Assembly (NCBI RefSeq): GCF_006716425.1
Contig: NZ_VFOZ01000001.1
Coordinates: 6,386,001 to 6,450,000, forward strand
Length of the DNA: 64,000 nucleotides
DNA from: Actinoallomurus bryophytorum
Lineage (GTDB): Bacteria > Actinomycetota > Actinomycetes > Streptosporangiales > Streptosporangiaceae
Direction: 5' to 3'
Position 1 is the stretch's first letter. Each line of letters starts with the position of its first letter. Both the position numbers and the translations under genes were made by a program. Below, piece after piece: positions 1 to 64,000 of this stretch. Below the pieces are notes generated by a model. It saw nothing but the letters and a program-made list of their open reading frames with translations, was not told where the DNA came from and searched no databases.

Positions 1-802
1 CGGCGGTGCGCACGGTGAAGTCGGCGGGGGTGACCGCGTCGAGCTCGTCCCAGGACAGGGGAAAGGACACCGGTGCGCCGGGCCGTATCCGCGGGCTGTA
101 GGCGGCGACGACGGTCGTCGCCCCGCCGGACCGCGTCGAGTCGAGGAACACCTTGCCCTCACGGTCGTCCCGGATGAAGGCCGTGGTGGCGAGGTCCGGA
201 TCGAGCCGCTCGGCGCGCGCCGCGAGCGCGCGGGTCGCCGCGGCGACGTCCGCGTGCGACGGCCCGGCCGCGATCGGCACGAACACGTGCACGCCCTTGG
301 CCCCGCTCGTCTTGACCACGCCCGCCATGCCGACGTCGGCGAGGGCCTGGCGGACCAGCCGTGCCGCGCCGGCCGCCAGCGGGAACGCGTCGCCCTCGGG
401 CGGGTCGATGTCGAGCACGAGGTGGGTGGGATGGTCGCGGTCGGCGGCCCGGACCAGCGTGGGGTGGTACTCGATGGCCCGCTGGTTGGCGAACCACAGC
501 AGCGTACGGCGGTCATCGCACAGCGCGTACGAGACCTTGCGCTTGGAGGTCTCCGCCCACAGCGTCACCGTCGCCACCCACGGCGGGGTGTACTTGGGGA
601 CGTTCTTCTGCATGAAGGGATCCTGGCCGCGGAGGGCACGGACCACCGAGAGCGGCCGGTCGCGCAGCACCGGGAGGATCCGGTCGCGCACGGCGTCCAG
701 GTAGTCGACCAGGTCGCGCTTTGTCGCGTCCGCGCCGTCGAACAGCGGTTGGTCGAGGTTGGTCAGCGACACCCCGTCCCGCGTCTCGCCCTTGCCGCTC
801 AT
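1..802 (-). CDS. ligD: LigD-type DNA polymerase domain protein (3' end outside window)
   Basis: Archaeo-eukaryotic primase-type polymerase domain (PolDom) of the bacterial non-homologous end-joining protein LigD, which adds nucleotides at double-strand break ends. The reading frame starts at ATG 802 with GAAGGTGAG just upstream and stays open for 267 codons to the left edge, so the C-terminus is missing here. Visible family signatures are the catalytic metal motif LVLDIDPPEGD, TSGAKGVHVFVPI, and FLDSTRSGGATTVVAAYSPR followed by PVSFPLSWDEL, all in the order normal for PolDom. Whether a ligase or nuclease domain follows, or the gene is a stand-alone polymerase beside Ku, cannot be seen. It is divergent from the SRPBCC gene, 64 bp away. 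Confidence 0.9.
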   Translation of the reverse strand, partial: MSGKGETRDGVSLTNLDQPLFDGADATKRDLVDYLDAVRDRILPVLRDRPLSVVRALRGQDPFMQKNVPKYTPPWVATVTLWAETSKRKVSYALCDDRRTLLWFANQRAIEYHPTLVRAADRDHPTHLVLDIDPPEGDAFPLAAGAARLVRQALADVGMAGVVKTSGAKGVHVFVPIAAGPSHADVAAATRALAARAERLDPDLATTAFIRDDREGKVFLDSTRSGGATTVVAAYSPRIRPGAPVSFPLSWDELDAVTPADFTVRTA

Positions 803-866
803 CCGCTCACCTTCCCGGTGGCGGCTTCGGAGGTCAACCCGCCCGGCCGTGGCTATTGTGCGTCAC

Positions 867-1328
867 ATGCCAGACGAAGTCGCCGAAAGCGTCATTGTGA
901 ACGCCGAGCCCGCCGACGTGTACGCCGCGGTCTCCGACGTGCGCCGGATGGCGAGATGGAGCCCCGAATGCTTCGCCACGTGGGTGTGGTCGCGGCGGGA
1001 GGGAAGACCGGCCGGGTTCGTGGGCTTCAACCGCCGGGGACCGCTGGTCTGGTTCACCACGTGCAGGGTCGTGGTCGCCAGGCCGGGGGAGGAGTTCGCA
1101 TTCGACGTCTCGACGTTCGGGATGCCGGTGTCGAGGTGGAGCTACCGGCTCGCGGCGGTGCCCGAGGGCACCGAGCTGACCGAACACTGGGCCGACCGGC
1201 GCACCCGTGGCGCCCACCTCATGGGCCGGATCTTCACCGGCAGTGTCGCGAACGACCGCGCCGAGGCCAACCGCGACGGCATGCGCACCACCCTGTCCCG
1301 GCTCAAGGGCGAGCTGGACCGGCACTGA
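867..1328 (+). CDS. SRPBCC (polyketide cyclase/START-like) family protein
   Basis: Product of 153 residues with the START/Bet v1-like fold typical of SRPBCC proteins: N-terminal ESVIVNAEPADVYAAVSDV, then RRMARWSPECF, a central region beginning W-X-V-W and a C-terminal helix (residues about 120-150). These proteins bind hydrophobic ligands; the ligand here is unknown. ATG 867 matches the family start; an in-frame GTG at 858 is an alternative and no good Shine-Dalgarno is seen, so the message could be leaderless. It is divergent from the LigD gene and is followed by a strong hairpin terminator. Confidence 0.8.
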   Translation: MPDEVAESVIVNAEPADVYAAVSDVRRMARWSPECFATWVWSRREGRPAGFVGFNRRGPLVWFTTCRVVVARPGEEFAFDVSTFGMPVSRWSYRLAAVPEGTELTEHWADRRTRGAHLMGRIFTGSVANDRAEANRDGMRTTLSRLKGELDRH

Positions 1329-1352
1329 CCGCCGGGGCCGAGGCCGTCCACC

Positions 1353-1388
1353 CGGCGGGGTGACAGGACCGGTTCTGTCACCCCGCCG
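1353..1388. terminator. Bidirectional hairpin terminator
   Basis: Perfect 14-bp inverted repeat, CGGCGGGGTGACAG at 1353-1366 and its complement at 1375-1388, with an 8-nt loop. It lies between the convergent SRPBCC gene and the slipin remnant and would stop transcription from both sides. Confidence 0.85.
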
Positions 1389-1391
1389 CGC

Positions 1392-1811
1392 TCACTCCGC
1401 GTGCTGGAGCTCGGCGTGCTTGTCGAAGCCGATGTACAGGCGCGCCTCGGCGTTGGTGGCCAGCCGTGCGAGCGTCTCGAGCTCACGCACGCGCAGCAGG
1501 ACCGGGTGGTCGACGTACGCGCCCGCGGCGTCGGCGCCTCCTGGACATCACCGAGAATGTCCTCGCTGAGCCGGTTGCGATTGGTGAGAATCCCTTCCAG
1601 CGTCATGGACGCCAGCGAACGCCGGGTTGCCAGCTGCACATCGCTGTAAAGACGGTCGGCGTACGACTCCACCTTTTCCACCGCGGCGGCCGGGTCGAGG
1701 ACGCGGTACTGCGTGATGATGCTGACCTGCACGGCGACCTTGTCCGAGGTGAGGATCTCCTGTCCCTTGAGGAGTAGTTCCCGCTCTGGTGAGTGGACCT
1801 GATATGGGCAC
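1392..1811 (-). pseudogene. Decayed SPFH/slipin-family membrane protein gene
   Basis: Two pieces of a stomatin/slipin-like protein in different frames. The first (about 1811-1546) reads SPERELLLKGQEILTSDK, then VSIITQYRVLDPAAAVEKVE and RRSLASMTLEGILTNRNRL, which is the body of the SPFH domain. Near 1545 the frame changes and the second piece reads DAAGAYVDHPVLLRVREL and ARLYIGFDKHAE before the stop at 1392, the usual slipin C-terminus. The N-terminal membrane segment is absent and something like 80-90 residues between the pieces are gone, so this is judged non-functional. The truncated 5' end abuts the stop of the neighbouring acyltransferase gene (1815), suggesting the rearrangement joined the two. 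Confidence 0.85.
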
Positions 1812-1814
1812 CTT

Positions 1815-3098
1815 TTATTCGGACACGGGTTCCAGAGGTACCGGAACGGGAGGCGCGGCGAGCGCGGCCGGGCGGTGGTTGAGGCGGCGGCCGAGCCGCT
1901 GGAACGGCACCTCGACGTAGCGGTACGTGAGCCCGCTGACCCCGATCAGCACGAGGACGAAGATGCCGAGCCGCACCCCGTCGTCATGGTCCGGAGTGCC
2001 CAGGAGCTGGTCGTTGAGCATCAGCAGCACCGGATGCAGCAGGTAGAGCGAGAAGCTGATGGTGCCCAGGGCCGTCAGCCAGGAAGGGATCCGGCGGCCG
2101 CGCAGCGCCCACCCGCCGGCGAACGTCAGCGCCGCGAGCAGCACCGACCCGACCCAGTACACCTGGAACGCGTCCGCCTGCGCCGGTGACATGCCGATCG
2201 CGGCGTGCCAGACGCCCGCCACGATCGCGCCGGTCAGCACCAGTGCCGACGACAGCGCGGCGGCCCGGCGGCTGATCTGGCCGTGCTCGGCCCGGTAGAG
2301 CGCGGTGCCGGTGAACATCACCGCGAGGATCACCAGGCCCTCCCACGGCGCGATCCGTTCGTTGACGAGGACCAGCACGACCGCCAGGACGCCCCCCGCG
2401 ACGCCGCCCGCGGTGCGTACGGCCGGGTGGCGCGAGGCGCCCGCGGTGATGGCGGACGCCATCACCAGTGCGGTCAGCACCACGATCTGCCAGACCCCGA
2501 CGTTCCGGGTCAGCGCCGCCATCGGCAGCAGCCCGCCGGCGAGGACGGCCGCCGACACGAGCACGACCGAGACCGGCGCGGACCGGCGATGCACGCCCGT
2601 GACGAACAGCGCGACGACCAGCAGGTAGAAGAGCATCTCGTACGAGAGCGTCCACAGCACATTGATCGCGTTCGGCACGCCGAGCACGTCCTGGAGCATC
2701 GTCAGGTGGGCGAGGACGGCGGTCATCGGGTCGTAGGACTGCAACCCCGCGCGCAGTCCGCGAACGCCCAGCAGGAACGGAAGCAGGGTGACCGCGCACG
2801 CGAGGATCAGGAGCGGGTAGATGCGCGTCACCCTGCTGATCCAGAAGCTCTTCACGCGGCCGTGCCGCTCCAGCGACGCGGGCACGATGTAGCCGCTGAC
2901 CAGGAAGAAGACCAGGACCCCGTACAGGCCGGGGTCGAACCAGTCGACCATGCCGGCGCGCAGCCGTGGAGTGAAGTAGTAGGTCGCGTGGTGCAGGGCG
3001 ACCACGAGGGCCGCGACCCCCCGCAAGAGATCCAGCCAAGCCAGGCGAGCCGTGACAGACGTGTCGCCCGAGGCTGATCGGGACATTGTGGGAGGCAC
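1815..3098 (-). CDS. Acyltransferase 3 family membrane protein
   Basis: Integral membrane O-acyltransferase of the OafA/YrhL (acyltransferase 3) family, 427 residues, normal length without an SGNH domain. The signature LDLLRGVAALVVALHHATYY carries the catalytic histidine pair near residue 36, followed by FFLVSGYIVPASLERHGRV and a run of about ten hydrophobic segments. Such proteins transfer acyl groups from the cytoplasm to sugars or other acceptors outside; the acceptor is not identifiable here. ATG 3098 is used; ATG 3086 is equally possible. A second family member lies 162 bp upstream on the same strand, so the two may act on the same surface polymer. Confidence 0.85.
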   Translation of the reverse strand: MPPTMSRSASGDTSVTARLAWLDLLRGVAALVVALHHATYYFTPRLRAGMVDWFDPGLYGVLVFFLVSGYIVPASLERHGRVKSFWISRVTRIYPLLILACAVTLLPFLLGVRGLRAGLQSYDPMTAVLAHLTMLQDVLGVPNAINVLWTLSYEMLFYLLVVALFVTGVHRRSAPVSVVLVSAAVLAGGLLPMAALTRNVGVWQIVVLTALVMASAITAGASRHPAVRTAGGVAGGVLAVVLVLVNERIAPWEGLVILAVMFTGTALYRAEHGQISRRAAALSSALVLTGAIVAGVWHAAIGMSPAQADAFQVYWVGSVLLAALTFAGGWALRGRRIPSWLTALGTISFSLYLLHPVLLMLNDQLLGTPDHDDGVRLGIFVLVLIGVSGLTYRYVEVPFQRLGRRLNHRPAALAAPPVPVPLEPVSE

Positions 3099-3260
3099 CG
3101 GGACAGACTACGACTGATTCCTGAGGGTCGATCGCCCCGAGGTCTGACCGCATCCGGCAACCGGTGCCCAGCCCCCCTGCGCATCTCGTCGGTGCGGTCC
3201 CACCCGATGTTTTCACAGGTGATCGGGAAGGTGGGGGACTCGCGTGCGCGCCGGGTGGGG

Positions 3261-4487
3261 TCAGCCGGCGGGGGTGCGCTCCGGGGACGGCGCGGCCGGC
3301 TGCTCGGGTGCCGCTTCCTTCTTGCGCGCGGCGCGGCGGCGTCCGGCGTACAGGTTCATCTTCGGGCGGCGCAGTGCCGTGAAGGCGAATGTCATGTTGG
3401 GCTCGAGTGCCCAGTGCATGACCCAGCGCACGGGCGGGGTGCACAGCAGCGTCGCGAGGACTGCACCCGCCGCGGCCACCGCGAGGACGCCGGGGATCGT
3501 GTGCAGGACGTCGGCGTCGTACCAGCCGTAGTAGTCGGCGAGCTTGGTGGCGAAGCCGTGCAGCAGGTAGGCGTACAGCGTGGCGGACCCGAGCGAGGTG
3601 AACCACCGCTGCTTGCGCGGCACCTGGGTCAGGAACGCCGCGACGAGCACGGCGGCGGCCAGGAGCAGTCCCATGCGCACACCCGTGCCGACCAGGTTGT
3701 TCACGTGCAGCGTCGGGTTGCCGCTGCGCCAGTACACCCACTCGGTGGACAGGTGCCGGTCGACGACCAGGTACGTGAAGGCGAACCCGCCGAGCAGCAC
3801 GATCGCGCCGATGAACCGGGCGGAGCGCCGCTTGAGGAGCTCGAAGTGCTCGGGCTTGAGGAACAGGCCGACCACGTAGAACGGCACCAGGCCGAAGACG
3901 CGGTTCATCTCCAGCGCGCCGGGCAGCTGGTCCATGCCCGACAGAAGGCTGATGACGACCGCCACCACGATGGGAAAGCGGATCTGCTGCCACACCGGCG
4001 TGGACAGCCGCCAGGCGAACAGCGCGAGCAGGAACCACGTCAGGTAGTACGGATCCAGCAGGCTGATCTCGAACTTCGAATGGCCCACCGCCCAGTGGTA
4101 CGTCGAGTAGGCGGTCTCGAACACGACATAGGGCACGGCCAGGTTGGTGAGGAGCTTGCGGGCCTTGCCGCCGGAGAAGGTGAACCTCCGGGAGAAGTAG
4201 CCGGTGATGATGATGAAGACCGGCATGTGGAACGTGTAGACGAACAGGTAGAGCGCGTGTGCGACGCGTACGTCACGCAGGTTCACGATCGCGTGGCCGG
4301 CGACCACGAGCAGGATCGCGAAGAACTTGGCGTTGTCGAAGAACGGGTCCCGCTCCCGTGGCCGGGGGGCCGGCTGGACCGGCTGGGCCGGCACCACGTC
4401 CGTGGGCGACGACGAGGCCGGCGGCGGCAGGGCGGCCTGAGGTCGCTGGAGCGGTTCGAACGCCGAAGACTGGGGGGTGCTCATCAC
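3261..4487 (-). CDS. Acyltransferase 3 family protein (fucose 4-O-acetylase-like)
   Basis: Product of 408 residues with a proline-rich N-terminal cytoplasmic tail of about 45 residues, then DPFFDNAKFFAILLVVAGHA with the catalytic His near residue 65 and YTFHMPVFIIITGYFSRR, both typical of the NolL/fucose-4-O-acetylase branch (COG3594). About ten membrane segments follow. It probably O-acetylates a carbohydrate at the cell envelope. Start is at tandem ATGs 4487/4484. It lies upstream of, and in the same direction as, the acyltransferase gene at 1815-3098. Confidence 0.82.
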   Translation of the reverse strand: MMSTPQSSAFEPLQRPQAALPPPASSSPTDVVPAQPVQPAPRPRERDPFFDNAKFFAILLVVAGHAIVNLRDVRVAHALYLFVYTFHMPVFIIITGYFSRRFTFSGGKARKLLTNLAVPYVVFETAYSTYHWAVGHSKFEISLLDPYYLTWFLLALFAWRLSTPVWQQIRFPIVVAVVISLLSGMDQLPGALEMNRVFGLVPFYVVGLFLKPEHFELLKRRSARFIGAIVLLGGFAFTYLVVDRHLSTEWVYWRSGNPTLHVNNLVGTGVRMGLLLAAAVLVAAFLTQVPRKQRWFTSLGSATLYAYLLHGFATKLADYYGWYDADVLHTIPGVLAVAAAGAVLATLLCTPPVRWVMHWALEPNMTFAFTALRRPKMNLYAGRRRAARKKEAAPEQPAAPSPERTPAG

Positions 4488-5288
4488 GATCTACTTCACT
4501 CGTCCGCTTCACCGGCCCCGGCTGGTTCCAGGACCGAACTGGCGTCGCCGACCTTACCCAGTTCGGTAGCCCGAGCGAACCGGACTCGGTGAACTCTCAG
4601 GTGTCCTCCAGGAGCGGCCGGCCCCGCCGGATGCCGCCCCGCCGGCCATCCGCGCTCGTCAGAGCCGTTCACCCCCCATCAATGCCGCGTTCACCGGTGT
4701 GACCCGGTTCATGTCGCGCCGAGGGGCCCGCCGTCACCGAGTCTCCGGCACGTTGCCATGAGGAGGCCGGTGGCGACCGCGTGGGTACGGTCGCGGGCGC
4801 ACACGTCCACGCCGGCGTTCCGACCCGGTCCGCATGACCTCGCCGAAACGCGCGTTCGGCCGCCTGCGCCGCGGTGGCGGACCAGGGCATGTCGGCCGGC
4901 GGCGTAGCGCGCCAAGGTGAAGACCTTTCCGTGGGGCAGTCTTTCCGCCCTGTTTGGATCACGGTCGCGGACCCTCTTCGAGGCCGTTGTTATCGTCGGA
5001 TGATCAATAGACGTGCGGGCGTGGCCCCAGGCGGAATGCCGTGAATACCGGGCGATCGAATATGGCTGGGCGCGCCATTTGCCGCCACGCCCATGACCTC
5101 GGTCGTCACGGCGGCGTGGGCGGCCACTTCGGTTCCGCCGGGTGCGATTCCTGAGGTTCGGTGGGACCGAGGCTCCGTGGATTCACGCGGGGATTGTCGA
5201 ATCGCGCTTTCCGGGAAAGCCGGGCTCGAACGGTCGCATCGGCTCGTTCGGAATACCGGGCCGGCTGGAACGACGCAGAGGGACGGAC
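4488..5288. other. Long intergenic region without recognised gene
   Basis: About 800 bp between divergent genes. Reading frames here are short and lack a plausible start plus ribosome site or a recognisable family. The first 80 bp presumably hold the promoter of the acyltransferase gene, and the last 30 bp the GAGGGAC ribosome site of the downstream gene. The region could be a decayed gene, but no coding remnant was recognised. Confidence 0.5.
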
Positions 5289-6467
5289 ATGGATCAGAAG
5301 GTGGCGAGGATCGTGGTGCCGTTGGCCGCCACGTTCGCGGTCGCGGCGGGCGCGACCGGCGCCTGGGCCGCGGGCGGAGCGACCGCGCGGTGGCCCTCTG
5401 CCGCCGGGACGACGGCATGCCCGGCCGATGCCGCCCCGTCCGTCTCGGCGATGCCCGGAGCATCACCGTCCGGCGCCGTGGTGAATCCCGCGTCCCTCAG
5501 GCTCGCGCTGACCGCTCACGGCGTGCGCACACCCGACGGTGACGCGATCGAGTACCGGGTCTCCGCGCGGCCCGCGCGCGCTCCGCTGCACGACATCACG
5601 GTGACCGTGCGCCTGACCTGTGTGCCCGGCACCGTCTGGGTGGCCGGCACGCCATGGGCGTCGACGGGGCGGGCGGCCCTCGGACGACGTGCCGTCACCT
5701 GGCGGCTCGATCTCGCCAAGGCCCCGGCGACGGCCGGCTTCGCGGTCCGCCTCCGGCCGGACTCACGCGGCGGTCCGCTGGTGGGCGAGGTCGTCGCGGC
5801 GGGTCCGGTCTCCAACTGCCCCGCGCTACGGGCGACCGACACCCCGGTCGATCCCCACTGCCGCGTCACCATCCTGATCCCCGGCGAGCCGGCACGGCCT
5901 GCCGTACGACCGACGGCCGTCCAGGGCGCGTCGCCGATCGTCCAGGACGCACCACCCGCGTTCCCGCACGTGCCATCCCTGCCGCTCCTGCCACCCGTGC
6001 CACCGGCGGGCGCCGCGATGGGGAACGGCGGCACGGCGCCGGGTGCGCCGCTCGTCGCACCGGCGCCGGCACCGAGCCCGACGGTCCTCTCCCAGCTCGA
6101 CCGCGCCCCGATCGTGCCCGCCGACCCGGCCGGTGACCTCGCCGCACGGGAGGCACTACGGTCCGGCGGCACGTCCGCGAGGGACCTCGGCGGGCGTGCG
6201 TTCGCCCTCCTCATCGGCGGCGTGGCACTGCTGCTGACCGTGACGGCGATCGCGGCGGGCGTGATCGGTGCGCGACCGCGGCGCCGCGACGGCGAGGGGC
6301 CGGGCCCCGGCCGCCCCGTCGCACCCCCTCGGTACGACGGGCGCCCCCGTACGACGGTGGAGGTCGTCCGCAGGGCCGCGGCGTCGCGCGACACGCATGC
6401 GATCCCCGGCGCCGATCCGGCCGGCGGGCGGGACCGCTCGCCGGGCCGGACCACGGTGGACGAATGA
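5289..6467 (+). CDS. Secreted, membrane-anchored surface protein of unknown function
   Basis: Unrecognised 392-residue protein. It begins with a signal peptide (residues about 1-30, VPLAATFAVAAGATGAWA), followed by a beta-rich domain (about 60-200) that resembles DUF11-type surface domains, with LHDITVTVRLTCVPGTVWV, then a proline-rich spacer (about 210-300), a single membrane segment FALLIGGVALLLTVTAIAAG and a basic cytoplasmic tail of about 65 residues. This layout fits a wall-spanning surface protein anchored by its C-terminal helix. ATG 5289 is chosen because GAGGGAC precedes it and the signal peptide starts there. Its stop overlaps the start of the lipoprotein gene (ATGA at 6464), so the two are translationally coupled. 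Confidence 0.7.
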   Translation: MDQKVARIVVPLAATFAVAAGATGAWAAGGATARWPSAAGTTACPADAAPSVSAMPGASPSGAVVNPASLRLALTAHGVRTPDGDAIEYRVSARPARAPLHDITVTVRLTCVPGTVWVAGTPWASTGRAALGRRAVTWRLDLAKAPATAGFAVRLRPDSRGGPLVGEVVAAGPVSNCPALRATDTPVDPHCRVTILIPGEPARPAVRPTAVQGASPIVQDAPPAFPHVPSLPLLPPVPPAGAAMGNGGTAPGAPLVAPAPAPSPTVLSQLDRAPIVPADPAGDLAAREALRSGGTSARDLGGRAFALLIGGVALLLTVTAIAAGVIGARPRRRDGEGPGPGRPVAPPRYDGRPRTTVEVVRRAAASRDTHAIPGADPAGGRDRSPGRTTVDE

Positions 6468-7231
6468 GCGGGGCGCCACGGCCGCGTACGGCCGCGGCCG
6501 TGATCGGGGCGCTCGCCCTCCTCGGTCTGGCCGGGTGCGGGAGCTCGACCACCCCGGCCGCCGTCGAGTCCTTCCCGATCTCCACGGCTCCGCCGGCCGC
6601 ACCGGCGGACCCTCCGGCGCGGCCGGGTCTGCTCGTCAGCCAGGAACGGCCCTTCACCGAGGCCGAGGTGCGGCGATTGCGTCACCAGAGTGAGGTGACC
6701 CGGCTCGCGCTGATCGGGTACGGCCAGGTCCGGATGTACGGCGACCGGATCCCGACGGCCACCGTGGACCCGGCGACGTACCGCTCCTTCACGCCGGACG
6801 GCACGCGCGACGCGACCACGGTGTGGAAGGTCGTGGCGGACGGGAAGGCGCTGGTCAGCCATGCCGTGGGCGACCGTGACCACCTGCCGCTGGACGTGAC
6901 GGTGCCGGCCGGACGGGCGACCGTGCGGATCGCCGGGCTGGCCACCACGGTGCCCGGGGTCGACATGGTCGTCAGCTCGGCGACCGGGGAGCGGATCGGG
7001 GTGCCGTTCGGCAACGGGCTGGTCGTCGCGGTCTCCGGGGACCCCGAGCGTGCCTCGGCGAAGGTTCGCGCGGTGCTCGGAGCCCGGCCCGTGATCCGTC
7101 GCATCGCCCCGCTCGGCGGTCCGGCCCTGCCTGCGGTCACCCCGGCCGTCCCGCCTGCCACGCCGTCCGTGGTGCCGCCCGGGGCACCACCGCCCGCGGC
7201 GCCGGCCGGCGGGCCGGCCGCCCTGCCGTGA
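6464..7231 (+). CDS. Lipoprotein of unknown function
   Basis: A 255-residue protein with a lipoprotein signal: hydrophobic stretch AAAVIGALALLGLAG followed by the lipobox cysteine (LAGC, Cys about 25). A compact domain (about 60-215) contains two similar beta-rich halves and ends with KVRAVLGARPVIRRI; the last 40 residues are Pro/Ala-rich. No family was recognised. The 4-bp overlap with the upstream surface-protein gene suggests the two products work together outside the membrane. Confidence 0.7.
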   Translation: MSGAPRPRTAAAVIGALALLGLAGCGSSTTPAAVESFPISTAPPAAPADPPARPGLLVSQERPFTEAEVRRLRHQSEVTRLALIGYGQVRMYGDRIPTATVDPATYRSFTPDGTRDATTVWKVVADGKALVSHAVGDRDHLPLDVTVPAGRATVRIAGLATTVPGVDMVVSSATGERIGVPFGNGLVVAVSGDPERASAKVRAVLGARPVIRRIAPLGGPALPAVTPAVPPATPSVVPPGAPPPAAPAGGPAALP

Positions 7232-7321
7232 TCGGCCGATCCCGGCCGCGCCCGACGCGCCCGGTGCGCCGGGCGTCCGCCGAGTGCGGGGAGACCGGGG
7301 AGTCCGGGGAGAATGACCGGC

Positions 7322-7759
7322 ATGGTCGCCTCCTCCGCCCGCCGGCTCCCCGCGCGATGTGCTCGCCCGCCGTGGTGGGAGTCCCACCGCCGTGTCGTGA
7401 TCGCGGGTGCGGTAGCGGCGACGTGCAGCGGCGTGCCGTCCACCGTGTACGCGCTCGCGACCGGCGGCGATCTCCTCCGGTCGACACGCGCGGCGGCCAC
7501 GCTGGTGCCCGGTCGGCGCGGCGTCGTGACCGGTGCCGCCGTACATCTCCTCGTCTCCGCCGGCTGGACGGCCGCGCTCGCCGCCGTCGACCGGCACCAT
7601 CGGCTCGGCCCTCTCGGCGGCGGCGCGGCGGGCCTGCTCATCGCCGCGCTCGACCTTGAGGTCGCCGGGCGTGCCAACCCCGCCATCAGCTCGCTGCCGC
7701 GCCTGCCCCAGTGGCTGGACCACGTCGCCTTCGGCGCCATCGTCGGCGCACTGCTGTGA
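7322..7759 (+). CDS. Small conserved membrane protein
   Basis: Product of 145 residues with three or four hydrophobic segments and the conserved-looking pieces SGVPSTVYALATGGD and LPRLPQWLDHVAFGAI, a pattern recalled from uncharacterised actinobacterial membrane proteins. ATG 7322 is preferred over ATG 7313 because GGGGAG lies about nine bases before it. It follows the lipoprotein gene on the same strand after 90 bp and may belong to the same surface locus. Function unknown. Confidence 0.65.
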   Translation: MVASSARRLPARCARPPWWESHRRVVIAGAVAATCSGVPSTVYALATGGDLLRSTRAAATLVPGRRGVVTGAAVHLLVSAGWTAALAAVDRHHRLGPLGGGAAGLLIAALDLEVAGRANPAISSLPRLPQWLDHVAFGAIVGALL

Positions 7760-7967
7760 CCGCGCGGGGACACCGCGCTGATGCGCGGCGGAACGTCCAA
7801 GGGGGCCGGCCGGGCGAAGGCGCCTGACCTCGCGCGCGCACGTCTCGCCGAACCCGGAGCGCCGGGCCCGCGCACTCCGTACCGTGGTTCCCTGCGGTAT
7901 CGCGGCACGCCCCGCGTTTTCGCCGCCGGGGGTCCGGTGCGTGACCGCTAGACTTGGCTAACACAAA

Positions 7968-7979
7968 ATTGGTGCCAAT
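7968..7979. promoter_or_regulatory. Palindromic operator candidate for the GntR gene
   Basis: ATTGG-TG-CCAAT is a 5-bp-arm inverted repeat in an AT-rich patch 36 bp before the regulator start. FadR-subfamily GntR proteins bind short palindromes of the TNGT-N-ACNA kind, so an autoregulatory site is plausible. Confidence 0.5.
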
Positions 7980-8015
7980 ATCGGCTCCATGGGTCGTGAC
8001 GGCGGGGGAGAGTCA

Positions 8016-8699
8016 GTGTCGGCAGACGAGGTGAGCGGCACATCCGGCCGCGACCGGCCGGTGGTGACCGGCATCCGCGAGGCGATTCTCAGCGGTGAGT
8101 TCGTGCCGAACCAGCGCCTGGTGGAGGCCGACCTGTCCGAAAGGTTCGCCGCCAGCAGGGCGAGCGTCCGTGCCGCGCTCCTCGAACTGACCAACGAGGG
8201 CCTGATCGAACGCGTACAGAACCGCGGCGCACGCGTACGCGCGGTCCCGCTCGAAGAGGCGATCGAGATCTCCGAGGTACGCATGGTGGTGGAGGGCCTG
8301 TGCGCCGCCAAGGCCGCCCACCGCGTCACCGAGGCCGAGTCAGGCGAACTCCAGGACATCGGCGAGAGCATGCGCCAGGCCGTCTCGTCCGGTGACGTGC
8401 TCGGCTACTCCCGGCTGAACGAGCGGCTGCACCGCCGGATCCGCGAGATCAGCGGACAGCGAACCGCCGCGACGGTCCTCGAACGCTTGCGCGCCCAGAA
8501 CGTCCGCCACCAGTTCAGGCTCGCGATGCATCCCGGCCGGTCCGCGGTGTCGCTGCCCGAGCACCTGGCCATCATCGACGCGATCCGCGCCAACGACGCC
8601 GACGCCGCGGAACGCGCCGCCCGAGCCCACCTGCGCAGCGTCATCCAGACCCTGCCGGAGGCCGCCCAGAACCCGGCCGAACGCGGCCCGGCACGGTGA
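8016..8699 (+). CDS. GntR family regulator, FadR/FCD type
   Basis: Transcription factor of 227 residues. The N-terminal winged helix-turn-helix contains RLVEADLSERFAASRASVR and LIERVQNRGARV; the C-terminal all-alpha FCD domain (about 80-215) holds RMVVEGLCAAKAAHR and a histidine-rich pocket (NERLHRRI, EHLAIIDAI) that binds a carboxylate ligand, often through a metal. GTG 8016 is chosen because GGGGGAGAG precedes it; ATG 7989 would add nine residues. It has no obvious operon partner, so the regulated genes are unknown. Confidence 0.85.
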   Translation: MSADEVSGTSGRDRPVVTGIREAILSGEFVPNQRLVEADLSERFAASRASVRAALLELTNEGLIERVQNRGARVRAVPLEEAIEISEVRMVVEGLCAAKAAHRVTEAESGELQDIGESMRQAVSSGDVLGYSRLNERLHRRIREISGQRTAATVLERLRAQNVRHQFRLAMHPGRSAVSLPEHLAIIDAIRANDADAAERAARAHLRSVIQTLPEAAQNPAERGPAR

Positions 8700-8821
8700 C
8701 ACCCCTCACGCTCCCGACGAAATGACCGGCGGGTGTGGGATCGGCCGCGCTGCCCCAGGGCGACCGCGCGGTGCTGTTCGACCGGCCAGGAGGTGCCGGG
8801 TGCCCTTGGTCGTGGAGTGAG

Positions 8822-9427
8822 TCAGCGGGTCTCATCTGTGCTGAGGATGATTTCGGCCAGGTAGGCGTCGAGTTGGATGATCATGATCTCCGGGGTCATG
8901 TGGCCGGCCAGCCGCTGGATGGACAGGCCGTCGACGATGGCGTGCAGGCGCCGGGCGAGGAGTTCGGTCGAGGCGGTGTGGGGGGCCAGGAGGCCGTCGG
9001 TGTCCAGGTTCTCGATGATCTGAAGGCAGAGCCCGTACATGCTGTCGAAGTGGGTGCGCTGGACCTCGGCCAGACGCGGATCGCTCAGGCCGAGCACCAG
9101 GAAGGCGAAGGCGACGGTGGCCTCGGCGTGACGCTGCGCGTCGATCGGCATGGTCTCCAGCAGCGTGTCGCGGACCGCCTGATGGATGGTGCCGGTGTGC
9201 CTCATGTTGGTGATCCGGGTCGTGACCCGCTGTATCACCTGGTCGCAGGCGAAGGCCAGCAGCTCGGCGCGGGTGGTGAAGTAGTGCCGCAGCGCGCCTG
9301 ACGACCAGCCGGCCTCGGCGGCGACCGAGCGGATCGAGACCTCGTTCACCCCGTCCCTGGCGATGACGCGGCCGACAGCGTCGGCGAGCTTCATCCTGCG
9401 CGCCTCGTGGTCCACGATCTTCGGCAT
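8822..9427 (-). CDS. TetR family transcriptional regulator
   Basis: A 201-residue repressor. The helix-turn-helix is VSIRSVAAEAGWSSGALRHY at residues about 30-50, and the C-terminal ligand domain resembles the BetI-like group (TetR_C_6). It is divergent from an integral membrane protein gene across a 66-bp, AT-rich gap with inverted repeats, so it most likely represses that gene and itself. Confidence 0.87.
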   Translation of the reverse strand: MPKIVDHEARRMKLADAVGRVIARDGVNEVSIRSVAAEAGWSSGALRHYFTTRAELLAFACDQVIQRVTTRITNMRHTGTIHQAVRDTLLETMPIDAQRHAEATVAFAFLVLGLSDPRLAEVQRTHFDSMYGLCLQIIENLDTDGLLAPHTASTELLARRLHAIVDGLSIQRLAGHMTPEIMIIQLDAYLAEIILSTDETR

Positions 9428-9493
9428 CTCGTCATTATCGCACAGTCGTGTTATTTTCTATTTCATGCGACCGTGCGAAATAAAGCAGGCAGT
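9428..9493. promoter_or_regulatory. Divergent promoter/operator region
   Basis: AT-rich 66 bp between the TetR gene and the divergent membrane gene. TTATCGCAC (9435-9443) and GTGCGAAATAA (9473-9483) form an imperfect inverted repeat, which is a likely TetR binding site overlapping both promoters. Confidence 0.5.
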
Positions 9494-10030
9494 GTGATCT
9501 TCCTGGTCGCGGGATGCGAGATCGGGTTCTGGGTGTTGCTGGTGACCGGGCTCGCGACCCGCTATCTCCTTCGCGTCCGGCGGCTCAGCAACGCCCTTCT
9601 GATCAGCGTTCCGATGGTCGACGTCGTTCTGCTCGCGGCCTCGGTCGTCGACCTCCGGAGCGGCGCACCCGCCTCACCCGCGCATGGCCTGGCCGCGATC
9701 TACATCGGCGTCTCGCTCGCCTTCGGCCCTCAGATGATCCACTGGGCCGACCAGCGCTTCGCCCATCGCTTCGCGGGTGGCCCCGTCCCCGTGAAGGCGC
9801 CCAAGACCGGGCCCGCCCACGCCGCCTACGAACGCGGCCAATGGCTTCGCCATCTCCTCGCCTACATCGTGGCGGCGGCGATACTCGGCATCTTCACGCT
9901 GCTCGTCGGTGACGTCCACCGCACCCTGCAGCTGTGGTCGGTGATGGTGCCCTGGGCGCTCGTGCTCACGATCGACTTCGTGATCTCCTTCAGCTACACC
10001 ATCGCCCCACGCAAGCGACAAGGCGTCTGA
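9494..10030 (+). CDS. Four-helix integral membrane protein of unknown function
   Basis: About 178 residues, with hydrophobic segments near 1-22, 32-52, 63-83 and two between 120 and 170, and a cytoplasmic loop around residues 85-115 (HWADQRFAHRFAGG). No family was recognised. Start is uncertain: GTG 9494 begins at the first membrane segment; GTG 9473 is in the same frame. Its divergent TetR neighbour suggests ligand-induced expression. Confidence 0.65.
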   Translation: MIFLVAGCEIGFWVLLVTGLATRYLLRVRRLSNALLISVPMVDVVLLAASVVDLRSGAPASPAHGLAAIYIGVSLAFGPQMIHWADQRFAHRFAGGPVPVKAPKTGPAHAAYERGQWLRHLLAYIVAAAILGIFTLLVGDVHRTLQLWSVMVPWALVLTIDFVISFSYTIAPRKRQGV

Positions 10031-10075
10031 CCCCACAACCTCCAATGCGGTCATTTTGGTAGGAACTCTCAGGCC

Positions 10076-10447
10076 CTAGTCGCGGGGTCCGCTCTCCTGC
10101 ACGGACCAGCGGTTGCCGTCCGGGTCGCTGAAGTAGACGAAGCGTCCCCACGGCAACTGCTGGATCTCGCCGACGTCCACGCCCCGGCCGGCGAGTTCGG
10201 CGTGGGCCGCCTCGATGTCGGGGACCACCACCTGCACGCCGCGTACCGAGCCGGGCGCCATGTCCGTCACGCCGAGGCCCAGCGCGATAGAGCAGGCCGA
10301 GCCCTTTGGGGTCAGCTGGACGAAGCGGATCTCGTCGCTGACCCGGTGGTCGTGGTCGAGCACGAAGCCGGCCTTTTCCGTGTAGAACTCCTTGGCGCGG
10401 TCGACGTCCGACACGGGGATGGCCACGAGTTCGAGCTTCCAGTTCAC
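10076..10447 (-). CDS. VOC family (glyoxalase/bleomycin-resistance-like) protein
   Basis: A 123-residue single-module vicinal oxygen chelate protein: N-terminal LELVAIPVSDVDRAKEFYTE and C-terminal FVYFSDPDGNRWSVQE with the metal-ligand Glu position intact. Such proteins form dimers with metal-binding sites at the ends of paired beta-alpha-beta modules; the substrate is not predictable. A perfect 9-bp inverted repeat lies 68 bp upstream of its start. Confidence 0.85.
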   Translation of the reverse strand: MNWKLELVAIPVSDVDRAKEFYTEKAGFVLDHDHRVSDEIRFVQLTPKGSACSIALGLGVTDMAPGSVRGVQVVVPDIEAAHAELAGRGVDVGEIQQLPWGRFVYFSDPDGNRWSVQESGPRD

Positions 10448-10514
10448 GACACGTCTCCTCAGAGCATCCGGAGCCAGCGGGAAGTTCTCTGGCCCACACG
10501 GAGAACGCTACGGA

Positions 10515-10543
10515 CCATTGCGGCCACTTTCCGACCGCAATGG
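10515..10543. promoter_or_regulatory. 9-bp inverted repeat between dehydrogenase and VOC gene
   Basis: CCATTGCGG at 10515-10523 and CCGCAATGG at 10535-10543 are perfect complements with an 11-nt spacer. It may terminate the acyl-CoA dehydrogenase transcript or act as an operator for the VOC gene; no T-run is present on either side. Confidence 0.45.
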
Positions 10544-10622
10544 CGGAGTTCACGGGCGGCCACAACGGCGTCCTCACCCACCCCGGCGCCTTCGCCGAGC
10601 GGCTGCGAGTCGCTCCGAAAGG

Positions 10623-11780
10623 CTAGACGAAGGCGCCGAGGCCGGTGATGGCGCGCCCGGTGATCAGGGTGTTCATCTCCCGCGTGCCCTCGTAGGAGTA
10701 GATGGCCTCGGCGTCCGCGACGAACCGGCCGACGTCGTAGTCCAGGACGATCCCGTTGCCGCCGAGGATCTCCCGCGACCAGCCCACCGCCTCCCGCATC
10801 CGTACGGTGCAGTACGCCTTGGCCAGGGCCGAGTGCTCGTCACGGTAGACGCCGGAGTCCTGGAGCTGCGCGAGCCGTACGACCATTCCCATCGAGGACG
10901 TCAGGTTGCCGAGGATGCGGACGAGCAGGTCCTGGACGAGCTGGAACTTGGCGATCGGCCGGCCGAACTGCTCGCGTTCCTTCGCGTACGCGAGTGCCCG
11001 CTCGTACGCACCCATCATCACCCCGACCGCCTGCCAGGCGACCCCGCCCCTGGTCCGGCGCAGGATGTCGGCGGTGTCGCGGAAACCGCCGGCCCGCTGG
11101 AGGCGGTCGGCCTCGGGGACGCGGCAGTCGGTGAGCGTGATGTCGGCGTTCTCCACCGTACGCAGCGCGATCTTGTGCTCGATCTTCGTCGCGGTGAACC
11201 CCGGGGTGCCCTTCTCGACCACGAAGCCCTTGACGTGGTCGTCCTCCTCGTCCCTGGCCCAGATGATGACCAGGTCGGCGAAGGTGGCGTTGCCGATCCA
11301 GCGCTTGGCGCCGTTCAGGACCCACGCGTCGCCGTCGCGGCGCGCCGTGGTCTCCAGCCCGGCGGCCACGTCCGAGCCGCCGTGCGGCTCGGTCAGCCCG
11401 AACGCCCCGATCTTCTGCATCCGCGACATCGCGGGCAGCCAGCGTTCCTGTTGCTCGTCGGAGCCGCAGTGGGCGATGCTGCCCATGGCAAGGCCCGTGT
11501 GCACGCCGAAGAACGTGGCCATCGACGGGTCGACGCGGTTCATCTCCATCGTCACGAACCCGGTCAGGAGACTGCGCGCGCCACGGCAGGCCAGCCCGGC
11601 GACGTCCAGCTCCGCGAAGCCGGGCACGAGCCGGTGCGGAAACTCCGCCTTCGCCCATGCCTCGTTCGCGATCGGCGCCACCTCCTTTTCCATGAAGGAC
11701 CTGACCCGCAGGACGATCTCGCGTTCGTCCTCGGTCAACAGGCTCTGCTGGTCATAGAAGTCGGCGTCGAGAGAGGTCAT
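10623..11780 (-). CDS. Acyl-CoA dehydrogenase, glutaryl-CoA dehydrogenase-like
   Basis: FAD-dependent acyl-CoA dehydrogenase of 385 residues, normal length. Motifs: GAFGLTEPHGGSDVAAG (FAD contact), LNGAKRWIGNATFADL, REQFGRPIAKFQLVQD, and the C-terminal YEGTREMNTLITGRAI with the catalytic Glu near 364. The C-terminal GRAITGLGAF matches the glutaryl-CoA dehydrogenase branch, so oxidative decarboxylation of glutaryl-CoA to crotonyl-CoA is possible; the decarboxylation determinants were not verified. Its ATG overlaps the stop of the upstream membrane-protein gene (ATGA), so they form an operon. Confidence 0.85.
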   Translation of the reverse strand: MTSLDADFYDQQSLLTEDEREIVLRVRSFMEKEVAPIANEAWAKAEFPHRLVPGFAELDVAGLACRGARSLLTGFVTMEMNRVDPSMATFFGVHTGLAMGSIAHCGSDEQQERWLPAMSRMQKIGAFGLTEPHGGSDVAAGLETTARRDGDAWVLNGAKRWIGNATFADLVIIWARDEEDDHVKGFVVEKGTPGFTATKIEHKIALRTVENADITLTDCRVPEADRLQRAGGFRDTADILRRTRGGVAWQAVGVMMGAYERALAYAKEREQFGRPIAKFQLVQDLLVRILGNLTSSMGMVVRLAQLQDSGVYRDEHSALAKAYCTVRMREAVGWSREILGGNGIVLDYDVGRFVADAEAIYSYEGTREMNTLITGRAITGLGAFV

Positions 11781-12439
11781 GGTCCGTCAGGCCCTTCGGG
11801 TGAGGGGGAGCTTCGCTCGTACGGGCGTCGCGACCACTGCCGCAGGAGCCGGGCCATCGCCTCGGCTCGCCGCTGGCGGCGGAACTCCACGCGCCCGGCG
11901 ATCCAGAGGCAGAAGACGGCCAGTGGCAACTCGGCTCCCAAGGCGAGTGTCAGTGCGATCGCGAACTCCCGGTGGCTGTCCGCCGTCACCACGTCGAACC
12001 AGGCGTCGACCATCAGCAGCGTTCCCGTGATCGCCGCACTGAGTTCGAGGTGCTCGCGTCCTTTCTGGGCCAGCCAGCCGGTACGCATGAGCATCCCGCA
12101 CAGGGCGAGGTCGAAACCGATCCACGAGAAACCGTAGTGCGCGGCCTCGTGACGTGTGGGCAGGATGAACACCAGGCCGGCGACCCACGGCAGCATGAGC
12201 GCGCCCGCGGCGATGACCAGCCAGCCGATCCACCGGGGTACCACCCGGGTGGGCCGCAGCTCACGGGTGAGGGTCCCCTCGATCTGCTCGGTACGGGCGG
12301 TCTCCGGTGGTTCGATGGCGTGCGCCGACTCCTCGGAGTGGGCCACGGGGAGATCGGGATCCGGGGGCGGAGTAGCAGGTGGTGTGGCCTGTAGGTCGTC
12401 TTCGGAGCGGGGGGCGTTGGCCATGTCTCCATGATTCAA
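11777..12439 (-). CDS. Integral membrane protein, operon partner of acyl-CoA dehydrogenase
   Basis: Product of 220 residues: a Pro/Glu-rich cytoplasmic N-terminus of about 60 residues, then four hydrophobic segments (about 70-90, 98-115, 125-145, 155-178) and a basic C-terminus. Family not recognised. ATG 12439 or ATG 12424 may be used. The stop codon overlaps the dehydrogenase start by four bases, which argues for coupled expression, but the membrane protein has no evident catalytic residues. Confidence 0.7.
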   Translation of the reverse strand: MNHGDMANAPRSEDDLQATPPATPPPDPDLPVAHSEESAHAIEPPETARTEQIEGTLTRELRPTRVVPRWIGWLVIAAGALMLPWVAGLVFILPTRHEAAHYGFSWIGFDLALCGMLMRTGWLAQKGREHLELSAAITGTLLMVDAWFDVVTADSHREFAIALTLALGAELPLAVFCLWIAGRVEFRRQRRAEAMARLLRQWSRRPYERSSPSPEGPDGP

Positions 12440-12534
12440 CGCGTGACGTGAGTAGTGAGCGGTAGGGGCGGTAGTAATTGGAACGATCCTTGTTGGTCGA
12501 TCGGCCGTAACGGCTATGAGCTTGGAGGTTCACG

Positions 12535-13608
12535 GTGCGTAGTTTCGGGGTCGAAGAGGAAATGCTGCTCGTCGATCCGGACACCGGTGCCGCCGTGGCG
12601 CTGGCCGAGGCGGTCACGGACGGCGGCGAGGACGCGCCCCAGTCCGAGCTCCAGAGTCAGCAGGTCGAGACGGACACCGTGCCGTGCACGAGCCTGGATG
12701 AGCTGGCGGGCCTGCTGCGCGCCGAGCGGCGTGCCGCGGCCGACGCCGCCGCCCGCAAGAACTGCCAGGTGGTCGCGCTGGCGACCTCGCCGCTCGCGGT
12801 CAGCCCCTCGACCACGCCCAAGGACAGATACCTGCGGATGGCCGAGGAGTACGCGCTCACCGCGCAGGAGCAGCTGACCTGCGGCTGCCACGTCCACGTC
12901 CGGATCGAATCCGAGGAGGAGGGGGTCGCGGTCCTGGACCGGATTCGCCCGTGGCTGCCCGCGCTGCTCGCGATGACCGCGAACTCGCCCTTCTGGCAGG
13001 GCGGCGACAGCGGGTACGCGAGTTACCGGCACCAGGTCTGGGGCCGCTGGCCGTCCGCCGGGCCGACCGACCTGTTCGGCACCCCCGAGGTCTACCACGA
13101 CACCATCGACGCGATGATCAAGAGCGGCGGGCTGCTGGACGAGGGCATGGTCTACTTCGACGCACGCCTGGCACGGCACTACCCGACCGTGGAGATCCGC
13201 GTCGCGGACGTGTGCATGCCGGTCGACGACGCACTTCTGCTGGCCGCGCTCGTACGCGGACTGGTGGAGACGGCGGCGCGGGAGTGGGACAAGGGCGAGC
13301 CGCCGAGCCCGGTACGCACCGAACTGCTCCGCCTGGCCTCCTGGCGAGCGAGCCGGTCGGGGCTCGAGGGCGAGCTGGTGCATCCCGTCACGGCCCGCCC
13401 GGCCTCCGCCGAGACCGTCGTACGCGCGCTGCTGGACCACGTGACGCCCGCCCTGGCCGACATCGGCGACCTCGACGCGGCGACCGAGATGACCGGCCGC
13501 CTGCTGAGCCGCGGCAACGGCGCCGTTCTTCAGCGCCGGACGTACGAGCGGACCGGCGATCTGGCCGAGGTCGTACGCTCCGCGGTGACCCGCACCCTCG
13601 ACGGGTGA
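12535..13608 (+). CDS. Carboxylate-amine ligase, YbdK / glutamate-cysteine ligase 2 family
   Basis: A 357-residue ATP-dependent ligase of the GCS2 family. The N-terminus FGVEEEMLLVD carries the metal-binding acidic cluster; CGCHVHVRI (about 118-126), QVWGRWPSAGPTDLF and the RHYPTVEIRVADVC segment are characteristic. YbdK-type enzymes show weak glutamate-cysteine ligase activity, and actinomycete relatives act in low-molecular-weight thiol or related pathways; the true substrate here is unknown. Start is GTG 12535, with GGAGGT six bases before it. Confidence 0.87.
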   Translation: MRSFGVEEEMLLVDPDTGAAVALAEAVTDGGEDAPQSELQSQQVETDTVPCTSLDELAGLLRAERRAAADAAARKNCQVVALATSPLAVSPSTTPKDRYLRMAEEYALTAQEQLTCGCHVHVRIESEEEGVAVLDRIRPWLPALLAMTANSPFWQGGDSGYASYRHQVWGRWPSAGPTDLFGTPEVYHDTIDAMIKSGGLLDEGMVYFDARLARHYPTVEIRVADVCMPVDDALLLAALVRGLVETAAREWDKGEPPSPVRTELLRLASWRASRSGLEGELVHPVTARPASAETVVRALLDHVTPALADIGDLDAATEMTGRLLSRGNGAVLQRRTYERTGDLAEVVRSAVTRTLDG

Positions 13609-13740
13609 GACGCGCGTGACAGGGGTGGCGAATATCAAGTATTCCCTGGTCACCTCCCACGTGCGGGTCGTGGGGAACGAGGGATAATGGCTGGTGGATG
13701 AATCAGGGGGACTCATCTGATCCGAAAGAAGGCGATCAGA

Positions 13741-14214
13741 ATGGCCGACATCTCTCGCCATTCGTCAGGCATGACCGACCATCCCGACGCAGCCGAAATG
13801 CGAGAGCGCTACGCGCGGATGACCGGGGGCCGCAAGGTGGAGATCATGGAGGGACTGGTCATGCTGACCGGTCTCTACCTCGCGATCTCGCCGTGGGTCG
13901 TGCACTTCAGCTCGACGTATCCGAACATGATGGTCAACGACCTGGTGCTGGGCCTCGCCCTCGCGGCGATCGGCTGGGGGATGGTGTTGTTCCCGGAGCG
14001 GGCACTCGGCCTCGGCTGGATGCTCATCCCGGTCGGCATCTGGTTGATCATCTCGCCCTGGGTGGCCACCGCGAACCACAGCGCACCCAAGGGCATCATC
14101 TGGAGCAATGCGGTCGTCGGCGCGCTCGCCTGCGCGCTGGGCGCCGTCACCGCGGCGATGTCGCTCAAGAGCCGCGGTTCGCGTGGTGCCGCCAAGGGCA
14201 CCAGAACTCTCTAG
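13741..14214 (+). CDS. SPW repeat membrane protein
   Basis: A 157-residue protein with two copies of the SPW motif (LAISPWVVHF and IISPWVATAN), each followed by paired membrane helices, giving four segments in all; this is the SPW repeat family (PF03779), of unknown function. The N-terminal 40 residues are soluble. AAGGCG lies before ATG 13741. A GGGATAAT block about 60 bp upstream may be a -10 element. Confidence 0.87.
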   Translation: MADISRHSSGMTDHPDAAEMRERYARMTGGRKVEIMEGLVMLTGLYLAISPWVVHFSSTYPNMMVNDLVLGLALAAIGWGMVLFPERALGLGWMLIPVGIWLIISPWVATANHSAPKGIIWSNAVVGALACALGAVTAAMSLKSRGSRGAAKGTRTL

Positions 14215-14226
14215 ACCGTCCGGCCG

Positions 14227-14262
14227 TGGCCTCGTGACGGGGTGACTCCTGCCACGAGGCCA
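14227..14262. terminator. Hairpin terminator between convergent genes
   Basis: TGGCCTCGTG at 14227-14236 pairs perfectly with CACGAGGCCA at 14253-14262 over a 16-nt loop. It separates the convergent SPW and SDR genes. Confidence 0.75.
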
Positions 14263-14296
14263 TTCGGCGATGGCTCTGGGCGATGGCGGCCGAGGG

Positions 14297-15184
14297 TCAG
14301 GCGCGGTCGTGGGAGAGCAGGTCCGTGACCGCCGAGTCGCCGACCTCGGGAGTTCCCTCGAAGTCGGTGGAGCGGCTCACGGAGGCCCAGCGCTCGGCCT
14401 CGGCGGCCCGTGACCGGGACGCCTTCCCGGCCAGGGTGAGGGCGTCCGAGCCGAGCAGCAGCCGCAGCGGCGGCTCCTCCAGGTCGGGCAGGCCGGCGAT
14501 CACCTGTGCCGCGCGTGCCGGGTCGCCCGGCTGGGCGCCGTCGGTCGCTCGCCGGAACTCATTGACCTTCCCGACGGTCTCCTCGTAGTCCGGGCCGACG
14601 GTGGCGAGCCTCATCGACGAGCCGCCCCAGTCGGTGCGGAACCCGCCGGGCTCGACGATGATCACCTTGATCCCCAAGGGCCTCACTTCGTTGTTCAGCA
14701 CCTCGGAGAATCCTTCGACGGCGAACTTGGAGGTCTGGTAGGCGCCCATCCCGGGCGTACCGCCGACGCGGCCGCCTACCGAGGAGATCTGCACGATGTG
14801 GCCGGACCGCTGCGCACGCAGCACCGGGAGGGCCGCCCTGGTGACGTTCACGACGCCGAACAGGTTGGTCTCGACCTGGGCGCGGAAGTCGTCGTCGGAC
14901 GTCTCCTCGATGGGCGCCGAGTCGGCGTAGCCGGCGTTGTTGACGACCACGTCCAGCGAGCCGAACCTCTCGACCGCCAGCCGCACGACGCTCTCCGCCG
15001 CCGCGGCGTCGGTGACGTCGAGGGCCACCGCGTGGATCCGGTCGCCGTACGCCTGGACGAGGTCCCCGAGCCGCTCGGGACTGCGCGCGGTGGCGACCAG
15101 GCGATCGCCGCGCTCGAGGACGGCTCGCGCCAGCTCACGGCCGATGCCGCGGGAACTCCCAGTGATCAGCCAGGTCTTCGGCAT
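14297..15184 (-). CDS. SDR family oxidoreductase
   Basis: Classical short-chain dehydrogenase/reductase of 295 residues, with the extended C-terminus seen in the ketoreductase-like group. TGSSRGIGRELA is the NAD(P)-binding motif, NNAGYADSAP the structural motif and YQTSK the active-site Tyr/Lys pair. AAAGGAGAG precedes ATG 15184. It lies downstream of and on the same strand as the MFS exporter, 78 bp away, and could be co-transcribed with it under the TetR at 16860. Substrate unknown. Confidence 0.87.
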   Translation of the reverse strand: MPKTWLITGSSRGIGRELARAVLERGDRLVATARSPERLGDLVQAYGDRIHAVALDVTDAAAAESVVRLAVERFGSLDVVVNNAGYADSAPIEETSDDDFRAQVETNLFGVVNVTRAALPVLRAQRSGHIVQISSVGGRVGGTPGMGAYQTSKFAVEGFSEVLNNEVRPLGIKVIIVEPGGFRTDWGGSSMRLATVGPDYEETVGKVNEFRRATDGAQPGDPARAAQVIAGLPDLEEPPLRLLLGSDALTLAGKASRSRAAEAERWASVSRSTDFEGTPEVGDSAVTDLLSHDRA

Positions 15185-15262
15185 GTCTCTCCTTTCGTGC
15201 GGTGGCGGATCTCATCCACCCCGCGTCAATGTGACCTTGCGGATGGTGCCGCCGTCGACGCG

Positions 15263-16690
15263 TCAGCGGATCGCCACGAGCGGCTCGCCGTCCGCCGCCG
15301 GCTCGGGCTCGGCCTTCCGGCGGGCGGAGGGGACGAGCAGGGCCAGCGCGACGGTGGCCGCCGAGGTGAGGGCCAGCAGCAGGAAGCCGTGCGTGAAGCC
15401 GGACTCCTGCGGCAGGCCGTCGGGCCGTGGGTGCGCCGCGATGACGGAGCTGACGACGGCCGTGCCGATGGAGCCCCCGATGGTGCGGATGTTGGCGTTC
15501 ATGCCACTGGCCACGCCGGTCTGCCCGGCCGGTACGTTCTGCACGATCAGGCTGGTCATCGAGGAGTACGCGAGGCCGAGGCCGAGCCCGAACACCGCGC
15601 CGGCGACGCCGAGCTGCCACGGCCGGTCGTGGTAAAGGGCGAACCCCGTACACGCGACGACGCTGCAGGCCGACCCCCAGACCAGTTGCGCCTTCACGCC
15701 GAAGACCGGCGCGACAGGTCCGCTGAGAGCCCCGCTCACGGCCATCGTGACCAGCATGGGCAGCATCAGCAGACCGGCGCCGGTCACGCTGGCGCCGAAT
15801 CCGTACCCGGTGCCCGCCGGGGTCTGCAGGAACTCCGGCAGGAACCCGTAGACCGAGAACATGCCGGCCCCGAACAGCAGCGCCACGGCGTTGGCCGTCC
15901 ACACCGCGGGCAGCCGCATCATGCGCATGTCGATCAGCGGGTTCCGCGACCGGAGCTCGACCCGGATCCACGCGGCGAGCAGGACGACGGCGAGGGCGAA
16001 CAGCGTGAGCACCACCGGCGAGGTCCAGCCCCACGACGACGCCTCGCTCAGCGGGATCAGCAGCGCCACCAGCCATCCGGACAGCAGCAGCGCGGCGGAC
16101 CAGTCGATGCGGCCGGGCGAGCGTACCGGAGACTCCGGGACGTACCTGCGCGCCAGGACGGCCGTGGCCGTGACGACGATCATGGGAACCCAGAACAGCC
16201 AGCGCCAGCCCAGCGACTCGACGATGGGGCCGGACAGTACGATGCCCAGCCCGCCGCCGGCCGCGATGACGGCCGACAGGAGGCCGACCGCCGAGGGCAC
16301 ACGCGCGGCGGGGAACTCGTCGCGGATGATCCCGAACGACACCGGGAACACCGCGCCGCCGAGCCCCTGGATCACCCGGGCGACGATCAGTACGCCGATG
16401 TTCGGGGCGAGTGCGGCGACCAGGCAGCCGAGGGCGATCGCGCCCAGGGCGACGAGCAGCGTGCGCTCTTTGCCGATCATGTCGCCGATCCGGCCCAACA
16501 GCGGGGTCGCCACCGACGCGGACAGCAGCCACGCGGTCAGGACCCAGGTCACCGTGGTCTGGCTGGTGTGCAGGTCGTGCTGGATGGTGGAGAGTACGGG
16601 GCTGACCAGTGACTGCAGCATCGAGAAGGCCGCGGCGGCGGCCGACAGCACGAGAAAGGTCAGCCGTGCGGAGGAGGTCCTGCGTGACAT
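15263..16690 (-). CDS. MFS drug-resistance transporter, DHA2 (14-helix) family
   Basis: A 475-residue proton-coupled exporter of the EmrB/QacA type. TM1 leads to the motif LVSPVLSTIQHDLHTSQTT; GRIGDMIGKER is motif A; WRWLFWVPMIV and the C-terminal SGMNANIRTIGGSIGTAVV are family hallmarks. ATG 16690 gives MSRRTSS at the edge of TM1; longer frames upstream run through the operator region and are rejected. It is divergent from a TetR gene, with two operator-like palindromes between them, so inducible efflux is expected. Confidence 0.88.
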   Translation of the reverse strand: MSRRTSSARLTFLVLSAAAAAFSMLQSLVSPVLSTIQHDLHTSQTTVTWVLTAWLLSASVATPLLGRIGDMIGKERTLLVALGAIALGCLVAALAPNIGVLIVARVIQGLGGAVFPVSFGIIRDEFPAARVPSAVGLLSAVIAAGGGLGIVLSGPIVESLGWRWLFWVPMIVVTATAVLARRYVPESPVRSPGRIDWSAALLLSGWLVALLIPLSEASSWGWTSPVVLTLFALAVVLLAAWIRVELRSRNPLIDMRMMRLPAVWTANAVALLFGAGMFSVYGFLPEFLQTPAGTGYGFGASVTGAGLLMLPMLVTMAVSGALSGPVAPVFGVKAQLVWGSACSVVACTGFALYHDRPWQLGVAGAVFGLGLGLAYSSMTSLIVQNVPAGQTGVASGMNANIRTIGGSIGTAVVSSVIAAHPRPDGLPQESGFTHGFLLLALTSAATVALALLVPSARRKAEPEPAADGEPLVAIR

Positions 16691-16774
16691 GAAGATCCTT
16701 CGACGGAACGACGGCGGGCTCCGGACGCTGAGGGCGTTCGCGGGCGGGCGGCCGATCGGATAAAGTTGAGGGGA

Positions 16775-16825
16775 GCCTCCGTAATAGCGGAGGCACACCT
16801 CCACATTAGCGGAGGCGTGCCTCCG
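16775..16825. promoter_or_regulatory. Tandem TetR operators in the exporter/repressor gap
   Basis: Two copies of CGGAGGC-NN-(G/A)CCTCC sit 22 bp apart: an imperfect one at 16788-16802 (preceded by TAG) and a perfect inverted repeat, CGGAGGC-GT-GCCTCCG, at 16810-16825, also preceded by TAG. A further GCCTCCG half-site at 16775-16781 pairs with 16788-16794. The spacing of two helical turns would place two repressor dimers on the same DNA face. Confidence 0.75.
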
Positions 16826-16859
16826 ATACAACTCGAGGACGTCAGGCGGGAGGAGCCCG

Positions 16860-17432
16860 GTGGCAGAGAAGGCGACCATCGCCCCAGGTGTCGCGGTACG
16901 GCGCCCGCACCGCGCCGACGCGCGGCGCAACTTCGACGCTCTGCTCGTCGCGGCGCGCGAGGCGTTCGCCCAGAACGGCACCGAGGCGTCGCTGGAGGAC
17001 ATCGCCCGCCGCGCGGGCGTCGGCATCGGCACGCTCTACCGCAACTTCCCGACGCGGCAGGACCTGTTCGACGCCGTCTACATCGGCGAGGTCGAGGCGC
17101 TCTGCCAGGAGGCGGAGGAGGTCGCCGGCCTCCCGGCGTGGGAGGGGTTCGTCGCCTGGCTGCGCCGCTTCGTCGCCTACGCCGCCACGAAGCGGGCGAT
17201 CCACGAGGCGCTCAACCGCGATTCGGAGATGTTCCGGTCCTGCCGTGCGGCCATGTACGCGGCGGGCGAACCACTGTTCGCCCGCGCCCAGGAGGCCGGC
17301 GAGGCCCGCCGGGACGCCACCTTCGACGACGTGCTGCGCATGATCACCGGCATCACCGCCACCGGCTTCGTCGACGACGAACAGCGCGAGCGCGTACTCG
17401 GGATGGCCCTCGACGGAGTACGGGCCAAGTAG
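16860..17432 (+). CDS. TetR family repressor of the divergent MFS exporter
   Basis: A 190-residue regulator. The recognition region is ASLEDIARRAGVGIGTLYRN, and the C-terminal domain (SBP/TetR_C type) begins at about residue 75. GTG 16860 has GGAGGAG five bases before it. Divergence from the efflux gene at 16690 and the duplicated palindromes in the gap indicate local repression of the pump and of itself; the inducing ligand is unknown. Confidence 0.9.
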   Translation: MAEKATIAPGVAVRRPHRADARRNFDALLVAAREAFAQNGTEASLEDIARRAGVGIGTLYRNFPTRQDLFDAVYIGEVEALCQEAEEVAGLPAWEGFVAWLRRFVAYAATKRAIHEALNRDSEMFRSCRAAMYAAGEPLFARAQEAGEARRDATFDDVLRMITGITATGFVDDEQRERVLGMALDGVRAK

Positions 17433-17476
17433 CCGAGGCCTCCCGGCGCTCCGCGCCGGCTGGGAGGATCGCGGTT

Positions 17477-18118
17477 GTGAAGCTGATCAAACAGGGCCAT
17501 GCCTGCGTGCGCCTGCAGAAGGACGACCGGGTGATCGTGATCGATCCCGGGGTGTTCACCCCCGAGGCCGACGCGCTCGACGGGGCCGAGGCGATCCTGA
17601 TCACGCACGAGCATCCCGACCATCTCGATCCCGACCGCATCCGCCGGGCGCAGGCGGCCGATCCCGGCCTGCGGGTCTTCTCCAACCGGGCGGTCGCCGA
17701 GCGGTTCCCCGATCTGAGCATCCGGCAGGTCGGGCACGAGGACCGGTTCACCGTGGCCGGGTTCGACATCCAGGTGTACGGGGACCTGCACGCCGTGGTC
17801 CACCCGGACATCCCGGTCGTCGCCAACAGCGGGTTCCTGGTCGAGGGCGAGGTGTTCCACCCGGGCGACTCGTTCACCGTCCCCGGGCAACGGGTGCCGA
17901 CCCTGCTGACCCCGTGCGACGCGCCGTGGCTCAAGGCGGCGGAGATGCTCGACTACCTCAGGGAGATCGCGCCGGACCGGGCGTACTCCATTCACGACGC
18001 CTACGTCTCGGAGATCGGGATGGGCGTGGTCGACAGCTTCCTCGCGTTCGAGCGCGAGCGGGCCGGCACCGATATCCGGGTGTTCAAAGCGGGGGAGAGC
18101 GTGGAACTGCGGGCCTAG
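17477..18118 (+). CDS. Metallo-beta-lactamase-fold hydrolase (UlaG-like)
   Basis: A 213-residue MBL-fold protein. ITHEHPDHLD supplies the HxHxDH zinc motif (His44, His46, Asp48, His49), VIDPGV lies before it and FHPGDSF and SIHDAYVSE supply later metal ligands. The short single-domain layout resembles UlaG-like phosphoesterase/lactonase proteins; substrate unknown. GTG 17477 has GGGAGGAT upstream. It follows the TetR gene after 44 bp on the same strand. Confidence 0.85.
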   Translation: MKLIKQGHACVRLQKDDRVIVIDPGVFTPEADALDGAEAILITHEHPDHLDPDRIRRAQAADPGLRVFSNRAVAERFPDLSIRQVGHEDRFTVAGFDIQVYGDLHAVVHPDIPVVANSGFLVEGEVFHPGDSFTVPGQRVPTLLTPCDAPWLKAAEMLDYLREIAPDRAYSIHDAYVSEIGMGVVDSFLAFERERAGTDIRVFKAGESVELRA

Positions 18119-18220
18119 AAGAAGCCCAGGGCCGCGGGCCGCCCGGGATCGCCAGACCCGGAATGTCCCTTGTGTCACAATCTCCCCGCACTGTCCGTTG
18201 CTCGGTCACGGGAGGTCCCG

Positions 18221-19288
18221 ATGGCGCACCCGCGCGCTGCCGTCCTGGTCGTGGCCGTGCTGCTCGCCGGCGTCGCGGGCTGCCGTACGGGCCACGGCGC
18301 CGCGTCCCGGCCGTCCGCGTCCCCGAGCAGGGTGCCCGCCGCGAGCCCGTCCGTCTCCACCGTCCCCTCGAACGCCGCGGCGAAGTCGACCGTGGGCGCG
18401 GGCGGCGGCCCGTCCATCGGCGGATGCCCGTCGTTCCCGGCCGGCAACATCTGGAACGCCGACGTCTCGCGCCTGCCGGTCAGCCCGCACTCGGGCGCGT
18501 ACGTCGCGGCCATCGGCGCGGGCGCCGCGCTGCACGCGGACTTCGGGGCGGGCAGCTGGCAGGGGACGAAGATGGGGTTCTCCGTCGCGTACGTGAAGCC
18601 GGGGCAGCCGCTGGTGAAGGTGGGGTTCGACTACGCCGGCGAGAGCGACCGCGTCGGCTACCCGATCCCGCGCGACGCGCCCGTCGAGGGCGGCGCGAAC
18701 GCCGATGGCGACCGCCACGTCCTCGTCGTGAACACCGGGACCTGCAAGCTGTACGAGCTTTTCGACGCCCATCCGAACCCCGGCGGTTCCTGGCACGCGG
18801 GCTCGGGCGCCGTGTTCGACCTGCGGTCGAACCACCTCCGGCCCGCCGGCTGGACGTCCGCGGACGCCGCCGGACTGCCGATCACCCCTGGTCTCGTACG
18901 CCGCGACGAGGTTCGCCGTGGCCGTATCACGCACGCACTGCGGATCACGGTTCCGCGTACCGCCGCGCGTTATGTGTGGCCGGCCCGGCATTCCGCCTCC
19001 GGCGCGGCGAGCACGTCACTGCCGCCGATGGGCCTACGGCTGCGGCTGAAGGCCGGCGTGCAGATCTCCGGGTATCCGCGCGACGCCCAGGTGATCCTGC
19101 GCGCGCTCAAAACCTACGGTGCGATCGTGGCGGACAACGGCTCGGCGTGGTACCTCAGCGGCACCAACGACTCAGGCTGGAACAACGAGGTCCTGGGCAC
19201 CCTCAAGGGCATCAAGGGTGCGGACTTCGAGGCGCTCGACAGCGGCTCGCTGATGGGTGACCGCGACTCCGGCAGGGTCAGGGGCTGA
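18221..19288 (+). CDS. Secreted lipoprotein of unknown function
   Basis: A 355-residue protein with signal peptide and lipobox (LLAGVAGC, Cys about 21), a Ser/Pro-rich linker to about residue 60, and a globular domain starting CPSFPAGNIWNADVSRLPV, which recalls uncharacterised actinobacterial secreted proteins that begin with a FPxxNIWNxDVS pattern. Later pieces include FDLRSNHLRPAGWTSADAAG and KTYGAIVADNGSAWYLSG. GGAGGT stands six bases before ATG 18221. It faces the small anchored protein at 19301-19810 tail to tail. Confidence 0.75.
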   Translation: MAHPRAAVLVVAVLLAGVAGCRTGHGAASRPSASPSRVPAASPSVSTVPSNAAAKSTVGAGGGPSIGGCPSFPAGNIWNADVSRLPVSPHSGAYVAAIGAGAALHADFGAGSWQGTKMGFSVAYVKPGQPLVKVGFDYAGESDRVGYPIPRDAPVEGGANADGDRHVLVVNTGTCKLYELFDAHPNPGGSWHAGSGAVFDLRSNHLRPAGWTSADAAGLPITPGLVRRDEVRRGRITHALRITVPRTAARYVWPARHSASGAASTSLPPMGLRLRLKAGVQISGYPRDAQVILRALKTYGAIVADNGSAWYLSGTNDSGWNNEVLGTLKGIKGADFEALDSGSLMGDRDSGRVRG

Positions 19289-19300
19289 CGGCCGGCGTCA

Positions 19301-19810
19301 TCAGTGGTGGTGCCACCACGGGGGCGGGCTGTTCCGGTGCCAGTGGCGGAACCGCGGGTCGCCGGAGGGCCACCAGCTCGGCAGCTGGCTCGGCTTGACG
19401 GACCCGACGGGACGGGGCGCCGCGGGCGCGCTGGGCGGCACGCCCACCATCGTGGACGCGGACGTCTTCGGTTTGCGGGGCTTTCCGCGCGGCGCGAGTG
19501 AGGGGCCGCTCGGGCTCGCGGACGCCGACGCCGTCGCGGCCGAGTCCTCCGCGGGCGGCCCGCCGGCGTGCGGCGAACGCCCTCCGCCGCCACCGAGAAG
19601 GGCCATGGTCACGCCGGCGACCACGACGACCACCAGCGCGGCGGCGGTGACCATCAGGAGGATGCCGTGGCGAAAGCGCATCTCCTCCAGTCGCGCGTGG
19701 ACGGCCGCTCTCAGTGCCGATGGCCGGCCGTGACGGCCCGATCGACCGGCCGCACGGGCGGCGCGGCTCGCGGGAGGGGCACCTGCGTGATTGTGACTGG
19801 CCACCACCAC
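19301..19810 (-). CDS. Single-pass membrane protein with Trp/His-rich tail
   Basis: A 169-residue protein with a basic cytoplasmic N-terminus (about 45 residues), one membrane helix (GILLMVTAAALVVVVVAG) and an outside Gly/Ser/Pro-rich region ending WHRNSPPPWWHHH. No family was recognised. The start at GTG 19810 is one of three tandem GTGs; ATG starts are not available. An AT-rich patch (19815-19850) upstream may be its promoter. The poly-His end could bind metal ions. Confidence 0.6.
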   Translation of the reverse strand: MVVASHNHAGAPPASRAARAAGRSGRHGRPSALRAAVHARLEEMRFRHGILLMVTAAALVVVVVAGVTMALLGGGGGRSPHAGGPPAEDSAATASASASPSGPSLAPRGKPRKPKTSASTMVGVPPSAPAAPRPVGSVKPSQLPSWWPSGDPRFRHWHRNSPPPWWHHH

Positions 19811-19872
19811 AGACTAAAGGTGCGAATCACTAAAAAGATCAGCATCACCGACAACACACGTCACGCGGCATG

Positions 19873-19909
19873 CCACCCGGCGTCGCATCGGCGGTGCGGC
19901 GCCGGGTGG
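19873..19909. terminator. Hairpin terminator of the exported hydrolase gene
   Basis: CCACCCGGCG at 19873-19882 pairs perfectly with CGCCGGGTGG at 19900-19909, just past the hydrolase stop at 19919. Confidence 0.75.
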
Positions 19910-19918
19910 GACGGCCGG

Positions 19919-21406
19919 TCAGACGTGCCGGTGCCGTGCCGCGTCGGTGAACACGTGACCGTCCTCGGGGAGCAGGAATTCCTGGCCCTCGAGCCGGCGT
20001 ACGTCGTCGGCCACCTGCCGCCGGTAGTCACGGTCGCCGCGGTAGAGCCCGTCGAGCTGGGCCTTGGTGAACTCGCGATGGGTGCCGTACAGGACACAGA
20101 ACGAGCTCAGCGGGTTGTCCACGCTCGCGGGGGAGTTGATGCCGTCGTTCAGGCCGACGGGGACCTCGACGTCGGGCAGCCGGATGCCACCGAGAGCGAT
20201 GCCGTTCGCGTCGCGTGCGAGGTTCGCGGGCGGCCCGGGATCGATGATGGCGAGCGGCTGGGCCGTACGCGGCGCGATGCCCTGGTGCACCCACTCGTCG
20301 AGCGCGTCGTACGCGGCGTGGAAGGCCGCCCACGAGGTGACCTGGCTCGGCCCCGGGTTCGTGCAGTCGACGGGCGGGACGGCCCCGTACTCCCGGGTCT
20401 GGATGCCGCCCAGGGTCGTACGGAAGTCGCTCGCGTCCGTGCCCGTGGAGTAGGCCGGGACGTGCGACGCGCCGGCGATCTCCCAGGTCCGCAGGGTCGG
20501 GCCGTCCGGGACGGTCTGGCTCGGCACGCCCGAGCCGCGGTAGATGTCGTTCTCGGTGAAGACCCTGATCGCCTTCGTGCCGACACCGTCGCGCGGCGGC
20601 AGCGAGCTGTCCGACAGCGCGAACAGGAAGCCGTCGTAGACGTGCCGCAACGGCTGCACGGTGTTGTAGTAGACGCCGAGGAAGCGGCCCGACTGGGACG
20701 CGCCGGCCGCGTAGACGCGGGAGATGCCCAGGTCGGCGAGCGGGTTCCGGCCCCCTCGGCCTTTGGCCAGTGACGCGATCTGGGAGTAGATGTCGAACGA
20801 CTGGGAGTCATCGAGGACGGCGCCGTTGTCCGTCACGTCCAGTGAGCCGTAGCGCCGCGGGTTCCACTGCCACAGGCCCAGTCCGGCCGTGGCGCCGGTG
20901 GTGGCGCCGTTGACGCCGACACGCTGCACCGACGCGCCGATCCAGGTCCAGCCGTGGCGGACGAAGTAGTCGCCGCTGGTGCCCCACTCGGTGTCGATGT
21001 CATGCCCGGCGGTGACGTTCTGCCAGTCCACGACCGCGACCCCGGCCGACCTGGCGGGCCGCACCGGGCGGCGTACGACGATCCGCGTCGTGTAGGGCAT
21101 CGTGCCGATCGCGGTGGCCGGCTGCTTCTGCTGGTCGGCCGTCGGGTTCGGGTCGTAGCGCGTGGCCGTGCCCGAGATGAAGAACTCCTGCTCCTCGTAG
21201 CCGGCCTTCTTCAGGTCGTACGGCGTGGAGTAGAAGACATAGTCATGGGACGGGTCGCCGGGCCTGGCGGTGGACCTGACCGGACCGGTGATCTTCGCCG
21301 GGCCGGCGGCCGGAGCGGCCGTGCCCGGCGAGGCGGATGCGGGGGACACGGCGAGTCCCGCGACGACCGCCATGGCCAGGGGAATGAGGGAAAGCCGGGG
21401 GGACAT
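19919..21406 (-). CDS. Exported alpha/beta-hydrolase-domain protein
   Basis: A 495-residue protein with a Sec signal peptide (cleavage near ASA-SP, residue 25). The nucleophile elbow GASQSG (Ser237) follows LADLGISRVYA, and a late FLLPEDGHVF histidine segment fits the catalytic His; this corresponds to the alpha/beta hydrolase domain family seen in secreted actinobacterial esterases (PF20091-like). It probably hydrolyses an ester outside the cell. AGGAG precedes ATG 21406, and the SDR gene ends only 12 bp upstream, so the two form an operon whose promoter carries operator 1 (22263-22279). Confidence 0.8.
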   Translation of the reverse strand: MSPRLSLIPLAMAVVAGLAVSPASASPGTAAPAAGPAKITGPVRSTARPGDPSHDYVFYSTPYDLKKAGYEEQEFFISGTATRYDPNPTADQQKQPATAIGTMPYTTRIVVRRPVRPARSAGVAVVDWQNVTAGHDIDTEWGTSGDYFVRHGWTWIGASVQRVGVNGATTGATAGLGLWQWNPRRYGSLDVTDNGAVLDDSQSFDIYSQIASLAKGRGGRNPLADLGISRVYAAGASQSGRFLGVYYNTVQPLRHVYDGFLFALSDSSLPPRDGVGTKAIRVFTENDIYRGSGVPSQTVPDGPTLRTWEIAGASHVPAYSTGTDASDFRTTLGGIQTREYGAVPPVDCTNPGPSQVTSWAAFHAAYDALDEWVHQGIAPRTAQPLAIIDPGPPANLARDANGIALGGIRLPDVEVPVGLNDGINSPASVDNPLSSFCVLYGTHREFTKAQLDGLYRGDRDYRRQVADDVRRLEGQEFLLPEDGHVFTDAARHRHV

Positions 21407-21418
21407 GAGGGGCTCCTG

Positions 21419-22189
21419 TCAGCGGCCGAGCTCGGTGAGGAGGTCCTGGGAGAGGGCGATGCGGCCGCTCAGGCCGGTGCCGCCGCACAGGGCCAGGGCG
21501 GCGTCGGCCATCACCTCGGGAGGCTCGGCGTTCGGGTCGTCCTCGGTCGTCAGATGATGGAAGAGCGTCCCGGGCGTCGGCACGACGCGGTTCGGCGCCA
21601 GCGAGTTGACCGCGACCCCGTCGCCGTACACCTCGGCGGCCAGGCCGGTCGTGAACCTCTCGAGCGCGGCCTTGCACATGCCGTACACGGTCCCGCCGGC
21701 GAGCCGGTCGTCCTCCAGCGCCGGATGACGCGAGGCGAGCGAGGAGATGTTGAGGATCCAGCCGCCCTTGCGTTCGCGCATCCCCGGCAGGACCAGCCGG
21801 GCGAGATGGAACGGCGCGGTCACCTGGACCTCGAACATCAGCGCGTAACGCCGGTCCGTGAACTCGCCGACCGGCGTGAAGTAGGTGACGGCGGCGTTGT
21901 TCACCAGGATGTCGACCGGGCCCAGGTCGCCGGTGACGTCGGCGACGAGGGACTCACGCGCCGCCGGGTCGGACAGGTCGGCGGCGTACGCCCGCGCCGT
22001 GCCGCCCTCGGCCTCGATCTGGTCGACGGTCTCGCCGATGGTGCCCGGCAGGCGCGACCGCGCGGGGTCGACGGTACGGGCCGTCACGGCGACCGTGGCC
22101 CCCTCCGCGGCGAAGCGGCGCGCGATCGCCGCGCCGATGCCCCGGCTCCCACCGGTGACGATCGCTACCTTCTCGTCGAGAATGCCCAT
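21419..22189 (-). CDS. SDR family oxidoreductase (operon with exported hydrolase)
   Basis: A 256-residue classical SDR: TGGSRGIGAAIARRF cofactor motif, DILVNNAAVTYF, ILNISSLASRHPA and the active-site YGMCK. Similar proteins oxidise or reduce hydroxy/keto groups on acyl-CoA or steroid-like substrates. AAAGGA lies before ATG 22189. It is the first gene of a two-gene operon with the exported hydrolase and is divergent from the SDR/MaoC/PHP operon, sharing the 22263-22279 operator. Confidence 0.87.
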   Translation of the reverse strand: MGILDEKVAIVTGGSRGIGAAIARRFAAEGATVAVTARTVDPARSRLPGTIGETVDQIEAEGGTARAYAADLSDPAARESLVADVTGDLGPVDILVNNAAVTYFTPVGEFTDRRYALMFEVQVTAPFHLARLVLPGMRERKGGWILNISSLASRHPALEDDRLAGGTVYGMCKAALERFTTGLAAEVYGDGVAVNSLAPNRVVPTPGTLFHHLTTEDDPNAEPPEVMADAALALCGGTGLSGRIALSQDLLTELGR

Positions 22190-22232
22190 GAAGCGGTCCT
22201 TTCGTCGAGGCCGGGGAACGTCTCCCAGGGGG

Positions 22233-22279
22233 TTGACAGACGTTAACCCTTCAGAGACTTTTCTAGAAGTTCATTCTAA
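22233..22279. promoter_or_regulatory. Divergent promoter with operator copy 1
   Basis: TTGACA at 22233-22238 is a consensus -35; the -10 for the plus strand would fall at 22256-22262, touching CTAGAA-GTTCA-TTCTAA at 22263-22279. The same 17-bp pattern recurs upstream of 27434 and of 35366. Repressor binding here would block both divergent operons. Confidence 0.65.
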
Positions 22280-22291
22280 AAAAGGGAAGTC

Positions 22292-22375
22292 ATGAGCGAG
22301 CGGAGCGAGGGAATCGGCGAACACAGCGCTCTGGTCACTCCTCCGGCTAAGGAGACCTATGAGCGGGATCGTTGA
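22292..22375 (+). CDS. Possible 27-codon leader peptide overlapping the SDR start
   Basis: ATG 22292 is preceded by AAGGGAAG and opens a 27-codon frame beginning MSERSEGIGEHSALV and ending with TGA at 22373-22375, 14 bases past the SDR start codon in another frame. The SDR has its own AAGGAG site. The leader could couple or tune translation. Its opening GAGCGAGCGGAGCGAG is repetitive and resembles short 5' elements recalled from other actinobacteria, so it may be a mobile-type sequence and not a selected peptide. Confidence 0.4.
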   Translation: MSERSEGIGEHSALVTPPAKETYERDR

Positions 22376-23282
22376 AGGACGCGTGGTCATCGTGACCGGC
22401 GCGGCACGCGGTATCGGGCGCGGGCACGCGCTGGAGTTCGCCAAGCAGGGCGCCAAGGTGGTCGTCAACGACCTCGGCGCGGAGGTGGACGGCAGCGGCT
22501 CGTCGACCGGCCCGGCGGGGGAGGTCGTGGACCGGATCCGCGCGGACGGCGGCGAGGCGATCGCCAACGGCGACGACGTCTCCGACTTCGAGGGCGCCAA
22601 GCGGCTGATCGACTCGGCCGTCGAGACCTTCGGTGACCTGCACGTCCTCGTCAACAACGCGGGCATCCTGCGCGACCGGATGCTGGTGAACATGACCGCC
22701 GAGGAGTGGGACGACGTCATCCGCGTGCACCTGCGCGGCACGTTCGCCCCGCTGCGGCACGCCGGCGCGTACTGGCGGGCCCGCTCCAAGGCGGGCGAGC
22801 CGGTCGACGCCGCGATCATCAACACCACGTCGTCGTCGGGCATCTACGGCAACGCCGGCCAGGGCAACTACGGCGCGGCCAAGGCCGGCATCGCCGGGCT
22901 CACCGTCATCGCCGCCCGCGAGCTGGGCCGGTACGGCGTGACCGTCAACGCGGTCGCCCCGGCGGCGCTCACCCGGATGACCGAGGGGCTGGTGCGCTGG
23001 CAGCCCGGAAGCGAGCCACAGGACTTCGACCCGCACGCCGCCGACAACATCGCCCCGCTCGTCGTCTGGCTCGGCTCCGGCCAGGCCCGCGACATCACCG
23101 GCCGGGTGTTCAACGTGCGCGGCGGCGTGATCAGCGTTGCCGAGGGCTGGCGCGCCGGACCGGGCGCCGACAAGGGCGCGCGCTGGGACCCGGCGGAGCT
23201 GGGCGAGATCATCCCCGGTCTCGTCGAGAAGGCCGCGCCCAACGTCCTGCCCGACGGCCGCACTCCCGAGGACGGCAACTGA
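22359..23282 (+). CDS. SDR, 3-hydroxyacyl-CoA dehydrogenase-like (MFE-2 type)
   Basis: A 307-residue SDR with TGAARGIGRGHALEFAKQGA, NNAGILRDRM, NTTSSSGIYGNAGQGNYGAAK (shown in parts: active-site Tyr/Lys in YGAAK) and a C-terminal extension of about 45 residues. The NAGILRDRM motif and the extension are typical of the dehydrogenase module of peroxisomal multifunctional enzyme 2 and mycobacterial Hsd4A-like proteins, which oxidise (3R)-hydroxyacyl-CoAs. AAGGAG precedes ATG 22359. The MaoC hydratase gene starts one base after its stop, giving a hydratase-dehydrogenase pair. Confidence 0.87.
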   Translation: MSGIVEGRVVIVTGAARGIGRGHALEFAKQGAKVVVNDLGAEVDGSGSSTGPAGEVVDRIRADGGEAIANGDDVSDFEGAKRLIDSAVETFGDLHVLVNNAGILRDRMLVNMTAEEWDDVIRVHLRGTFAPLRHAGAYWRARSKAGEPVDAAIINTTSSSGIYGNAGQGNYGAAKAGIAGLTVIAARELGRYGVTVNAVAPAALTRMTEGLVRWQPGSEPQDFDPHAADNIAPLVVWLGSGQARDITGRVFNVRGGVISVAEGWRAGPGADKGARWDPAELGEIIPGLVEKAAPNVLPDGRTPEDGN

Positions 23283-23283
23283 C

Positions 23284-24129
23284 ATGGCACTCGACCACGG
23301 CGCGATCGGCGTCGAGTCCGCACCCCTTGACCGCTCCTGGACCTCCAAGGACGCGCTGCTGTACGCCGTCGGCGTGGGCGCCGGGATCGACGACCCGCTC
23401 CACGAGCTGGCCTTCACCACCGAGAACACCGGCGGGGTGGCCCAGCAGGTGCTGCCGACGTACGCGGTGCTGCTCGCCCAGGTCCCCGGCGCACGGCGCA
23501 TCGGCGACTTCGACCCGGCGATGCTGGTCCATGCCGAGCAGGCGTTCGAGCTGCACCGGCCGCTGCCCGCCGAGGGCACGGTACGCGCGACCTCGAAGGT
23601 CACGGGCATCTACGACAAGGGCAAGGGCGCGCTGGTCGTCACGGAGTCGACCGCGGTCGACCCGGACTCCGGCGAGCCCGTCATCACCTCGCGCGGCTCG
23701 GCGTTCATCCGCGGCGAGGGCGGGTTCGGCGGCGACCGTGGACCGCGCGACGAATGGGCGGTCCCGGACCGCAAGCCGGACCACCAGGTCACGTACGGGA
23801 CGCGACCCGAGCAGGCGCTCCTCTACCGGCTCTCCGGCGACCGCAACCCGCTGCACTCCGACCCGGCCTTCGCCGCGCGCGCCGGCTTCGACCGCCCGAT
23901 CCTGCACGGCCTGTGCACGTACGGCGTGACCGGCCGCGCCCTGCTGCACACGCTGGCCGGTTCCGACCCGGCGCGGTTCGCCTCGATGTCGGGCCGGTTC
24001 AGCAGCCCGGTGCTGCCGGGGGAGTCGCTGACCGTCTCGATCTGGGCCGACGGGGACACCGCGCTGTTCCGCACGACGAAGGACGACGGGACGGTCGTCA
24101 TCGACCGGGGCCGGGCGACACTCCGGTGA
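23284..24129 (+). CDS. MaoC-like (R)-specific enoyl-CoA hydratase
   Basis: A 281-residue double hot-dog protein. The N-terminal half (1-150) is a degenerate MaoC fold; the C-terminal half holds the hydratase-2 motif YRLSGDRNPLHSDPAFAARA with catalytic Asp and His, followed by ILHGLCTYG. It should hydrate trans-2-enoyl-CoA to (3R)-hydroxyacyl-CoA, the substrate of the SDR encoded immediately upstream. Length and layout match HtdY/ChsH3-like actinobacterial enzymes. Its stop overlaps the PHP start (GTGA). Confidence 0.88.
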   Translation: MALDHGAIGVESAPLDRSWTSKDALLYAVGVGAGIDDPLHELAFTTENTGGVAQQVLPTYAVLLAQVPGARRIGDFDPAMLVHAEQAFELHRPLPAEGTVRATSKVTGIYDKGKGALVVTESTAVDPDSGEPVITSRGSAFIRGEGGFGGDRGPRDEWAVPDRKPDHQVTYGTRPEQALLYRLSGDRNPLHSDPAFAARAGFDRPILHGLCTYGVTGRALLHTLAGSDPARFASMSGRFSSPVLPGESLTVSIWADGDTALFRTTKDDGTVVIDRGRATLR

Positions 24130-24764
24130 GACGGGTGCGGGTCGACTGCCACCTGCACACCGTCCATTCCGGCGACGCCGTCACGACCGTCGAACGGCTG
24201 GCCGCACGCGTACGCGAGGAGCGCCTCGACGTCGTCTGCGTGACCGACCACCACACCCTCGCCGGCGCCCGCGAAGCGCTGGCGAGGGAGATCGGCGCCC
24301 GTGTCGTCGTCGGCGAGGAGATTCGCACCCACGCGGGCGAGATCATCGGGCTGTTCCTGACGGAGCGCGTGCCGTACGTCCTGCCGCTGGAGGAGGCGGC
24401 GGGACGGGTGCGCGCGCAGGGCGGCCTGGTGTACGCCCCGCACCCGTTCGACGCCTCGCGTACGAGCCTGGGCGCCGAGGGCCTGGAGCGCCTGCGCGCG
24501 ATGGGCGCGCTTGACGTGGTCGAGGTCTTCAACGCCAAGATGGCCGAAGAGGAGGACAACCGGCGCGCGGAGCGCTTCGCGGCCGGGCACGACCTGCCGG
24601 GGGCGGCCGGCTCGGACGCCCACGACCCGTACGGCATCGGCGCCGCGTACGTGGAGATGCCCGACTTCGACGGCCCGCACGACTTCGCCGCGGCCCTGCG
24701 CGAGGGACGTGTCCACGGCGAGTTCCGCGACCACGCCGCGTATCCCGCCGGCCCGCGTACCTGA
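24126..24764 (+). CDS. PHP domain metal-dependent phosphoesterase
   Basis: A 212-residue PHP-fold protein: VDCHLHTVHSGD at the N-terminus, CVTDHHTLAG, GEEIRTHAGEIIGLFL, YAPHPFDASR and GSDAHDPYGIG supply the scattered metal ligands in the usual order. Such single-domain PHP proteins hydrolyse phosphoesters; the substrate in this catabolic operon is unclear. GTG 24126 overlaps the MaoC stop; GTG 24135 is also in frame. The last 24 codons and the terminator are duplicated at 26241-26353. Confidence 0.85.
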   Translation: MRRVRVDCHLHTVHSGDAVTTVERLAARVREERLDVVCVTDHHTLAGAREALAREIGARVVVGEEIRTHAGEIIGLFLTERVPYVLPLEEAAGRVRAQGGLVYAPHPFDASRTSLGAEGLERLRAMGALDVVEVFNAKMAEEEDNRRAERFAAGHDLPGAAGSDAHDPYGIGAAYVEMPDFDGPHDFAAALREGRVHGEFRDHAAYPAGPRT

Positions 24765-24774
24765 GAGACGACAG

Positions 24775-24807
24775 GTCCCCCACGTCCGGTTCGCGGACGC
24801 GGGGGAC
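24775..24807. terminator. Strong hairpin terminator between PHP and RTX genes
   Basis: GTCCCCCACGTCCG at 24775-24788 pairs with CGGACGCGGGGGAC at 24794-24807, with a single mismatch and a 5-nt loop. Serves the convergent genes on both sides; a second copy stands at 26320-26353. Confidence 0.8.
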
Positions 24808-24850
24808 TCCAGAGGGGGACGCGCCGCGCGCGCCCGCCGGTGACGCCGGA

Positions 24851-26137
24851 TCAGGGGCAGTTCCGTATGGTGTCCCCCGGGTCGGCGGTGCACGTGTCGG
24901 TGCCCGTCCCCTGGGCGCCGTCGACCACGTCGTTGCCGGAGACGCCGTCGACCGCGTTGAGGGAGTCGCTGCCGTTGCCACCGAACAGCCTGTTCGGCAG
25001 GTCGTTGCCGAAGAGGAAGTCGCCGCCCTGGCCGCCGGTGATGTTCTCGACGGTGCTGGCGACGTTGTCGCCCTCGTTGAACGCGCCGTCGTCGGCGCGG
25101 TCGTCCGGGGTCACGGCGACCGCGGTGGTTCGCAGGCTGTAGGACATCGTGTCGGTGCCCGCCTCGCCGAAGAAGACGTCGGCTCCGTCCGGGGTGGACT
25201 CGGCGATCGACTGGTCGTCGCCGTCGCTGCCGTCGATGCGGTCATCGCCCGGGCCGCCGACGATGACATCGTTGCCGGCTCCCGCGTCGATCTGGTCGTT
25301 GCCGGTGCCGCCCTGGAGGGTGTCGTTGCCGGCGTGGCCCTGGAGGATGTCGTCGCCGGCGCCTCCGTTGAGCGTGTCGGCACCCCCGACGGTGTCGTTG
25401 GGATTGTCGTCCCCGGCGAGACGGTCGTTGCCGCCGCCCCCGTTGAGGGTGTCGGTCCCCGCCTTGCCGGAGAGGGTGTCGTCGCCCGCTCCTCCGGTGA
25501 TGGTGTCGTCGCCGTCACCGCCGAGGAGGCTGACGGCGTCCGTGCTCGTACCGGCGTTGATGAAGTCGTCACCCGCGCCGCCGACGAGCTGGTAGAAACC
25601 ACCACCGCCGCTGTTGATCGTGTCATTGCCGTCGTTGCCGAGGATCTGCAGGCCGCCGGACGGGCTCCCGGTCAGCACGTCGCCGGCGCTGCCGCCACTG
25701 AGGGACTCCACGTCCGCGCCGATGGAATCGCCCTCGCCCGCCGCGCCGTCGTTGACCAGGCCGTCCAGGCTGACGTTCACCTGCGTCGTCCGTGCGCCGT
25801 AGTCCACCCGGTCCCGGCCGTCCCCGCCGATGATGGTGTCGGCGCCGTCGGCGGTGGCGTCGGCGACCACGAGATCGTCACCGGCGCCGCCGTTGAAGAC
25901 GTCGTTGCCGGGGCCGAGGCAGACGACGTCCGCCTCACCGAGCCCGGACACGACGTCATTGCCGGCCTCGGCCGAGATCACGTCGGGAAACTGCGTGCCG
26001 GTGATGGTGTCATCGCCCGCGGTGCCGGTGATGGTGACCGCCAGGCCGCCGCAGGTGGCCGCGGCGTGGGCCGGCGAGGCCGGTGCGGCGAGCACCCCCG
26101 TCAGCAGCATCGCCGCCATCAAACAGATCTTGCGCAT
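24851..26137 (-). CDS. Secreted calcium-binding protein with RTX-like nonapeptide repeats
   Basis: A 428-residue protein with a signal peptide (about 1-26, ending SPAHA) and many GGxGxDxx repeats forming parallel beta-rolls that bind Ca2+ outside the cell: LLGGDGDDTITGGAGDDTLS, LNGGGGNDRLAG, LQGHAGNDTLQGGTGND and others from about residue 40 to 410. Two longer non-repeat inserts near 130-160 and 345-375 resemble each other (RTTQVNVSLDGLVNDGA and RTTAVAVTPDDRADDGA). The tail has two cysteines (TCTADPGDTIRNC). Unlike type I-secreted RTX toxins it uses Sec and has no enzyme domain. AGGGGAG precedes ATG 26137. Confidence 0.85.
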   Translation of the reverse strand: MRKICLMAAMLLTGVLAAPASPAHAAATCGGLAVTITGTAGDDTITGTQFPDVISAEAGNDVVSGLGEADVVCLGPGNDVFNGGAGDDLVVADATADGADTIIGGDGRDRVDYGARTTQVNVSLDGLVNDGAAGEGDSIGADVESLSGGSAGDVLTGSPSGGLQILGNDGNDTINSGGGGFYQLVGGAGDDFINAGTSTDAVSLLGGDGDDTITGGAGDDTLSGKAGTDTLNGGGGNDRLAGDDNPNDTVGGADTLNGGAGDDILQGHAGNDTLQGGTGNDQIDAGAGNDVIVGGPGDDRIDGSDGDDQSIAESTPDGADVFFGEAGTDTMSYSLRTTAVAVTPDDRADDGAFNEGDNVASTVENITGGQGGDFLFGNDLPNRLFGGNGSDSLNAVDGVSGNDVVDGAQGTGTDTCTADPGDTIRNCP

Positions 26138-26240
26138 GGTTCTCCCCTGTGAGGGTTCGATACACCGGAGACGGTCCGTTCCCCAGGCGAGACGATCTCG
26201 CGAACCCTCTCCTTGAAGGGCGTTCCACCCCGTTCCATGC

Positions 26241-26587
26241 GCCCTGCGCGAGGGACGTGTCCACGGTGGGTTCCGCGACCACGCCGTGTACCCCACCCGC
26301 GTACCTGAGGAAATGACAGGTCCCCCGCATCCGGTGCTGCCGGACGCGGGGGACGGGCCACCGATGCTGTCACCGCCCGCGATGCCGGTGCCCGCTGAAG
26401 CCGCCGCGGCCGGTCAGGGCAAGGACGGGTGCGGCGAGCACACCCGCCGGCGGTATCGCCGTCATCGAACAGATCGTGCGCATGGTTCTCCCCTGTCCGG
26501 GTCCGGTACACCGGAGACGGTGCGTTCCCTAGGCGAGACGATCTCGCGGACCCTATGTCACAGGGGCGTTCCACCCCGTTCCATGCG
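26241..26587. repeat. Tandem duplication, collapsed unit
   Basis: Second copy of the PHP-end/terminator/RTX-start segment. The left part (26241-26353) matches 24693-24807, including the hairpin; the right part (26425-26587) matches 26082-26240, including the RTX signal-peptide codons and upstream region. About 1.2 kb of the RTX coding sequence is missing between them. Confidence 0.8.
26370..26483 (-). pseudogene. Remnant of the duplicated RTX gene
   Basis: ATG 26483 with the same GGGGAGAACC leader as the intact gene opens a 37-codon frame, MRTICSMTAIPPAGVLAAP and on, which matches the start of the RTX signal peptide (MRKICLMAAM) and then drifts out of frame and stops at 26370. The bases near 26362-26390 still resemble the first Ca-binding repeat codons of the intact gene. 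Confidence 0.75.
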
Positions 26588-26631
26588 CCCGGAGGCTCCG
26601 GCTCGTCCGGGGGTGCGAGCCGGAGCACCCG

Positions 26632-27264
26632 TCAGGGCTCTTCGTCCTCGACGAGGGGGTCCAGGCGGCGGATGAGGCGGATCGCCGCGGCGGCCACGGT
26701 GTCCGCCTCGGTCCTGGTCTCGCAGGCGGCGACCTCGCGGGCGGCCTCGCCGATCACGGTGGTCAGCACCGCGACGGTGACCCGGTCCACCGGATCGGTG
26801 CCGGCGCCCAGGAGCACGGCGTTCTGCCGCACCCACTCGCGGTTGCGCGTCCGGCGCATCAGCTCGAACCCCGGCGGCCCGTCACCGTCCATCAGCAGCC
26901 GTACGAGGTCGCGGCGCTGCCAGGAGCCTTCGAGGAACGCCTGCGCGCCGGCGATGAACAGCTCCAGCGGGTTGGTCTCACCCGCCTCCCTTAGCGCCGC
27001 GACCGCGGCCGAGGCGGCCTCCTCGTGCGCGTCCTGGTGGTCCTCCCAGAGCGCGAGGAAGAGCTCGGCCTTGCCACCGAAGTGGTGGTAGAGGCTCCCG
27101 ACACTGGATCCGGCACGTTCGACCACGTCGGCCACGCTCGCGTCCGCGAAGCCCCGCTCGGTGAAGACCTCGCGCGCCGCCGCCAGCATCCCCCGGCGCG
27201 TCTCCGCCGTACGGCTCCACTGCCAGGCGTTCGCGCTCGGGCGCGTGTTCGTCTTGCGTGCCAT
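26632..27264 (-). CDS. TetR family regulator, likely controller of the CoA-ester regulon
   Basis: A 210-residue TetR protein: DNA-binding region ASVADVVERAGSSVGSLYHH (about 40-60), with ligand domain LFIAGAQAFLEGSWQRRDLV typical of acyl-CoA-responsive TetR proteins. ATG 27264 gives MARKTNT; longer frames are rejected. It is divergent from the acyl-CoA dehydrogenase gene at 27434, with the 17-bp element at 27389-27405 in the gap, and the same element stands before two other catabolic operons nearby, so it is the best candidate repressor for all three. Confidence 0.85.
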   Translation of the reverse strand: MARKTNTRPSANAWQWSRTAETRRGMLAAAREVFTERGFADASVADVVERAGSSVGSLYHHFGGKAELFLALWEDHQDAHEEAASAAVAALREAGETNPLELFIAGAQAFLEGSWQRRDLVRLLMDGDGPPGFELMRRTRNREWVRQNAVLLGAGTDPVDRVTVAVLTTVIGEAAREVAACETRTEADTVAAAAIRLIRRLDPLVEDEEP

Positions 27265-27299
27265 CGAGATTCGCCTCCGCGCCGTCGTACCACTCAGAT

Positions 27300-27311
27300 T
27301 ACGGAACCGTA
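27300..27311. promoter_or_regulatory. Short palindrome upstream of the TetR gene
   Basis: TACGG-AA-CCGTA, 36 bp upstream of the TetR start, followed by TTCC that also pairs with GGAA. It could be a promoter-proximal autoregulatory site; it does not match the 17-bp element. Confidence 0.35.
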
Positions 27312-27388
27312 TTCCAAAATCCTCCCGCAGGGGTCCGCGCCCGTCCTTGCTGCTCTTGACACGCCCAGAGGGGAGGGGCACGCTGGTT

Positions 27389-27405
27389 CTAGAGTCACGT
27401 TCTAG
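27389..27405. promoter_or_regulatory. Operator copy 2 (best palindrome)
   Basis: CTAGAGTCACGTTCTAG, with flanking TT and AA, gives two TTCTAGAA-like 8-mers at 13-bp spacing. It lies 29 bp before the acyl-CoA dehydrogenase start. TTGACA is present at 27356-27361. Confidence 0.7.
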
Positions 27406-27433
27406 AAACTAATTCCCGTGGAGGGCCCGGCCC

Positions 27434-28594
27434 ATGGTGGACTTTTCGCTCAGCGACGAGGAGCGGCAGATCCGCGACACCGTCCGCAGCTTCATCGGCA
27501 AAGAGGTCATCCCTCTCGAGGACGAGGTGCTGCGCAACGAGCGCGCGGGCCGGCCCGGACTCGGCGCCGACGTGATCAAAGAGCTGCAGTCGAAGGCCAG
27601 GAAGGCGGGGTTCTGGGGGATCAACACCCCCGAGGAGTACGGCGGCCTGGACGCGGGTCCTCTCATGTCGGCCATCCTCACCATCGAGACCGGGCGCACG
27701 TTCGTGCCCTTCAGCTTCGGCGGCAGCGCGGACAACATCCTCTACGCCGGCACCGACGAGCAGAAGCAGCGCTACCTCATCCCGACCATCGAGGGCGAGC
27801 GGCGGTCCTGCTTCGCCATCACCGAGCCCGGCGCGGGCTCCGACGCCCGCAACATCTCCGCCCGCGCCGTCAAGGACGCGAGCGGCGACTGGATCATCAA
27901 CGGTGAGAAGACGTTCATCACCGGTGGCAACGAGGCCGACTTCGTCATGGTCTTCGCCGTCGTACCGGACGCCGGTGTCACCTGCTTCCTCGTCGACCGC
28001 GACATGGGCTGGAAGTCCGAGCCCATCCCGACCATGGGCCAGTGGGGCCCCGCGTCGCTGGTCTTCGACGACGTACGCGTGCCGAACGACAACATCCTCG
28101 GCGAGGTCGGCAAGGGCTTCGAACTCGCCATGGCCTGGATCAGGAACGGCCGCTTCATGATCCCGGCACGGGCCATCGGCGCGGCCGAGCGCCTGCTGCA
28201 GATGGCCATCGACTACGCGAACATCCGCCAGTCGATGGGCCACCTGATCGGGGAGTACCAGGCCATCCAGTGGCAGATCGCCGACTCCCAGGTGGAGATC
28301 GAGGCGACCAAGTGGCTCACCCTGTACGCGGCCTGGCGCGTACAGCAGGGCCTGGACGCCCGGCACGCCTCCTCGATCGCCAAGCTCAACGGTGCCGAGA
28401 TGGCCAACAAGGTCGTGGACCGCGTCCTGCAGATCCACGGCGGCATGGGCTACACCAAGGAGCTGCCGATCGAGCGCTGGTACCGCGAGCTGCGCCTGCT
28501 GCGCATCTACGAGGGCACCGACGAGATCCAGCGCCGTACGATCGCCCGCAACCTCCTGAAGGGTCACGTGCGCCTCGGCGGGATCGGGGAGTGA
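27434..28594 (+). CDS. Acyl-CoA dehydrogenase
   Basis: A 386-residue FAD enzyme forming 2-enoyl-CoA. CFAITEPGAGSDARNIS and IINGEKTFITGGNEADFV contact FAD, IRQSMGHLIGEYQAIQW and QIHGGMGYTKELPIERWYRE are conserved, and YEGTDEIQRRTIARNLL holds the expected catalytic Glu (360). GGAGGG precedes ATG 27434. The stop overlaps the start of the acyl-CoA synthetase gene (GTGA at 28591), so activation and first oxidation are made together. Operator copy 2 lies just upstream. Confidence 0.9.
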   Translation: MVDFSLSDEERQIRDTVRSFIGKEVIPLEDEVLRNERAGRPGLGADVIKELQSKARKAGFWGINTPEEYGGLDAGPLMSAILTIETGRTFVPFSFGGSADNILYAGTDEQKQRYLIPTIEGERRSCFAITEPGAGSDARNISARAVKDASGDWIINGEKTFITGGNEADFVMVFAVVPDAGVTCFLVDRDMGWKSEPIPTMGQWGPASLVFDDVRVPNDNILGEVGKGFELAMAWIRNGRFMIPARAIGAAERLLQMAIDYANIRQSMGHLIGEYQAIQWQIADSQVEIEATKWLTLYAAWRVQQGLDARHASSIAKLNGAEMANKVVDRVLQIHGGMGYTKELPIERWYRELRLLRIYEGTDEIQRRTIARNLLKGHVRLGGIGE

Positions 28595-30693
28595 CCCCGG
28601 CGCCGGGGGTCCGCGCGCTGTTCAACCCGGCCTCGATCGCCATGGTCGGTGCCACGGACAAGTCGGGCTGGTCGGTGAACACGCTGGCCAACCTGGACCG
28701 GCACGGCTTCGACGGGCCGGTCTACCTGGTCAACCCGCGTACCGAGACCGTGCACGGCCGGCGGGCGTACCGGAGCCTGAGCGACCTCCCCGGGCCGGTC
28801 GACCTCGCCTATGTCATGGTGCCGACCGCCGTCGTCCTCGACGTGCTGGAGGAGGGCGCGCGGCTCGGCATCCGCAACTACGTGGTGCTGACCGCGGGCT
28901 TCGGCGAGACCGGTCCGGAGGGGCGCGAGCTGGAGGGGGAGCTGGCCGACTGCTGCCGGGCGAACGGGCTCACCGTGCTCGGCCCGAACGGCAACGGCTT
29001 CATCAACGCCGCCACCTCCGTGACCCCGTACGGCCTGCCGATCCCGCCGCCGCTGCTGTCCGGCTCGGTCGGCGTCGTGCTGCAGAGCGGCGCGCTGGCC
29101 AGCTCCGTGCTCGCCTTCAGCCAGGCACGCGGCATCGGCCTCAGCCTGCTCACCTCGATGGGCAACGAGGCCGTCGTCTCGGTCACCGACGTGATCGACC
29201 ATCTCGTGGACGATCCGGCGACGAAGGTCATCGCGCTCTTCCTGGAGTCGGTCCGGCGGCCGGGAGAGTTCGCCCGTGCGGCACGCAGGGCGCTGGAGGC
29301 GGGCAAGCCGATCGTCGCGCTCAAGATCGGCCGGAGCGGGCTCGCCTCGCGTACCGCGCAGGCGCACACTGGAGCGCTCGTCGGCGACGACGCCGTCATC
29401 GACGCGGCGTTCGGCCGGCTCGGCGTCGTACGCGTGCGGTCGCTCGAAGATCTGATCATCACGGCGGGACTGCTCGCCTCGTCCGGGCCGCTGCCCGGCC
29501 CACGCCTCGGCGTGGTCACCCCGTCCGGCGGCGCCTCGGAGATCATCGCCGACCGGGCCCAGGACGAGGGGCTCGAACTGCCGCCCTTCGCCGAGGAGAC
29601 CGTCGCACGGCTCACCGAGATCATGCCGGAGTTCGGCAGCGCGGCGAACCCGCTGGACGTGACCGGGTACGTCGTCGTCGACCGGACACTGCTCGGCCGC
29701 GCGCTGCGGATCGTGGCCGAGGATCCGGGCATCGACGTCGTCATGCTGCTGTCGGACCTGCCGAGGATCGAGCCGCCCGACCCCGAGCCGGTCTTCCGCC
29801 TGTACGAGACCAGCACGCGCCTCATCGGCGAGTCGCCGCGGCCGGTCGTCATCGTCGCCAACGTGCTGACGGACGTCGGCGCGTTCGCGCGCACGCTCCA
29901 GGAGCGCACCGGGTACCCGCACGTTGTCGGCGGCATCGAGCACGGGATGTCCGCCATCGGCGCCGCCGTGCGATGGTCGCGGGCGCGAGCCCAGGTGTCA
30001 CCGCGGCCGGTGCCGGTGGCGCCGGTCGTGACCGGTGAAGGCACGGCCGTGACCGGTACGGGCACGTGGGCCGAGCATCTTGCGGCGGCGTTCCTCGCGG
30101 ACCACGGTGTGCCGGTGGTGCCGTCCGAGCTCGTGCCGGACGAGGCGGCCGCCGTGGCCGCGGCCGACGGGTTCGGCTATCCGGTCGTGCTGAAGGCCGC
30201 CGCCGAGGGGCTGGGCCACAAGAGCGACGTCGGCGGCGTACGGCTGGGCCTCACGTCGGCCGAGGACGTACGCCGGGCGTACCGGGAGATCCGCGCGGCC
30301 GCCGGCGGGATCGGCGCGCTGGTCCAGCCGCAGCGGCACGGCGGTGTCGAACTCCTGGTCGGCATCGTGCGCGACCCGAACTGGGGCCTGGTCCTGGCGG
30401 TCGGCCTCGGCGGCGTCTGGGTGGAGGTCCTGAAGGACTCCGCCTTGCGGCTGCTGCCGGTCGGCGCCGCCGAGGTACGGGAGGCGCTCGGCGAACTGCG
30501 CGGAGCCGGACTGCTCCAGGGCGCCCGCGGCACCGAACCCGCCGACCTGGACGCGGTGGCCGAGACCGTCGCCCGCGTCTGCGCCCTGGCCGATGGCCTG
30601 GGCGACGACCTGGAGTCCCTGGAGATCAACCCGCTCCTGGTACGCGGCTCACGGATCGAGGCCCTGGACGCGCTGATCACCTGGCGCACCTGA
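28591..30693 (+). CDS. ADP-forming acyl-CoA synthetase (fused alpha and beta subunits)
   Basis: A 700-residue NDP-forming acyl-CoA synthetase. Domains: CoA-binding Rossmann (about 5-130, ASIAMVGATDKSGWSV), succinyl-CoA-synthetase-like domains (about 150-450) with the phospho-histidine motif AHTGALVGDDAVIDAAF (His259), and a C-terminal ATP-grasp domain (about 475-695; YPVVLKAAAEGLGHKSDVGG, GVELLVGIVRDPNWG, LESLEINPLL). It would activate a carboxylic acid with CoA while making ADP from ATP, or run in reverse to make ATP. It starts at GTG 28591 within the dehydrogenase stop. Confidence 0.9.
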   Translation: MTPAPGVRALFNPASIAMVGATDKSGWSVNTLANLDRHGFDGPVYLVNPRTETVHGRRAYRSLSDLPGPVDLAYVMVPTAVVLDVLEEGARLGIRNYVVLTAGFGETGPEGRELEGELADCCRANGLTVLGPNGNGFINAATSVTPYGLPIPPPLLSGSVGVVLQSGALASSVLAFSQARGIGLSLLTSMGNEAVVSVTDVIDHLVDDPATKVIALFLESVRRPGEFARAARRALEAGKPIVALKIGRSGLASRTAQAHTGALVGDDAVIDAAFGRLGVVRVRSLEDLIITAGLLASSGPLPGPRLGVVTPSGGASEIIADRAQDEGLELPPFAEETVARLTEIMPEFGSAANPLDVTGYVVVDRTLLGRALRIVAEDPGIDVVMLLSDLPRIEPPDPEPVFRLYETSTRLIGESPRPVVIVANVLTDVGAFARTLQERTGYPHVVGGIEHGMSAIGAAVRWSRARAQVSPRPVPVAPVVTGEGTAVTGTGTWAEHLAAAFLADHGVPVVPSELVPDEAAAVAAADGFGYPVVLKAAAEGLGHKSDVGGVRLGLTSAEDVRRAYREIRAAAGGIGALVQPQRHGGVELLVGIVRDPNWGLVLAVGLGGVWVEVLKDSALRLLPVGAAEVREALGELRGAGLLQGARGTEPADLDAVAETVARVCALADGLGDDLESLEINPLLVRGSRIEALDALITWRT

Positions 30694-31026
30694 CGGTCGG
30701 CGGCCCGGCAGACCTGGACGGTCGCCCATTCCTGGGTCGCGGAGCCCGCGCGCCCCGCGCTAGGTGGTTCTCGACCCGCGCCACCGTGACGCCGCGAAGC
30801 GGTTGACCGGCCGGGGCGGCGTCATCGAGAACGCCGCGTCGACCATGCGCCTCGCCTCGTCCGGGTAGCGCCGGATCAGAACCGAGAGCTGCGACAGGTC
30901 TGCGATCCAAGAGAGTCCGGGCTCGGGTGGGGCCCCGTGACCACGTCTAGCAGGCTGCGATTCGGATGGCTGGAGTCGCCGCCCGTCGAGCTGGAGTCCG
31001 CTGGAGCCGGACATAAGGGGTCGCGT
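30694..31026. other. Intergenic region with a possible coding remnant
   Basis: About 330 bp. On the minus strand a frame closing at 30760 reads WIADLSQLSVLIRRYPDEA then RRMVDAAFS, which looks more protein-like than its surroundings, but it has no convincing start or ribosome site and no recognised family. The last 15 bp hold AAGGGG before the XRE gene. Confidence 0.35.
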
Positions 31027-31437
31027 ATGGAAGAGCCGCCGAACACGCCACAGGCGATCTGGGGGCGCGAGCTGAAGCACTACCGGAACCGCGCCGGGCT
31101 CACGCAGGCAGAGTTGGCGGCACGCCTCTACTGCTCGGACTCGCTCATCAGCTCAATAGAGACCGGGCAGGTCCCGGCGATGCCTGACTTCGCCGAGGCG
31201 GCCGATCGGGAACTCAGCACCGATGGCGTGTTGGTCCGTACGCTCGACTTTCGGAAGAACGAGCCCGCCTACCCGACGTGGTTCACGGCCCTAGGCGGGG
31301 TGGTCAGCACGCGCACGGACGACATCGCCACGGTCACTGCGTCTTGGGAGTCGATCAGTCGCGCGGCCCTACCTGAGGACATGTCCCGAGGCTTGATCCT
31401 CAAGACAGCAGAGGAGCTATGGGAACACCACAGCTAG
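31027..31437 (+). pseudogene. XRE regulator with DUF5753 domain, internally deleted
   Basis: A 136-residue frame. Residues about 12-65 are a normal XRE helix-turn-helix (HYRNRAGLTQAELAARLYCS, LISSIETGQV). Residues 75-95 (RTLDFRKNEPAYPTWF) are the start of DUF5753 and ESISRAALPEDMSRGLI is its end; the middle 120-130 residues of the usual 280-residue protein are missing without loss of frame. The gene may still make a DNA-binding protein. AAGGGG precedes ATG 31027. Its base composition is visibly less GC-rich than its neighbours, suggesting transfer. It overlaps the DUF397 remnant by 19 bases. Confidence 0.7.
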
Positions 31438-31526
31438 ACGACCTCGAATGGCGCAAGGCGAGTCCGAGCAACGACACAGGCTCGGCTTGCGTCGAGATCG
31501 CGGTCCTCGACTCGGACCGCGACTGA
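31419..31526 (+). pseudogene. Truncated DUF397 protein
   Basis: ATG 31419, with AGAGGAG upstream, starts a 35-residue frame with LDDLEWRKASPSNDTGSACV and EIAVLDSD, the N-terminal half of DUF397. The usual C-terminal half (LRDSKDP... W-X-X-F) is absent, replaced by a stop at 31524. DUF397 genes normally follow XRE/DUF5753 genes, as here. Confidence 0.7.
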
Positions 31527-31583
31527 CAGAGCCCGATCCGACGGGTGGCCCGCACCGCAGCCGGTGAGGGCCACCCCGGGGAC

Positions 31584-33680
31584 CTACTTGTAGCTCAGCC
31601 AGGTGCCGATCGGCCTGCGCTGACCGACGGCGGGGCGGTTGTAGTCACAGACACCCGTGCGGAACGTCGACCGCAGCTGCTTCTGCTCCTCGGCCGTGAA
31701 CGTGACCGGGTAGTCGCGGAAGTTCAGCGGCTTCAGCGCGCACTTCATGGCGTCCATCGACAGGCTCTCCCCGGCCGCCATGCGGGTGTTGGCGGCCACG
31801 GGGTACTTCGCCCCGCACTGCCCGCCGGCCGGGTAGGTGAGGGGTTCGCGAATGCGCTCGGTCGCCGACAGGTAGCAGCCGTCGCCCAGGTCGGACGGGC
31901 GGTCGGCGACGACCTTGTGCCGCAGGTCGCGGCCCGAGTGGTCGGCGTCGATCGCGGTCAGCCAGCGTTCCATGGCGCCGAACTCGTACACCGCCGCGGC
32001 GGTCGCCTCGGCGGTGGTCGGGTCGCTCTCGATGATGACCTGGTTGGCCGCGGTGCCGCTCGCGTGCAGCAGCCGCTGCCGCATCACGAACGACCACTCC
32101 GTCGTGTGGATGTCGTTGCCCGGCCCGGCGAAGTCCAGGTCCGTGCGCTGGTCGATGATCGGGGTCTGCCGCAGGCCCTGCGACGCCGCGTTGACGAGGT
32201 CGTCGGCGTACACCGTGTTCAGTGCCTTCGGGTCCGCGGCGAGGCGCTGTGCCACCGGCTTACCGGTGTAGTCCAGGCCGCCGATGGCGGTGTTGAGCGC
32301 GGTGAACTCGGCCGGTGTGATCGCCTTCGCCTTCAGCGCCGCCAGTCCGTACTGGACGCCGACGTTGTCCAGCGGGCTGCGGACGAACCCGGTACGCGGG
32401 TCGCGGCCGAGCTGGTTGACGAACTGCTCGTTGGAGTTGCACTTGACGCCGCCCGGGTTGGTGACCGGGTCCCAGCGCGCGGACACCGGGATCGCCGCGT
32501 TGCAGCTGTCCGTGGCCGTGGACCGGCTGGCGAAGGTCTGGTCCCAGGACACGCAGGTCGTGTAGTCGTTGAACCCGGCGATGGCCTTCTTCTGCGCGTC
32601 GGTGAACGCGGTGCCGGGACCGGCGAAGAAACGGTCCAGCAGCCGGCAGTCCGAGACCGGGCCGGCCGTGCTCAGCGGGTCGGGGAAGGACACGCCGGGG
32701 ATGATGCCGTCCACGATGCCCGGGTAGTTCTCGGCGATGTCGTACTGCTGGATGGCACCGCCGGAGCCGCCCCAGCCGATCGTGTGGGCGACCGGGCCGT
32801 ACGTCTCGACGAAGTGCTCCTTGACCATCATCGCCGCCTCGGCCGAGATGATCGGGCTGCAGTTGTTGTCCAGCACGTTGAGGGTGGAGGAGGCGACCGC
32901 GTAGCCCTGACCCAGGAACAGGTCGTTCAGCACGCCGCCGGTCCCGCTGCCCTGGTGGTAGCCGGCGTTGCAGCCTCCGCCGAAGGTGTAGACGAGCCGG
33001 TCGTTCCAGCTCCTGTCCGGGGCGACCGGGGAGGGCGCGGCGCCGTCGTACAGGGCCGCGATCTCATAGACCGCGCGGTCGATCGTGCCGCGCTCGACCC
33101 GCACGATGTAGGGCACCTTGGCGCCGTTCACCGTCGCGGTGGCCAGGTCCGCGGGGCGGCTGGACGGGTCGGCCAGCGGCGCGTACGCGCCCGCCGTCGT
33201 GCGGTACTGGTAGCTCACCTGGGTGGGCGCGGAGCAGAACGGCTGCGACGCCGCCGGCAGCCCGAACGCCTGGGTCTCGCAGTAGAACGGAAGCTGCTGG
33301 CGGCCGGAGAGCACCGGCCCGGTGATGGGGTGGTTCGTGACGCGCAGGGAGGCGTGGTCGCCGGACTGGCGGGCCTCCAGCGTGTTGGCGCCCTCCCGCA
33401 GGCCGCCCACCACCCCGAGGAGGCTGCCGTCGGACTGCCGGCGCAGGCCCGAGGTCACGTCGTGCCCGTTCGCGCTGACGGTCGTCGGCCGCGAGCCCGC
33501 CGGGACGACGCGGATCAGCACCTGGCCGCCGCTGACGAACTGCGGCCGGGGGTTCGAGACGGACTCGATGGTCAACCGCGAATGCGATGCCGACCCGTAC
33601 GCCGCCGTCGCCGGCAGCAGGGGCACCGCCGTCGCCAGTGCGATACAGGCGATGGCCGAACGCCATCTTCGATCTGCCAC
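31584..33680 (-). CDS. Secreted DUF6351 family protein (hydrolase-like)
   Basis: A 698-residue exported protein: signal peptide (about 1-30), N-terminal Ig-like domain (35-120), then an alpha/beta-hydrolase-like core with the nucleophile-type turn IGWGGSGGAI (Ser306) and a late MERWLTAIDADHSGRDLR segment, as in the DUF6351 family. Several conserved cysteines may form disulfides outside. An ester- or polymer-hydrolysing role is likely but unproven. GTG 33680 has GGAG upstream. It lies downstream of the DUF35/thiolase-like pair on the same strand, with a hairpin between. Confidence 0.8.
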   Translation of the reverse strand: MADRRWRSAIACIALATAVPLLPATAAYGSASHSRLTIESVSNPRPQFVSGGQVLIRVVPAGSRPTTVSANGHDVTSGLRRQSDGSLLGVVGGLREGANTLEARQSGDHASLRVTNHPITGPVLSGRQQLPFYCETQAFGLPAASQPFCSAPTQVSYQYRTTAGAYAPLADPSSRPADLATATVNGAKVPYIVRVERGTIDRAVYEIAALYDGAAPSPVAPDRSWNDRLVYTFGGGCNAGYHQGSGTGGVLNDLFLGQGYAVASSTLNVLDNNCSPIISAEAAMMVKEHFVETYGPVAHTIGWGGSGGAIQQYDIAENYPGIVDGIIPGVSFPDPLSTAGPVSDCRLLDRFFAGPGTAFTDAQKKAIAGFNDYTTCVSWDQTFASRSTATDSCNAAIPVSARWDPVTNPGGVKCNSNEQFVNQLGRDPRTGFVRSPLDNVGVQYGLAALKAKAITPAEFTALNTAIGGLDYTGKPVAQRLAADPKALNTVYADDLVNAASQGLRQTPIIDQRTDLDFAGPGNDIHTTEWSFVMRQRLLHASGTAANQVIIESDPTTAEATAAAVYEFGAMERWLTAIDADHSGRDLRHKVVADRPSDLGDGCYLSATERIREPLTYPAGGQCGAKYPVAANTRMAAGESLSMDAMKCALKPLNFRDYPVTFTAEEQKQLRSTFRTGVCDYNRPAVGQRRPIGTWLSYK

Positions 33681-33734
33681 TAGCCGCTCCGCTCACTCAT
33701 GGCACCGCGCCCGCGGTGCCGGAACCGGTAACAC

Positions 33735-33755
33735 CGCCCGCGGAGGCTGCGGGCG
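33735..33755. terminator. Hairpin after the thiolase-like gene
   Basis: CGCCCGC at 33735-33741 pairs with GCGGGCG at 33749-33755 over a 7-nt loop, in the gap before the DUF6351 gene. Confidence 0.55.
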
Positions 33756-33771
33756 GGCGTCTACCCCCGGA

Positions 33772-34920
33772 TCAGGACCGCCGGTTGCCGAGGACCAGAG
33801 TGGCGGCCGACATGAACATCCCGCCGTTGCCGAGCACCACGCCGACCTCGACGTCCGGCACCTGCGCGGCCGCCTCGCCGCGCAGCTGGCGGATCGACTC
33901 CTGCATCGCGAACATGCCGTACATGCCGGTGTGGGTGTATGACAGGCCGCCGCCGTTGGTGTTCATCGGCAGCCGTCCGCCCGGCGAGGTGTGGCCCTCC
34001 TCGATGAACGCGCCGGCCTCGCCGCGCCCGACGAAGCCCATGTCCTCCAGCCCGTAGATGGGGACGTGGGCGAACGCGTCGTAGATCATCAGGTGGTCGA
34101 CGTCGGCATGGGTGATCTTTGCGTCGGCGAACGCGGCCTGGCTGGAGAGCCGGAACGACCGCGACGTGGTGAAGTCCTCCATCTGCGAGATGATGGGAGA
34201 CTCCGCCGACTCGCCGGATCCCAGCACGTACACCGGTGGCTTGCGGGTGCCGAGTGCCTCGGCACGCTCGCGCGAGGTCACGACCAGCGCCCCGCCGCCG
34301 TCGGTGACCAGGCAGCATTCGAGCAGGTGGAACGGATAGGCGACGAGCCGCGAGGCGAGCACGTCCTCGACCGTGACCAGGTCGCGCATTGCCGCGCGTG
34401 GGTTGCGGCTGGACCATCTGCGCTGGGCGACCGCCACCGAGGCGAGCTGCTCGTGGGTGAGGCCGGTCTCCTTCATGTACCGCAGTGCCGTGACCGTGAA
34501 CGTGGTCGCCGGACCCATGGTCCCGTACGGCAGCTCGAACTGGCCCGGCAGAGAGTCCCGTCCGAACGCGCGCGGCGGAGCGCCGACCCGCGACCGGCCC
34601 GACTCGCCGTGCGTGATCAGCACCGTGTGGCACAGCCCGGCCCTGATCGCCGCCAGCGCGTGCCGTACGTGGAACAGGAAGGACGTGCCGCCGACCGACG
34701 TGCCGTCCAGCCAGGCCGGGGTGATGCCGAGGGCGTGCGCGACCTGTACCGGGCCGGGCGTGCCGACCGTCGCGACCCCGTCGACGTCGTCCTTGGTCAG
34801 GCCCGCGTCGGCGAGCGCGTTGCATGCGCCCTCCAGGTGGAGCTCGAACACCGAACGGTCCGGCAGCCGCCCGATCTCGTCGGTCTCGGCCGCGCCGACG
34901 ATGACGATGTCCGTGCTCAT
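33772..34920 (-). CDS. Thiolase-like protein without catalytic cysteine (Ltp2-like aldolase candidate)
   Basis: A 382-residue thiolase-superfamily protein of the SCP-x/lipid-transfer type. Where thiolases carry the acylated Cys, this one reads DGTSVGGTSFLFH (residues 72-84) with no Cys, and the C-terminal Cys-x-Gly region reads LGNGGMFMSA. The region GGGLSYTHTGMYGMF replaces the usual GHPxGATG. Loss of both cysteines is what is seen in Ltp2, the retro-aldolase of cholesterol side-chain breakdown that works with a DUF35 partner. The gene overlaps the DUF35 gene by four bases (ATGA), so a two-protein aldol lyase is the favoured reading; a structural, inactive paralogue is the alternative. Confidence 0.8.
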   Translation of the reverse strand: MSTDIVIVGAAETDEIGRLPDRSVFELHLEGACNALADAGLTKDDVDGVATVGTPGPVQVAHALGITPAWLDGTSVGGTSFLFHVRHALAAIRAGLCHTVLITHGESGRSRVGAPPRAFGRDSLPGQFELPYGTMGPATTFTVTALRYMKETGLTHEQLASVAVAQRRWSSRNPRAAMRDLVTVEDVLASRLVAYPFHLLECCLVTDGGGALVVTSRERAEALGTRKPPVYVLGSGESAESPIISQMEDFTTSRSFRLSSQAAFADAKITHADVDHLMIYDAFAHVPIYGLEDMGFVGRGEAGAFIEEGHTSPGGRLPMNTNGGGLSYTHTGMYGMFAMQESIRQLRGEAAAQVPDVEVGVVLGNGGMFMSAATLVLGNRRS

Positions 34921-35366
34921 CGCTCGCCCCCAGTGGCCGGCGCGGCGGCCGGCGCGAAGAGCGGCACGTGGACGTCGCCGCGCGGCTCGAAGACCACGCG
35001 TAGCGGCATGTCCAGCTCGAGGTTCTCCGGCGTGATCTCGATGCCTACGATGTTCGTCATCATCCGTACGCCCTCTTCGAGCTCGACCACGGCGATCGCG
35101 TACGGGCCGTCCTCCGCGAAGCCCGGCGCGGGGCGGTGGCTGATGACGTAGGAGTAGAGGGTGGCCCGCCCGCTGACCGTGACCCACTCGACGTCGGAGG
35201 TGCCGCAGTGCGGGCAGACCGGACGCGGATAGAAGTAGTGCCGCAGGCAGGCGAGGCAGCGCTGGACGCGCAGCTCTCCGGCGGCGGCGCCGTCCCAGAA
35301 CGGCCGCGTCTCGGGGGTCGGCTTCGGAATGGCCTTGGGGACCGCCGCGGGCTGGTCGGTGGGCAT
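34917..35366 (-). CDS. Zn-ribbon/OB-fold (DUF35) acyl-CoA-associated protein
   Basis: A 149-residue DUF35 protein: N-terminal helix ETRPFWDGAAAGELRVQRC, a rubredoxin-like zinc ribbon with Cys37, Cys40, Cys51 and Cys54 (CLAC, CPHC), then an OB fold (ATLYSYVISHRPAPGF, VGIEITPENLELDMPL). These partner thiolase-fold enzymes and bind the CoA part of the substrate. AAGGGG precedes ATG 35366. First gene of the operon; operator copy 3 lies 50 bp upstream. Confidence 0.88.
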   Translation of the reverse strand: MPTDQPAAVPKAIPKPTPETRPFWDGAAAGELRVQRCLACLRHYFYPRPVCPHCGTSDVEWVTVSGRATLYSYVISHRPAPGFAEDGPYAIAVVELEEGVRMMTNIVGIEITPENLELDMPLRVVFEPRGDVHVPLFAPAAAPATGGER

Positions 35367-35416
35367 CGTCGCCCCTTCTGTGGAGCTTTGGCACCCCCTT
35401 GGATGCGACGAGCATT

Positions 35417-35433
35417 CTAGAATGGTTTTCTAA
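35417..35433. promoter_or_regulatory. Operator copy 3
   Basis: CTAGAATGGTTTTCTAA, third copy of the 17-bp element, 50 bp upstream of the DUF35 start. Half-site spacing is identical to the copies at 22263 and 27389. Confidence 0.65.
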
Positions 35434-35444
35434 AAGTGTGCCAG

Positions 35445-35479
35445 CCCCGAGGCACGTCCGGTTCGGACACACCCCGGGG
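35445..35479. terminator. Hairpin after the sugar-porter gene
   Basis: Nested pairs CCCCG (35445-35449) with CGGGG (35475-35479), and GTCCG (35456-35460) with CGGAC (35464-35468). It lies just past the transporter stop at 35488. Confidence 0.55.
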
Positions 35480-35487
35480 CGGCCGGG

Positions 35488-36876
35488 TCAGGCGGTCTGC
35501 TCCCGGGTGTTCGTCCCGGACGCCGGGGCGCCCAGGTCGCGTTCGATCTCCTCCAGCGTGCGGTTCTTCGTCTCCGGCACCTTGGTGAGGAAGAAGACGA
35601 TGCCCACGACGCCCATCACGGCGTACAGGCTGAACGTCCACGCCTTGCCGATGCCGTCGACGAGCTGCAGGAAGTAGTACGACACGAAGAAGTTGGCGCC
35701 CCAGTTGAACACGCTGCACACGGCCATCGCCGAGCCACGGACGCCCAGCGGGAAGATCTCGGAGATCATCAGCCAGAACCCCGGGCCGAGCCCGATGGCG
35801 AAGGACGCGATGAACAGCACCAGCGCGACCAGCGCCACCCAGGGCGCCGAGTCCTTCCAGTCGAAGGCGAAGAACGCGGCGAGCGTCAGGAGCGCGACGG
35901 TGAGCCCGATGGTGCCGGCGATGAGCAGCGCGCGGCGGCCGACCAGGTCCAGGAGCAGCACGGCGATGATCGTGAACACGACGTTGGTGATGCCGACCGA
36001 CAGCGCCTGCGCGATCGCGTCGTTGGCGTGCAGGCCGGTGTAGGTGAGGATCGTCGGTGAGAAGTACACGACGGTGTTCACCCCGACCACCTGCTGGATG
36101 ACGGCCAGGCCGATCCCGATGACGAGCATCGGCCGCAGGGAGGGCCGGAGCAGCGCCCGCAGTCCCGAGCTCCGCTCCTCCGCCAGCACCGACTCGATCT
36201 CGGAGAGTTCCTCCTCGACGTCCTCGCCCCTGCGCGTACGCCGCAGCACCTCGCGCGCCTCGTCACGGCGGCCCTTCTGCATCAGCCAGCGCGGCGAGTA
36301 GGGCACGAAGAGCATGCCGATCACCAGGAACACGCCCGGCAGGGCGCCGATGCCGAGCATCCAGCGCCAGTTCGAGCCGACGTTGCGGAGCGCGAAGTCG
36401 ATGAGGTACGCGACGAGGATGCCCACCGTCACCATCAGCTGGTTGTACGAGACGGTGCCGCCGCGGATCTTCGGCGGCGTGTGCTCGGCGATGTAGAGCG
36501 GCACCACCGCCGAGGCCGCGCCGACGGCCAGGCCCAGGACCATCCGTGCCGCGACCAGCTGGCCCGACGACTGGGCGAACGCCGCCGCGAGGGCCGCCGC
36601 GACGTACACGATGCCGGAGATCAGCAGCGTCCATCTCCTGCTGATCAGGTCCGCCAGGCGCCCTCCGGCGAGCGCGCCGACGACGGCGCCGACGAGCAGC
36701 CCGGCGACGATCCAGGACTGGGCGAGATCACCCGCGTGCAGGTCCTTCTTGATGTAGAGCAGAGCACCGGAGATGACACCGGTGTCGTAGCCGAACAGCA
36801 GCCCGCCGAGGGCGGCCAGGAGGGAGATCTTCAACACGAAGGGGTTGCGCGAGGCCTCGCGCAGGTAACTCGGCAT
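35488..36876 (-). CDS. MFS sugar porter family transporter
   Basis: A 462-residue, 12-helix sugar:proton symporter. Family signatures: LLFGYDTGVISGALLYI in TM1, GGRLADLISRRW (motif A), PYSPRWLMQKGRRDEAREVL (PESPRWL-type motif), QQVVGVNTVVYFSPTI and VPETKNRTLEEIE near the C-terminus. It should import a monosaccharide or polyol. ATG 36876, with GAGGAG upstream, starts at MPSYL before TM1; longer frames are rejected. It stands alone. Confidence 0.9.
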   Translation of the reverse strand: MPSYLREASRNPFVLKISLLAALGGLLFGYDTGVISGALLYIKKDLHAGDLAQSWIVAGLLVGAVVGALAGGRLADLISRRWTLLISGIVYVAAALAAAFAQSSGQLVAARMVLGLAVGAASAVVPLYIAEHTPPKIRGGTVSYNQLMVTVGILVAYLIDFALRNVGSNWRWMLGIGALPGVFLVIGMLFVPYSPRWLMQKGRRDEAREVLRRTRRGEDVEEELSEIESVLAEERSSGLRALLRPSLRPMLVIGIGLAVIQQVVGVNTVVYFSPTILTYTGLHANDAIAQALSVGITNVVFTIIAVLLLDLVGRRALLIAGTIGLTVALLTLAAFFAFDWKDSAPWVALVALVLFIASFAIGLGPGFWLMISEIFPLGVRGSAMAVCSVFNWGANFFVSYYFLQLVDGIGKAWTFSLYAVMGVVGIVFFLTKVPETKNRTLEEIERDLGAPASGTNTREQTA

Positions 36877-37148
36877 GCCGTGTGCTCCTCTCGACGACGT
36901 CGGGGCTCGATGCCGTCTGTGACACGGCCGTCGCGAGCCGCGATGTCCGCGTCGAACAACGCGCCTACCCGCTTTGGGGCCCTTCATGTACGGCCCCGGC
37001 GTACCGCGCATAAGCCACGAACGACGCGCGCCCCCGTGCCGCAGGGGGCCGTTGCGCCGGGCCGGTCAAGAGGCGTGAGGGCCGGGGGAGCGGGCGTGGT
37101 GGATCTCCCGCGCGGCGGGCGAACGAGCGGCGGTCAGGCAATGAGGGT

Positions 37149-37862
37149 CTAGCGCCAGATCCTGATGAGCTCCGAGGCCAAGGCCGGGAGGTCCGGTGCG
37201 ACGATGTTGGGCTGCGGCAGGGAGCGGACCGGCAGCGGGGCGTTGCCGGGCCGGGTGACCAGTCCCGCGGTGTAGCCGTTGCTCTGGGCCCCCACCGTGT
37301 CCCACACGTGTGCCGCGACCATGAAGCACGAGAACGCCGGTACGCCCAGGTCCTGGGCCACCATGTGGTAGACCTGCGGCGCGGGCTTGTAGGCGCGGAC
37401 GGTGTCGATGGTGAACTGCCGCTCGAAGAAGGACGCGATACCCGCATGCTCCAGCGGGCTCTTGCCCTTCGGGTTGGGCGGGGAGTTCGTCAGCGTCACC
37501 AGGCGGAAGCCCGCGTCCTTCAGCTGCCGCAGGCCCGGCTCGACGTCGGGATGCGCGGGCATCGTCAGCATTCCCGTCCTGAGCTCCTCGACGTCGGACG
37601 GCTTGACCTCCACTCCGTGGATGTCGCCGACCATCTGGAGCAGCCCCTGGCCCAGGGTGAAGTACTCCTCGTAGAGGCCGGACAGAGTGATCGTCATGGA
37701 GTACATGATCAGGTGGCCCAGCCACTCGCGCAGCACGCGCCTGTCGCCGAAGACCCTCTCGAACAGGGGCCCCAGCGACTCGAAATCGATCAGCGTCTCG
37801 TTGACGTCGAATACGAGCACCGAAGGTTCTTCGCCGATCCACTGCGCCTTGTCGTCGGCCAT
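37149..37862 (-). CDS. Haloacid dehalogenase, type II
   Basis: A 237-residue HAD-superfamily protein of the (S)-2-haloacid dehalogenase branch. LVFDVNETLIDF holds the nucleophile Asp19, LVTLTNSPPNPKGKS the Ser/Asn motif II, YKPAPQVYHMVAQDLGVP the Lys motif III and FMVAAHVWDTVGAQSNGY the motif IV region with Asp. It would convert 2-haloacids to 2-hydroxyacids, though many such proteins have other substrates. ATG 37862. Confidence 0.88.
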   Translation of the reverse strand: MADDKAQWIGEEPSVLVFDVNETLIDFESLGPLFERVFGDRRVLREWLGHLIMYSMTITLSGLYEEYFTLGQGLLQMVGDIHGVEVKPSDVEELRTGMLTMPAHPDVEPGLRQLKDAGFRLVTLTNSPPNPKGKSPLEHAGIASFFERQFTIDTVRAYKPAPQVYHMVAQDLGVPAFSCFMVAAHVWDTVGAQSNGYTAGLVTRPGNAPLPVRSLPQPNIVAPDLPALASELIRIWR

Positions 37863-37931
37863 GTCCCTGTCACTCCAGTCCCCCGGACACCAGATCTTCT
37901 GGATCTACCCTGGCGTCCGTACCGGCACCCC

Positions 37932-40184
37932 TCAGGACCAGTCAGGATGTGCCATGTTCCCCTGCGAGGGAGAGATCCGCTGTTCGTGCCGGTCCGAGAC
38001 ACGTATCGCCCAGATGCTCGGGAGCGCCGTGGCGCCGCGGGCGACCGCGATCCAGGTGCCGTCCGGTGACCAGGTGGCGTCCATGTCGCGGGTGCTGTCG
38101 GAGGTCAGCTGACGCGCCGTGCCCTTGCCGTCGGCGGTGGTGATCCAGATGTGCCGGGTGTCCTTGGTGGGCTGGTCGGTGTAGGCCATCTGCTTGCAGT
38201 CGGGGGAGAAGGACGGGTCGTTGACGTCGTGGTCCACGTGCGTCACCTGGACACGGCCCTTGCCGGGCGTGGCCGCGTCGACCGTGAAGATCGTCTGGAG
38301 GCCGCCGGTCCTCCTGCTCCAGAACGCCACCCGGCTCCCGCACCAGGCGGGGTCGTCCTTGAACGCATCGTCGGTCGTGAGCCGCAGCGTCGAATGCGGG
38401 GCGGCGACGTCGACCACGTCGATCTGGCGTCCCGTGCCGGCCTTGGCGACGAACGCGATCTTCTTCCCGTCCGGTGACCAGGCGACCCGGCTCCGGCCGG
38501 ACATCTGGTTGGTCACCATGGCGGCCCCGGAACCGTCGGCGTTCATGACCCACAGCTCGTTGACGGCGAGGCCGGTGGACCGGGTGAAGGCGATCTTCTT
38601 TCTGTCCGGTGACCACCGGGGCAGGATGTCGCAGGTGTCATTCCTCGCGAGTACGTAGCTCGCCTTGGCCGTCGTGGGGACCAGCTTCCCGATGCTGCCG
38701 TAGCACTTGTCCGGCCAGCCGGGCTGCCGGTCGATGCGCACCACCAGCGGGTCGTCCGGCAGGGGAGCCGGGCCCGCCGCCGTCGTGGTCCCGCTCGGCT
38801 TCTTGTCGTCCGGGCGGAAGGCCAGCCAGCCGGTCACCGCGCCGGCCGCGAGGACGACCACCACCGCACCGGCCAGCACCGCCCGGCGTCCGCCTCGGCC
38901 CTGACCCGGCCGGCCGGAGGGCTCGGGAGGCCGTCCCGTGGGCGGACGCGTGCCGGGGCCGGACGGCCGGGTCGGTGACTCGAGCGGAGAACCCGCCGCC
39001 ACGGTCGCGGGAGCCGAGCCGAACGCCCCGGCGCCACGAGGGACCGGCCCGCCGCCGTACGCGGTCGGGGGCCCGGCGTCATGAGAGGTGGGCGGCCGGT
39101 CGCCGTACGCCGTCGGAGGCCCGGACTCGAGGGGGGTGCCGTACGCCGTCGGAGGCCCGGAACCGCGCGCCGCGTCCGGCGGTGAGCCCGCCGGAGGACC
39201 GGCAGGGGGAGGACCGGCGGGCGAGGGCGCCTCCCGCGTCGACTCGCCCATCACGCGCGTGGCACCGCGCGGCGCCAGCGGGACCGGCGACTGCCACGCG
39301 GTCAGCGTGCCCAGTACCGCCGCCTCGCTGCTCTCACCGCCGACCATCGTCAGCAGCAGGTCCCTGGCGGTGGGACGGTTGCGCGGTTCCTTGTCCAGCG
39401 CGGCCCGCACCAGCCGGTCCAGCGGGCTGGGCAGCTCTCCCACCTGGGGGTCGCCGTGCAGCAGCCGGGCCGACATCACCGAGAAGTCGCCCGTGCCGAA
39501 GGGGTTGATCCCGTTCTGGGCGAACGCGACGAGGCAGCCCCAGGAGAAGATGTCGGCCGCCGTCGTCACCTGCTGCTGCAGGATCCGCTCGGGCGCCATC
39601 CAGCCGGGGCTGCCGACGAGCTGGCCGGTCATCGTGAGACCGGACGCGACGTCCAGCGCACGTGCGATGCCGAAGTCGATGACGCGGGGCCCGGAGTAGG
39701 ACAGCATCACGTTCGCGGGCTTGAGATCACGGTGGATCAGCCCCGCGGCGTGGATGGCGACCAGGGCGGCGGCCACGCCGACCGCCACGCCCTGGAGCAT
39801 GCCGGGCGACAGCTCGCCGTGCTCCTTGACGTAGTCCTTCAGCGAGACGCCGTCGATGTATTCGGTCACCATGTAGGCGCGATCGGCGGACTCGCCGTGG
39901 TCGAGCACCTGCGCGGTGCAGAACGACGCCACCCGCTGGGCGTTGGTCACCTCTTCACGGAAGCGCGCCACGAATCCCGGGTCGTGGGCGAGCTCCGGGC
40001 GTACGACCTTGATCGCGACCTGGCGGCCGTCGGGGCCGCGCCCGAGATAGACGGCCCCCATGCCGCCCTCGCCGATCCGCCCCAGGATCGTGTAGGACCC
40101 GACTCTCTCGGGGTCGTCGGGCCGGAGCGGCCGCCCTGTACCCGTACGTCGCTGACTCTCCACCCGAAGCCCCGCCCTCTTCAC
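37932..40184 (-). CDS. Membrane Ser/Thr protein kinase with extracellular WD40-like (PD40) propeller
   Basis: A 750-residue PASTA-less receptor kinase. The kinase domain (about 30-285) has GEGGMGAVYLG, Lys59, HRDLKPAN (151-158), DFG (170-172) and APE (197-199), so it should be active. A Pro/Gly linker with repeated GPPTAYG follows, then one membrane helix (VLAGAVVVVLAAGAVTGWLAF, split about 435-455), and an outside domain with PD40 blades (RWSPDRKKIAFTRS, AWSPDGKKIAFVAK, SFSPDCKQMAYTD, TWSPDGTWIAVARG). The propeller probably senses an external ligand. GTG 40184. Confidence 0.9.
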   Translation of the reverse strand: MKRAGLRVESQRRTGTGRPLRPDDPERVGSYTILGRIGEGGMGAVYLGRGPDGRQVAIKVVRPELAHDPGFVARFREEVTNAQRVASFCTAQVLDHGESADRAYMVTEYIDGVSLKDYVKEHGELSPGMLQGVAVGVAAALVAIHAAGLIHRDLKPANVMLSYSGPRVIDFGIARALDVASGLTMTGQLVGSPGWMAPERILQQQVTTAADIFSWGCLVAFAQNGINPFGTGDFSVMSARLLHGDPQVGELPSPLDRLVRAALDKEPRNRPTARDLLLTMVGGESSEAAVLGTLTAWQSPVPLAPRGATRVMGESTREAPSPAGPPPAGPPAGSPPDAARGSGPPTAYGTPLESGPPTAYGDRPPTSHDAGPPTAYGGGPVPRGAGAFGSAPATVAAGSPLESPTRPSGPGTRPPTGRPPEPSGRPGQGRGGRRAVLAGAVVVVLAAGAVTGWLAFRPDDKKPSGTTTAAGPAPLPDDPLVVRIDRQPGWPDKCYGSIGKLVPTTAKASYVLARNDTCDILPRWSPDRKKIAFTRSTGLAVNELWVMNADGSGAAMVTNQMSGRSRVAWSPDGKKIAFVAKAGTGRQIDVVDVAAPHSTLRLTTDDAFKDDPAWCGSRVAFWSRRTGGLQTIFTVDAATPGKGRVQVTHVDHDVNDPSFSPDCKQMAYTDQPTKDTRHIWITTADGKGTARQLTSDSTRDMDATWSPDGTWIAVARGATALPSIWAIRVSDRHEQRISPSQGNMAHPDWS

Positions 40185-40591
40185 GCTGGCTTATGACCGT
40201 ACCTCGCAAAGCACCCGCCCAACATGCCGGAAATCCCGGAACCGCCTTGTTGGGCCGGTACCTTTTCGACGCTCGGAGCAGGCCGAATGATCGGGTGACT
40301 TTCGCCGAGCCGAACGGCGGGCACGCCCTGACATCTCCTTCGGGGCAGGGTCAACGCGCGATGGGGGCGCGGAGCTGCGGTTCCACGCGTCAGGGGCGGG
40401 CGCCGGTCAGGCCGGGACGCGGTGTACGCCGCGTCTTCACCGTCCTCGGCCGCGGTTTCGGGTTCGGCTGGAAGGCGGCCCGTACGCGTCCGGATCCGGC
40501 CCGGCCTCCGGTGGCGCCGTGACCTGCGGGACGCTTCCGTCAACGGCGCCGTTCCGGGCGAGACGGGGCCGCCGGCACCCGCCGCGAGGCG
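40185..40591. other. Intergenic region without recognised gene
   Basis: About 400 bp upstream of the kinase gene. Frames here lack a credible start or family. The first 60 bp should contain the kinase promoter. Confidence 0.5.
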
Positions 40592-40837
40592 TCAGCGGCG
40601 TTCGCTCGTGCTCCGCAGCGCGGCCAGCCTGGCGCTCACGGAGATGATGCTCCAGGCCAGCAGGATCACGACCACGATCTCCAGGATCACGCCGGGCGTC
40701 GTCGTGTAGACGCCTGTGGCCAGGGCGTACACGCCGGCGGCGAACGCCACCGCCAGGGCCACGATCGTGACCGACCCTCCGGTACGCGACCGCGGGACGC
40801 GGCGCCACCAGGTGCTGCGCGGGCGATTGGTCGACAT
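40592..40837 (-). CDS. Small two-helix membrane protein
   Basis: An 81-residue protein with a basic N-terminus (about 25 residues) and two hydrophobic segments (VTIVALAVAFAAGVYALAT and GVILEIVVVILLAWSIISV). No family was recognised. ATG 40837 has GGGAG about ten bases upstream; a GTG at 40846 is in frame. Confidence 0.6.
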   Translation of the reverse strand: MSTNRPRSTWWRRVPRSRTGGSVTIVALAVAFAAGVYALATGVYTTTPGVILEIVVVILLAWSIISVSARLAALRSTSERR

Positions 40838-40875
40838 GGCTGTCACACTCCCGGTTCTTCAGGCTTCGACGACCT

Positions 40876-41103
40876 TCATCGTCGCCGGCGGGACCCGTCA
40901 CCTGCCTCGGCCGGGAGAGCCGACTTGCCGTTGATCGCCTCGGCCGTTCGGCCGAGGCCGCGCCGTCCGCCGCGCATGTCGCACGTGCCCTCCGCGCTGG
41001 TGAGCGCGCGGTCGGCTCCGTCGCCGCCGAGTTCGGTCACGGCTCCGAGAGTGCTTCCGGCGACGCGTTCAAGCGGATGGCGGGCCACTCGCCGGCCCGC
41101 CAT
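40876..41103 (-). CDS. Small hypothetical protein
   Basis: A 75-residue frame from ATG 41103, with a strong AGGAGGA site six bases upstream and mostly G/C third positions. It is hydrophilic and Gly/Arg-rich (RRVARHPLERVAGSTLGAV at the start, DGSRRRR at the end). No domain was recognised. The ribosome site is the main reason to believe it. Confidence 0.5.
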   Translation of the reverse strand: MAGRRVARHPLERVAGSTLGAVTELGGDGADRALTSAEGTCDMRGGRRGLGRTAEAINGKSALPAEAGDGSRRRR

Positions 41104-41146
41104 CGCCGTTCCTCCTAAAGCCACGCGTTAACAGGCGCGCGTGCTC

Positions 41147-41806
41147 TCAGTGATGGTGGTGCCAGCCGCCGTGGTACGGCGGCAGGACGATGGGACGGTG
41201 CCATCCCGGGCGGTACGGGCCGGCCCACCCGACCGGGTACGGCGCGACGACCGGGCTGTTCCATCCCGGGTAGTAGCCGCCGTTGTGCGCCATCAGGGTC
41301 GCGGCCACCGGCCGGGGCTCGTTCGCCGTGCACTCCGCGGTGACGTCCCCGGTGGCCGGCGTGTTCGCGGTGATCGTGAGGCCGCTGACGCTGAGCACAT
41401 GGGGCCCGCGTACGGATGGCGCCCAGTCGCCTGAGAGGTCGCCGGAGAGCGGCTGTCCCGCGGCGACGAAGCCGCCGGAGCCCGTCAACTGGAACGACGA
41501 GCTCTCCGTGCCGCTGACGTCGACCCACGCGGAGGCGGTCCAGGAGTCGATGGCGATCGGAGTGCTCACGCTCAGGCTCGCGATGTGCAGTTGGAAACCG
41601 GCCGGCCTGCCGACGCCCATGTGCTCCGGAGAGCTCAGCCAGCCGTTGAGGACGGCGGTCTGTGACCCGAGCATCGGGACGGTGCACGTGTAGGCCGAGG
41701 TGAAGCCGGCGGCCCTCGCGGGCGCCGGGGCGGCGACGGTGGCGAGGCCACCGGCCGAGAGGGCCGCGGCGACGGCCACGGCGTATTTGCCGAACGACGT
41801 GATCAT
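41147..41806 (-). CDS. Secreted DUF6801-type protein with poly-His C-terminus
   Basis: A 219-residue exported protein: signal peptide (about 1-33), then a beta-sandwich domain with FTSAYTCTVPMLGSQTAVLN, GRPAGFQLHIASLSVSTPIA and TPATGDVTAECTANEPRPV, as in DUF6801 proteins of actinomycetes. After residue 175 a low-complexity Tyr/Trp/Pro/Gly tail ends PPYHGGWHHHH. AAGGAG precedes ATG 41806. Function unknown; the tail could bind metals. A 24-bp near-perfect palindrome stands about 85 bp upstream of the start. Confidence 0.78.
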   Translation of the reverse strand: MITSFGKYAVAVAAALSAGGLATVAAPAPARAAGFTSAYTCTVPMLGSQTAVLNGWLSSPEHMGVGRPAGFQLHIASLSVSTPIAIDSWTASAWVDVSGTESSSFQLTGSGGFVAAGQPLSGDLSGDWAPSVRGPHVLSVSGLTITANTPATGDVTAECTANEPRPVAATLMAHNGGYYPGWNSPVVAPYPVGWAGPYRPGWHRPIVLPPYHGGWHHHH

Positions 41807-41890
41807 GTGAACTCCTTCGGAGTGTGTCAACGATCGACGTCATCACGGCCGCGCCCGCGGAGAGGAGACCCGGTGATGCGTTTTTGCCAG

Positions 41891-41914
41891 GGCCGGTGGT
41901 GATCACTACCGGCC
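41891..41914. promoter_or_regulatory. 24-bp near-perfect palindrome
   Basis: Centred on GTGATCAC, with arms GGCCGGT and ACCGGCC and one mismatched pair. It lies upstream of the DUF6801 gene and downstream of the SDR stop; its high symmetry and short spacing fit an operator better than a terminator. Confidence 0.55.
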
Positions 41915-41972
41915 GGTGATCAAGTCATGGGGCGACCGGCCCGGCGGCCCGTCCCCACCACGGACCTGTGCC

Positions 41973-42767
41973 TCACGGCAGGATGCTGTCCACGTAGCCC
42001 CCGTCCACGCGTACGGCGCCGCCGGTCGTCGCCGAGGCGGCCTCGGAGCTGAGGTAGACGACCATGTTGGCGATCTCGTCCGGCTCGATCAGCCGCTGCA
42101 GCAGGGAGTTCGGCCGGTACTCGGCCATGAACTTCCGCTGCGCCTCCTCCCAAGGCAGTTCGGTGCCCACCAGGTCGGCCACGAAGTCCTCCACGCCCTC
42201 GGTGTGGGTCGGCCCCGCCACGACCGTGTTGACCGTCACGCCAGTGCCGGCGACCGCCTTCGCGTAACCGCGCGAAACGGCCAGTAGCGCTGTTTTCGTC
42301 ATCCCGTAGTGCACCATCTCGGCGGGAGTGACAATGGCCGAGTCGCTCGCGATGAACTGCACGCGACCCCAGCCCCGCTCGGTCATTCGAGGGAGATAAT
42401 GGCGCGCCAGCCGGACTCCGGAGAGCACGTTGACCTCGAAATAGCGGCGCCACTCGTCATCGTCGATCTCCAGCACGGGCTGTGGCCCGAACACGCCGAG
42501 ATTGTTGACGAGGACGTCGGCCTCCGGGAGTCGTTCGAACAGCAGTGCCGCGCCCTCGGCGGTGGCCAGATCCGCGGCCACGCCACTGACCTCGGCCCCC
42601 GGGACCTCCAATCGCAGCTCGTCCACCGTCCTGGTGACCCCGCCTTCGTCGCGGCCGTTGACCACGACCGCCGCGCCCGCGCGGGCCAGGCCCTTGGCGA
42701 TCGCCCGCCCGATCCCCTTGGTCGAGCCACTGACGAGCGCCCTGCGTCCACTCAAGTCGATGTCCAT
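41973..42767 (-). CDS. SDR family oxidoreductase
   Basis: A 264-residue classical SDR: SGSTKGIGRAIAKGLARAGA, VLVNNLGVFGPQ, VQFIASDSAIVTP, active-site YGMTK and TGGAVRVDGGYVDSIL at the end. GGGAAGG precedes ATG 42767. Substrate unknown. It is transcribed away from the small membrane protein gene at 42932; the gap holds an unusually AT-rich stretch (about 42820-42885). Confidence 0.87.
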   Translation of the reverse strand: MDIDLSGRRALVSGSTKGIGRAIAKGLARAGAAVVVNGRDEGGVTRTVDELRLEVPGAEVSGVAADLATAEGAALLFERLPEADVLVNNLGVFGPQPVLEIDDDEWRRYFEVNVLSGVRLARHYLPRMTERGWGRVQFIASDSAIVTPAEMVHYGMTKTALLAVSRGYAKAVAGTGVTVNTVVAGPTHTEGVEDFVADLVGTELPWEEAQRKFMAEYRPNSLLQRLIEPDEIANMVVYLSSEAASATTGGAVRVDGGYVDSILP

Positions 42768-42931
42768 GGCGACCTTCCCTACCCCAGAACACGAAAACGA
42801 CTCTCCATCGGGTCGAATCGCCTAAAGTTCGTTTTTATGGGTCACTTCATTCTTTATTAAGCTGTCTTTCTCTACATTTTCCGGAGTCGGTTCGTTCAAC
42901 CGGCCATGACACCGATTCCGGAGGCACCGCC

Positions 42932-43060
42932 ATGCATCAGCGCCCAGCTCATGATCGTCCGGCCGGGGGAGCCCTTCACTGGACCGTGGTGGCCATCGCG
43001 GCCGCGGCCGTCGCGTGCTGCCTGATCGGCCTCGTCGTCTCCACCGCGTACGCCGGGTGA
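42932..43060 (+). CDS. 42-residue single-helix membrane protein
   Basis: ATG 42932, with GGAGG eight bases upstream, opens a frame of 42 residues: a short polar start (MHQRPAHDRPAGG) and one helix (WTVVAIAAAAVACCLIGLVV). It is too short for family assignment. The AT-rich stretch upstream (42820-42885) probably contains its promoter. Confidence 0.5.
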   Translation: MHQRPAHDRPAGGALHWTVVAIAAAAVACCLIGLVVSTAYAG

Positions 43061-43105
43061 TCCCGGCGTACGCGCTCCGGCGCGGCGGGCGTCCGGCGAC
43101 CGCCG

Positions 43106-43867
43106 TCACGCGGCGATGGTCGCGTGCATCTCCCAGACGAGGACCTCGGCCGGCTCGGTCGCGGTCAGCCGCTGCCCGCCGGTGGCGGTGAAACGTACGG
43201 CGTCGCCCTCGCGCAGGTCGCCGGCGCCCTCCAGCGAGGCGGCGCCGCGGGGCACGAACAGGTGCAGGAACGGCGCTTCGGGCAGCTCCACGCTCTGTCC
43301 CGGAGCCAGCCGGGCCACGTGCAGTGCCGCGTACTTGTTCCTGATGCGGATCGCGGACCGGTTCTCGTGCCGGGCCATGCCGGAGACGACCGGCACGAGG
43401 CCGCCGCGCAGCAGTTCGTCCTCGATCTCCAGCTGTTCGTAGCCCGGCGCGATGCCGGCCTCGTCGGGCACGACCCACATCTGCACGAAGTGCACGGGCT
43501 CGGAGGGCGCGTCCCGGCCCGCCTCGGCCGGCCGGTCGTTCTTCTCCGAGTGCAGGATCCCGGTGCCCGCGCTCATCCGTTGCGCGAGTCCGGGGTAGAT
43601 GACGCCGTTGTGCCCCTCGGAGTCCTGGTGGACGAGCGCACCACGGAGCACCCAGGTGACGATCTCCATGTCCCGGTGGGGATGCGTCTCGAAGCCGGTC
43701 CCGGGCTTGACCACGTCGTCGTTGTTGACCAGCAGCAACCCGTGGTGGGTGTTGCCCGGGTCGTGATGATGGCCGAAGGAGAACGAGTGCTTGGAGTCGA
43801 GCCACGAGATCTTCGTCGCGAACCGCTCCTCCGCCCGGCGCACGTTGATTTCAGGCCGCACGTTCAT
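43106..43867 (-). CDS. Pirin family protein (quercetinase-like, YhhW type)
   Basis: A 253-residue bicupin. ETHPHRDMEIVTWVLRG and GILHSEKN supply the metal ligands His62, His64, His106 and Glu108, matching active YhhW-type pirins that oxidise quercetin-like compounds in vitro. NTHHGLLLVNNDDVVKPGTG is also conserved. ATG 43867 is chosen; longer frames have no ribosome site. A strong palindrome sits 18-39 bp upstream of the start, so the gene is probably regulated by a MarR-type protein encoded elsewhere. Confidence 0.88.
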   Translation of the reverse strand: MNVRPEINVRRAEERFATKISWLDSKHSFSFGHHHDPGNTHHGLLLVNNDDVVKPGTGFETHPHRDMEIVTWVLRGALVHQDSEGHNGVIYPGLAQRMSAGTGILHSEKNDRPAEAGRDAPSEPVHFVQMWVVPDEAGIAPGYEQLEIEDELLRGGLVPVVSGMARHENRSAIRIRNKYAALHVARLAPGQSVELPEAPFLHLFVPRGAASLEGAGDLREGDAVRFTATGGQRLTATEPAEVLVWEMHATIAA

Positions 43868-43884
43868 GGGGCTCCTATCGCGTA

Positions 43885-43906
43885 AGTGGTTGAAACTTAA
43901 ACTACT
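43885..43906. promoter_or_regulatory. 22-bp palindromic operator of the pirin gene
   Basis: Arms AGTGGTTGAAA and its near complement TTAAACTACT around the centre, with 8 of 11 base pairs symmetric. It resembles MarR-type sites and lies between the pirin start and its expected promoter. Confidence 0.6.
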
Positions 43907-44045
43907 AAGGCGTCCTTCGATATTCCCACGCGCGGCTCCTCGTGGTGGAGTCCATCCGCGAAGGGCCGGGCGAGAGACGGACAAAGTGGGTGGACAGCCT
44001 CGTCAAGGCCCTCAATCCGCCCGCGAACGTACGATGCGAAGGTCC

Positions 44046-44996
44046 ATGACACAGACTTCCGGCGACCGGCGGTACGCGTGGCGCGTGCTCTCGGTCACCG
44101 GCATCGGGGTGCTGCTCTCCGGTGCCAACACCTCGACTCTGGACGTGGCGCTGCCCACCGTGGCGCTGCTCGGCGGCCTGCTCGCCACGACCCTCGGCTG
44201 GCGCGCGGTCTTCTGGTTCAACGTGCCGACGGGGGCGCTCGGCCTGGTCTGGGCCGTGATCAGCCTGCGCAGGTCACCGCGGAGCGACGAACCACGCGAG
44301 CCCTTCGACTTCGTCGGCGCCGCGCTGTCCTTCGTCGTCCTCGGCACCCTCGTGCTCGTGCTCTCCGAGGGCGGCGCGCTCGGCTGGACCAGTGCGCCGG
44401 TGGTCGCCGGGGCGGCCGCCTTCGCCGTGGCGACTCCGGTGTTCCTGCTCGTGCAGGCGCGCCGTCGCTACCCGCTGGTCGACCTGCGGATGTTCGCCGA
44501 CCGGGAACGCTCCATGGCCTACCTCGCGGCGTTCCTGCTGTCGATGGCGAGGTTCGCCGTGGTCCTGCTGATCTCGCTGTACCTCCAGGCGGCCGACGGG
44601 GTCGATCCGTTCCAGGCCGGACTCCGCGTGGTGCCGGTCGCGGTGGGCATGATGCTCGCCTCCCCGATCGCCGGAGGACTGGCCCACCGCTACAGCGCGC
44701 GCGTGCTGTCGACCGGCGGTCTCGCGCTGACCGGGCTCGGCCTGGTGGCGCTCGTCGCGCTGTCACTGGCGATCATCACGAGCCCGCTGACCGCATCCGC
44801 GAAGAAGGCCGCGTACGCCGGGACGCCGTCCTCGCTTCCGGGGCACACGCTGGACGCGTTCACCGCCGGCTGCCGCGTCGCGCTGCTGGTGCTCGGCGCG
44901 ATGACGGTCGCCGGAATGGCCGCCTCGCTGCGGCGCGCCCCGCCGGCCGGGCGGGGCGGCACCTCCCGGCGTGCCATGTCCGCCACCGCCGAATAG
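44046..44996 (+). pseudogene. MFS (DHA2) transporter gene with two in-frame deletions
   Basis: A 316-residue frame where about 450-480 is normal. TM1 ends TSTLDVALPTV, then the text jumps directly to LLGGLLATTLGWRAVFWFNV, which belongs at TM5-6, so TM2-TM4 (motif A included) are missing. After LALTGLGLVALVALS it jumps again to a late segment ending in the last helix, ALLVLGAMTVAGMAASL. Without motif A and about five helices the protein should not transport. ATG 44046 or 44034. Confidence 0.75.
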
Positions 44997-45202
44997 GTCA
45001 CCGATCGGTACGTCAATCGACGCGAATGAATTTCGCGGCGGTATGTGCGCGGCGATTCTGAGACCTAACCCGAAAGTGATGTGACGAACACGCACAGTGA
45101 TGCATGATGTTTTCGGATCCAAGGAGGTGCCCGAAAGATCTTGACCCGCATAACGACGGGCCACGGCAGCTCGTCGCCAGCCCCCGAAAGGAGTCGAGTT
45201 CG

Positions 45203-45601
45203 ATGCGCAGAACACCGATACGGATCGCCGGAATGTGTGCTGTCGCCGCAACAATGGCAGCGTCCGTGGCCGCGTGCGGCAACGACGACAAGAAGACCGC
45301 CTGCGACAAGCTCCAGGAAACGATTACGCAGGTCAGCCAGAGCGGCGTTGCACAGACCAATGATCCAAACGGGCTGGCCAACACCTATTACAGCAGCGCC
45401 ACCACGATGAGGCAGGAGGGCCGGGACTCCGGCGACAACGACGTCGAGTCCGCGGCGAACGACGCCGCGACGGCGCTCGAGCAGCTCAGCCAGCAGCTGA
45501 CGACGATGGACCGCGACGGCCGCGGCGCACCGCCGCAGCTCTCGGCCGGCACGAGCCTGATGAGCGCCGGCGACCGGATCAGGTCTGCCTGCGACAACTG
45601 A
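45203..45601 (+). CDS. Small secreted lipoprotein
   Basis: A 132-residue protein with a lipoprotein signal (AATMAASVAAC, Cys about 25) and a helical domain (ACDKLQETITQVSQSGVA, AANDAATALEQLSQQLTTMD) ending with Cys-Asp-Asn. No family was recognised. AAGGAG stands ten bases before ATG 45203. Confidence 0.7.
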   Translation: MRRTPIRIAGMCAVAATMAASVAACGNDDKKTACDKLQETITQVSQSGVAQTNDPNGLANTYYSSATTMRQEGRDSGDNDVESAANDAATALEQLSQQLTTMDRDGRGAPPQLSAGTSLMSAGDRIRSACDN

Positions 45602-45867
45602 GGCGGCCCGTCGGCGGCCCGTACGCCGAGGGTGGCAGGCGCTCCCGCTCTCCCAGCTCGACCCGGCTGGGGAGCGGGGCGACACTCGGCCCGGCTGAAA
45701 GCCACTGACGATCGGATCGAGATACCGCGGGGAGCGGCTCCGCCGCACGCGTTGCGGTTCAACGTCAAAAGCGATCATGGACACCCTCCCTTCGTGCCAC
45801 AATTTTCGGAAGGAATCATCTGAGCAACGGCACCCGAAGACGGGCCAGTGGAGCCAAGAGGCAGCAA

Positions 45868-46692
45868 GTGGATGAACTGAGCGTCAACATCGCCGGGCAG
45901 CGGATCGCTTACCTGGAGAGCACCGGCGGCCAAGACGACCGCGCGGTCATCTTCGTCCACGGCAACTCGTCTTCGGCCAGAACCTGGCTCCCCGTACTCA
46001 CGGGTGGTTTCGGCCGGCAGTACCGCTGCCTTGCGCTGGACCTGCCCGGCCACGGGCGGTCCGAGCCGGCCAGGGACCAGTCCGACTACTCGCTGCCGGG
46101 ATACGCGGCCGTGCTCGCCGACTTCGCCCGGACGCTCGATGCGGCCGACGCGGTCGTCGTCGGATGGAGCATGGGCGGTCAGATCACTCTGGAGGCCGCG
46201 CCGACGTTGCGGGACGCGGCCGGTTTTGTCATCTTCGGCGCACCGCCGGTCGCGTCGGCCGCGCAGTTTCCGGAGGCGTTCCTGCCGAATCCCGCGATGA
46301 GCGCCACCGGCAGCGCGATCCTCAGCGAGTCCGAGGCGCGGTCGTTCGCCGACAGCTTCACCGCGCCCGGCTCGGCGCTGGTGACCAGCGAGTTCGTATC
46401 CGACATCCTGGCCACCGACGGCGCCGCGCGCGTGGGGCTGGGCTCCAGCGTCGGCGAGGGCCGGTTCGCGGACGAGGTCGCGATCGTCGCAGAGCTCCGC
46501 CGGCCGCTGGCCATCTTGCACGGCGCCGGCGAGCAACTGGTCAACCTTGACTACCTGCGCAAGCTCACCATCCCCGCGCTGTGGCGCGGAGAGGTGCAGT
46601 TGATCCCCCACGCCGGCCACGCACCGCACCAGGAGACACCGCAACAGTTCGCCGCGCTGCTGACGGACTTCATCGGCGACCTTGGCGACTGA
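45868..46692 (+). CDS. Alpha/beta hydrolase
   Basis: A 274-residue hydrolase: oxyanion region FVHGNSSSARTW, RCLALDLPGHGRSE, nucleophile elbow VVGWSMGG (Ser101) and late LIPHAGHAPHQE with the catalytic His251. An ester- or lactone-hydrolysing role is likely, but the substrate is unknown. GTG 45868 with AGAGG upstream. It faces the PhyH gene tail to tail. Confidence 0.85.
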   Translation: MDELSVNIAGQRIAYLESTGGQDDRAVIFVHGNSSSARTWLPVLTGGFGRQYRCLALDLPGHGRSEPARDQSDYSLPGYAAVLADFARTLDAADAVVVGWSMGGQITLEAAPTLRDAAGFVIFGAPPVASAAQFPEAFLPNPAMSATGSAILSESEARSFADSFTAPGSALVTSEFVSDILATDGAARVGLGSSVGEGRFADEVAIVAELRRPLAILHGAGEQLVNLDYLRKLTIPALWRGEVQLIPHAGHAPHQETPQQFAALLTDFIGDLGD

Positions 46693-46710
46693 ACATCTTC
46701 GTCACACCAC

Positions 46711-46764
46711 GAGCCCGCGCGGGCAGGGCGCCGCGTAGTAGCGCGGTCCTGTGCGGGCGGGCTC
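46711..46764. terminator. Nested hairpin terminator between convergent genes
   Basis: GAGCCCGC (46711-46718) pairs with GCGGGCTC (46757-46764), and inside it CCGCG (46731-46735) pairs with CGCGG (46742-46746). Confidence 0.7.
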
Positions 46765-46790
46765 TGAGGTGAAGGGTCCTTGCGCCACGG

Positions 46791-47531
46791 TCACCGAGAT
46801 GTCGCCGGCCGGGACCTGATCGGCTCGTAGTCCAGCCAGGTGTCCTGGAGGAACTCGTCGCGGTGGGACTCATGGTCGAGGTTGCTGATCCGGAAGTACA
46901 GCGCCCGCCGTGTCTGTTCGGATCCGTAGTTGCCGCCGATGTTGTGGCCGAGGAGGTAGTGGGCCAGCAGCAGGTCACCGGCGTGTCCGGTGATCTGTTC
47001 GGGCACCGGCAGGTCGATCGGGGGATAGGCGCAGAACATCTGCGTGCCGTGCTCGCGGAAGTATTCGGCGTGGGTCCGATGGGTGCCCGGCCAGACCCAC
47101 AGGTTGCCGGAGTTCTCGGTGAGCTGATCCGTCATCAGGATCCCGGCCAGCAGGGTGAACGTGCCGCGGATCGGTCCGCCGGTCGGCTCGGCGTTCGCGG
47201 TGTCGATGTGGGGTCCGCCGGGGCGGTGTGAGTACGGCGGGATGTTCAGCGCGATCTGGACCTGCCAGGGGACCTTCAGCGTGCCGCGGCCGGCCAGGTC
47301 TTCGGCGAGACCGAACGCCGGGCTGCCGGTCAAGGGCGCGATCAGAGCCGGCTCGTCCTTGGTCTCGAGGAAGTGGAAGTGGGCCCCGCGCTTGTCCCCG
47401 GCGGGCGGGTCGGCCGCGGTGACCTTGTCGATCCGCTCGGTTGCCTCGTCCAGAATGTCGCCCGGCACCACCTGGGGGACCACGATGTAGCCGCGCTCGG
47501 CGAACTCGTTGATCCGCGCATCGCTCAACAC
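46791..47531 (-). CDS. Phytanoyl-CoA dioxygenase (PhyH) family protein
   Basis: A 246-residue Fe(II)/2-oxoglutarate oxygenase-like protein. GGPHIDTANAEP supplies the HxD metal ligands (His108, Asp110), and HAGDLLLAHYLLGHNIGG with RRALYFRI supplies the distal His and the 2-oxoglutarate Arg. LWVWPGTHRTH is typical. GTG 47531 is chosen; longer frames are rejected. It follows the TetR gene after 50 bp on the same strand, so probably forms an operon under TetR control. Confidence 0.85.
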   Translation of the reverse strand: MLSDARINEFAERGYIVVPQVVPGDILDEATERIDKVTAADPPAGDKRGAHFHFLETKDEPALIAPLTGSPAFGLAEDLAGRGTLKVPWQVQIALNIPPYSHRPGGPHIDTANAEPTGGPIRGTFTLLAGILMTDQLTENSGNLWVWPGTHRTHAEYFREHGTQMFCAYPPIDLPVPEQITGHAGDLLLAHYLLGHNIGGNYGSEQTRRALYFRISNLDHESHRDEFLQDTWLDYEPIRSRPATSR

Positions 47532-47581
47532 CTGGTCGACCCTAGACAGGCACTCCGGCGACGGCGAACGATTATCGCGCC

Positions 47582-48187
47582 TCAGGCGTCTCCGGGTGGC
47601 ACGGCGGCGGCGAGCAGCAACTGGACCACCTGGCCGAGCGTGGGCGCGGCGGCGTAGCCGTCCGGATCCAGCGTCGAGTGGAGCACGAACCCGTCGCCGG
47701 CCGCGACGATGAGCGACGCCATCGGCTCCGGCTCCACCCAAGCGGCGATGAGCCCGGCATCGCGGAGCTCGCGGATGCTCGCCGCGAGCGCGCCGCGCAG
47801 CTCGGCCAGCAGCGCGACGATCGGGGCGCGGACCGTCTCGTTGCGCGAGGCCGTCGCCAGCGCCTCGATGTAGGTCGGGAAGTGTTCGTGGGCCTGTTCG
47901 AGGGCCTGCTGAAGCGCCGACACCGTACCCAGCAGGCCGCTCAGCGGGTCACCGGCGATCCCGGTCAGCGCCGTACGCGCCGGCTCGATCCACGTGCGCA
48001 CGGCGTGGACCAGCGCCTGCCCGACCAGCTCGTCCTTTGAGCCGAAGTGGTAGGTGATGGCCTGCAGGTTCGCGCCCGCCGCGGTCGCGATCTCCCGTGA
48101 CGTCGTCTGCGCCACACCGCGGCTGCCGAGCACCTCCAGCGTGGCGGCGAGGAGGCGTTCGCGAGTGGCCTCTTGGCGTTCACTCAT
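47582..48187 (-). CDS. TetR family regulator
   Basis: A 201-residue regulator. HTH: TTSREIATAAGANLQAITYH; C-terminal domain TetR_C with ALEQAHEHFPTYIEALATAS. ATG 48187 gives MSERQEA. CATACGTATG overlaps the start. It is divergent from the NmrA-like gene and upstream of the PhyH gene, both likely targets. Confidence 0.88.
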   Translation of the reverse strand: MSERQEATRERLLAATLEVLGSRGVAQTTSREIATAAGANLQAITYHFGSKDELVGQALVHAVRTWIEPARTALTGIAGDPLSGLLGTVSALQQALEQAHEHFPTYIEALATASRNETVRAPIVALLAELRGALAASIRELRDAGLIAAWVEPEPMASLIVAAGDGFVLHSTLDPDGYAAAPTLGQVVQLLLAAAVPPGDA

Positions 48188-48194
48188 ACGTATG
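48185..48194. promoter_or_regulatory. TetR operator over the start codon
   Basis: Perfect 10-bp palindrome CATACGTATG followed by TATG, at the TetR start. A bound dimer would cover the ribosome site and the divergent promoter for 48247. Confidence 0.6.
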
Positions 48195-48246
48195 TATGAT
48201 TCGGGAGGACGGCCCGGTACCGGCCGCGGCAAGGGAAGGAAGCGTC

Positions 48247-49167
48247 ATGAGCCAGACAGACCTTGTGACCGGAGCGTTCGGATACTCCGGAACCTATCTC
48301 AGGCGCCGGCTCGAGGCGGCGGGCCACACGGTACGCACGCTGACCAACCATCCGTCGCGGGACGCGGACATCGCGGTGTTCCCCCTCGGGTTCGACGACC
48401 CCGGCGCGCTCGACGCGGCCTTCGAGGGGGTCACGACCTTCTACAACACGTACTGGACCCGGTACGAGCCGGGCGGGACGACTCACCCGCAGGCCGTCAC
48501 CAACACCGCGGCGCTGATGGCGGCCGCCGCACGTGCGGGCGTCGAACGCGTGGTGCACCTCAGCATCACCAACCCGGACCCCACCTCGTTCTACGCCTAT
48601 TACCGCGGCAAGGCCGAGGTGGAGGACCTCATCAGGGCCGGCGGCACGTCCTACGCCATCGTCCGGCCCAGCGTGATCTTCGGCGGGCAGGACATCCTGA
48701 TCAACAACATCGCGTGGCTGCTCCGGCAGTTCCACGTGTTCGCGATCCCCGGGGACGGGCGCTACCGCCTGCGTCCGGTGTACGTGGAGGACCTCGCCGA
48801 CCTGTGCGTACGGCTCGGAGCGGAGCGGGACGACGTGGTCGTCGACGCGATCGGGCCCGAGTCGTTCGCGTTCGAGGACCTGGTCGCGACCATCGCCGGA
48901 GCCATCGGGACGGCGTTCCGCCCCGTCCATCTCTCACCGGCCGTCGTCTCGCTCGTGTTGCGGGGGATGTCGCTGCTGACCAGGGACGTCGTGCTCACCC
49001 GCGACGAGATCGACGGCCTCATGGCCGAGCTCGTCATGGTCGAGGGCGAGGCGACGTGCCCCACCTCGCTGACCGGCTACCTGCGCGAGCACGCCGCCGA
49101 GATCGGCCGTGAATACCAGTCCGAGCTCGCGCGCCGAAAGCCGCTGCGGCGGCCCGCGTTCACCTGA
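48247..49167 (+). CDS. NmrA-like NAD(P)-binding protein
   Basis: A 306-residue extended-SDR/NmrA protein. LVTGAFGYSGTYLRRRLEAA is the glycine-rich motif; VVHLSITNPDPTSFYAYYRG and YAIVRPSVIFGGQDILINN follow in family order. The catalytic Tyr region reads YYRGK, so a reductase role is possible, but many are redox sensors. ATG 48247. Divergent from the TetR gene, sharing its operator. Confidence 0.83.
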   Translation: MSQTDLVTGAFGYSGTYLRRRLEAAGHTVRTLTNHPSRDADIAVFPLGFDDPGALDAAFEGVTTFYNTYWTRYEPGGTTHPQAVTNTAALMAAAARAGVERVVHLSITNPDPTSFYAYYRGKAEVEDLIRAGGTSYAIVRPSVIFGGQDILINNIAWLLRQFHVFAIPGDGRYRLRPVYVEDLADLCVRLGAERDDVVVDAIGPESFAFEDLVATIAGAIGTAFRPVHLSPAVVSLVLRGMSLLTRDVVLTRDEIDGLMAELVMVEGEATCPTSLTGYLREHAAEIGREYQSELARRKPLRRPAFT

Positions 49168-49176
49168 GGCCCGCGC

Positions 49177-49845
49177 TCAGGGCTCCAGCGCGGGCGGGGC
49201 GGCCTCGACCGGCGGGTCACCGACCGGCGGGTCACCGACCGGCGGCGCCGCGGACCGGCGGCGGGAGCCCAGCGCGGTGAGCACGCCGGCGAGCGTCGCC
49301 CCGGACAGTCCCAGCGCCTCGTCCCCGATGGTGTCGCGGTAGATGCTGACCACCTCGGTCGTGTTCATGATGAACGTGGCGTACTCGGCGATCTCCCAGA
49401 GGATCGCCGCGATCGCGCCGACTCCGGCACAGGTGAACGCCAGCATCCATGCCGGGATCACCGGCCCGCGCCGCAGGGCCACGCCGACGGCGGCGCTCAG
49501 CAGCGCCCAGTTGGTGAAGTGGCAGAAGTCGTCGAACCAGCCGAGCGTGTCGTACAGGTTCGCGGCGTTGCCCGCGACGTCGATGACGAACGGCGCGACG
49601 ATCAGCGCGTCGACGTCCCAGGGGTACCGGACCGGCCCGCGGAGGCGGTTCCAGATCAGCCAGATCAGCGGGACGAGTATCGCCGCGACGGGGTAGGTCA
49701 TGGCGCGGATGCCCATCGCCTTGGCGGCGAAACGCTCCCACTCCGGATGAAGGAGCGCGAAGATCAGCAGTCCTGCCAGCGCCGCCTTCAGCGCCAGGGA
49801 GATGGAGGGCCACCAGGGTCGGCGGTCGGGAGGGCTCATTGCCAT
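49177..49845 (-). CDS. Integral membrane protein (DUF2238-like)
   Basis: A 222-residue protein with about six hydrophobic segments and FDDFCHFTNWALLSAAVGV, AILWEIAEYATF and YRDTIGDEALGLSGATLAGV, which match the DUF2238-type membrane family. The last 35 residues are a low-complexity Pro/Ala tail with repeated VGDPP. ATG 49845 or 49839. It is transcribed in the same direction as the PlsC gene 69 bp upstream. Confidence 0.72.
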   Translation of the reverse strand: MAMSPPDRRPWWPSISLALKAALAGLLIFALLHPEWERFAAKAMGIRAMTYPVAAILVPLIWLIWNRLRGPVRYPWDVDALIVAPFVIDVAGNAANLYDTLGWFDDFCHFTNWALLSAAVGVALRRGPVIPAWMLAFTCAGVGAIAAILWEIAEYATFIMNTTEVVSIYRDTIGDEALGLSGATLAGVLTALGSRRRSAAPPVGDPPVGDPPVEAAPPALEP

Positions 49846-49914
49846 GGCGGCATTATCCGGGCAGGAGGGCCCGGCCTCAGGCCTTATGCGCAATCGATGG
49901 CGTTCTGCCAGGAG

Positions 49915-50913
49915 TCACGACTCGCGCGGCTGCGGAGCTGCCTCGGACTCGGGGCGGTTCTCCGCGATCCACGCGTCGATCGTCGCCCACCAGTCGTAGA
50001 GCCAGCGTTCCCGGTCGGTCTCCGGGATCTCCTCGTACGGGACCCGCCACCAGCGTGCGCGCAGGGGCTGCGTCATCGGGATCTCGCGCCACACGTCGCC
50101 CGCCGACAGCAGGTCGTCGGCGCCGGTGTGGGCAACGAAGATGACGTCGGCCATGGGGGCGGCCTCGATCGCCGCGAGCGTCCCGGCCACGTGCGGCGGC
50201 AGGACGTTCTTCATCCGCCCGGCACGCCGTGCCTCGGCGTGGTCGCCCTGCCGGCGCAACCTCCGGATCGCACGTACGCGGCGGTGGGGGGTGAAGTTCC
50301 CGCCCTCCGGGAAGATCAGCATGGCTCCGCGCGAGTCGAGTCCGGCGGCCAGCCGCCCGATCTCTCCGGCCGCCTCGCCGCGCGGGGCCGCGCTGCCGGT
50401 GATGAACGCGTTGGGCAGCCGGTTGAACATCACGTCGAGCGTCGGATCGAGCTGCAGGGTCGTCTTCATGACGATGCGCGGCCGCCGGCCGTAGACGTTG
50501 ATGAGGTAGTGGACGATCAAGAAGGAGTCGCCCGGACCGGCATGCCGGCTCAGCACGATCACCGGGCGGTCCGCCGAGGCGTTCAACGGCTCCTGGATCT
50601 CCACGGTGAGACCGAGGACGCGCGCCGACACGGCGTACACATGGCGGAGGAACCACCCGCACAGCGCGTAGTGCCGTTCGTCGTAGTCGGACGTCCGGCC
50701 GCGGATCCACAGGGCGAACGAGGCGAGCAGCGCGGCGCACTCCATCACCGTCCAGGTCACGCCGATCACCGCGACCCGCAGGAACCGGTGCCGGCCGTGG
50801 GAGGCGACCAGGCCGATGAGAAGGAGCAACGGCGTGGCCACGCCCACGACGATCGTCAGCGCGAACATCAGTGGGACCAGGACCAGTCGTCTTACGAGTC
50901 GCGGCGGGACCAT
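49915..50913 (-). CDS. 1-acyl-glycerol-3-phosphate acyltransferase (PlsC-like)
   Basis: A 332-residue lipid acyltransferase. LSRHAGPGDSFLIVHYLIN carries the H-x4-D motif (His124, Asp129) and FPEGGNFTPHRR the phosphate-binding motif. Two N-terminal membrane segments (about 10-35 and 48-70) anchor it. It should transfer an acyl group to a lysophospholipid-type acceptor. ATG 50913. The patatin gene ends 15 bp upstream, so phospholipid cleavage and reacylation are encoded together. Confidence 0.87.
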   Translation of the reverse strand: MVPPRLVRRLVLVPLMFALTIVVGVATPLLLLIGLVASHGRHRFLRVAVIGVTWTVMECAALLASFALWIRGRTSDYDERHYALCGWFLRHVYAVSARVLGLTVEIQEPLNASADRPVIVLSRHAGPGDSFLIVHYLINVYGRRPRIVMKTTLQLDPTLDVMFNRLPNAFITGSAAPRGEAAGEIGRLAAGLDSRGAMLIFPEGGNFTPHRRVRAIRRLRRQGDHAEARRAGRMKNVLPPHVAGTLAAIEAAPMADVIFVAHTGADDLLSAGDVWREIPMTQPLRARWWRVPYEEIPETDRERWLYDWWATIDAWIAENRPESEAAPQPRES

Positions 50914-50928
50914 CGGACCGTTCTCAGC

Positions 50929-51753
50929 TCAATCACCCGCGAGGTAGGCACTGCTTGCGGCGTAGGCCCGGTCGATGTTGGTCTCGACGCGCGACGCGTC
51001 GCGGTAACGCAGCTGGGAGAGGCCGGACCCCTGCCCGGTCGCCCCCGTGGGCAGCACGTGGACGCTCACGTCCTCCGGTAGCTCCGCCATCTCCTCGGCG
51101 AACCGGTGCCGTCGTGCGATCTCAAAGGCGACCAGCCCGACCTGCCAGGGGCGGCGCGGCGCGGTGAGCGGAGTCTCGATCCGGCCGACCTGCAGCACGT
51201 AGATCGTCCGGGCACCCTCGCGTACCGCACGGCCGATCGGGATGCTGTGCACGAGCCCGCCGTCGTAGAAGTGCTCGTCGCCGATGCGGACCGGCGGAAG
51301 GACCCCCGGCACGGCGCAGGAGGCCAGAACCGCCGGCACGATCGGACCACGGGTGAACCACCGGGGCTCCGCGCGTTCGATGTTGGCCGCCACGCAGTGG
51401 AACGGCACCGCCAGGTCCTCGATCAGGTCGACCGGCACGAAGGTGTCCAGCGCCGTGGACAGCAGGCCCGTCGAATGCAGGTGGGTGCCCGAGCGGATCA
51501 GCGTCGACACGCGGTTGAAGAACGAGCCGGCGAACACCGAGCCGGCGCCGTCACCCTGCCACGCCTTGGTCAGCAGATCGGCGGCGTTGGCGGGGTCGGC
51601 GGCGACGAACACGCCGTTGAAGGCGCCCACCGACGTGCCGACGACAAGGTCGGGACGGATGCCCGCCTCGGCGAGCGCGCGCAGCATACCCACCTCATGG
51701 GCGCCCAGCAGACCACCGCCACCCAGCACGAACGCGGTCTTGGGATGTTCCAC
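50929..51753 (-). CDS. Patatin-like phospholipase
   Basis: A 274-residue serine lipase of the patatin/RssA family. FVLGGGGLLGAHEVGML is the oxyanion loop, VVGTSVGAFNGV the GxSxG nucleophile (Ser41) and EHFYDGGLVHSIPI the catalytic Asp-Gly-Gly. GTG 51753 with GGGAGA upstream begins right before the glycine loop. It forms an operon with the acyltransferase gene. Confidence 0.88.
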   Translation of the reverse strand: MEHPKTAFVLGGGGLLGAHEVGMLRALAEAGIRPDLVVGTSVGAFNGVFVAADPANAADLLTKAWQGDGAGSVFAGSFFNRVSTLIRSGTHLHSTGLLSTALDTFVPVDLIEDLAVPFHCVAANIERAEPRWFTRGPIVPAVLASCAVPGVLPPVRIGDEHFYDGGLVHSIPIGRAVREGARTIYVLQVGRIETPLTAPRRPWQVGLVAFEIARRHRFAEEMAELPEDVSVHVLPTGATGQGSGLSQLRYRDASRVETNIDRAYAASSAYLAGD

Positions 51754-51947
51754 ATCGTCTCCCGTCGAATGCTCACAGGTTAGACGGTCGTACCCCTGAT
51801 CGGGACGATTGATCATGAGACGGCGATCGCCTGGGGAAGTTCGGCTTCCACTGACACAGGGTGGCAGTGGAGTGGCCCTACCGTCCGGCAGGTGGCCTTC
51901 GCGGAGCCCCGCGGGGGCTTCGGGCAGATCGGACCGGGAGACCCTTC

Positions 51948-52397
51948 ATGAACGACTTCGACTTCCTCACCGGCACGTGGGACGTCACCAACCGGCGGCG
52001 GACCGACTTCCTCGACGAGGCGAGCGCGTGGGAGGAGTTCCCCGCCGTCAGCCGGGCCGGCCGGCATTTCGGCGGGGCGGCGAACTTCGACGAGATCGAG
52101 TTCCCGACCAAGGGGTACGCGGGACTGACCCTGCGCCTGTACGACCCGGAGCGGGAGGAGTGGTCACTCTATTGGGCCAGCAAGCGCGACGGCAGGTTGA
52201 CCCCTCCGGTCGTCGGCCGCTTCACCGGCGGCAGGGGTGAGTTCTTCGGCGACGATGAGTACCAGGGCAAGCGGATCCGAGTGCGTTTCCTGTGGACGGA
52301 CATCACCGCCACGTCGGCCCGCTGGGAGCAGGCGTTCTCCCTGGACGGAGACAGGACCTGGCTGACCAACTGGACAATGGACAGCACCCGCCGTTGA
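51948..52397 (+). CDS. DUF1579-like lipocalin-fold protein
   Basis: A 149-residue protein: MNDFDFLTGTWDVTNRRRTD is typical of DUF1579-like beta-barrels, followed by YDPEREEWSLYWASKRDGRL and FLWTDITATSARWEQAFSLD. No catalytic residues are known for the family. ATG 51948. Confidence 0.75.
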   Translation: MNDFDFLTGTWDVTNRRRTDFLDEASAWEEFPAVSRAGRHFGGAANFDEIEFPTKGYAGLTLRLYDPEREEWSLYWASKRDGRLTPPVVGRFTGGRGEFFGDDEYQGKRIRVRFLWTDITATSARWEQAFSLDGDRTWLTNWTMDSTRR

Positions 52398-52584
52398 CCC
52401 CGCCGCCCGCGCGGCCGGGCCGACCGGCGGTTCGGCGGCGCGGCGAGCCGGCGACGGCCGCTGCGATGAACGGATGAGCGGGCGAACGGTGAACCTCGGG
52501 CCTGGGCAGCCACGTTCCATGGTCAGGGCGCGTGGTTGAGAACGTCGTGAACGGGCACGTAACGAGCCTGTGGATGAGGACAGA

Positions 52585-53217
52585 GTGGACATAGAGCGGC
52601 GTATCAACAGCGACATGGCGGTGCGCCGTCTCGTCGACTCCTGGCTGAGCAGGTCCGTCGCGGGCCTGCCGTCCAGCTCGGACGACCCCGAGCCGAGGTG
52701 GGCCACGGGCCGGGACGAGGGTCCAGCGCCGCGGCGCGGCAACGGTCCGGACGATGAGCCGGGGCCGGCCTCCGCCGAGGACGGCGGCTCCGGGCCCGAT
52801 GCCGCCTTGGACGAGGCCGCCGAGCCCGGGCCGGGTGCCGTCTCGGACGGCCGTCCTGGCCTTGATCCGGGTTACGTCCTGAACGGTGACCCGTGGTCGG
52901 TGCCGGGCGTGGCTCCAAGCGATGATCCCGGGCCGGACCGTGGCACCGGCCTGGACGTACCCCCCGCACCGGCGGAGGTCGTCATCGCGACCGCTCGCCG
53001 TGTCGCGACGAGTGGACGGCTCGTCGGCCCCCGTCCGGATCCGGCGCCCGGCCTCCGTTCGGTGGCCGAGGCCATGGTGCTGGACGAACACCCGTCCGCT
53101 CCCGAGTGGACGCTCGCCGAGCGAAGAGACGCGCTGGACTGGATCGCGCTCATCATCGCCCGCTTCGGTGAGGACGGAGTACAGCGGTTGGTCACCGAGC
53201 TGAACGAGCACCGCTGA
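52585..53217 (+). CDS. Hypothetical acidic, partly disordered protein
   Basis: A 210-residue frame: an ordered N-terminus (MAVRRLVDSWLSRSVAGLPS near 11-30), an acidic Pro/Gly/Asp-rich middle of about 110 residues, and a helical C-terminus (EWTLAERRDALDWIALIIAR, GVQRLVTELNEH). GTG 52585 (AGGA five bases upstream) or GTG 52570. No family was recognised. A long opposing frame on the minus strand reaches across this gene, but its sequence lacks domain character. The gene is upstream of the sigma-factor gene. Confidence 0.55.
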   Translation: MDIERRINSDMAVRRLVDSWLSRSVAGLPSSSDDPEPRWATGRDEGPAPRRGNGPDDEPGPASAEDGGSGPDAALDEAAEPGPGAVSDGRPGLDPGYVLNGDPWSVPGVAPSDDPGPDRGTGLDVPPAPAEVVIATARRVATSGRLVGPRPDPAPGLRSVAEAMVLDEHPSAPEWTLAERRDALDWIALIIARFGEDGVQRLVTELNEHR

Positions 53218-53394
53218 CAACACCCGCACGCTGACAGGGACCCGCCGGACGGCACGGAACCAGCACACTGACGGCGCCACGCTCTGGCCCGGTCCCGCGC
53301 GTTGGGCTTTCGTTGGGGCATCGTTGGCGGCGCGTCGCACCCTTCTTTCATGGCTAAAGAAAACCCGGCTACAAAGGGGAGAGGGGTTGCCACG

Positions 53395-54036
53395 ATGACG
53401 AGCAACGCGCAGGGAAACGGCACCGCCCACGGCGACGCGGACCCCGACGCGGCCGTGTCCACCCCCGAGACGGCGACTCGCGAGAGGGCGGCCCACGCGA
53501 TGGCCACCCCCGACAAGGCCACCCTCGACGAGGCCACGCTGGCCGAGCTGTACCGCCTGCACGGCGGCTATCTCCTGCGGGCCCTCATGCGGATCACCAA
53601 CGGTGACCGCGGGCGGGCCGAGGACATCCTGCAGGAGACGCTGGTGCGCGCCTGGCGCAACCCGGGGGCGATCGCGCGGGGCCCCGCCTCGTGCCGGCCG
53701 TGGCTGTTCACGGTGGCGCGGCGGATCGCCATCGATCACTTCCGCATGGTGGCCGCCCGGCCCGCGGAGATCTCCGACGAGTCACCGGAGGACCGGACCC
53801 CCGCCTACGACCCGTACGACGACGTACTGGCGGCGTGTGACCTCGAGGTCGTGCTCGCCAAGCTTCCGGCGCACCACCGTGCGGTGGTGGTCGAGCTCCA
53901 CCTGAACGGCCGGTCGGTCGTCGACGCGGCCCGTGTGCTCGGCATTCCGGTCGGTACGGTCAAGTCGCGCAATTACTATGCGGTCCGGGCCCTCCGCCCG
54001 ATGCTGGAGGCGGCGGGACTGCGCGTCGCCGCGTGA
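53395..54036 (+). CDS. ECF-type RNA polymerase sigma factor
   Basis: A 213-residue sigma factor. An N-terminal disordered extension (about 45 residues) precedes region 2 (LYRLHGGYLLRALMRITNGD, AEDILQETLVRAWRN) and region 4 (LPAHHRAVVVELHLNGRSVV, VLGIPVGTVKSRNYYAVRAL). ATG 53395 has GAGGGG upstream; ATG 53350 adds 15 residues. No anti-sigma gene is adjacent, unlike many ECFs; the gene ahead (52585) is of unknown function. Confidence 0.88.
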   Translation: MTSNAQGNGTAHGDADPDAAVSTPETATRERAAHAMATPDKATLDEATLAELYRLHGGYLLRALMRITNGDRGRAEDILQETLVRAWRNPGAIARGPASCRPWLFTVARRIAIDHFRMVAARPAEISDESPEDRTPAYDPYDDVLAACDLEVVLAKLPAHHRAVVVELHLNGRSVVDAARVLGIPVGTVKSRNYYAVRALRPMLEAAGLRVAA

Positions 54037-54080
54037 GCGCCACCGGGCGCGACGGCCGGTCGGCGGGCGGCATCGCGGCC

Positions 54081-56873
54081 TCACCCGCTGGGATGGGCCT
54101 CGAGCGTGGAGGCCTGTCTGCCGAGCTCATCGGCCAGTTCGGACTCGCCGCGCAGGGAGTACAGCTCGACCGCGGCCCGCAGGTGCTGGATGGCGTCGTC
54201 GGTCCGGCCGGCCTCGAGGTTGAACTCCGCGTACTGGTGCTCCGTGAGCGCGTGCATCTGCAGCGAACCCGCCGTACGGCAGAGTTCGAGCGCCTCCTGC
54301 CAGACGCGTCCGGCCTCCTCCGTCCGGCCCAGGACCTGGAGTGCCTGTGCCTCGTTGACCATGGCCGAGAGCTGGAACGTGGCCGCCGGGTGCTCGCTCA
54401 GCAGGCTCCGCGCCTCGCGCGCGTGGAGCAGTGCGGCACCGGCGTCGCCGGCCATGCCCTTGAGGGCGGCGGCGTTGCTCAACGTGGAGTCGGCATACTG
54501 CCGGTACCCGCCCGTCCTGATCAGGTCGAGGGCCCTGGACGACAGCAGGTCCGCCGAGGCGAGGTCCCCGGCGAGACCGGTCGCGAGCGCCTGTACGGCC
54601 AGCGCGTAGACGTGCAGGTCACCGTCGCCCGGTCCGGTACGCGCCACGGCCTCGGCGGCCAGGTCCAGTGCCTCCTCGGCCCGCCCGCTGCCGCAGAGCG
54701 CGCTCGCGGTGGACGCCTCCATCGTCGCGAGCGCTTCCTTGGTTCCGCTGAGCCGGGCCGCCCTGAGCCCCGAACGCAGGCAGGTCAGCCGGTCGGTCAG
54801 CCGGCCCGCGCCGTAGTACAGCGAGTTGGCCGACTGGGCGAGCCGCCAGGCGCGCTCGTGTTCACCCCGTTCGGCGGCCAGGCCCACCAGGCCGCGGATC
54901 ACCGGTTCCTCGGTGCGGAACCACGTGAGAGCCGAGCGTACGTCGGGCATCCGCACCACCGACCGCGGCTCGAACTCCAGCGGGTCGAACGGCGCCGAGA
55001 GCGGCTGCACCCGGCGTGCCGCCTCGCGCGTCGACGCCAGGTGATGGTCGAGCAGCCGGGCCAGGGCATGCCGGTACGCGTCGTGACCCTGCTCGGACAG
55101 GAGCTCCTCCCCGTACAACCGGACGAGGTCGTGCCGCGCGTACCGCCCCGGAGTGCTCTCGGCGAGCAGATGGTAGGCGGCCAGTGAGCCCAGTGCGTGC
55201 CGGGCGCGGGGCAGGTCCGTCTCCAGTAGCGCCGCGGCCGAGGACAGGTCGACCTCGGCTCCCGGATGCACGGTCAGCAATGCCAGCAGCCGTGCGGCCG
55301 GCTGGGAGAGGTGCCGGTACGTCATGGCGAGGGCGCCGCGGACGCTCATCGCACCCTGGGTGTCGAGGCTGAGCAGCCGGGTGCGTTCGTCGGTCAGTTC
55401 CTCGACCAGGTCGGACAGGGTCCAGGTGGGGCGTGCCACCAGCCGCGCGGCGGCGATCCGCAGCGCCAGGGGAAGCCGGTCGCACAGCCGGATCAGCTGG
55501 GTGGCCGCATCCGGTTCGGCGCCCACGCGCTCCGGCGTCAGCAGGCGTTCCAGCAGGCCGTGCGCGTCGGCGGAGGGCAGGGCGTCGAGGTGGAGCGAGG
55601 CCGCGGCGTCGGTGACGAGCAGGTCCTCCAGGCGGTTGCGGCTGGTGATGACCGTGGCGCATCCGGGACCGTCCGGCAGCAGCGTGGTGACGTCGCCGGC
55701 GGAGCGTACGTTGTCCAGGACCAGGAGCAGCCGGCGGTCGAGCGTCCGCTCACGGAACAGCACGGCACGCGCGGCCGGGTCCTCGGGGATCGCGTACTCC
55801 GTCACACCCAGCGCCCTCAGGAACGCGGCCAGCGTCTCGGCCGGGTCGGCCGGCCCCGCCGGGTCGAAGCCGCGCAGGTCAGCGAAGAGATGCCCGTCAC
55901 GAAAGCCGGATGCCGCGCCGTGCGCCCAGCGGATCACCGTGGCGGACTTGCCGGCACCGGCCGGCCCGACGACCACGGCCAGACCGCTCCCGGCCCGGTC
56001 GGGGCCGCACTCGCGGTCCAGCCAGCGTGACTCCTCGTTCCGCCCGACGAAGCCGGCCGGCGACCGGGGCAGCGCGCAGGCGTTGACCGTGGCGGCGGGC
56101 GCCCGTGACGGCGCCGGCCGGGGAGGTGGCGGCGCGGCGGGCGTACGGTCATCGGCGAGCACCGACGCGAGCGCGTCCTGGAGTAACGGGCCGGGCGTGA
56201 CGCCGAGATCCTCGTCCAGCCTCGCCCGCGCGTGGTGGAAGACGGCCAGCGCGTCGGCGACCCGCCCGGCCTGGTGCAGGCAGCGGACCAGCAGTGCGAT
56301 CATCGGCTCCTGGAGACCGTCGGCACGTACGCACTGCTCCAGCGCCGGTATGGCCACCGTCCCGTTGCCCAGCCGCAGCTGGCGTTCCGCCCAGCCGCGC
56401 ATGACGGCGCTCCTGGCGTCGTCGAGCCGGTCGGTGAGCACACCGCGGAGTTCGGTGTCCGGCAGGTCCGCGAGGGCGGCGCCGCTCCACAGCCCGAGGG
56501 CGCGTTCGAGCAGGACCGAGGCGGCGGCGTCGTCGTCCAGCGTGGCGGCCTCGGCGGCGAGCGCGTCGAAGCGCAGGGCGTCGACGTCGGCCGGCGTACC
56601 GGTCAGCTCGTATCCGGGCGTACGCGTGAGCAGGACGAACGAGGATCCGTCGAGGGCCTTGCGCAGCGCCGCCACGTGTCCCTGCAGCGCGGCTCTGGCC
56701 TGGGCGGGCGGGTCGTCACCCCAGAGCAGCTCGAAGAGGCGTTCGAGTGGCACGCACCGGCCGAGTTCGAGGGAGAGCAGGGCGAGAACCGCGCGTCGTT
56801 TCGGCCCGGAGACCTCGACACGAGCACCGTCTTCACGCCGGAGTTCCACCGGACCGAGCAGCCGTATTCGCAT
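54081..56873 (-). CDS. AfsR-like SARP regulator with NB-ARC and TPR domains
   Basis: A 930-residue regulator. Order: OmpR-type winged helix (about 1-95, IRLLGPVELRREDGARVEV), BTAD (100-245, EDLGVTPGPLLQD), NB-ARC ATPase (280-570; P-loop VVGPAGAGKSATVI, LLLVLDNVRSAGD, TVITSRNRL), then winged helix and TPR repeats to the end (LALTVHP-like, RALDLIRTGGYRQYADS). AfsR-type proteins activate antibiotic genes by binding near -35 regions; no biosynthetic cluster is adjacent. ATG 56873. It converges with the ECF gene. Confidence 0.9.
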   Translation of the reverse strand: MRIRLLGPVELRREDGARVEVSGPKRRAVLALLSLELGRCVPLERLFELLWGDDPPAQARAALQGHVAALRKALDGSSFVLLTRTPGYELTGTPADVDALRFDALAAEAATLDDDAAASVLLERALGLWSGAALADLPDTELRGVLTDRLDDARSAVMRGWAERQLRLGNGTVAIPALEQCVRADGLQEPMIALLVRCLHQAGRVADALAVFHHARARLDEDLGVTPGPLLQDALASVLADDRTPAAPPPPRPAPSRAPAATVNACALPRSPAGFVGRNEESRWLDRECGPDRAGSGLAVVVGPAGAGKSATVIRWAHGAASGFRDGHLFADLRGFDPAGPADPAETLAAFLRALGVTEYAIPEDPAARAVLFRERTLDRRLLLVLDNVRSAGDVTTLLPDGPGCATVITSRNRLEDLLVTDAAASLHLDALPSADAHGLLERLLTPERVGAEPDAATQLIRLCDRLPLALRIAAARLVARPTWTLSDLVEELTDERTRLLSLDTQGAMSVRGALAMTYRHLSQPAARLLALLTVHPGAEVDLSSAAALLETDLPRARHALGSLAAYHLLAESTPGRYARHDLVRLYGEELLSEQGHDAYRHALARLLDHHLASTREAARRVQPLSAPFDPLEFEPRSVVRMPDVRSALTWFRTEEPVIRGLVGLAAERGEHERAWRLAQSANSLYYGAGRLTDRLTCLRSGLRAARLSGTKEALATMEASTASALCGSGRAEEALDLAAEAVARTGPGDGDLHVYALAVQALATGLAGDLASADLLSSRALDLIRTGGYRQYADSTLSNAAALKGMAGDAGAALLHAREARSLLSEHPAATFQLSAMVNEAQALQVLGRTEEAGRVWQEALELCRTAGSLQMHALTEHQYAEFNLEAGRTDDAIQHLRAAVELYSLRGESELADELGRQASTLEAHPSG

Positions 56874-56966
56874 GTAGTCCCATCTCCGACTTCGCCCGCG
56901 AAGCCGCACATTGAGTGTATCGACGCTCACATCACGCCGTAAGGGATGAGATCGGCCCAAAGGCGG

Positions 56967-58187
56967 TCAGCGGTCGCGTGCCGGAGCCGCTTCGGACGAG
57001 GGCAGCACGCCCTTGCGGTACTTCGGCAGCCGGATGGTTATCTTCATGCCCGCCTCCACGGCCGTTTCCGCGACCAGTCCGTAACCGTCTCCGTAGACCT
57101 GGCGCAGCCGTTCGTCGACGTTGCGCAGGCCGATCCCGGTGGTGGGACCGGCCTCGCCGTCGAGGATCCGGCCGAGCCGCTGCGGGTCCATCCCGATGCC
57201 GTCGTCCTCGATCGCGACGATCGCGTCGGCGCCCGCGTCCTGCGCCGTGATGGTGATGTGGCTGGCGCCCTTGGAGTCTTCCAGGCCGTGCTTGATGGCG
57301 TTCTCCACCAGCGGTTGCAGGCACAGGAACGGCAGCGTGACCGGGAGCACCTCGGGCGCGATCTGCAGGGTGACGGCCAGCCGGTCGCCGAAGCGCGCGC
57401 CCGCCAGGGCGAGGTACTGCTCGATGGAGTGCAGTTCTTCGGCGAGCGTCGTGAAGTCGCCGTGGCGGCGGAACGAGTAGCGGGTGAAGTCGGCGAACTC
57501 CAGGAGCAGCTCGCGCGCCCGGTCCGGGTCGGTGCGCACGAAGGAGGCGATCGCGGCGAGGGAGTTGTAGATGAAGTGCGGGGAGATCTGCGCGCGCAGC
57601 GCCCGGATCTCGGCCTCGATCAGGCGGGTACGTGAGTGGTCCAGCTCGGCCAGTTCGAGCTGGACCGAGATCCACCGGGCCACCTCGTCGGCGGCGCGTA
57701 CCAGCACCGCCGATTCGTTGGCGCCGTAGGCGACGAGTACACCGAGCACGGCGTCGTCCACGGTCAGGGGCGCGACGAAGGCCCAGCGCAGCGAGCAGTC
57801 GTGCTGGTCGCAGCCGGTGGGGAACACCTTTCCCCGGCCTCCCTGGAGTACGGGGCGTGCGTGGTCCATGGCGTTCGCGCGATGGTGGTCCTCGCCGACG
57901 CCGTCCCAGGCGAGCACGGCCTTGTGGTCGGTCAGGCACACCGCCTGTGTCCCGAGCAGGTCGCGGAGCCGCCGGGCGGACTTTCGCGCCGTGCTCTCGG
58001 TCAGCCCGGCACGCAGCGGAGGCGCGGCGAGCGAGGCGGTGTGCAGGGTGGAGAAGGTGGCGGCCTCGGTGGGCGTGCCGGCGCCGGCGTCGGCACCCTG
58101 GGCCAGGCGGGGCCGCGTGGTCCACCGGCCGGTCAGCATTCCTGCGACCAGCAGCAGGACACCGCCCACGGCGGTGAGCACGATCAC
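56967..58187 (-). CDS. LytS/YehU-type sensor histidine kinase
   Basis: A 406-residue kinase: one N-terminal helix (VLTAVGGVLLLVAGMLTG), a GAF-like sensor (about 70-195), the LytS phosphorylation motif ISPHFIYNSLAAIASFVRTD and an ATPase domain (LQPLVENAIKHGLED, DDGIGM). It should phosphorylate the LytTR regulator encoded at 60632. GTG 58187 overlaps the symporter stop (GTGA), so expression is coupled to transport. Confidence 0.88.
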   Translation of the reverse strand: MIVLTAVGGVLLLVAGMLTGRWTTRPRLAQGADAGAGTPTEAATFSTLHTASLAAPPLRAGLTESTARKSARRLRDLLGTQAVCLTDHKAVLAWDGVGEDHHRANAMDHARPVLQGGRGKVFPTGCDQHDCSLRWAFVAPLTVDDAVLGVLVAYGANESAVLVRAADEVARWISVQLELAELDHSRTRLIEAEIRALRAQISPHFIYNSLAAIASFVRTDPDRARELLLEFADFTRYSFRRHGDFTTLAEELHSIEQYLALAGARFGDRLAVTLQIAPEVLPVTLPFLCLQPLVENAIKHGLEDSKGASHITITAQDAGADAIVAIEDDGIGMDPQRLGRILDGEAGPTTGIGLRNVDERLRQVYGDGYGLVAETAVEAGMKITIRLPKYRKGVLPSSEAAPARDR

Positions 58188-59947
58188 GCGTCCGCCTCTC
58201 GTGCCGCGAGCGGCGTGGGGAGACTCGTCAGGTCCTCCGGCAGGTGCAGCCGTCTCATCATTGCGGCCGTGCTCGGGGGGACGCTGCGCTGCGTCGCGAG
58301 CGAGACCAGCACCATCGCGAGGAACGCCAGCGGAACGGACCACAGGGCAGGCGAGGCGAGCAGGGAGTACCACCAGCCGCTTCCCGCTCCGCCCGCGATG
58401 GTGGCCAGGACCGCGGCGAACGCCGCCCCGCCGCCGATGAGCAGGCCGGCGGTCGCGCCCTGGGGTGTGAGCCGCCGCCACCAGATGCCGAGCAGGAGCA
58501 GCGGGCAGAACGCCGAGGCCGACAGCGCGAACGCCATGCCCACCGAGTCCGCCACGGGCAGGTCGCCCAGCACCGTTTGGGCCGCCGTCGGCACGCCGGT
58601 CGCCAGAAGGGTCACCCACCGGAACCGCCGCACCCCCCATGCCGGCCGGTTGCGGGAGGGGAGCACATGCTGGGTGAGCACTCCGGTCACCGCGATCGTC
58701 AGGCCGGAGGCGGTGGCCAGGAAGGCGGCGAAGGCCCCGGCGGACAGCAGCGCGCCCAGGAGCTCGCCGGTGACGCCGCCGATGATCCGCGAGGGCAGCA
58801 TGAGCACCGCGGCGTCGGCGTCGCCGCTGAGCACGAGGTCGGGAGCGTAGAGGCGGGCGAGGAGCCCGTAGACCGGCGGCAGCAGGTAGAAGACGCCGAT
58901 GAGGGCCAGGACGACCACGGTCGTACGGCGGGCCGCGGAGCCGTTGGGGCTGGTGTAGAAGCGCACCACCACGTGCGGCAGGCCCATCGTGCCGAGCAGC
59001 GTCGCGACGATCAGGCTGTACGTCGTGTAGAGGGTGTGCGGCTGCGGGCCGGTCTGGCTCGCTCCGGAGGTGTCGCCGCCGGAGAGGACGTCGGTGTCGG
59101 GCACCGGGGTGCCGGCGGCGAAGTCCAGCCGTGCACCCCGCTCGATGCGGTGCCGGCCCGGTGTCAGGTCCACCGGGGCCGCGTCGTAGCGCCGGCCGTC
59201 GACCGTCCCGGTCACGGTGACGTGCAGCGGGGAGGCCGGGGAGACGCTGATGGGGGAGGAGAGCGTCACCTGGGTCCGCTCGGTGAACCGGAGCTGCCGG
59301 CCGAGGTCCGCGTGGTGCCCCTGGTGGGACTGCCAGGCGAACAACAGGAAGACCGCGGGCACGAGCAGAGCGGTGAGCTTGAGCCAGTACTGGAACGCCT
59401 GGACGAACGTGATGCTGCGCATGCCGCCGGCCGCCACGATGATCGTCACGACCGTCGCGACGAGCAGGCCGCCGGCCCACCGGGGCGCCCCGGTGATGAC
59501 GGTCATCGTGAGGCCGGCGCCCTGCAGCTGAGGCACCAGGTAGAGCCAGCCGACGCCGACGACGAACACGCTGGCGATCCGGTGGACGTACCGCGACTCC
59601 AGGCGTGCCTCGGCGAAGTCGGGCAGGGTGTACGCGCCCGAGCGGCGCAGCGGCGCCGCGACCAGCAGCAGGAGCACCAGGTAGCCCGCGGTGAACCCGA
59701 ACGGATACCAGAGCATGTTCGGTCCGTACACCAGCAGCAGCCCGGCGATGCCCAGGAAGGACGCGGCGGAGAGGTACTCACCGCTGATGGCCGCGGCGTT
59801 CAGTCCCGGCCCGACCGAGCGGGAGGCGACGTAGAAGTCCGAGGTCGTACGGGAGATGCGCAGGCCGAGCGCGCCGATCAGCACCGTCGCCAGGATGATC
59901 GCTGTGATCGCGGGGATCGTGTACGCGGGATTCATCGCGTCGCTCAC
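58184..59947 (-). CDS. Sodium:solute symporter (ActP/MctC-like)
   Basis: A 587-residue SSF-family transporter with about 13 helices. SRTTSDFYVASRSVGPGLNA and GEYLSAASFLGIAGLLLVYG are SSF hallmarks found in acetate/monocarboxylate permeases. An insert of about 100 residues (roughly 215-315, beta-rich) lies between helices, as in MctC-type proteins. GTG 59947 or ATG 59935. It is flanked by a small DUF485-like protein and a LytS kinase, as expected for a sensed carboxylate transport system. Confidence 0.87.
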   Translation of the reverse strand: MSDAMNPAYTIPAITAIILATVLIGALGLRISRTTSDFYVASRSVGPGLNAAAISGEYLSAASFLGIAGLLLVYGPNMLWYPFGFTAGYLVLLLLVAAPLRRSGAYTLPDFAEARLESRYVHRIASVFVVGVGWLYLVPQLQGAGLTMTVITGAPRWAGGLLVATVVTIIVAAGGMRSITFVQAFQYWLKLTALLVPAVFLLFAWQSHQGHHADLGRQLRFTERTQVTLSSPISVSPASPLHVTVTGTVDGRRYDAAPVDLTPGRHRIERGARLDFAAGTPVPDTDVLSGGDTSGASQTGPQPHTLYTTYSLIVATLLGTMGLPHVVVRFYTSPNGSAARRTTVVVLALIGVFYLLPPVYGLLARLYAPDLVLSGDADAAVLMLPSRIIGGVTGELLGALLSAGAFAAFLATASGLTIAVTGVLTQHVLPSRNRPAWGVRRFRWVTLLATGVPTAAQTVLGDLPVADSVGMAFALSASAFCPLLLLGIWWRRLTPQGATAGLLIGGGAAFAAVLATIAGGAGSGWWYSLLASPALWSVPLAFLAMVLVSLATQRSVPPSTAAMMRRLHLPEDLTSLPTPLAAREADA

Positions 59948-59958
59948 GCGGTCACCGC

Positions 59959-60330
59959 TCAGCCGCCCTTGACCAGGCGCGCGAAGTCTTTTTCGTGTCG
60001 TTCCGCGCGCCGGACGTACCACCAGGCCAGCAGCACGAGGGGCGGATAGCCCGCGAACCCCAGGATGATCCAGGCCAGCGACGGCCCGGACAGCCAGCCG
60101 GTGGACGGCGTCGCCAGCGCGAGGACCAGGGGCAGCACCCCGGTGGGCACGGCGAGGACCGCGAACGAGACGAGCGACGAACGTAACTGGCTGCGCATCA
60201 GGGAGCGGAGCTGGACGGCGCCGGGAGCGGCCCCGTCGTCGGCGGCCAGGGGTACACCGGCCACCGTTCTGCGTGACCGCCGGGGGGAGCGGGTGACCAC
60301 TTCTCGCCGCGGAACCGGCTCGACGCTCAC
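59959..60330 (-). CDS. Small two-helix membrane partner of the symporter (DUF485-like)
   Basis: A 123-residue protein with a basic N-terminus and two hydrophobic segments (SFAVLAVPTGVLPLVLALAT, LAWIILGFAGYPPLVLLAWW), then AERHEKDFARLVKGG. Size, layout and position match the DUF485-like subunits that precede ActP-type symporters. GTG 60330 has GGAGGGAG upstream. The stop lies 11 bp from the symporter start. Confidence 0.72.
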   Translation of the reverse strand: MSVEPVPRREVVTRSPRRSRRTVAGVPLAADDGAAPGAVQLRSLMRSQLRSSLVSFAVLAVPTGVLPLVLALATPSTGWLSGPSLAWIILGFAGYPPLVLLAWWYVRRAERHEKDFARLVKGG

Positions 60331-60631
60331 GGCAACTCCCTCCTGGCGCACATATGCCAGCGCCAGGAGTGTATGCAGCGGCGAGCCCGACGGCTAGACC
60401 GGCCGCCGTGCCGTTATGGGACCGTCGCGTCGTGCCGGCGGTCTCCGGTGGGCTTACGCCCCCGGAAGAAGGGTCATCGAGCCTCCGATTTCCACGTCGT
60501 GCCCGCCACCGTAAGGGCGCCACGCCGCCCGGCCGCGAGGTCCGCGCCGCGCAATCGGCGGGCGGGCGGTTTCCAGCGCCGAGCGGTGCGTCTCGCGCGC
60601 CGAACGGCGGGCGGGCACGGCGGACGGGCGC
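60331..60631. other. Spacer between LytTR gene and symporter operon
   Basis: About 300 bp with no recognised gene. It should hold the promoter of the symporter operon and possibly LytTR binding sites; no clear direct-repeat pair was identified by eye. Confidence 0.45.
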
Positions 60632-61435
60632 TCAGCCGCCCTTGGCCTGTCGCATCAGCAGCTCGCGCAGCTCGCTGGCGTGCCGCCGGCTCACCGACAG
60701 GACGGCCGTGCCGACGCGGATGCTCATGCTCCCGCGGTCGAGACGGAGCTCGTCGATGCGCCGGAGGGCGACCAGGTGGCTGCGGTGGACCCGGACGAAC
60801 CCGCGCGACCGCCACTGCTCCTCCAGCGCGGAGAGCGGAATACGCACGAGATGGGCTTCGTCCGCCGTGTAGAGCCGGGCGTAGTCGCCGTGGGCCTCGG
60901 CGTAGAGGACGTCCTCGATGGAGACGAACCGGGTCACGCCCCCGAGCTCGACCGCGATGTGGTCCAGGTCGTCGGTCCCGGCCACCGTCGCGCGTGGCGG
61001 CGGGCCGGCGGGGTCGGTGCCCCTGTCGCGGGCGGCCCTGGCGATCGCGACCTGCTCCGCGGCCCGGCGTACCGCCTCGGCGAGCCGCTCCCGGTGCACC
61101 GGCTTGAGCACGTAGTCGACGGCCTTGAGGTCGAACGCCTGCACGGCGAAGCCGTCGTGCGCGGTCACGAAGACGACCAGCGGGGGATCGGCGAACCCGG
61201 CGAGCAGCCGGGCGACGTCCAGCCCGGTCAGTCCCGGCATGTTGATGTCGAGGAAGATGACGTCGAGTGCCGCCTCGCCGTCCGGCCCGCCGTCGACCGC
61301 TCGTCCGATCCGGCGGAGCGCCTCGGTGGAGTCCGAGGCACCCTCCGCGTGCGTCACGCGGGGATCGGCTCGCAGGAGGTAGAGGAGCTCTTCGAGCAGG
61401 GGCGCCTCGTCTTCGACGGCAAGCACGCGCAGCAT
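60632..61435 (-). CDS. LytTR-type response regulator
   Basis: A 267-residue regulator: receiver domain with phospho-acceptor Asp63 (VIFLDINMPGLTG), Lys in DYVLKPVHRERL, and a C-terminal LytTR DNA-binding domain (DVLYAEAHGDYARLYTADEA, FVRVHRSHLVALRRIDELRL). It probably works with the LytS kinase at 56967 to control the symporter between them. ATG 61435. Confidence 0.9.
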   Translation of the reverse strand: MLRVLAVEDEAPLLEELLYLLRADPRVTHAEGASDSTEALRRIGRAVDGGPDGEAALDVIFLDINMPGLTGLDVARLLAGFADPPLVVFVTAHDGFAVQAFDLKAVDYVLKPVHRERLAEAVRRAAEQVAIARAARDRGTDPAGPPPRATVAGTDDLDHIAVELGGVTRFVSIEDVLYAEAHGDYARLYTADEAHLVRIPLSALEEQWRSRGFVRVHRSHLVALRRIDELRLDRGSMSIRVGTAVLSVSRRHASELRELLMRQAKGG

Positions 61436-61902
61436 GACTGCCGAGTCTACGGGTTCACCGCCTGACCGTTCGTCGTTCATTGTGTGCGTTCGTCCCGCCA
61501 TTCGTCGTACGCCGGACGGGCCGGATTTCGTCGCCCATCCGCTCGACGCGTACCCGGCACCGCTGACCGCGGCCGGGCCCCCGGGGGATTCCGCTGGTGG
61601 GGCCATGTTCGTAACGTCAGGGCAAGCGAACCACCCCGCTCGACCGGACGCGAAGAAGGGCCAGGACCGATGAACAGCGACCCAGCCGAAGAAGGCCAGG
61701 GAACGCCTGTGCCACCGCGTCGCCCCCAGTCCGCCGCGGGGCCGGCCCGCGTACGCCGCTGGGCTCTGCTCTAGCGCGTCGTTCGAACCCCCGTCCGCGC
61801 GGCCCGGACGCACATATGACTCCGCCGAGTCAGGGTTTGTCGAATACCAGTCCGGATCCGGCCATGGTGACGTCCCAGACCCATCCGAGAACGTCCTGAT
61901 TC
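61436..61902. other. Region between LytTR and AraC genes with one possible small frame
   Basis: About 465 bp. A plus-strand frame from ATG 61670 to TAG 61774 encodes 34 residues (MNSDPAEEGQGTPVPPRRP then SAAGPARVRRWALL), with CAGGAC upstream. It looks like the N-terminus of a membrane protein cut off before its first helix. Whether it is translated is unknown. The rest holds the promoters of the flanking genes. Confidence 0.4.
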
Positions 61903-62937
61903 ATGACGTTGGGAATGCGACTTGGGGGGTCGACGGTCTTGCGTCGCGACACTTCACCTTCAGAGCACGTATCGCTGTCCACCGACCGGGTCCCCGCCGC
62001 CGACCGGCTGGCCTACTTCCGGGAAGCCCTGCTGCACGACCTGATGCCGGTGGAGATCTACGGAGACCCGAGCGCGAGCTTCTCGGCACATCTGGAGGCC
62101 GACAGGCTCGGGCCCATCACACTCAGGCGGCTGACCGGGCGTACCCCCGGCCGCCACGGCCTGCGGCGTACTCCCGGTCTGATCCGCCGCGGTGATCCCG
62201 GCAACTACGGCCTGGTCATGTACGAGCAGGGGTCCGCCGTGCTGACGCACGGCGACCGCCAGGTCGAGCTCACCGCCGGCGAGATGACCCTGATCGACAC
62301 CTCGCGCCCCTACGACGGGTCGTACGTGTCAGGGCACGGCCGGCTGCTCAGCATCGTCTTCCCCCGCGAGGCCCTCCCTTTGCCGGGGGCCTCCGTCGAC
62401 CGGCTCTGCGGCGCGCGCCTGTGCGCCCGCAGCGGAGTGGGCGCCCTCCTGGGTGCCTTCACCACCCAGCTCGCCCGTGACATCGACGGCTACCGGCCGT
62501 CGGACGCCGCGCGTGTGTCCGCGACGCTGACCGACCTCATCGGCGCCGCCCTCGCGCACGAGCTCGAGGCCGCCGAGACGCTTCCGGCCGAGTCCCGGCA
62601 GCGGGTGCTCTTTCTGCAGGTCCAGACCTTCATCGAGCGGCGGCTCGGCGACCCCGGCCTGACACCGGCCTCCGTCGCCGTGGCCCACCACGTCTCCGCG
62701 CGCACCCTGCACCGTCTCTTCGAACCGCAGGGCCGCACCGTCGCCGAATGGATCCGCCTCCGCCGGCTGGAACGCTGCCGACGCGACCTCGCCGACCCTT
62801 CGATGGACGACCGGCCGATCCACGCCATCGCCACGCGATGGGGCCTGCCCTGCGCCGCCCATTTCAGCCGGGTCTTCCGCGCGGCGTACGGACTCAGCCC
62901 GCAGGAGTTCCGCACGGCCGGCCGCGCCCGTGGCTGA
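61903..62937 (+). CDS. AraC family regulator (AraC-binding-like N-terminus)
   Basis: A 344-residue regulator. The N-terminal sensor (about 25-215) matches the AraC_binding_2-like group (VPAADRLAYFREALLHDLMP, PGNYGLVMYEQGSAVLTHGD), and the C-terminus has two helix-turn-helices (VAVAHHVSARTLHRLFEPQG, HAIATRWGLPCAAHFSRVFR). ATG 61903 or 61915; neither has a strong ribosome site. It is convergent with the amidohydrolase gene, 7 bp apart. Confidence 0.87.
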   Translation: MTLGMRLGGSTVLRRDTSPSEHVSLSTDRVPAADRLAYFREALLHDLMPVEIYGDPSASFSAHLEADRLGPITLRRLTGRTPGRHGLRRTPGLIRRGDPGNYGLVMYEQGSAVLTHGDRQVELTAGEMTLIDTSRPYDGSYVSGHGRLLSIVFPREALPLPGASVDRLCGARLCARSGVGALLGAFTTQLARDIDGYRPSDAARVSATLTDLIGAALAHELEAAETLPAESRQRVLFLQVQTFIERRLGDPGLTPASVAVAHHVSARTLHRLFEPQGRTVAEWIRLRRLERCRRDLADPSMDDRPIHAIATRWGLPCAAHFSRVFRAAYGLSPQEFRTAGRARG

Positions 62938-62944
62938 GGCAGGA

Positions 62945-64000
62945 TCAGCCGGCCCGGGTGTCGTCGACGACGCCGGAGAGGTCGGCGCGGGCGAGGAGAC
63001 GCCGCCGGGACGTCTCGATGAGGCGGTGCACCCGTGCGGCGGCCGGGCCGGTGAGACGGCCGTCCCGTTTGAGGATCCTTCCGTCGACGATGACCGTGTC
63101 GACGTCGGCCGCGCTCGCGTTGAGCACGAGGGTGCCGGCCGCGTCGTTCAGCGGGCACAGCTGCGGCTGTGCCGGATCGATGAGAACCAGGTCGGCGCGC
63201 TTGCCCGGAGTGATCGTGCCGATCCGGTCGCTCAGGTGCCACGCCGCCGCGCCGGCGACGGTGCAGAACCGCAGGACGTCACGCTGGCCGAGCTCGACCG
63301 GCTCGTCGGGGTCGGCGCGTCCGCGAGCGGCCGCGTTCGCCCGTGCGCGCTCGGCCGTCAGCGCGATCCGCATCTCCCCGAACAGGTCGGGGCCGGTGCC
63401 GGTCGGTGTGTCGGTCGCGAGGGCGGGCAGGAGGCCGTGCGCCACGGCCCGGCCGGTGACGGGATAGGTGCTCATCGCCATGGACATGTCGACGATCGGG
63501 CACGGGGTGACGGACCCGCCGGTGGCGGCGATCCGGTCCAGGTCGCCGCCGGAGAACCGCACCCCGTGGGTGTGGTGCACGTCCGGGCCGAGCAGGCCGC
63601 GCTCGTCGAGGGTCTCGATCGTGCGGTACCTCGCCAGGTACGCCGGGAGCCCGGAGTGGATGCTGATCGGCAGCGCCAGGTCCCGCGCCAGGTGGAAGTC
63701 GTGCTCGGTGACCTCGGGGGTGGAGAACTCCGGGCCGCGCAGCGCCAGCCCCATCGTGACCCGCGCCGTGTCGTCGGACAGCCGTTCGGCCCGCATCCGT
63801 TCCACGTCGGGGGGATGCCGCTCCGTGCTCTCCACGAACCACTTCATGACGTTCCGGCCGATCGGCGGGCCGTACAGGAACAACCCGCGGATCCCGGAGT
63901 CCTCCAGGGCGCGGACGTTCTCGTCGGCGTGGGCGGGCGTCGTGCCGATGGGGGACCAGTCGGCGACCATCGTGATCCCGGCGTCGATCGCCTGCAGCGC
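62945..64000 (-). CDS. Amidohydrolase (AtzA/TrzN-like), 5' end outside window
   Basis: At least 351 residues of a metal-dependent amidohydrolase of the chlorohydrolase/aminohydrolase branch. SIHSGLPAYLARYRTIETL supplies the metal-binding region, HHTHGVRFS and LATDTPTGTGPDLFGEMRIA the later His and Asp, and GTITPGKRADLVLIDPAQPQ is the C-terminal beta-sandwich signature. The frame is open at the right edge (reading AIDAGITMVADWS inward), so the N-terminal HxH metal ligands lie outside. Confidence 0.87.
   Translation of the reverse strand, partial: ALQAIDAGITMVADWSPIGTTPAHADENVRALEDSGIRGLFLYGPPIGRNVMKWFVESTERHPPDVERMRAERLSDDTARVTMGLALRGPEFSTPEVTEHDFHLARDLALPISIHSGLPAYLARYRTIETLDERGLLGPDVHHTHGVRFSGGDLDRIAATGGSVTPCPIVDMSMAMSTYPVTGRAVAHGLLPALATDTPTGTGPDLFGEMRIALTAERARANAAARGRADPDEPVELGQRDVLRFCTVAGAAAWHLSDRIGTITPGKRADLVLIDPAQPQLCPLNDAAGTLVLNASAADVDTVIVDGRILKRDGRLTGPAAARVHRLIETSRRRLLARADLSGVVDDTRAG

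Follow-up and report, generated by a model that had tools for sequence, protein, structure and literature searches.

A candidate local TetR regulon with a 21-bp operator and CoA-ester catabolic genes in Actinoallomurus bryophytorum

Genes and operators of the locus

The window, a 64-kb stretch of the A. bryophytorum genome, carries a TetR-family regulator gene and four catabolic units arranged around three copies of a palindromic site (Table 1). A sequence-only reading of this DNA had placed the sites upstream of the SDR/hydrolase, SDR/MaoC/PHP, dehydrogenase/ligase and DUF35/thiolase-like genes, with the tetR gene (26632-27264) divergent at the middle site; this placement is correct, as are the position and strand of tetR. 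The gene called PHP does lie in the divergent operon, but its product is better named CehA/McbA-like, since its NF038032 match is above the cut-off, and on this similarity it is a putative carbamate/ester hydrolase. Active-site motifs were kept among related sequences, including Y-x3-K of SDR1 (8/8) and the GDRNPLH motif, present in the MaoC protein and in 28/28 sequences. We take the YEGT/FEGT motif of the acyl-CoA dehydrogenase (ACAD) to be the catalytic Glu, and the AHTG motif of the ADP-forming ligase is presumably the phospho-His. The DUF6351 gene probably forms the end of the DUF35 transcription unit, read from the unit of the third operator.

Table 1. Operators and genes of the locus, with coordinates in the window.
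Feature	Position	Strand	Remarks
Abhydrolase_10 protein	19919..21406	-	PF20091, 7e-109; second gene of SDR1 unit; signal-peptide-like N-terminus (by eye)
SDR1, short-chain dehydrogenase	21419..22189	-	first gene left of operator 1; nearest PRK08278, below family cut-off
Operator 1	22261..22281	no strand	TTCTAGAA-GTTCA-TTCTAAAA; between SDR1 and SDR2
SDR2, short-chain dehydrogenase	22359..23282	+	PRK07791, 436.7 bits vs cut-off 373
MaoC-type 2-enoyl-CoA hydratase	23284..24129	+	MFE-2 hydratase-2 N domain and MaoC
CehA/McbA-family (PHP-fold) metallohydrolase	24126..24764	+	NF038032, 93.7 bits, cut-off 80; PHP_C
TetR-family regulator, 210 aa, proposed repressor	26632..27264	-	TetR_N, 1.9e-17; structure model pLDDT 89.8
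Operator 2	27387..27407	no strand	TTCTAGAG-TCACG-TTCTAGAA; between tetR and ACAD gene
Acyl-CoA dehydrogenase	27434..28594	+	first gene right of operator 2; YEGT/FEGT motif in 41/41 sequences
ADP-forming acyl-CoA ligase	28591..30693	+	CoA_binding, Succ_CoA_lig, ATP-grasp_5; AHTG motif in 38/38
DUF6351, tannase-like alpha/beta hydrolase	31584..33680	-	PF19878, 2e-228; signal-like N-terminus (by eye)
Thiolase-fold protein, likely retro-aldolase	33772..34920	-	Gly at nucleophile position; YDAF motif
Stand-alone DUF35 protein (ChsH2 zinc ribbon and OB fold)	34917..35366	-	first gene left of operator 3
Operator 3	35415..35435	no strand	TTCTAGAA-TGGTT-TTCTAAAA; upstream of DUF35 gene

Genome-wide occurrence of the operator

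The site had been described as a 17-bp operator at 22263-22279, 27389-27405 and 35417-35433. The three copies are real and their coordinates exact, but a length of 21 bp with AT-rich flanks describes the site better. A position matrix built from 78 sites, each picked at ≤2 mismatches and the matrix thus biased to the consensus, gave the 21-bp palindrome TTCTAGAA-N5-TTCTAGAA with these flanks. A sigma-70 promoter scan of positions 20000-36000 found no promoter.

The pattern CTAGAR-N5-YTCTAR had no match in 100 dinucleotide shuffles of the window, and in the whole genome (9,466,640 bases) it occurs at exactly three places, those of the window, all inside 13.2 kb. Since a reversed control pattern gave 2 matches per strand in the same genome, the count by itself is near chance and it is the clustering that differs. 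Data for the 21-bp form showed three places at 1 mismatch, none at 2 and four at 3, which leaves the window sites as the only places in 9.47 Mb within 2 mismatches; its control gave 4 places at ≤3 mismatches and 1 at ≤2. The genome scan had been set as the test of whether the motif is common at random positions, and it is not, which leaves the regulon proposal unrefuted.

Conservation of the operator with its genes

Loci of relatives were sampled around TetR genes, with gene calls from a simple codon-score caller built for this analysis. Some unnamed loci share their contig with a named one, as L042 does with L082, so the tests on loci were restricted to the named set. Among these 80 loci, which include near-duplicate genera (at least four Actinomadura loci and several Microbispora loci) and species that are not independent, 37 held at least two catabolic families together with the site, 7 the genes only, 6 the site only and 30 neither. 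In the 52 named loci whose TetR is at least 60% identical, the site was present in 103 of 257 core-gene upstream regions and in 28 of 631 upstream regions of other genes. On the same 257 regions, 63 control palindromes scored a mean of 0.03 and a maximum of 2, and only spacer 5 was enriched, every other spacer from 0 to 13 giving ≤4. Across 149 genomes, sites occurred in 27 of the 34 with a strong TetR orthologue and in 22 of the 115 without, and the control pattern in 8/34 and 22/115, respectively. A chance repeat was ruled out by the shuffles, the genome counts and the control palindromes in relatives.

Across many genera, the site accompanies the same genes and orthologues of this TetR. It stays with the genes through rearranged orders, and remote gene copies on other contigs carry sites in two genomes (the regulon on another contig in G013, locus L161, and SDR1-PHP in G075, locus L171). 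Operator 1 is conserved in three genomes (G003, G004 and G006), including the flanking promoter-like DNA; equivalents of operator 2 lie upstream of TetR/ACAD in relatives, and equivalents of operator 3 were also found. Sites often end only tens of bases away from a start codon. Close relatives add secreted esterase-like proteins, and other relatives, pumps. There are exceptions: 7 loci hold the genes but no site at ≤2 mismatches. In four of them a site with 3-4 mismatches is still present close to tetR; the other three, from Pseudonocardia, have none. Some close TetR orthologues, such as those of loci L096 and L122 (72-73% identical, with the same recognition helix), lack an upstream site, and the stretches fetched around them hold none of the pathway genes.

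Features of the TetR regulator

Profile matches and the structure model show a TetR_N helix-turn-helix and an all-helical ligand domain. Among solved structures, the nearest folds include EthR2/Rv0078 and FasR of M. tuberculosis, which are 21-27% identical to the window TetR and whose operators and targets presumably differ from its own. The recognition helix, SVGSLYHHFGGK, is nearly constant among the orthologues, and the palindromic site at tetR's own promoter is common to the putative target genes. The genome also encodes a TetR paralogue, 47% identical, at C1:1325110; a comparable second TetR is listed for many members of the family.

The DUF35/thiolase-fold pair

The probable aldol cleavage suggested earlier gained support from the thiolase-fold sequences, of which 34/34 lack a nucleophilic Cys, have GG at its place in alignment with Ltp2 and carry a YD[AS]F motif. 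In the excerpted text of PMC12329534, from which the meaning of this motif is taken, the TcLtp2-ChsH2(DUF35) and CtSal-CtShy aldolases combine a thiolase fold and a DUF35 partner with Gly at the nucleophile position and the conserved Tyr of YDxF. The window protein is alike in all four respects, whereas the motif, YDHF in Ltp2 and YDCY in Sal according to that excerpt, is YDAF or YDSF in the window group. The second catalytic residue of these enzymes (Tyr344 of Ltp2, Cys304 of Sal) is absent: Ala or Ser stands at the Cys304 place, and the Tyr344 column of the alignment holds His in the window protein, which has a Tyr two positions earlier. Since that residue is not matched, we class the protein as an aldolase-like third variant, neither Ltp2 nor Sal, and on its motifs it is likely a retro-aldolase. 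Alternatively, SDR2 may act as a 3-hydroxyacyl-CoA dehydrogenase, a role that would suit thiolysis better than aldol cleavage.

The HBC operon of Mycolicibacterium neoaurum (KstR3, Atf1 and ChsH4), as given in the part of PMC10398937 that describes it, is likewise a small TetR-controlled unit with a stand-alone DUF35 protein and a thiolase-fold aldolase. Unlike the window locus, it acts on the sterol side chain and, in the same account, consists of aldolase, DUF35, reductase and regulator genes, without ligase, MaoC or PHP.

A local TetR regulon as the best reading

We consider a local TetR regulon, comprising tetR itself and a CoA-ester pathway, to be the best reading, with a probability of roughly 0.78. 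From the operators, their conservation with the genes, the co-occurrence with TetR, the gene families and the active-site motifs, all of which are observed, we infer TetR binding, repression, ligand and reaction order. TetR would bind TTCTAGAA-N5-TTCTAGAA at the three promoter regions as one or two dimers and repress tetR together with the four catabolic units, divergent or neighbouring. Release may come from a CoA thioester or free acid of the pathway, the nearest folds including the acyl-CoA-binding FasR. The esterase-like proteins and the CehA/McbA-like hydrolase would free an acid, which the ADP-forming ligase would turn into a CoA ester; the acyl-CoA dehydrogenase would desaturate this ester and the MaoC protein hydrate the product to a 3-hydroxyacyl-CoA. 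The DUF35/thiolase-fold pair would then cleave it by retro-aldol reaction to an aldehyde or ketone and a short acyl-CoA, and the SDRs, with ALDH too in some relatives, would handle carbonyl and hydroxyl products. The side-chain degradation cycle, earlier called nearly full, is thus predicted from gene families. The gene set, recurrent in many soil actinobacteria, probably turns on acid or ester breakdown only when the substrate is present.

Alternative substrates and regulators

The substrate might, with a rather low probability, be an aromatic or phenylpropanoid-type ester, from which DUF6351 and the CehA/McbA-like protein would free an arylpropanoid acid for retro-aldol cleavage to an aromatic aldehyde and acetyl-CoA. 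DUF6351 resembles tannase, feruloyl esterases and MHETase, although only weakly in fold (TM ≤0.33 to these enzymes), and its presence in 5 of the 80 named loci means that it is not core. Consistent with such a substrate, the locus encodes both the CehA/McbA-like hydrolase and the ADP-forming ligase, and ALDH and MFS genes carry operators in relatives. In some relatives, however, pairs of distant ACADs replace the usual dehydrogenase, and such pairs fit bulkier substrates.

Slightly less probable, and in our view unlikely, is a steroid (KstR-type) regulon with genes for the breakdown of a steroid or sterol side chain. The excerpt of PMC1995591 gives the KstR operator as a 14-bp TAGAAC-N2-GTTCTA, that is TAGAA-N4-TTCTA. 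The mycobacterial regulon of that excerpt resembles the present locus in its TetR repressor, its TAGAA...TTCTA half-sites, a divergent FadE-type gene and CoA-ester catabolism, but comprises 74-83 genes, compared with three operators here. The earlier distinction from KstR by spacing agrees with this excerpt: five bases, not four, separate TAGAA and TTCTA in the window, and a KstR site was ruled out on this ground. With 8-base arms, spacer 4 gave 2/257 regions against the 103 for spacer 5. The DUF35 and Ltp2/Sal-like proteins, MaoC and ACAD do make up a side-chain toolkit, and a single strong KshA_C match (4e-89) is present in the genome, yet neither motif lies in the 20 kb around this match and the ligase of the locus is ADP-forming. 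At E≤1e-80, a cut-off of our choice (G002 has a weaker match, 5e-30), KshA was commoner with the TetR orthologue (14/34 vs 13/115 genomes). It was nevertheless absent from 8 of 13 regulon-rich genomes, including G003 (99% complete), these 13 being hand-picked for fetched stretches with at least four enzyme families and the variant dehydrogenase-pair genomes left out. A steroid nucleus is therefore not required for the regulon; KshA, tested as a substrate marker, shows some association with it but is dispensable. The 60 best solved relatives of this TetR, out of 122 and out of 91, do not include KstR by name, whereas KstR2 is among those from the set of 122, at 6.6e-6; that KstR is not among the 50 best fold matches to the TetR model carries no weight. 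Elsewhere the genome has four exact KstR-type sites, and 11 places at ≤1 mismatch vs 18 for the control; being no commoner than the control, such sites may be chance and are no proof of a separate KstR regulon.

It is improbable that another regulator, a TetR paralogue or an activator, occupies the sites, with the adjacent TetR not cognate. The paralogue and the similar second TetRs of family members would provide candidates, and good sites lie beside TetRs of ~51-52% identity in two genomes (G023 and G055). Genomes lacking the orthologue average 0.40 sites vs 0.26 for the control (41 vs 19 within the family); some of these sites lie beside more distant TetRs, so the motif extends beyond this orthologue group. 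However, the paralogue's own 20 kb holds no site at ≤4 mismatches, and the frequency of genomes with the site equals that of the control where a strong orthologue is lacking, though there are more sites per genome. The divergent middle site is also typical of autoregulation.

Implications of the proposed TetR regulon

Among the papers listed in searches of an open-licence collection for the motif or the gene set, none described this regulon; one listed paper names DUF6351. If the regulon holds, some ten enzymes that in many soil actinobacteria have nothing beyond a family annotation would become parts of a single pathway, open to testing and under a defined switch, and DUF6351, a family of unknown function, would be placed in a pathway. 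The operator and its inducible promoter could reveal the substrate, as any inducer would be a pathway ligand or precursor, and a third active-site variant would help to show how thiolase folds become retro-aldolases. Tentatively, and at somewhat below even odds, a TetR subfamily that senses acyl-CoA and has an operator class to itself may run a portable route across several actinobacterial families, degrading one class of toxic ester-linked natural compounds, ending in the third DUF35-linked retro-aldolase variant (YDAF/YDSF) and coupled to efflux pumps. Six plasmid regions around the thiolase-like protein, five of them drawn from 30 of 201 records listed and three without annotation, did not point to one substrate in their neighbour sets. 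Of the three annotated regions, two hold SDR/MaoC/OB-fold/thiolase sets, accompanied by a P450 in one case and by an AMP-binding ligase in the other.

Three operators in a 13.2-kb region

The three 17-base motifs on which the sequence-only reading had built a local regulon lie where it had placed them, as rechecking of positions in the window showed, and are the cores of a 21-base palindrome, TTCTAGAA-N5-TTCTAGAA, from which each copy differs by one mismatch. In the A. bryophytorum genome (9,466,640 bases, 3 contigs), no further place with two or fewer mismatches was found beyond the three operators; four places had three mismatches, and the control pattern had four at three or fewer. The scan proposed earlier, with CTAGAR-N5-YTCTAR, returned 3 places compared with 2 per strand for the reversed control, so the number of sites is unremarkable by itself. 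What is remarkable is that all three lie within 13.2 kb, every one upstream of a related gene set. In several relatives, TTCTAGAA-like boxes occur in threes, one every 13 bases, and so make up two overlapping operators (locus L046, 3632-3665; also L115 and L117-L119), an arrangement that suggests cooperative binding by stacked dimers.

Operators and genes of the window cluster, with distances in bases by gene coordinates
Feature	Coordinates	Strand	Position
Abhydrolase_10		-	left of operator 1, before SDR1
SDR1	21419..22189	-	71 from operator 1
Operator 1	22261..22281
SDR2	22359..23282	+	77 from operator 1 end
MaoC hydratase		+	overlapping or near-abutting neighbors
CehA/McbA-like hydrolase (PHP)	24126..24764	+	overlapping or near-abutting
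RTX-repeat protein	24851-26137	-	between PHP gene and tetR
tetR	26632..27264	-	122 from operator 2
Operator 2	27387..27407
Acyl-CoA dehydrogenase		+	26 from operator 2 end
ADP-forming ligase		+	overlaps dehydrogenase
Helix-turn-helix protein		-	left of operator 3
DUF6351 protein	31584..33680	-	left of operator 3
Thiolase-like protein	33772..34920	-	left of operator 3
DUF35 protein		-	48 from operator 3 end
Operator 3	35415..35435
Sugar-transporter-like MFS			right of operator 3
DHA2 pump remnant	44046-44996

Sites accompany the genes in relatives

Across 40 genome stretches (39 from relatives, one around the organism's own TetR paralogue) and 80 named loci, the cluster genes recur in differing orders, and in many cases their promoters hold the same sites, in Actinomadura, Actinoallomurus, Saccharopolyspora, Amycolatopsis, Planosporangium, Nonomuraea, Microbispora, Streptomyces and Rhodococcus/Rhodococcoides. 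In the 52 of 80 loci with a TetR of at least 60% identity, a site with at most two mismatches was present in 103/257 upstream regions of core genes (DHA2 pumps included) versus 28/631 for other genes, a site between divergent genes being scored for both; in the remaining 28 loci the counts were 7/69 and 2/354. For 63 control palindromes of equal base make-up, the number of the 257 regions hit averaged 0.03 and was at most 2; among spacers of 0 to 13, enrichment occurred at 5 only (103; next best 4). Gene copies remote from tetR also carry sites: a nearly complete set on a separate contig in one genome (L161) and a distant SDR1-PHP copy in another (L171).

Several of the 28 site-bearing other genes look like further regulon members. 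Candidates are MFS transporters, an aldehyde dehydrogenase, an SDR, an ETF subunit and other acyl-CoA dehydrogenases and, below their own family's cut-off, a methylmalonyl-CoA-epimerase-like VOC protein, a YbgC-type thioesterase and an R2-like oxidase; one example per type was scanned, and a second MFS group was judged by eye only. In Nonomuraea antri, an OtrA-like ribosome-protection GTPase gene (L100, 4167-6164; below the family cut-off) has an operator within 250 bases upstream, which may be coincidence, tetR being just beyond. In two genomes (L167, 6706-7333; L074, 9210-9961), TetRs about 51-52% identical to the window TetR lie beside other genes, and the promoters of these tetR genes hold sites with 0-1 mismatch; several related TetRs may thus use this operator class.

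Relation to KstR

The site of KstR, the mycobacterial steroid-regulon TetR, is TAGAAC-N2-GTTCTA, with a gap between half-sites one base shorter than here (PMC1995591), and the difference in spacing noted earlier therefore holds. The genome has four exact strings of this type, all outside the cluster; since near-matches (11) are fewer than for the control (18), these support no inference. Two exact strings (L193, 9281, C2:162780; L194, 9960, C1:1838959) have near-copies 2.2 or 1.4 kb away, and one adjoins a P450 gene and a gene that looks TetR-like by eye; they may be chance, the control having more near-matches. Among the matches listed, the closest small TetR/DUF35/aldolase unit is the M. neoaurum KstR3 operon (PMC10398937), and the papers listed by a search of the open-licence literature included no account of the regulon. 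We conclude that the regulon is new and sound, and of an already familiar kind. The sites beside more distant TetRs and the doubtful KstR-type strings weigh little against the main evidence for it.

Predicted chemistry and substrate

Active-site motifs are intact in the dehydrogenase (41/41), MaoC (28/28), ligase His loop (38/38), SDR2 (29/29, with Y-x3-K) and SDR1 (8/8). In the thiolase-like protein, all 34 sequences have Gly-Gly where thiolases have the nucleophilic Cys, as we read the alignments, and YD[AS]F (34/34), compared with YDHF in Ltp2 and YDCY in Sal, both DUF35-linked aldolases (PMC12329534). Among solved structures, the best relative of the thiolase-like protein is 4u4e, which carries a thiolase annotation. 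We read the protein as a putative retro-aldolase of a third type, with an uncertain proton donor. DUF6351 has an invariant, nucleophile-elbow-like GGSGG (51 sequences), and its fold matches tannase, feruloyl esterases and MHETase weakly (TM at most 0.33).

We would describe the substrate only as an acid, probably derived from an ester, whose beta carbon is better suited to aldol cleavage than to thiolysis; aromatic esters and bulky terpenoid acids are both candidates. The steroid-nucleus marker KshA, at E<=1e-80, is more frequent in genomes that have the TetR (14/34) than in those that lack it (13/115), and A. bryophytorum has one, but KshA is missing at that threshold from 8/13 regulon-rich genomes, and the general substrate is therefore not a steroid nucleus.

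Local features of the window

The RTX calcium-binding repeat protein has a signal-like N-terminus and no match across the 40 comparison stretches. The DHA2 efflux-pump remnant has an internal deletion; over 159 residues it shares 48% identity with a pump from the group that bears the operator in relatives, but the remnant itself has no operator. In the 22292-22375 region, the window holds 67 bases more than two relatives (G004, G006), placed at the codon where SDR2 ancestrally started. These bases start ATGAGCGAGCGGAGCGAG, and a near-identical string, RTGAGCGAGCGNAGCGAG, was counted 13 times genome-wide, against 0 for the control. The additional bases give rise to a leader ORF of 27 codons, which overlaps the new start of SDR2 (22359); they have the look of a small repeat whose insertion at start codons supplies a new ribosome site.
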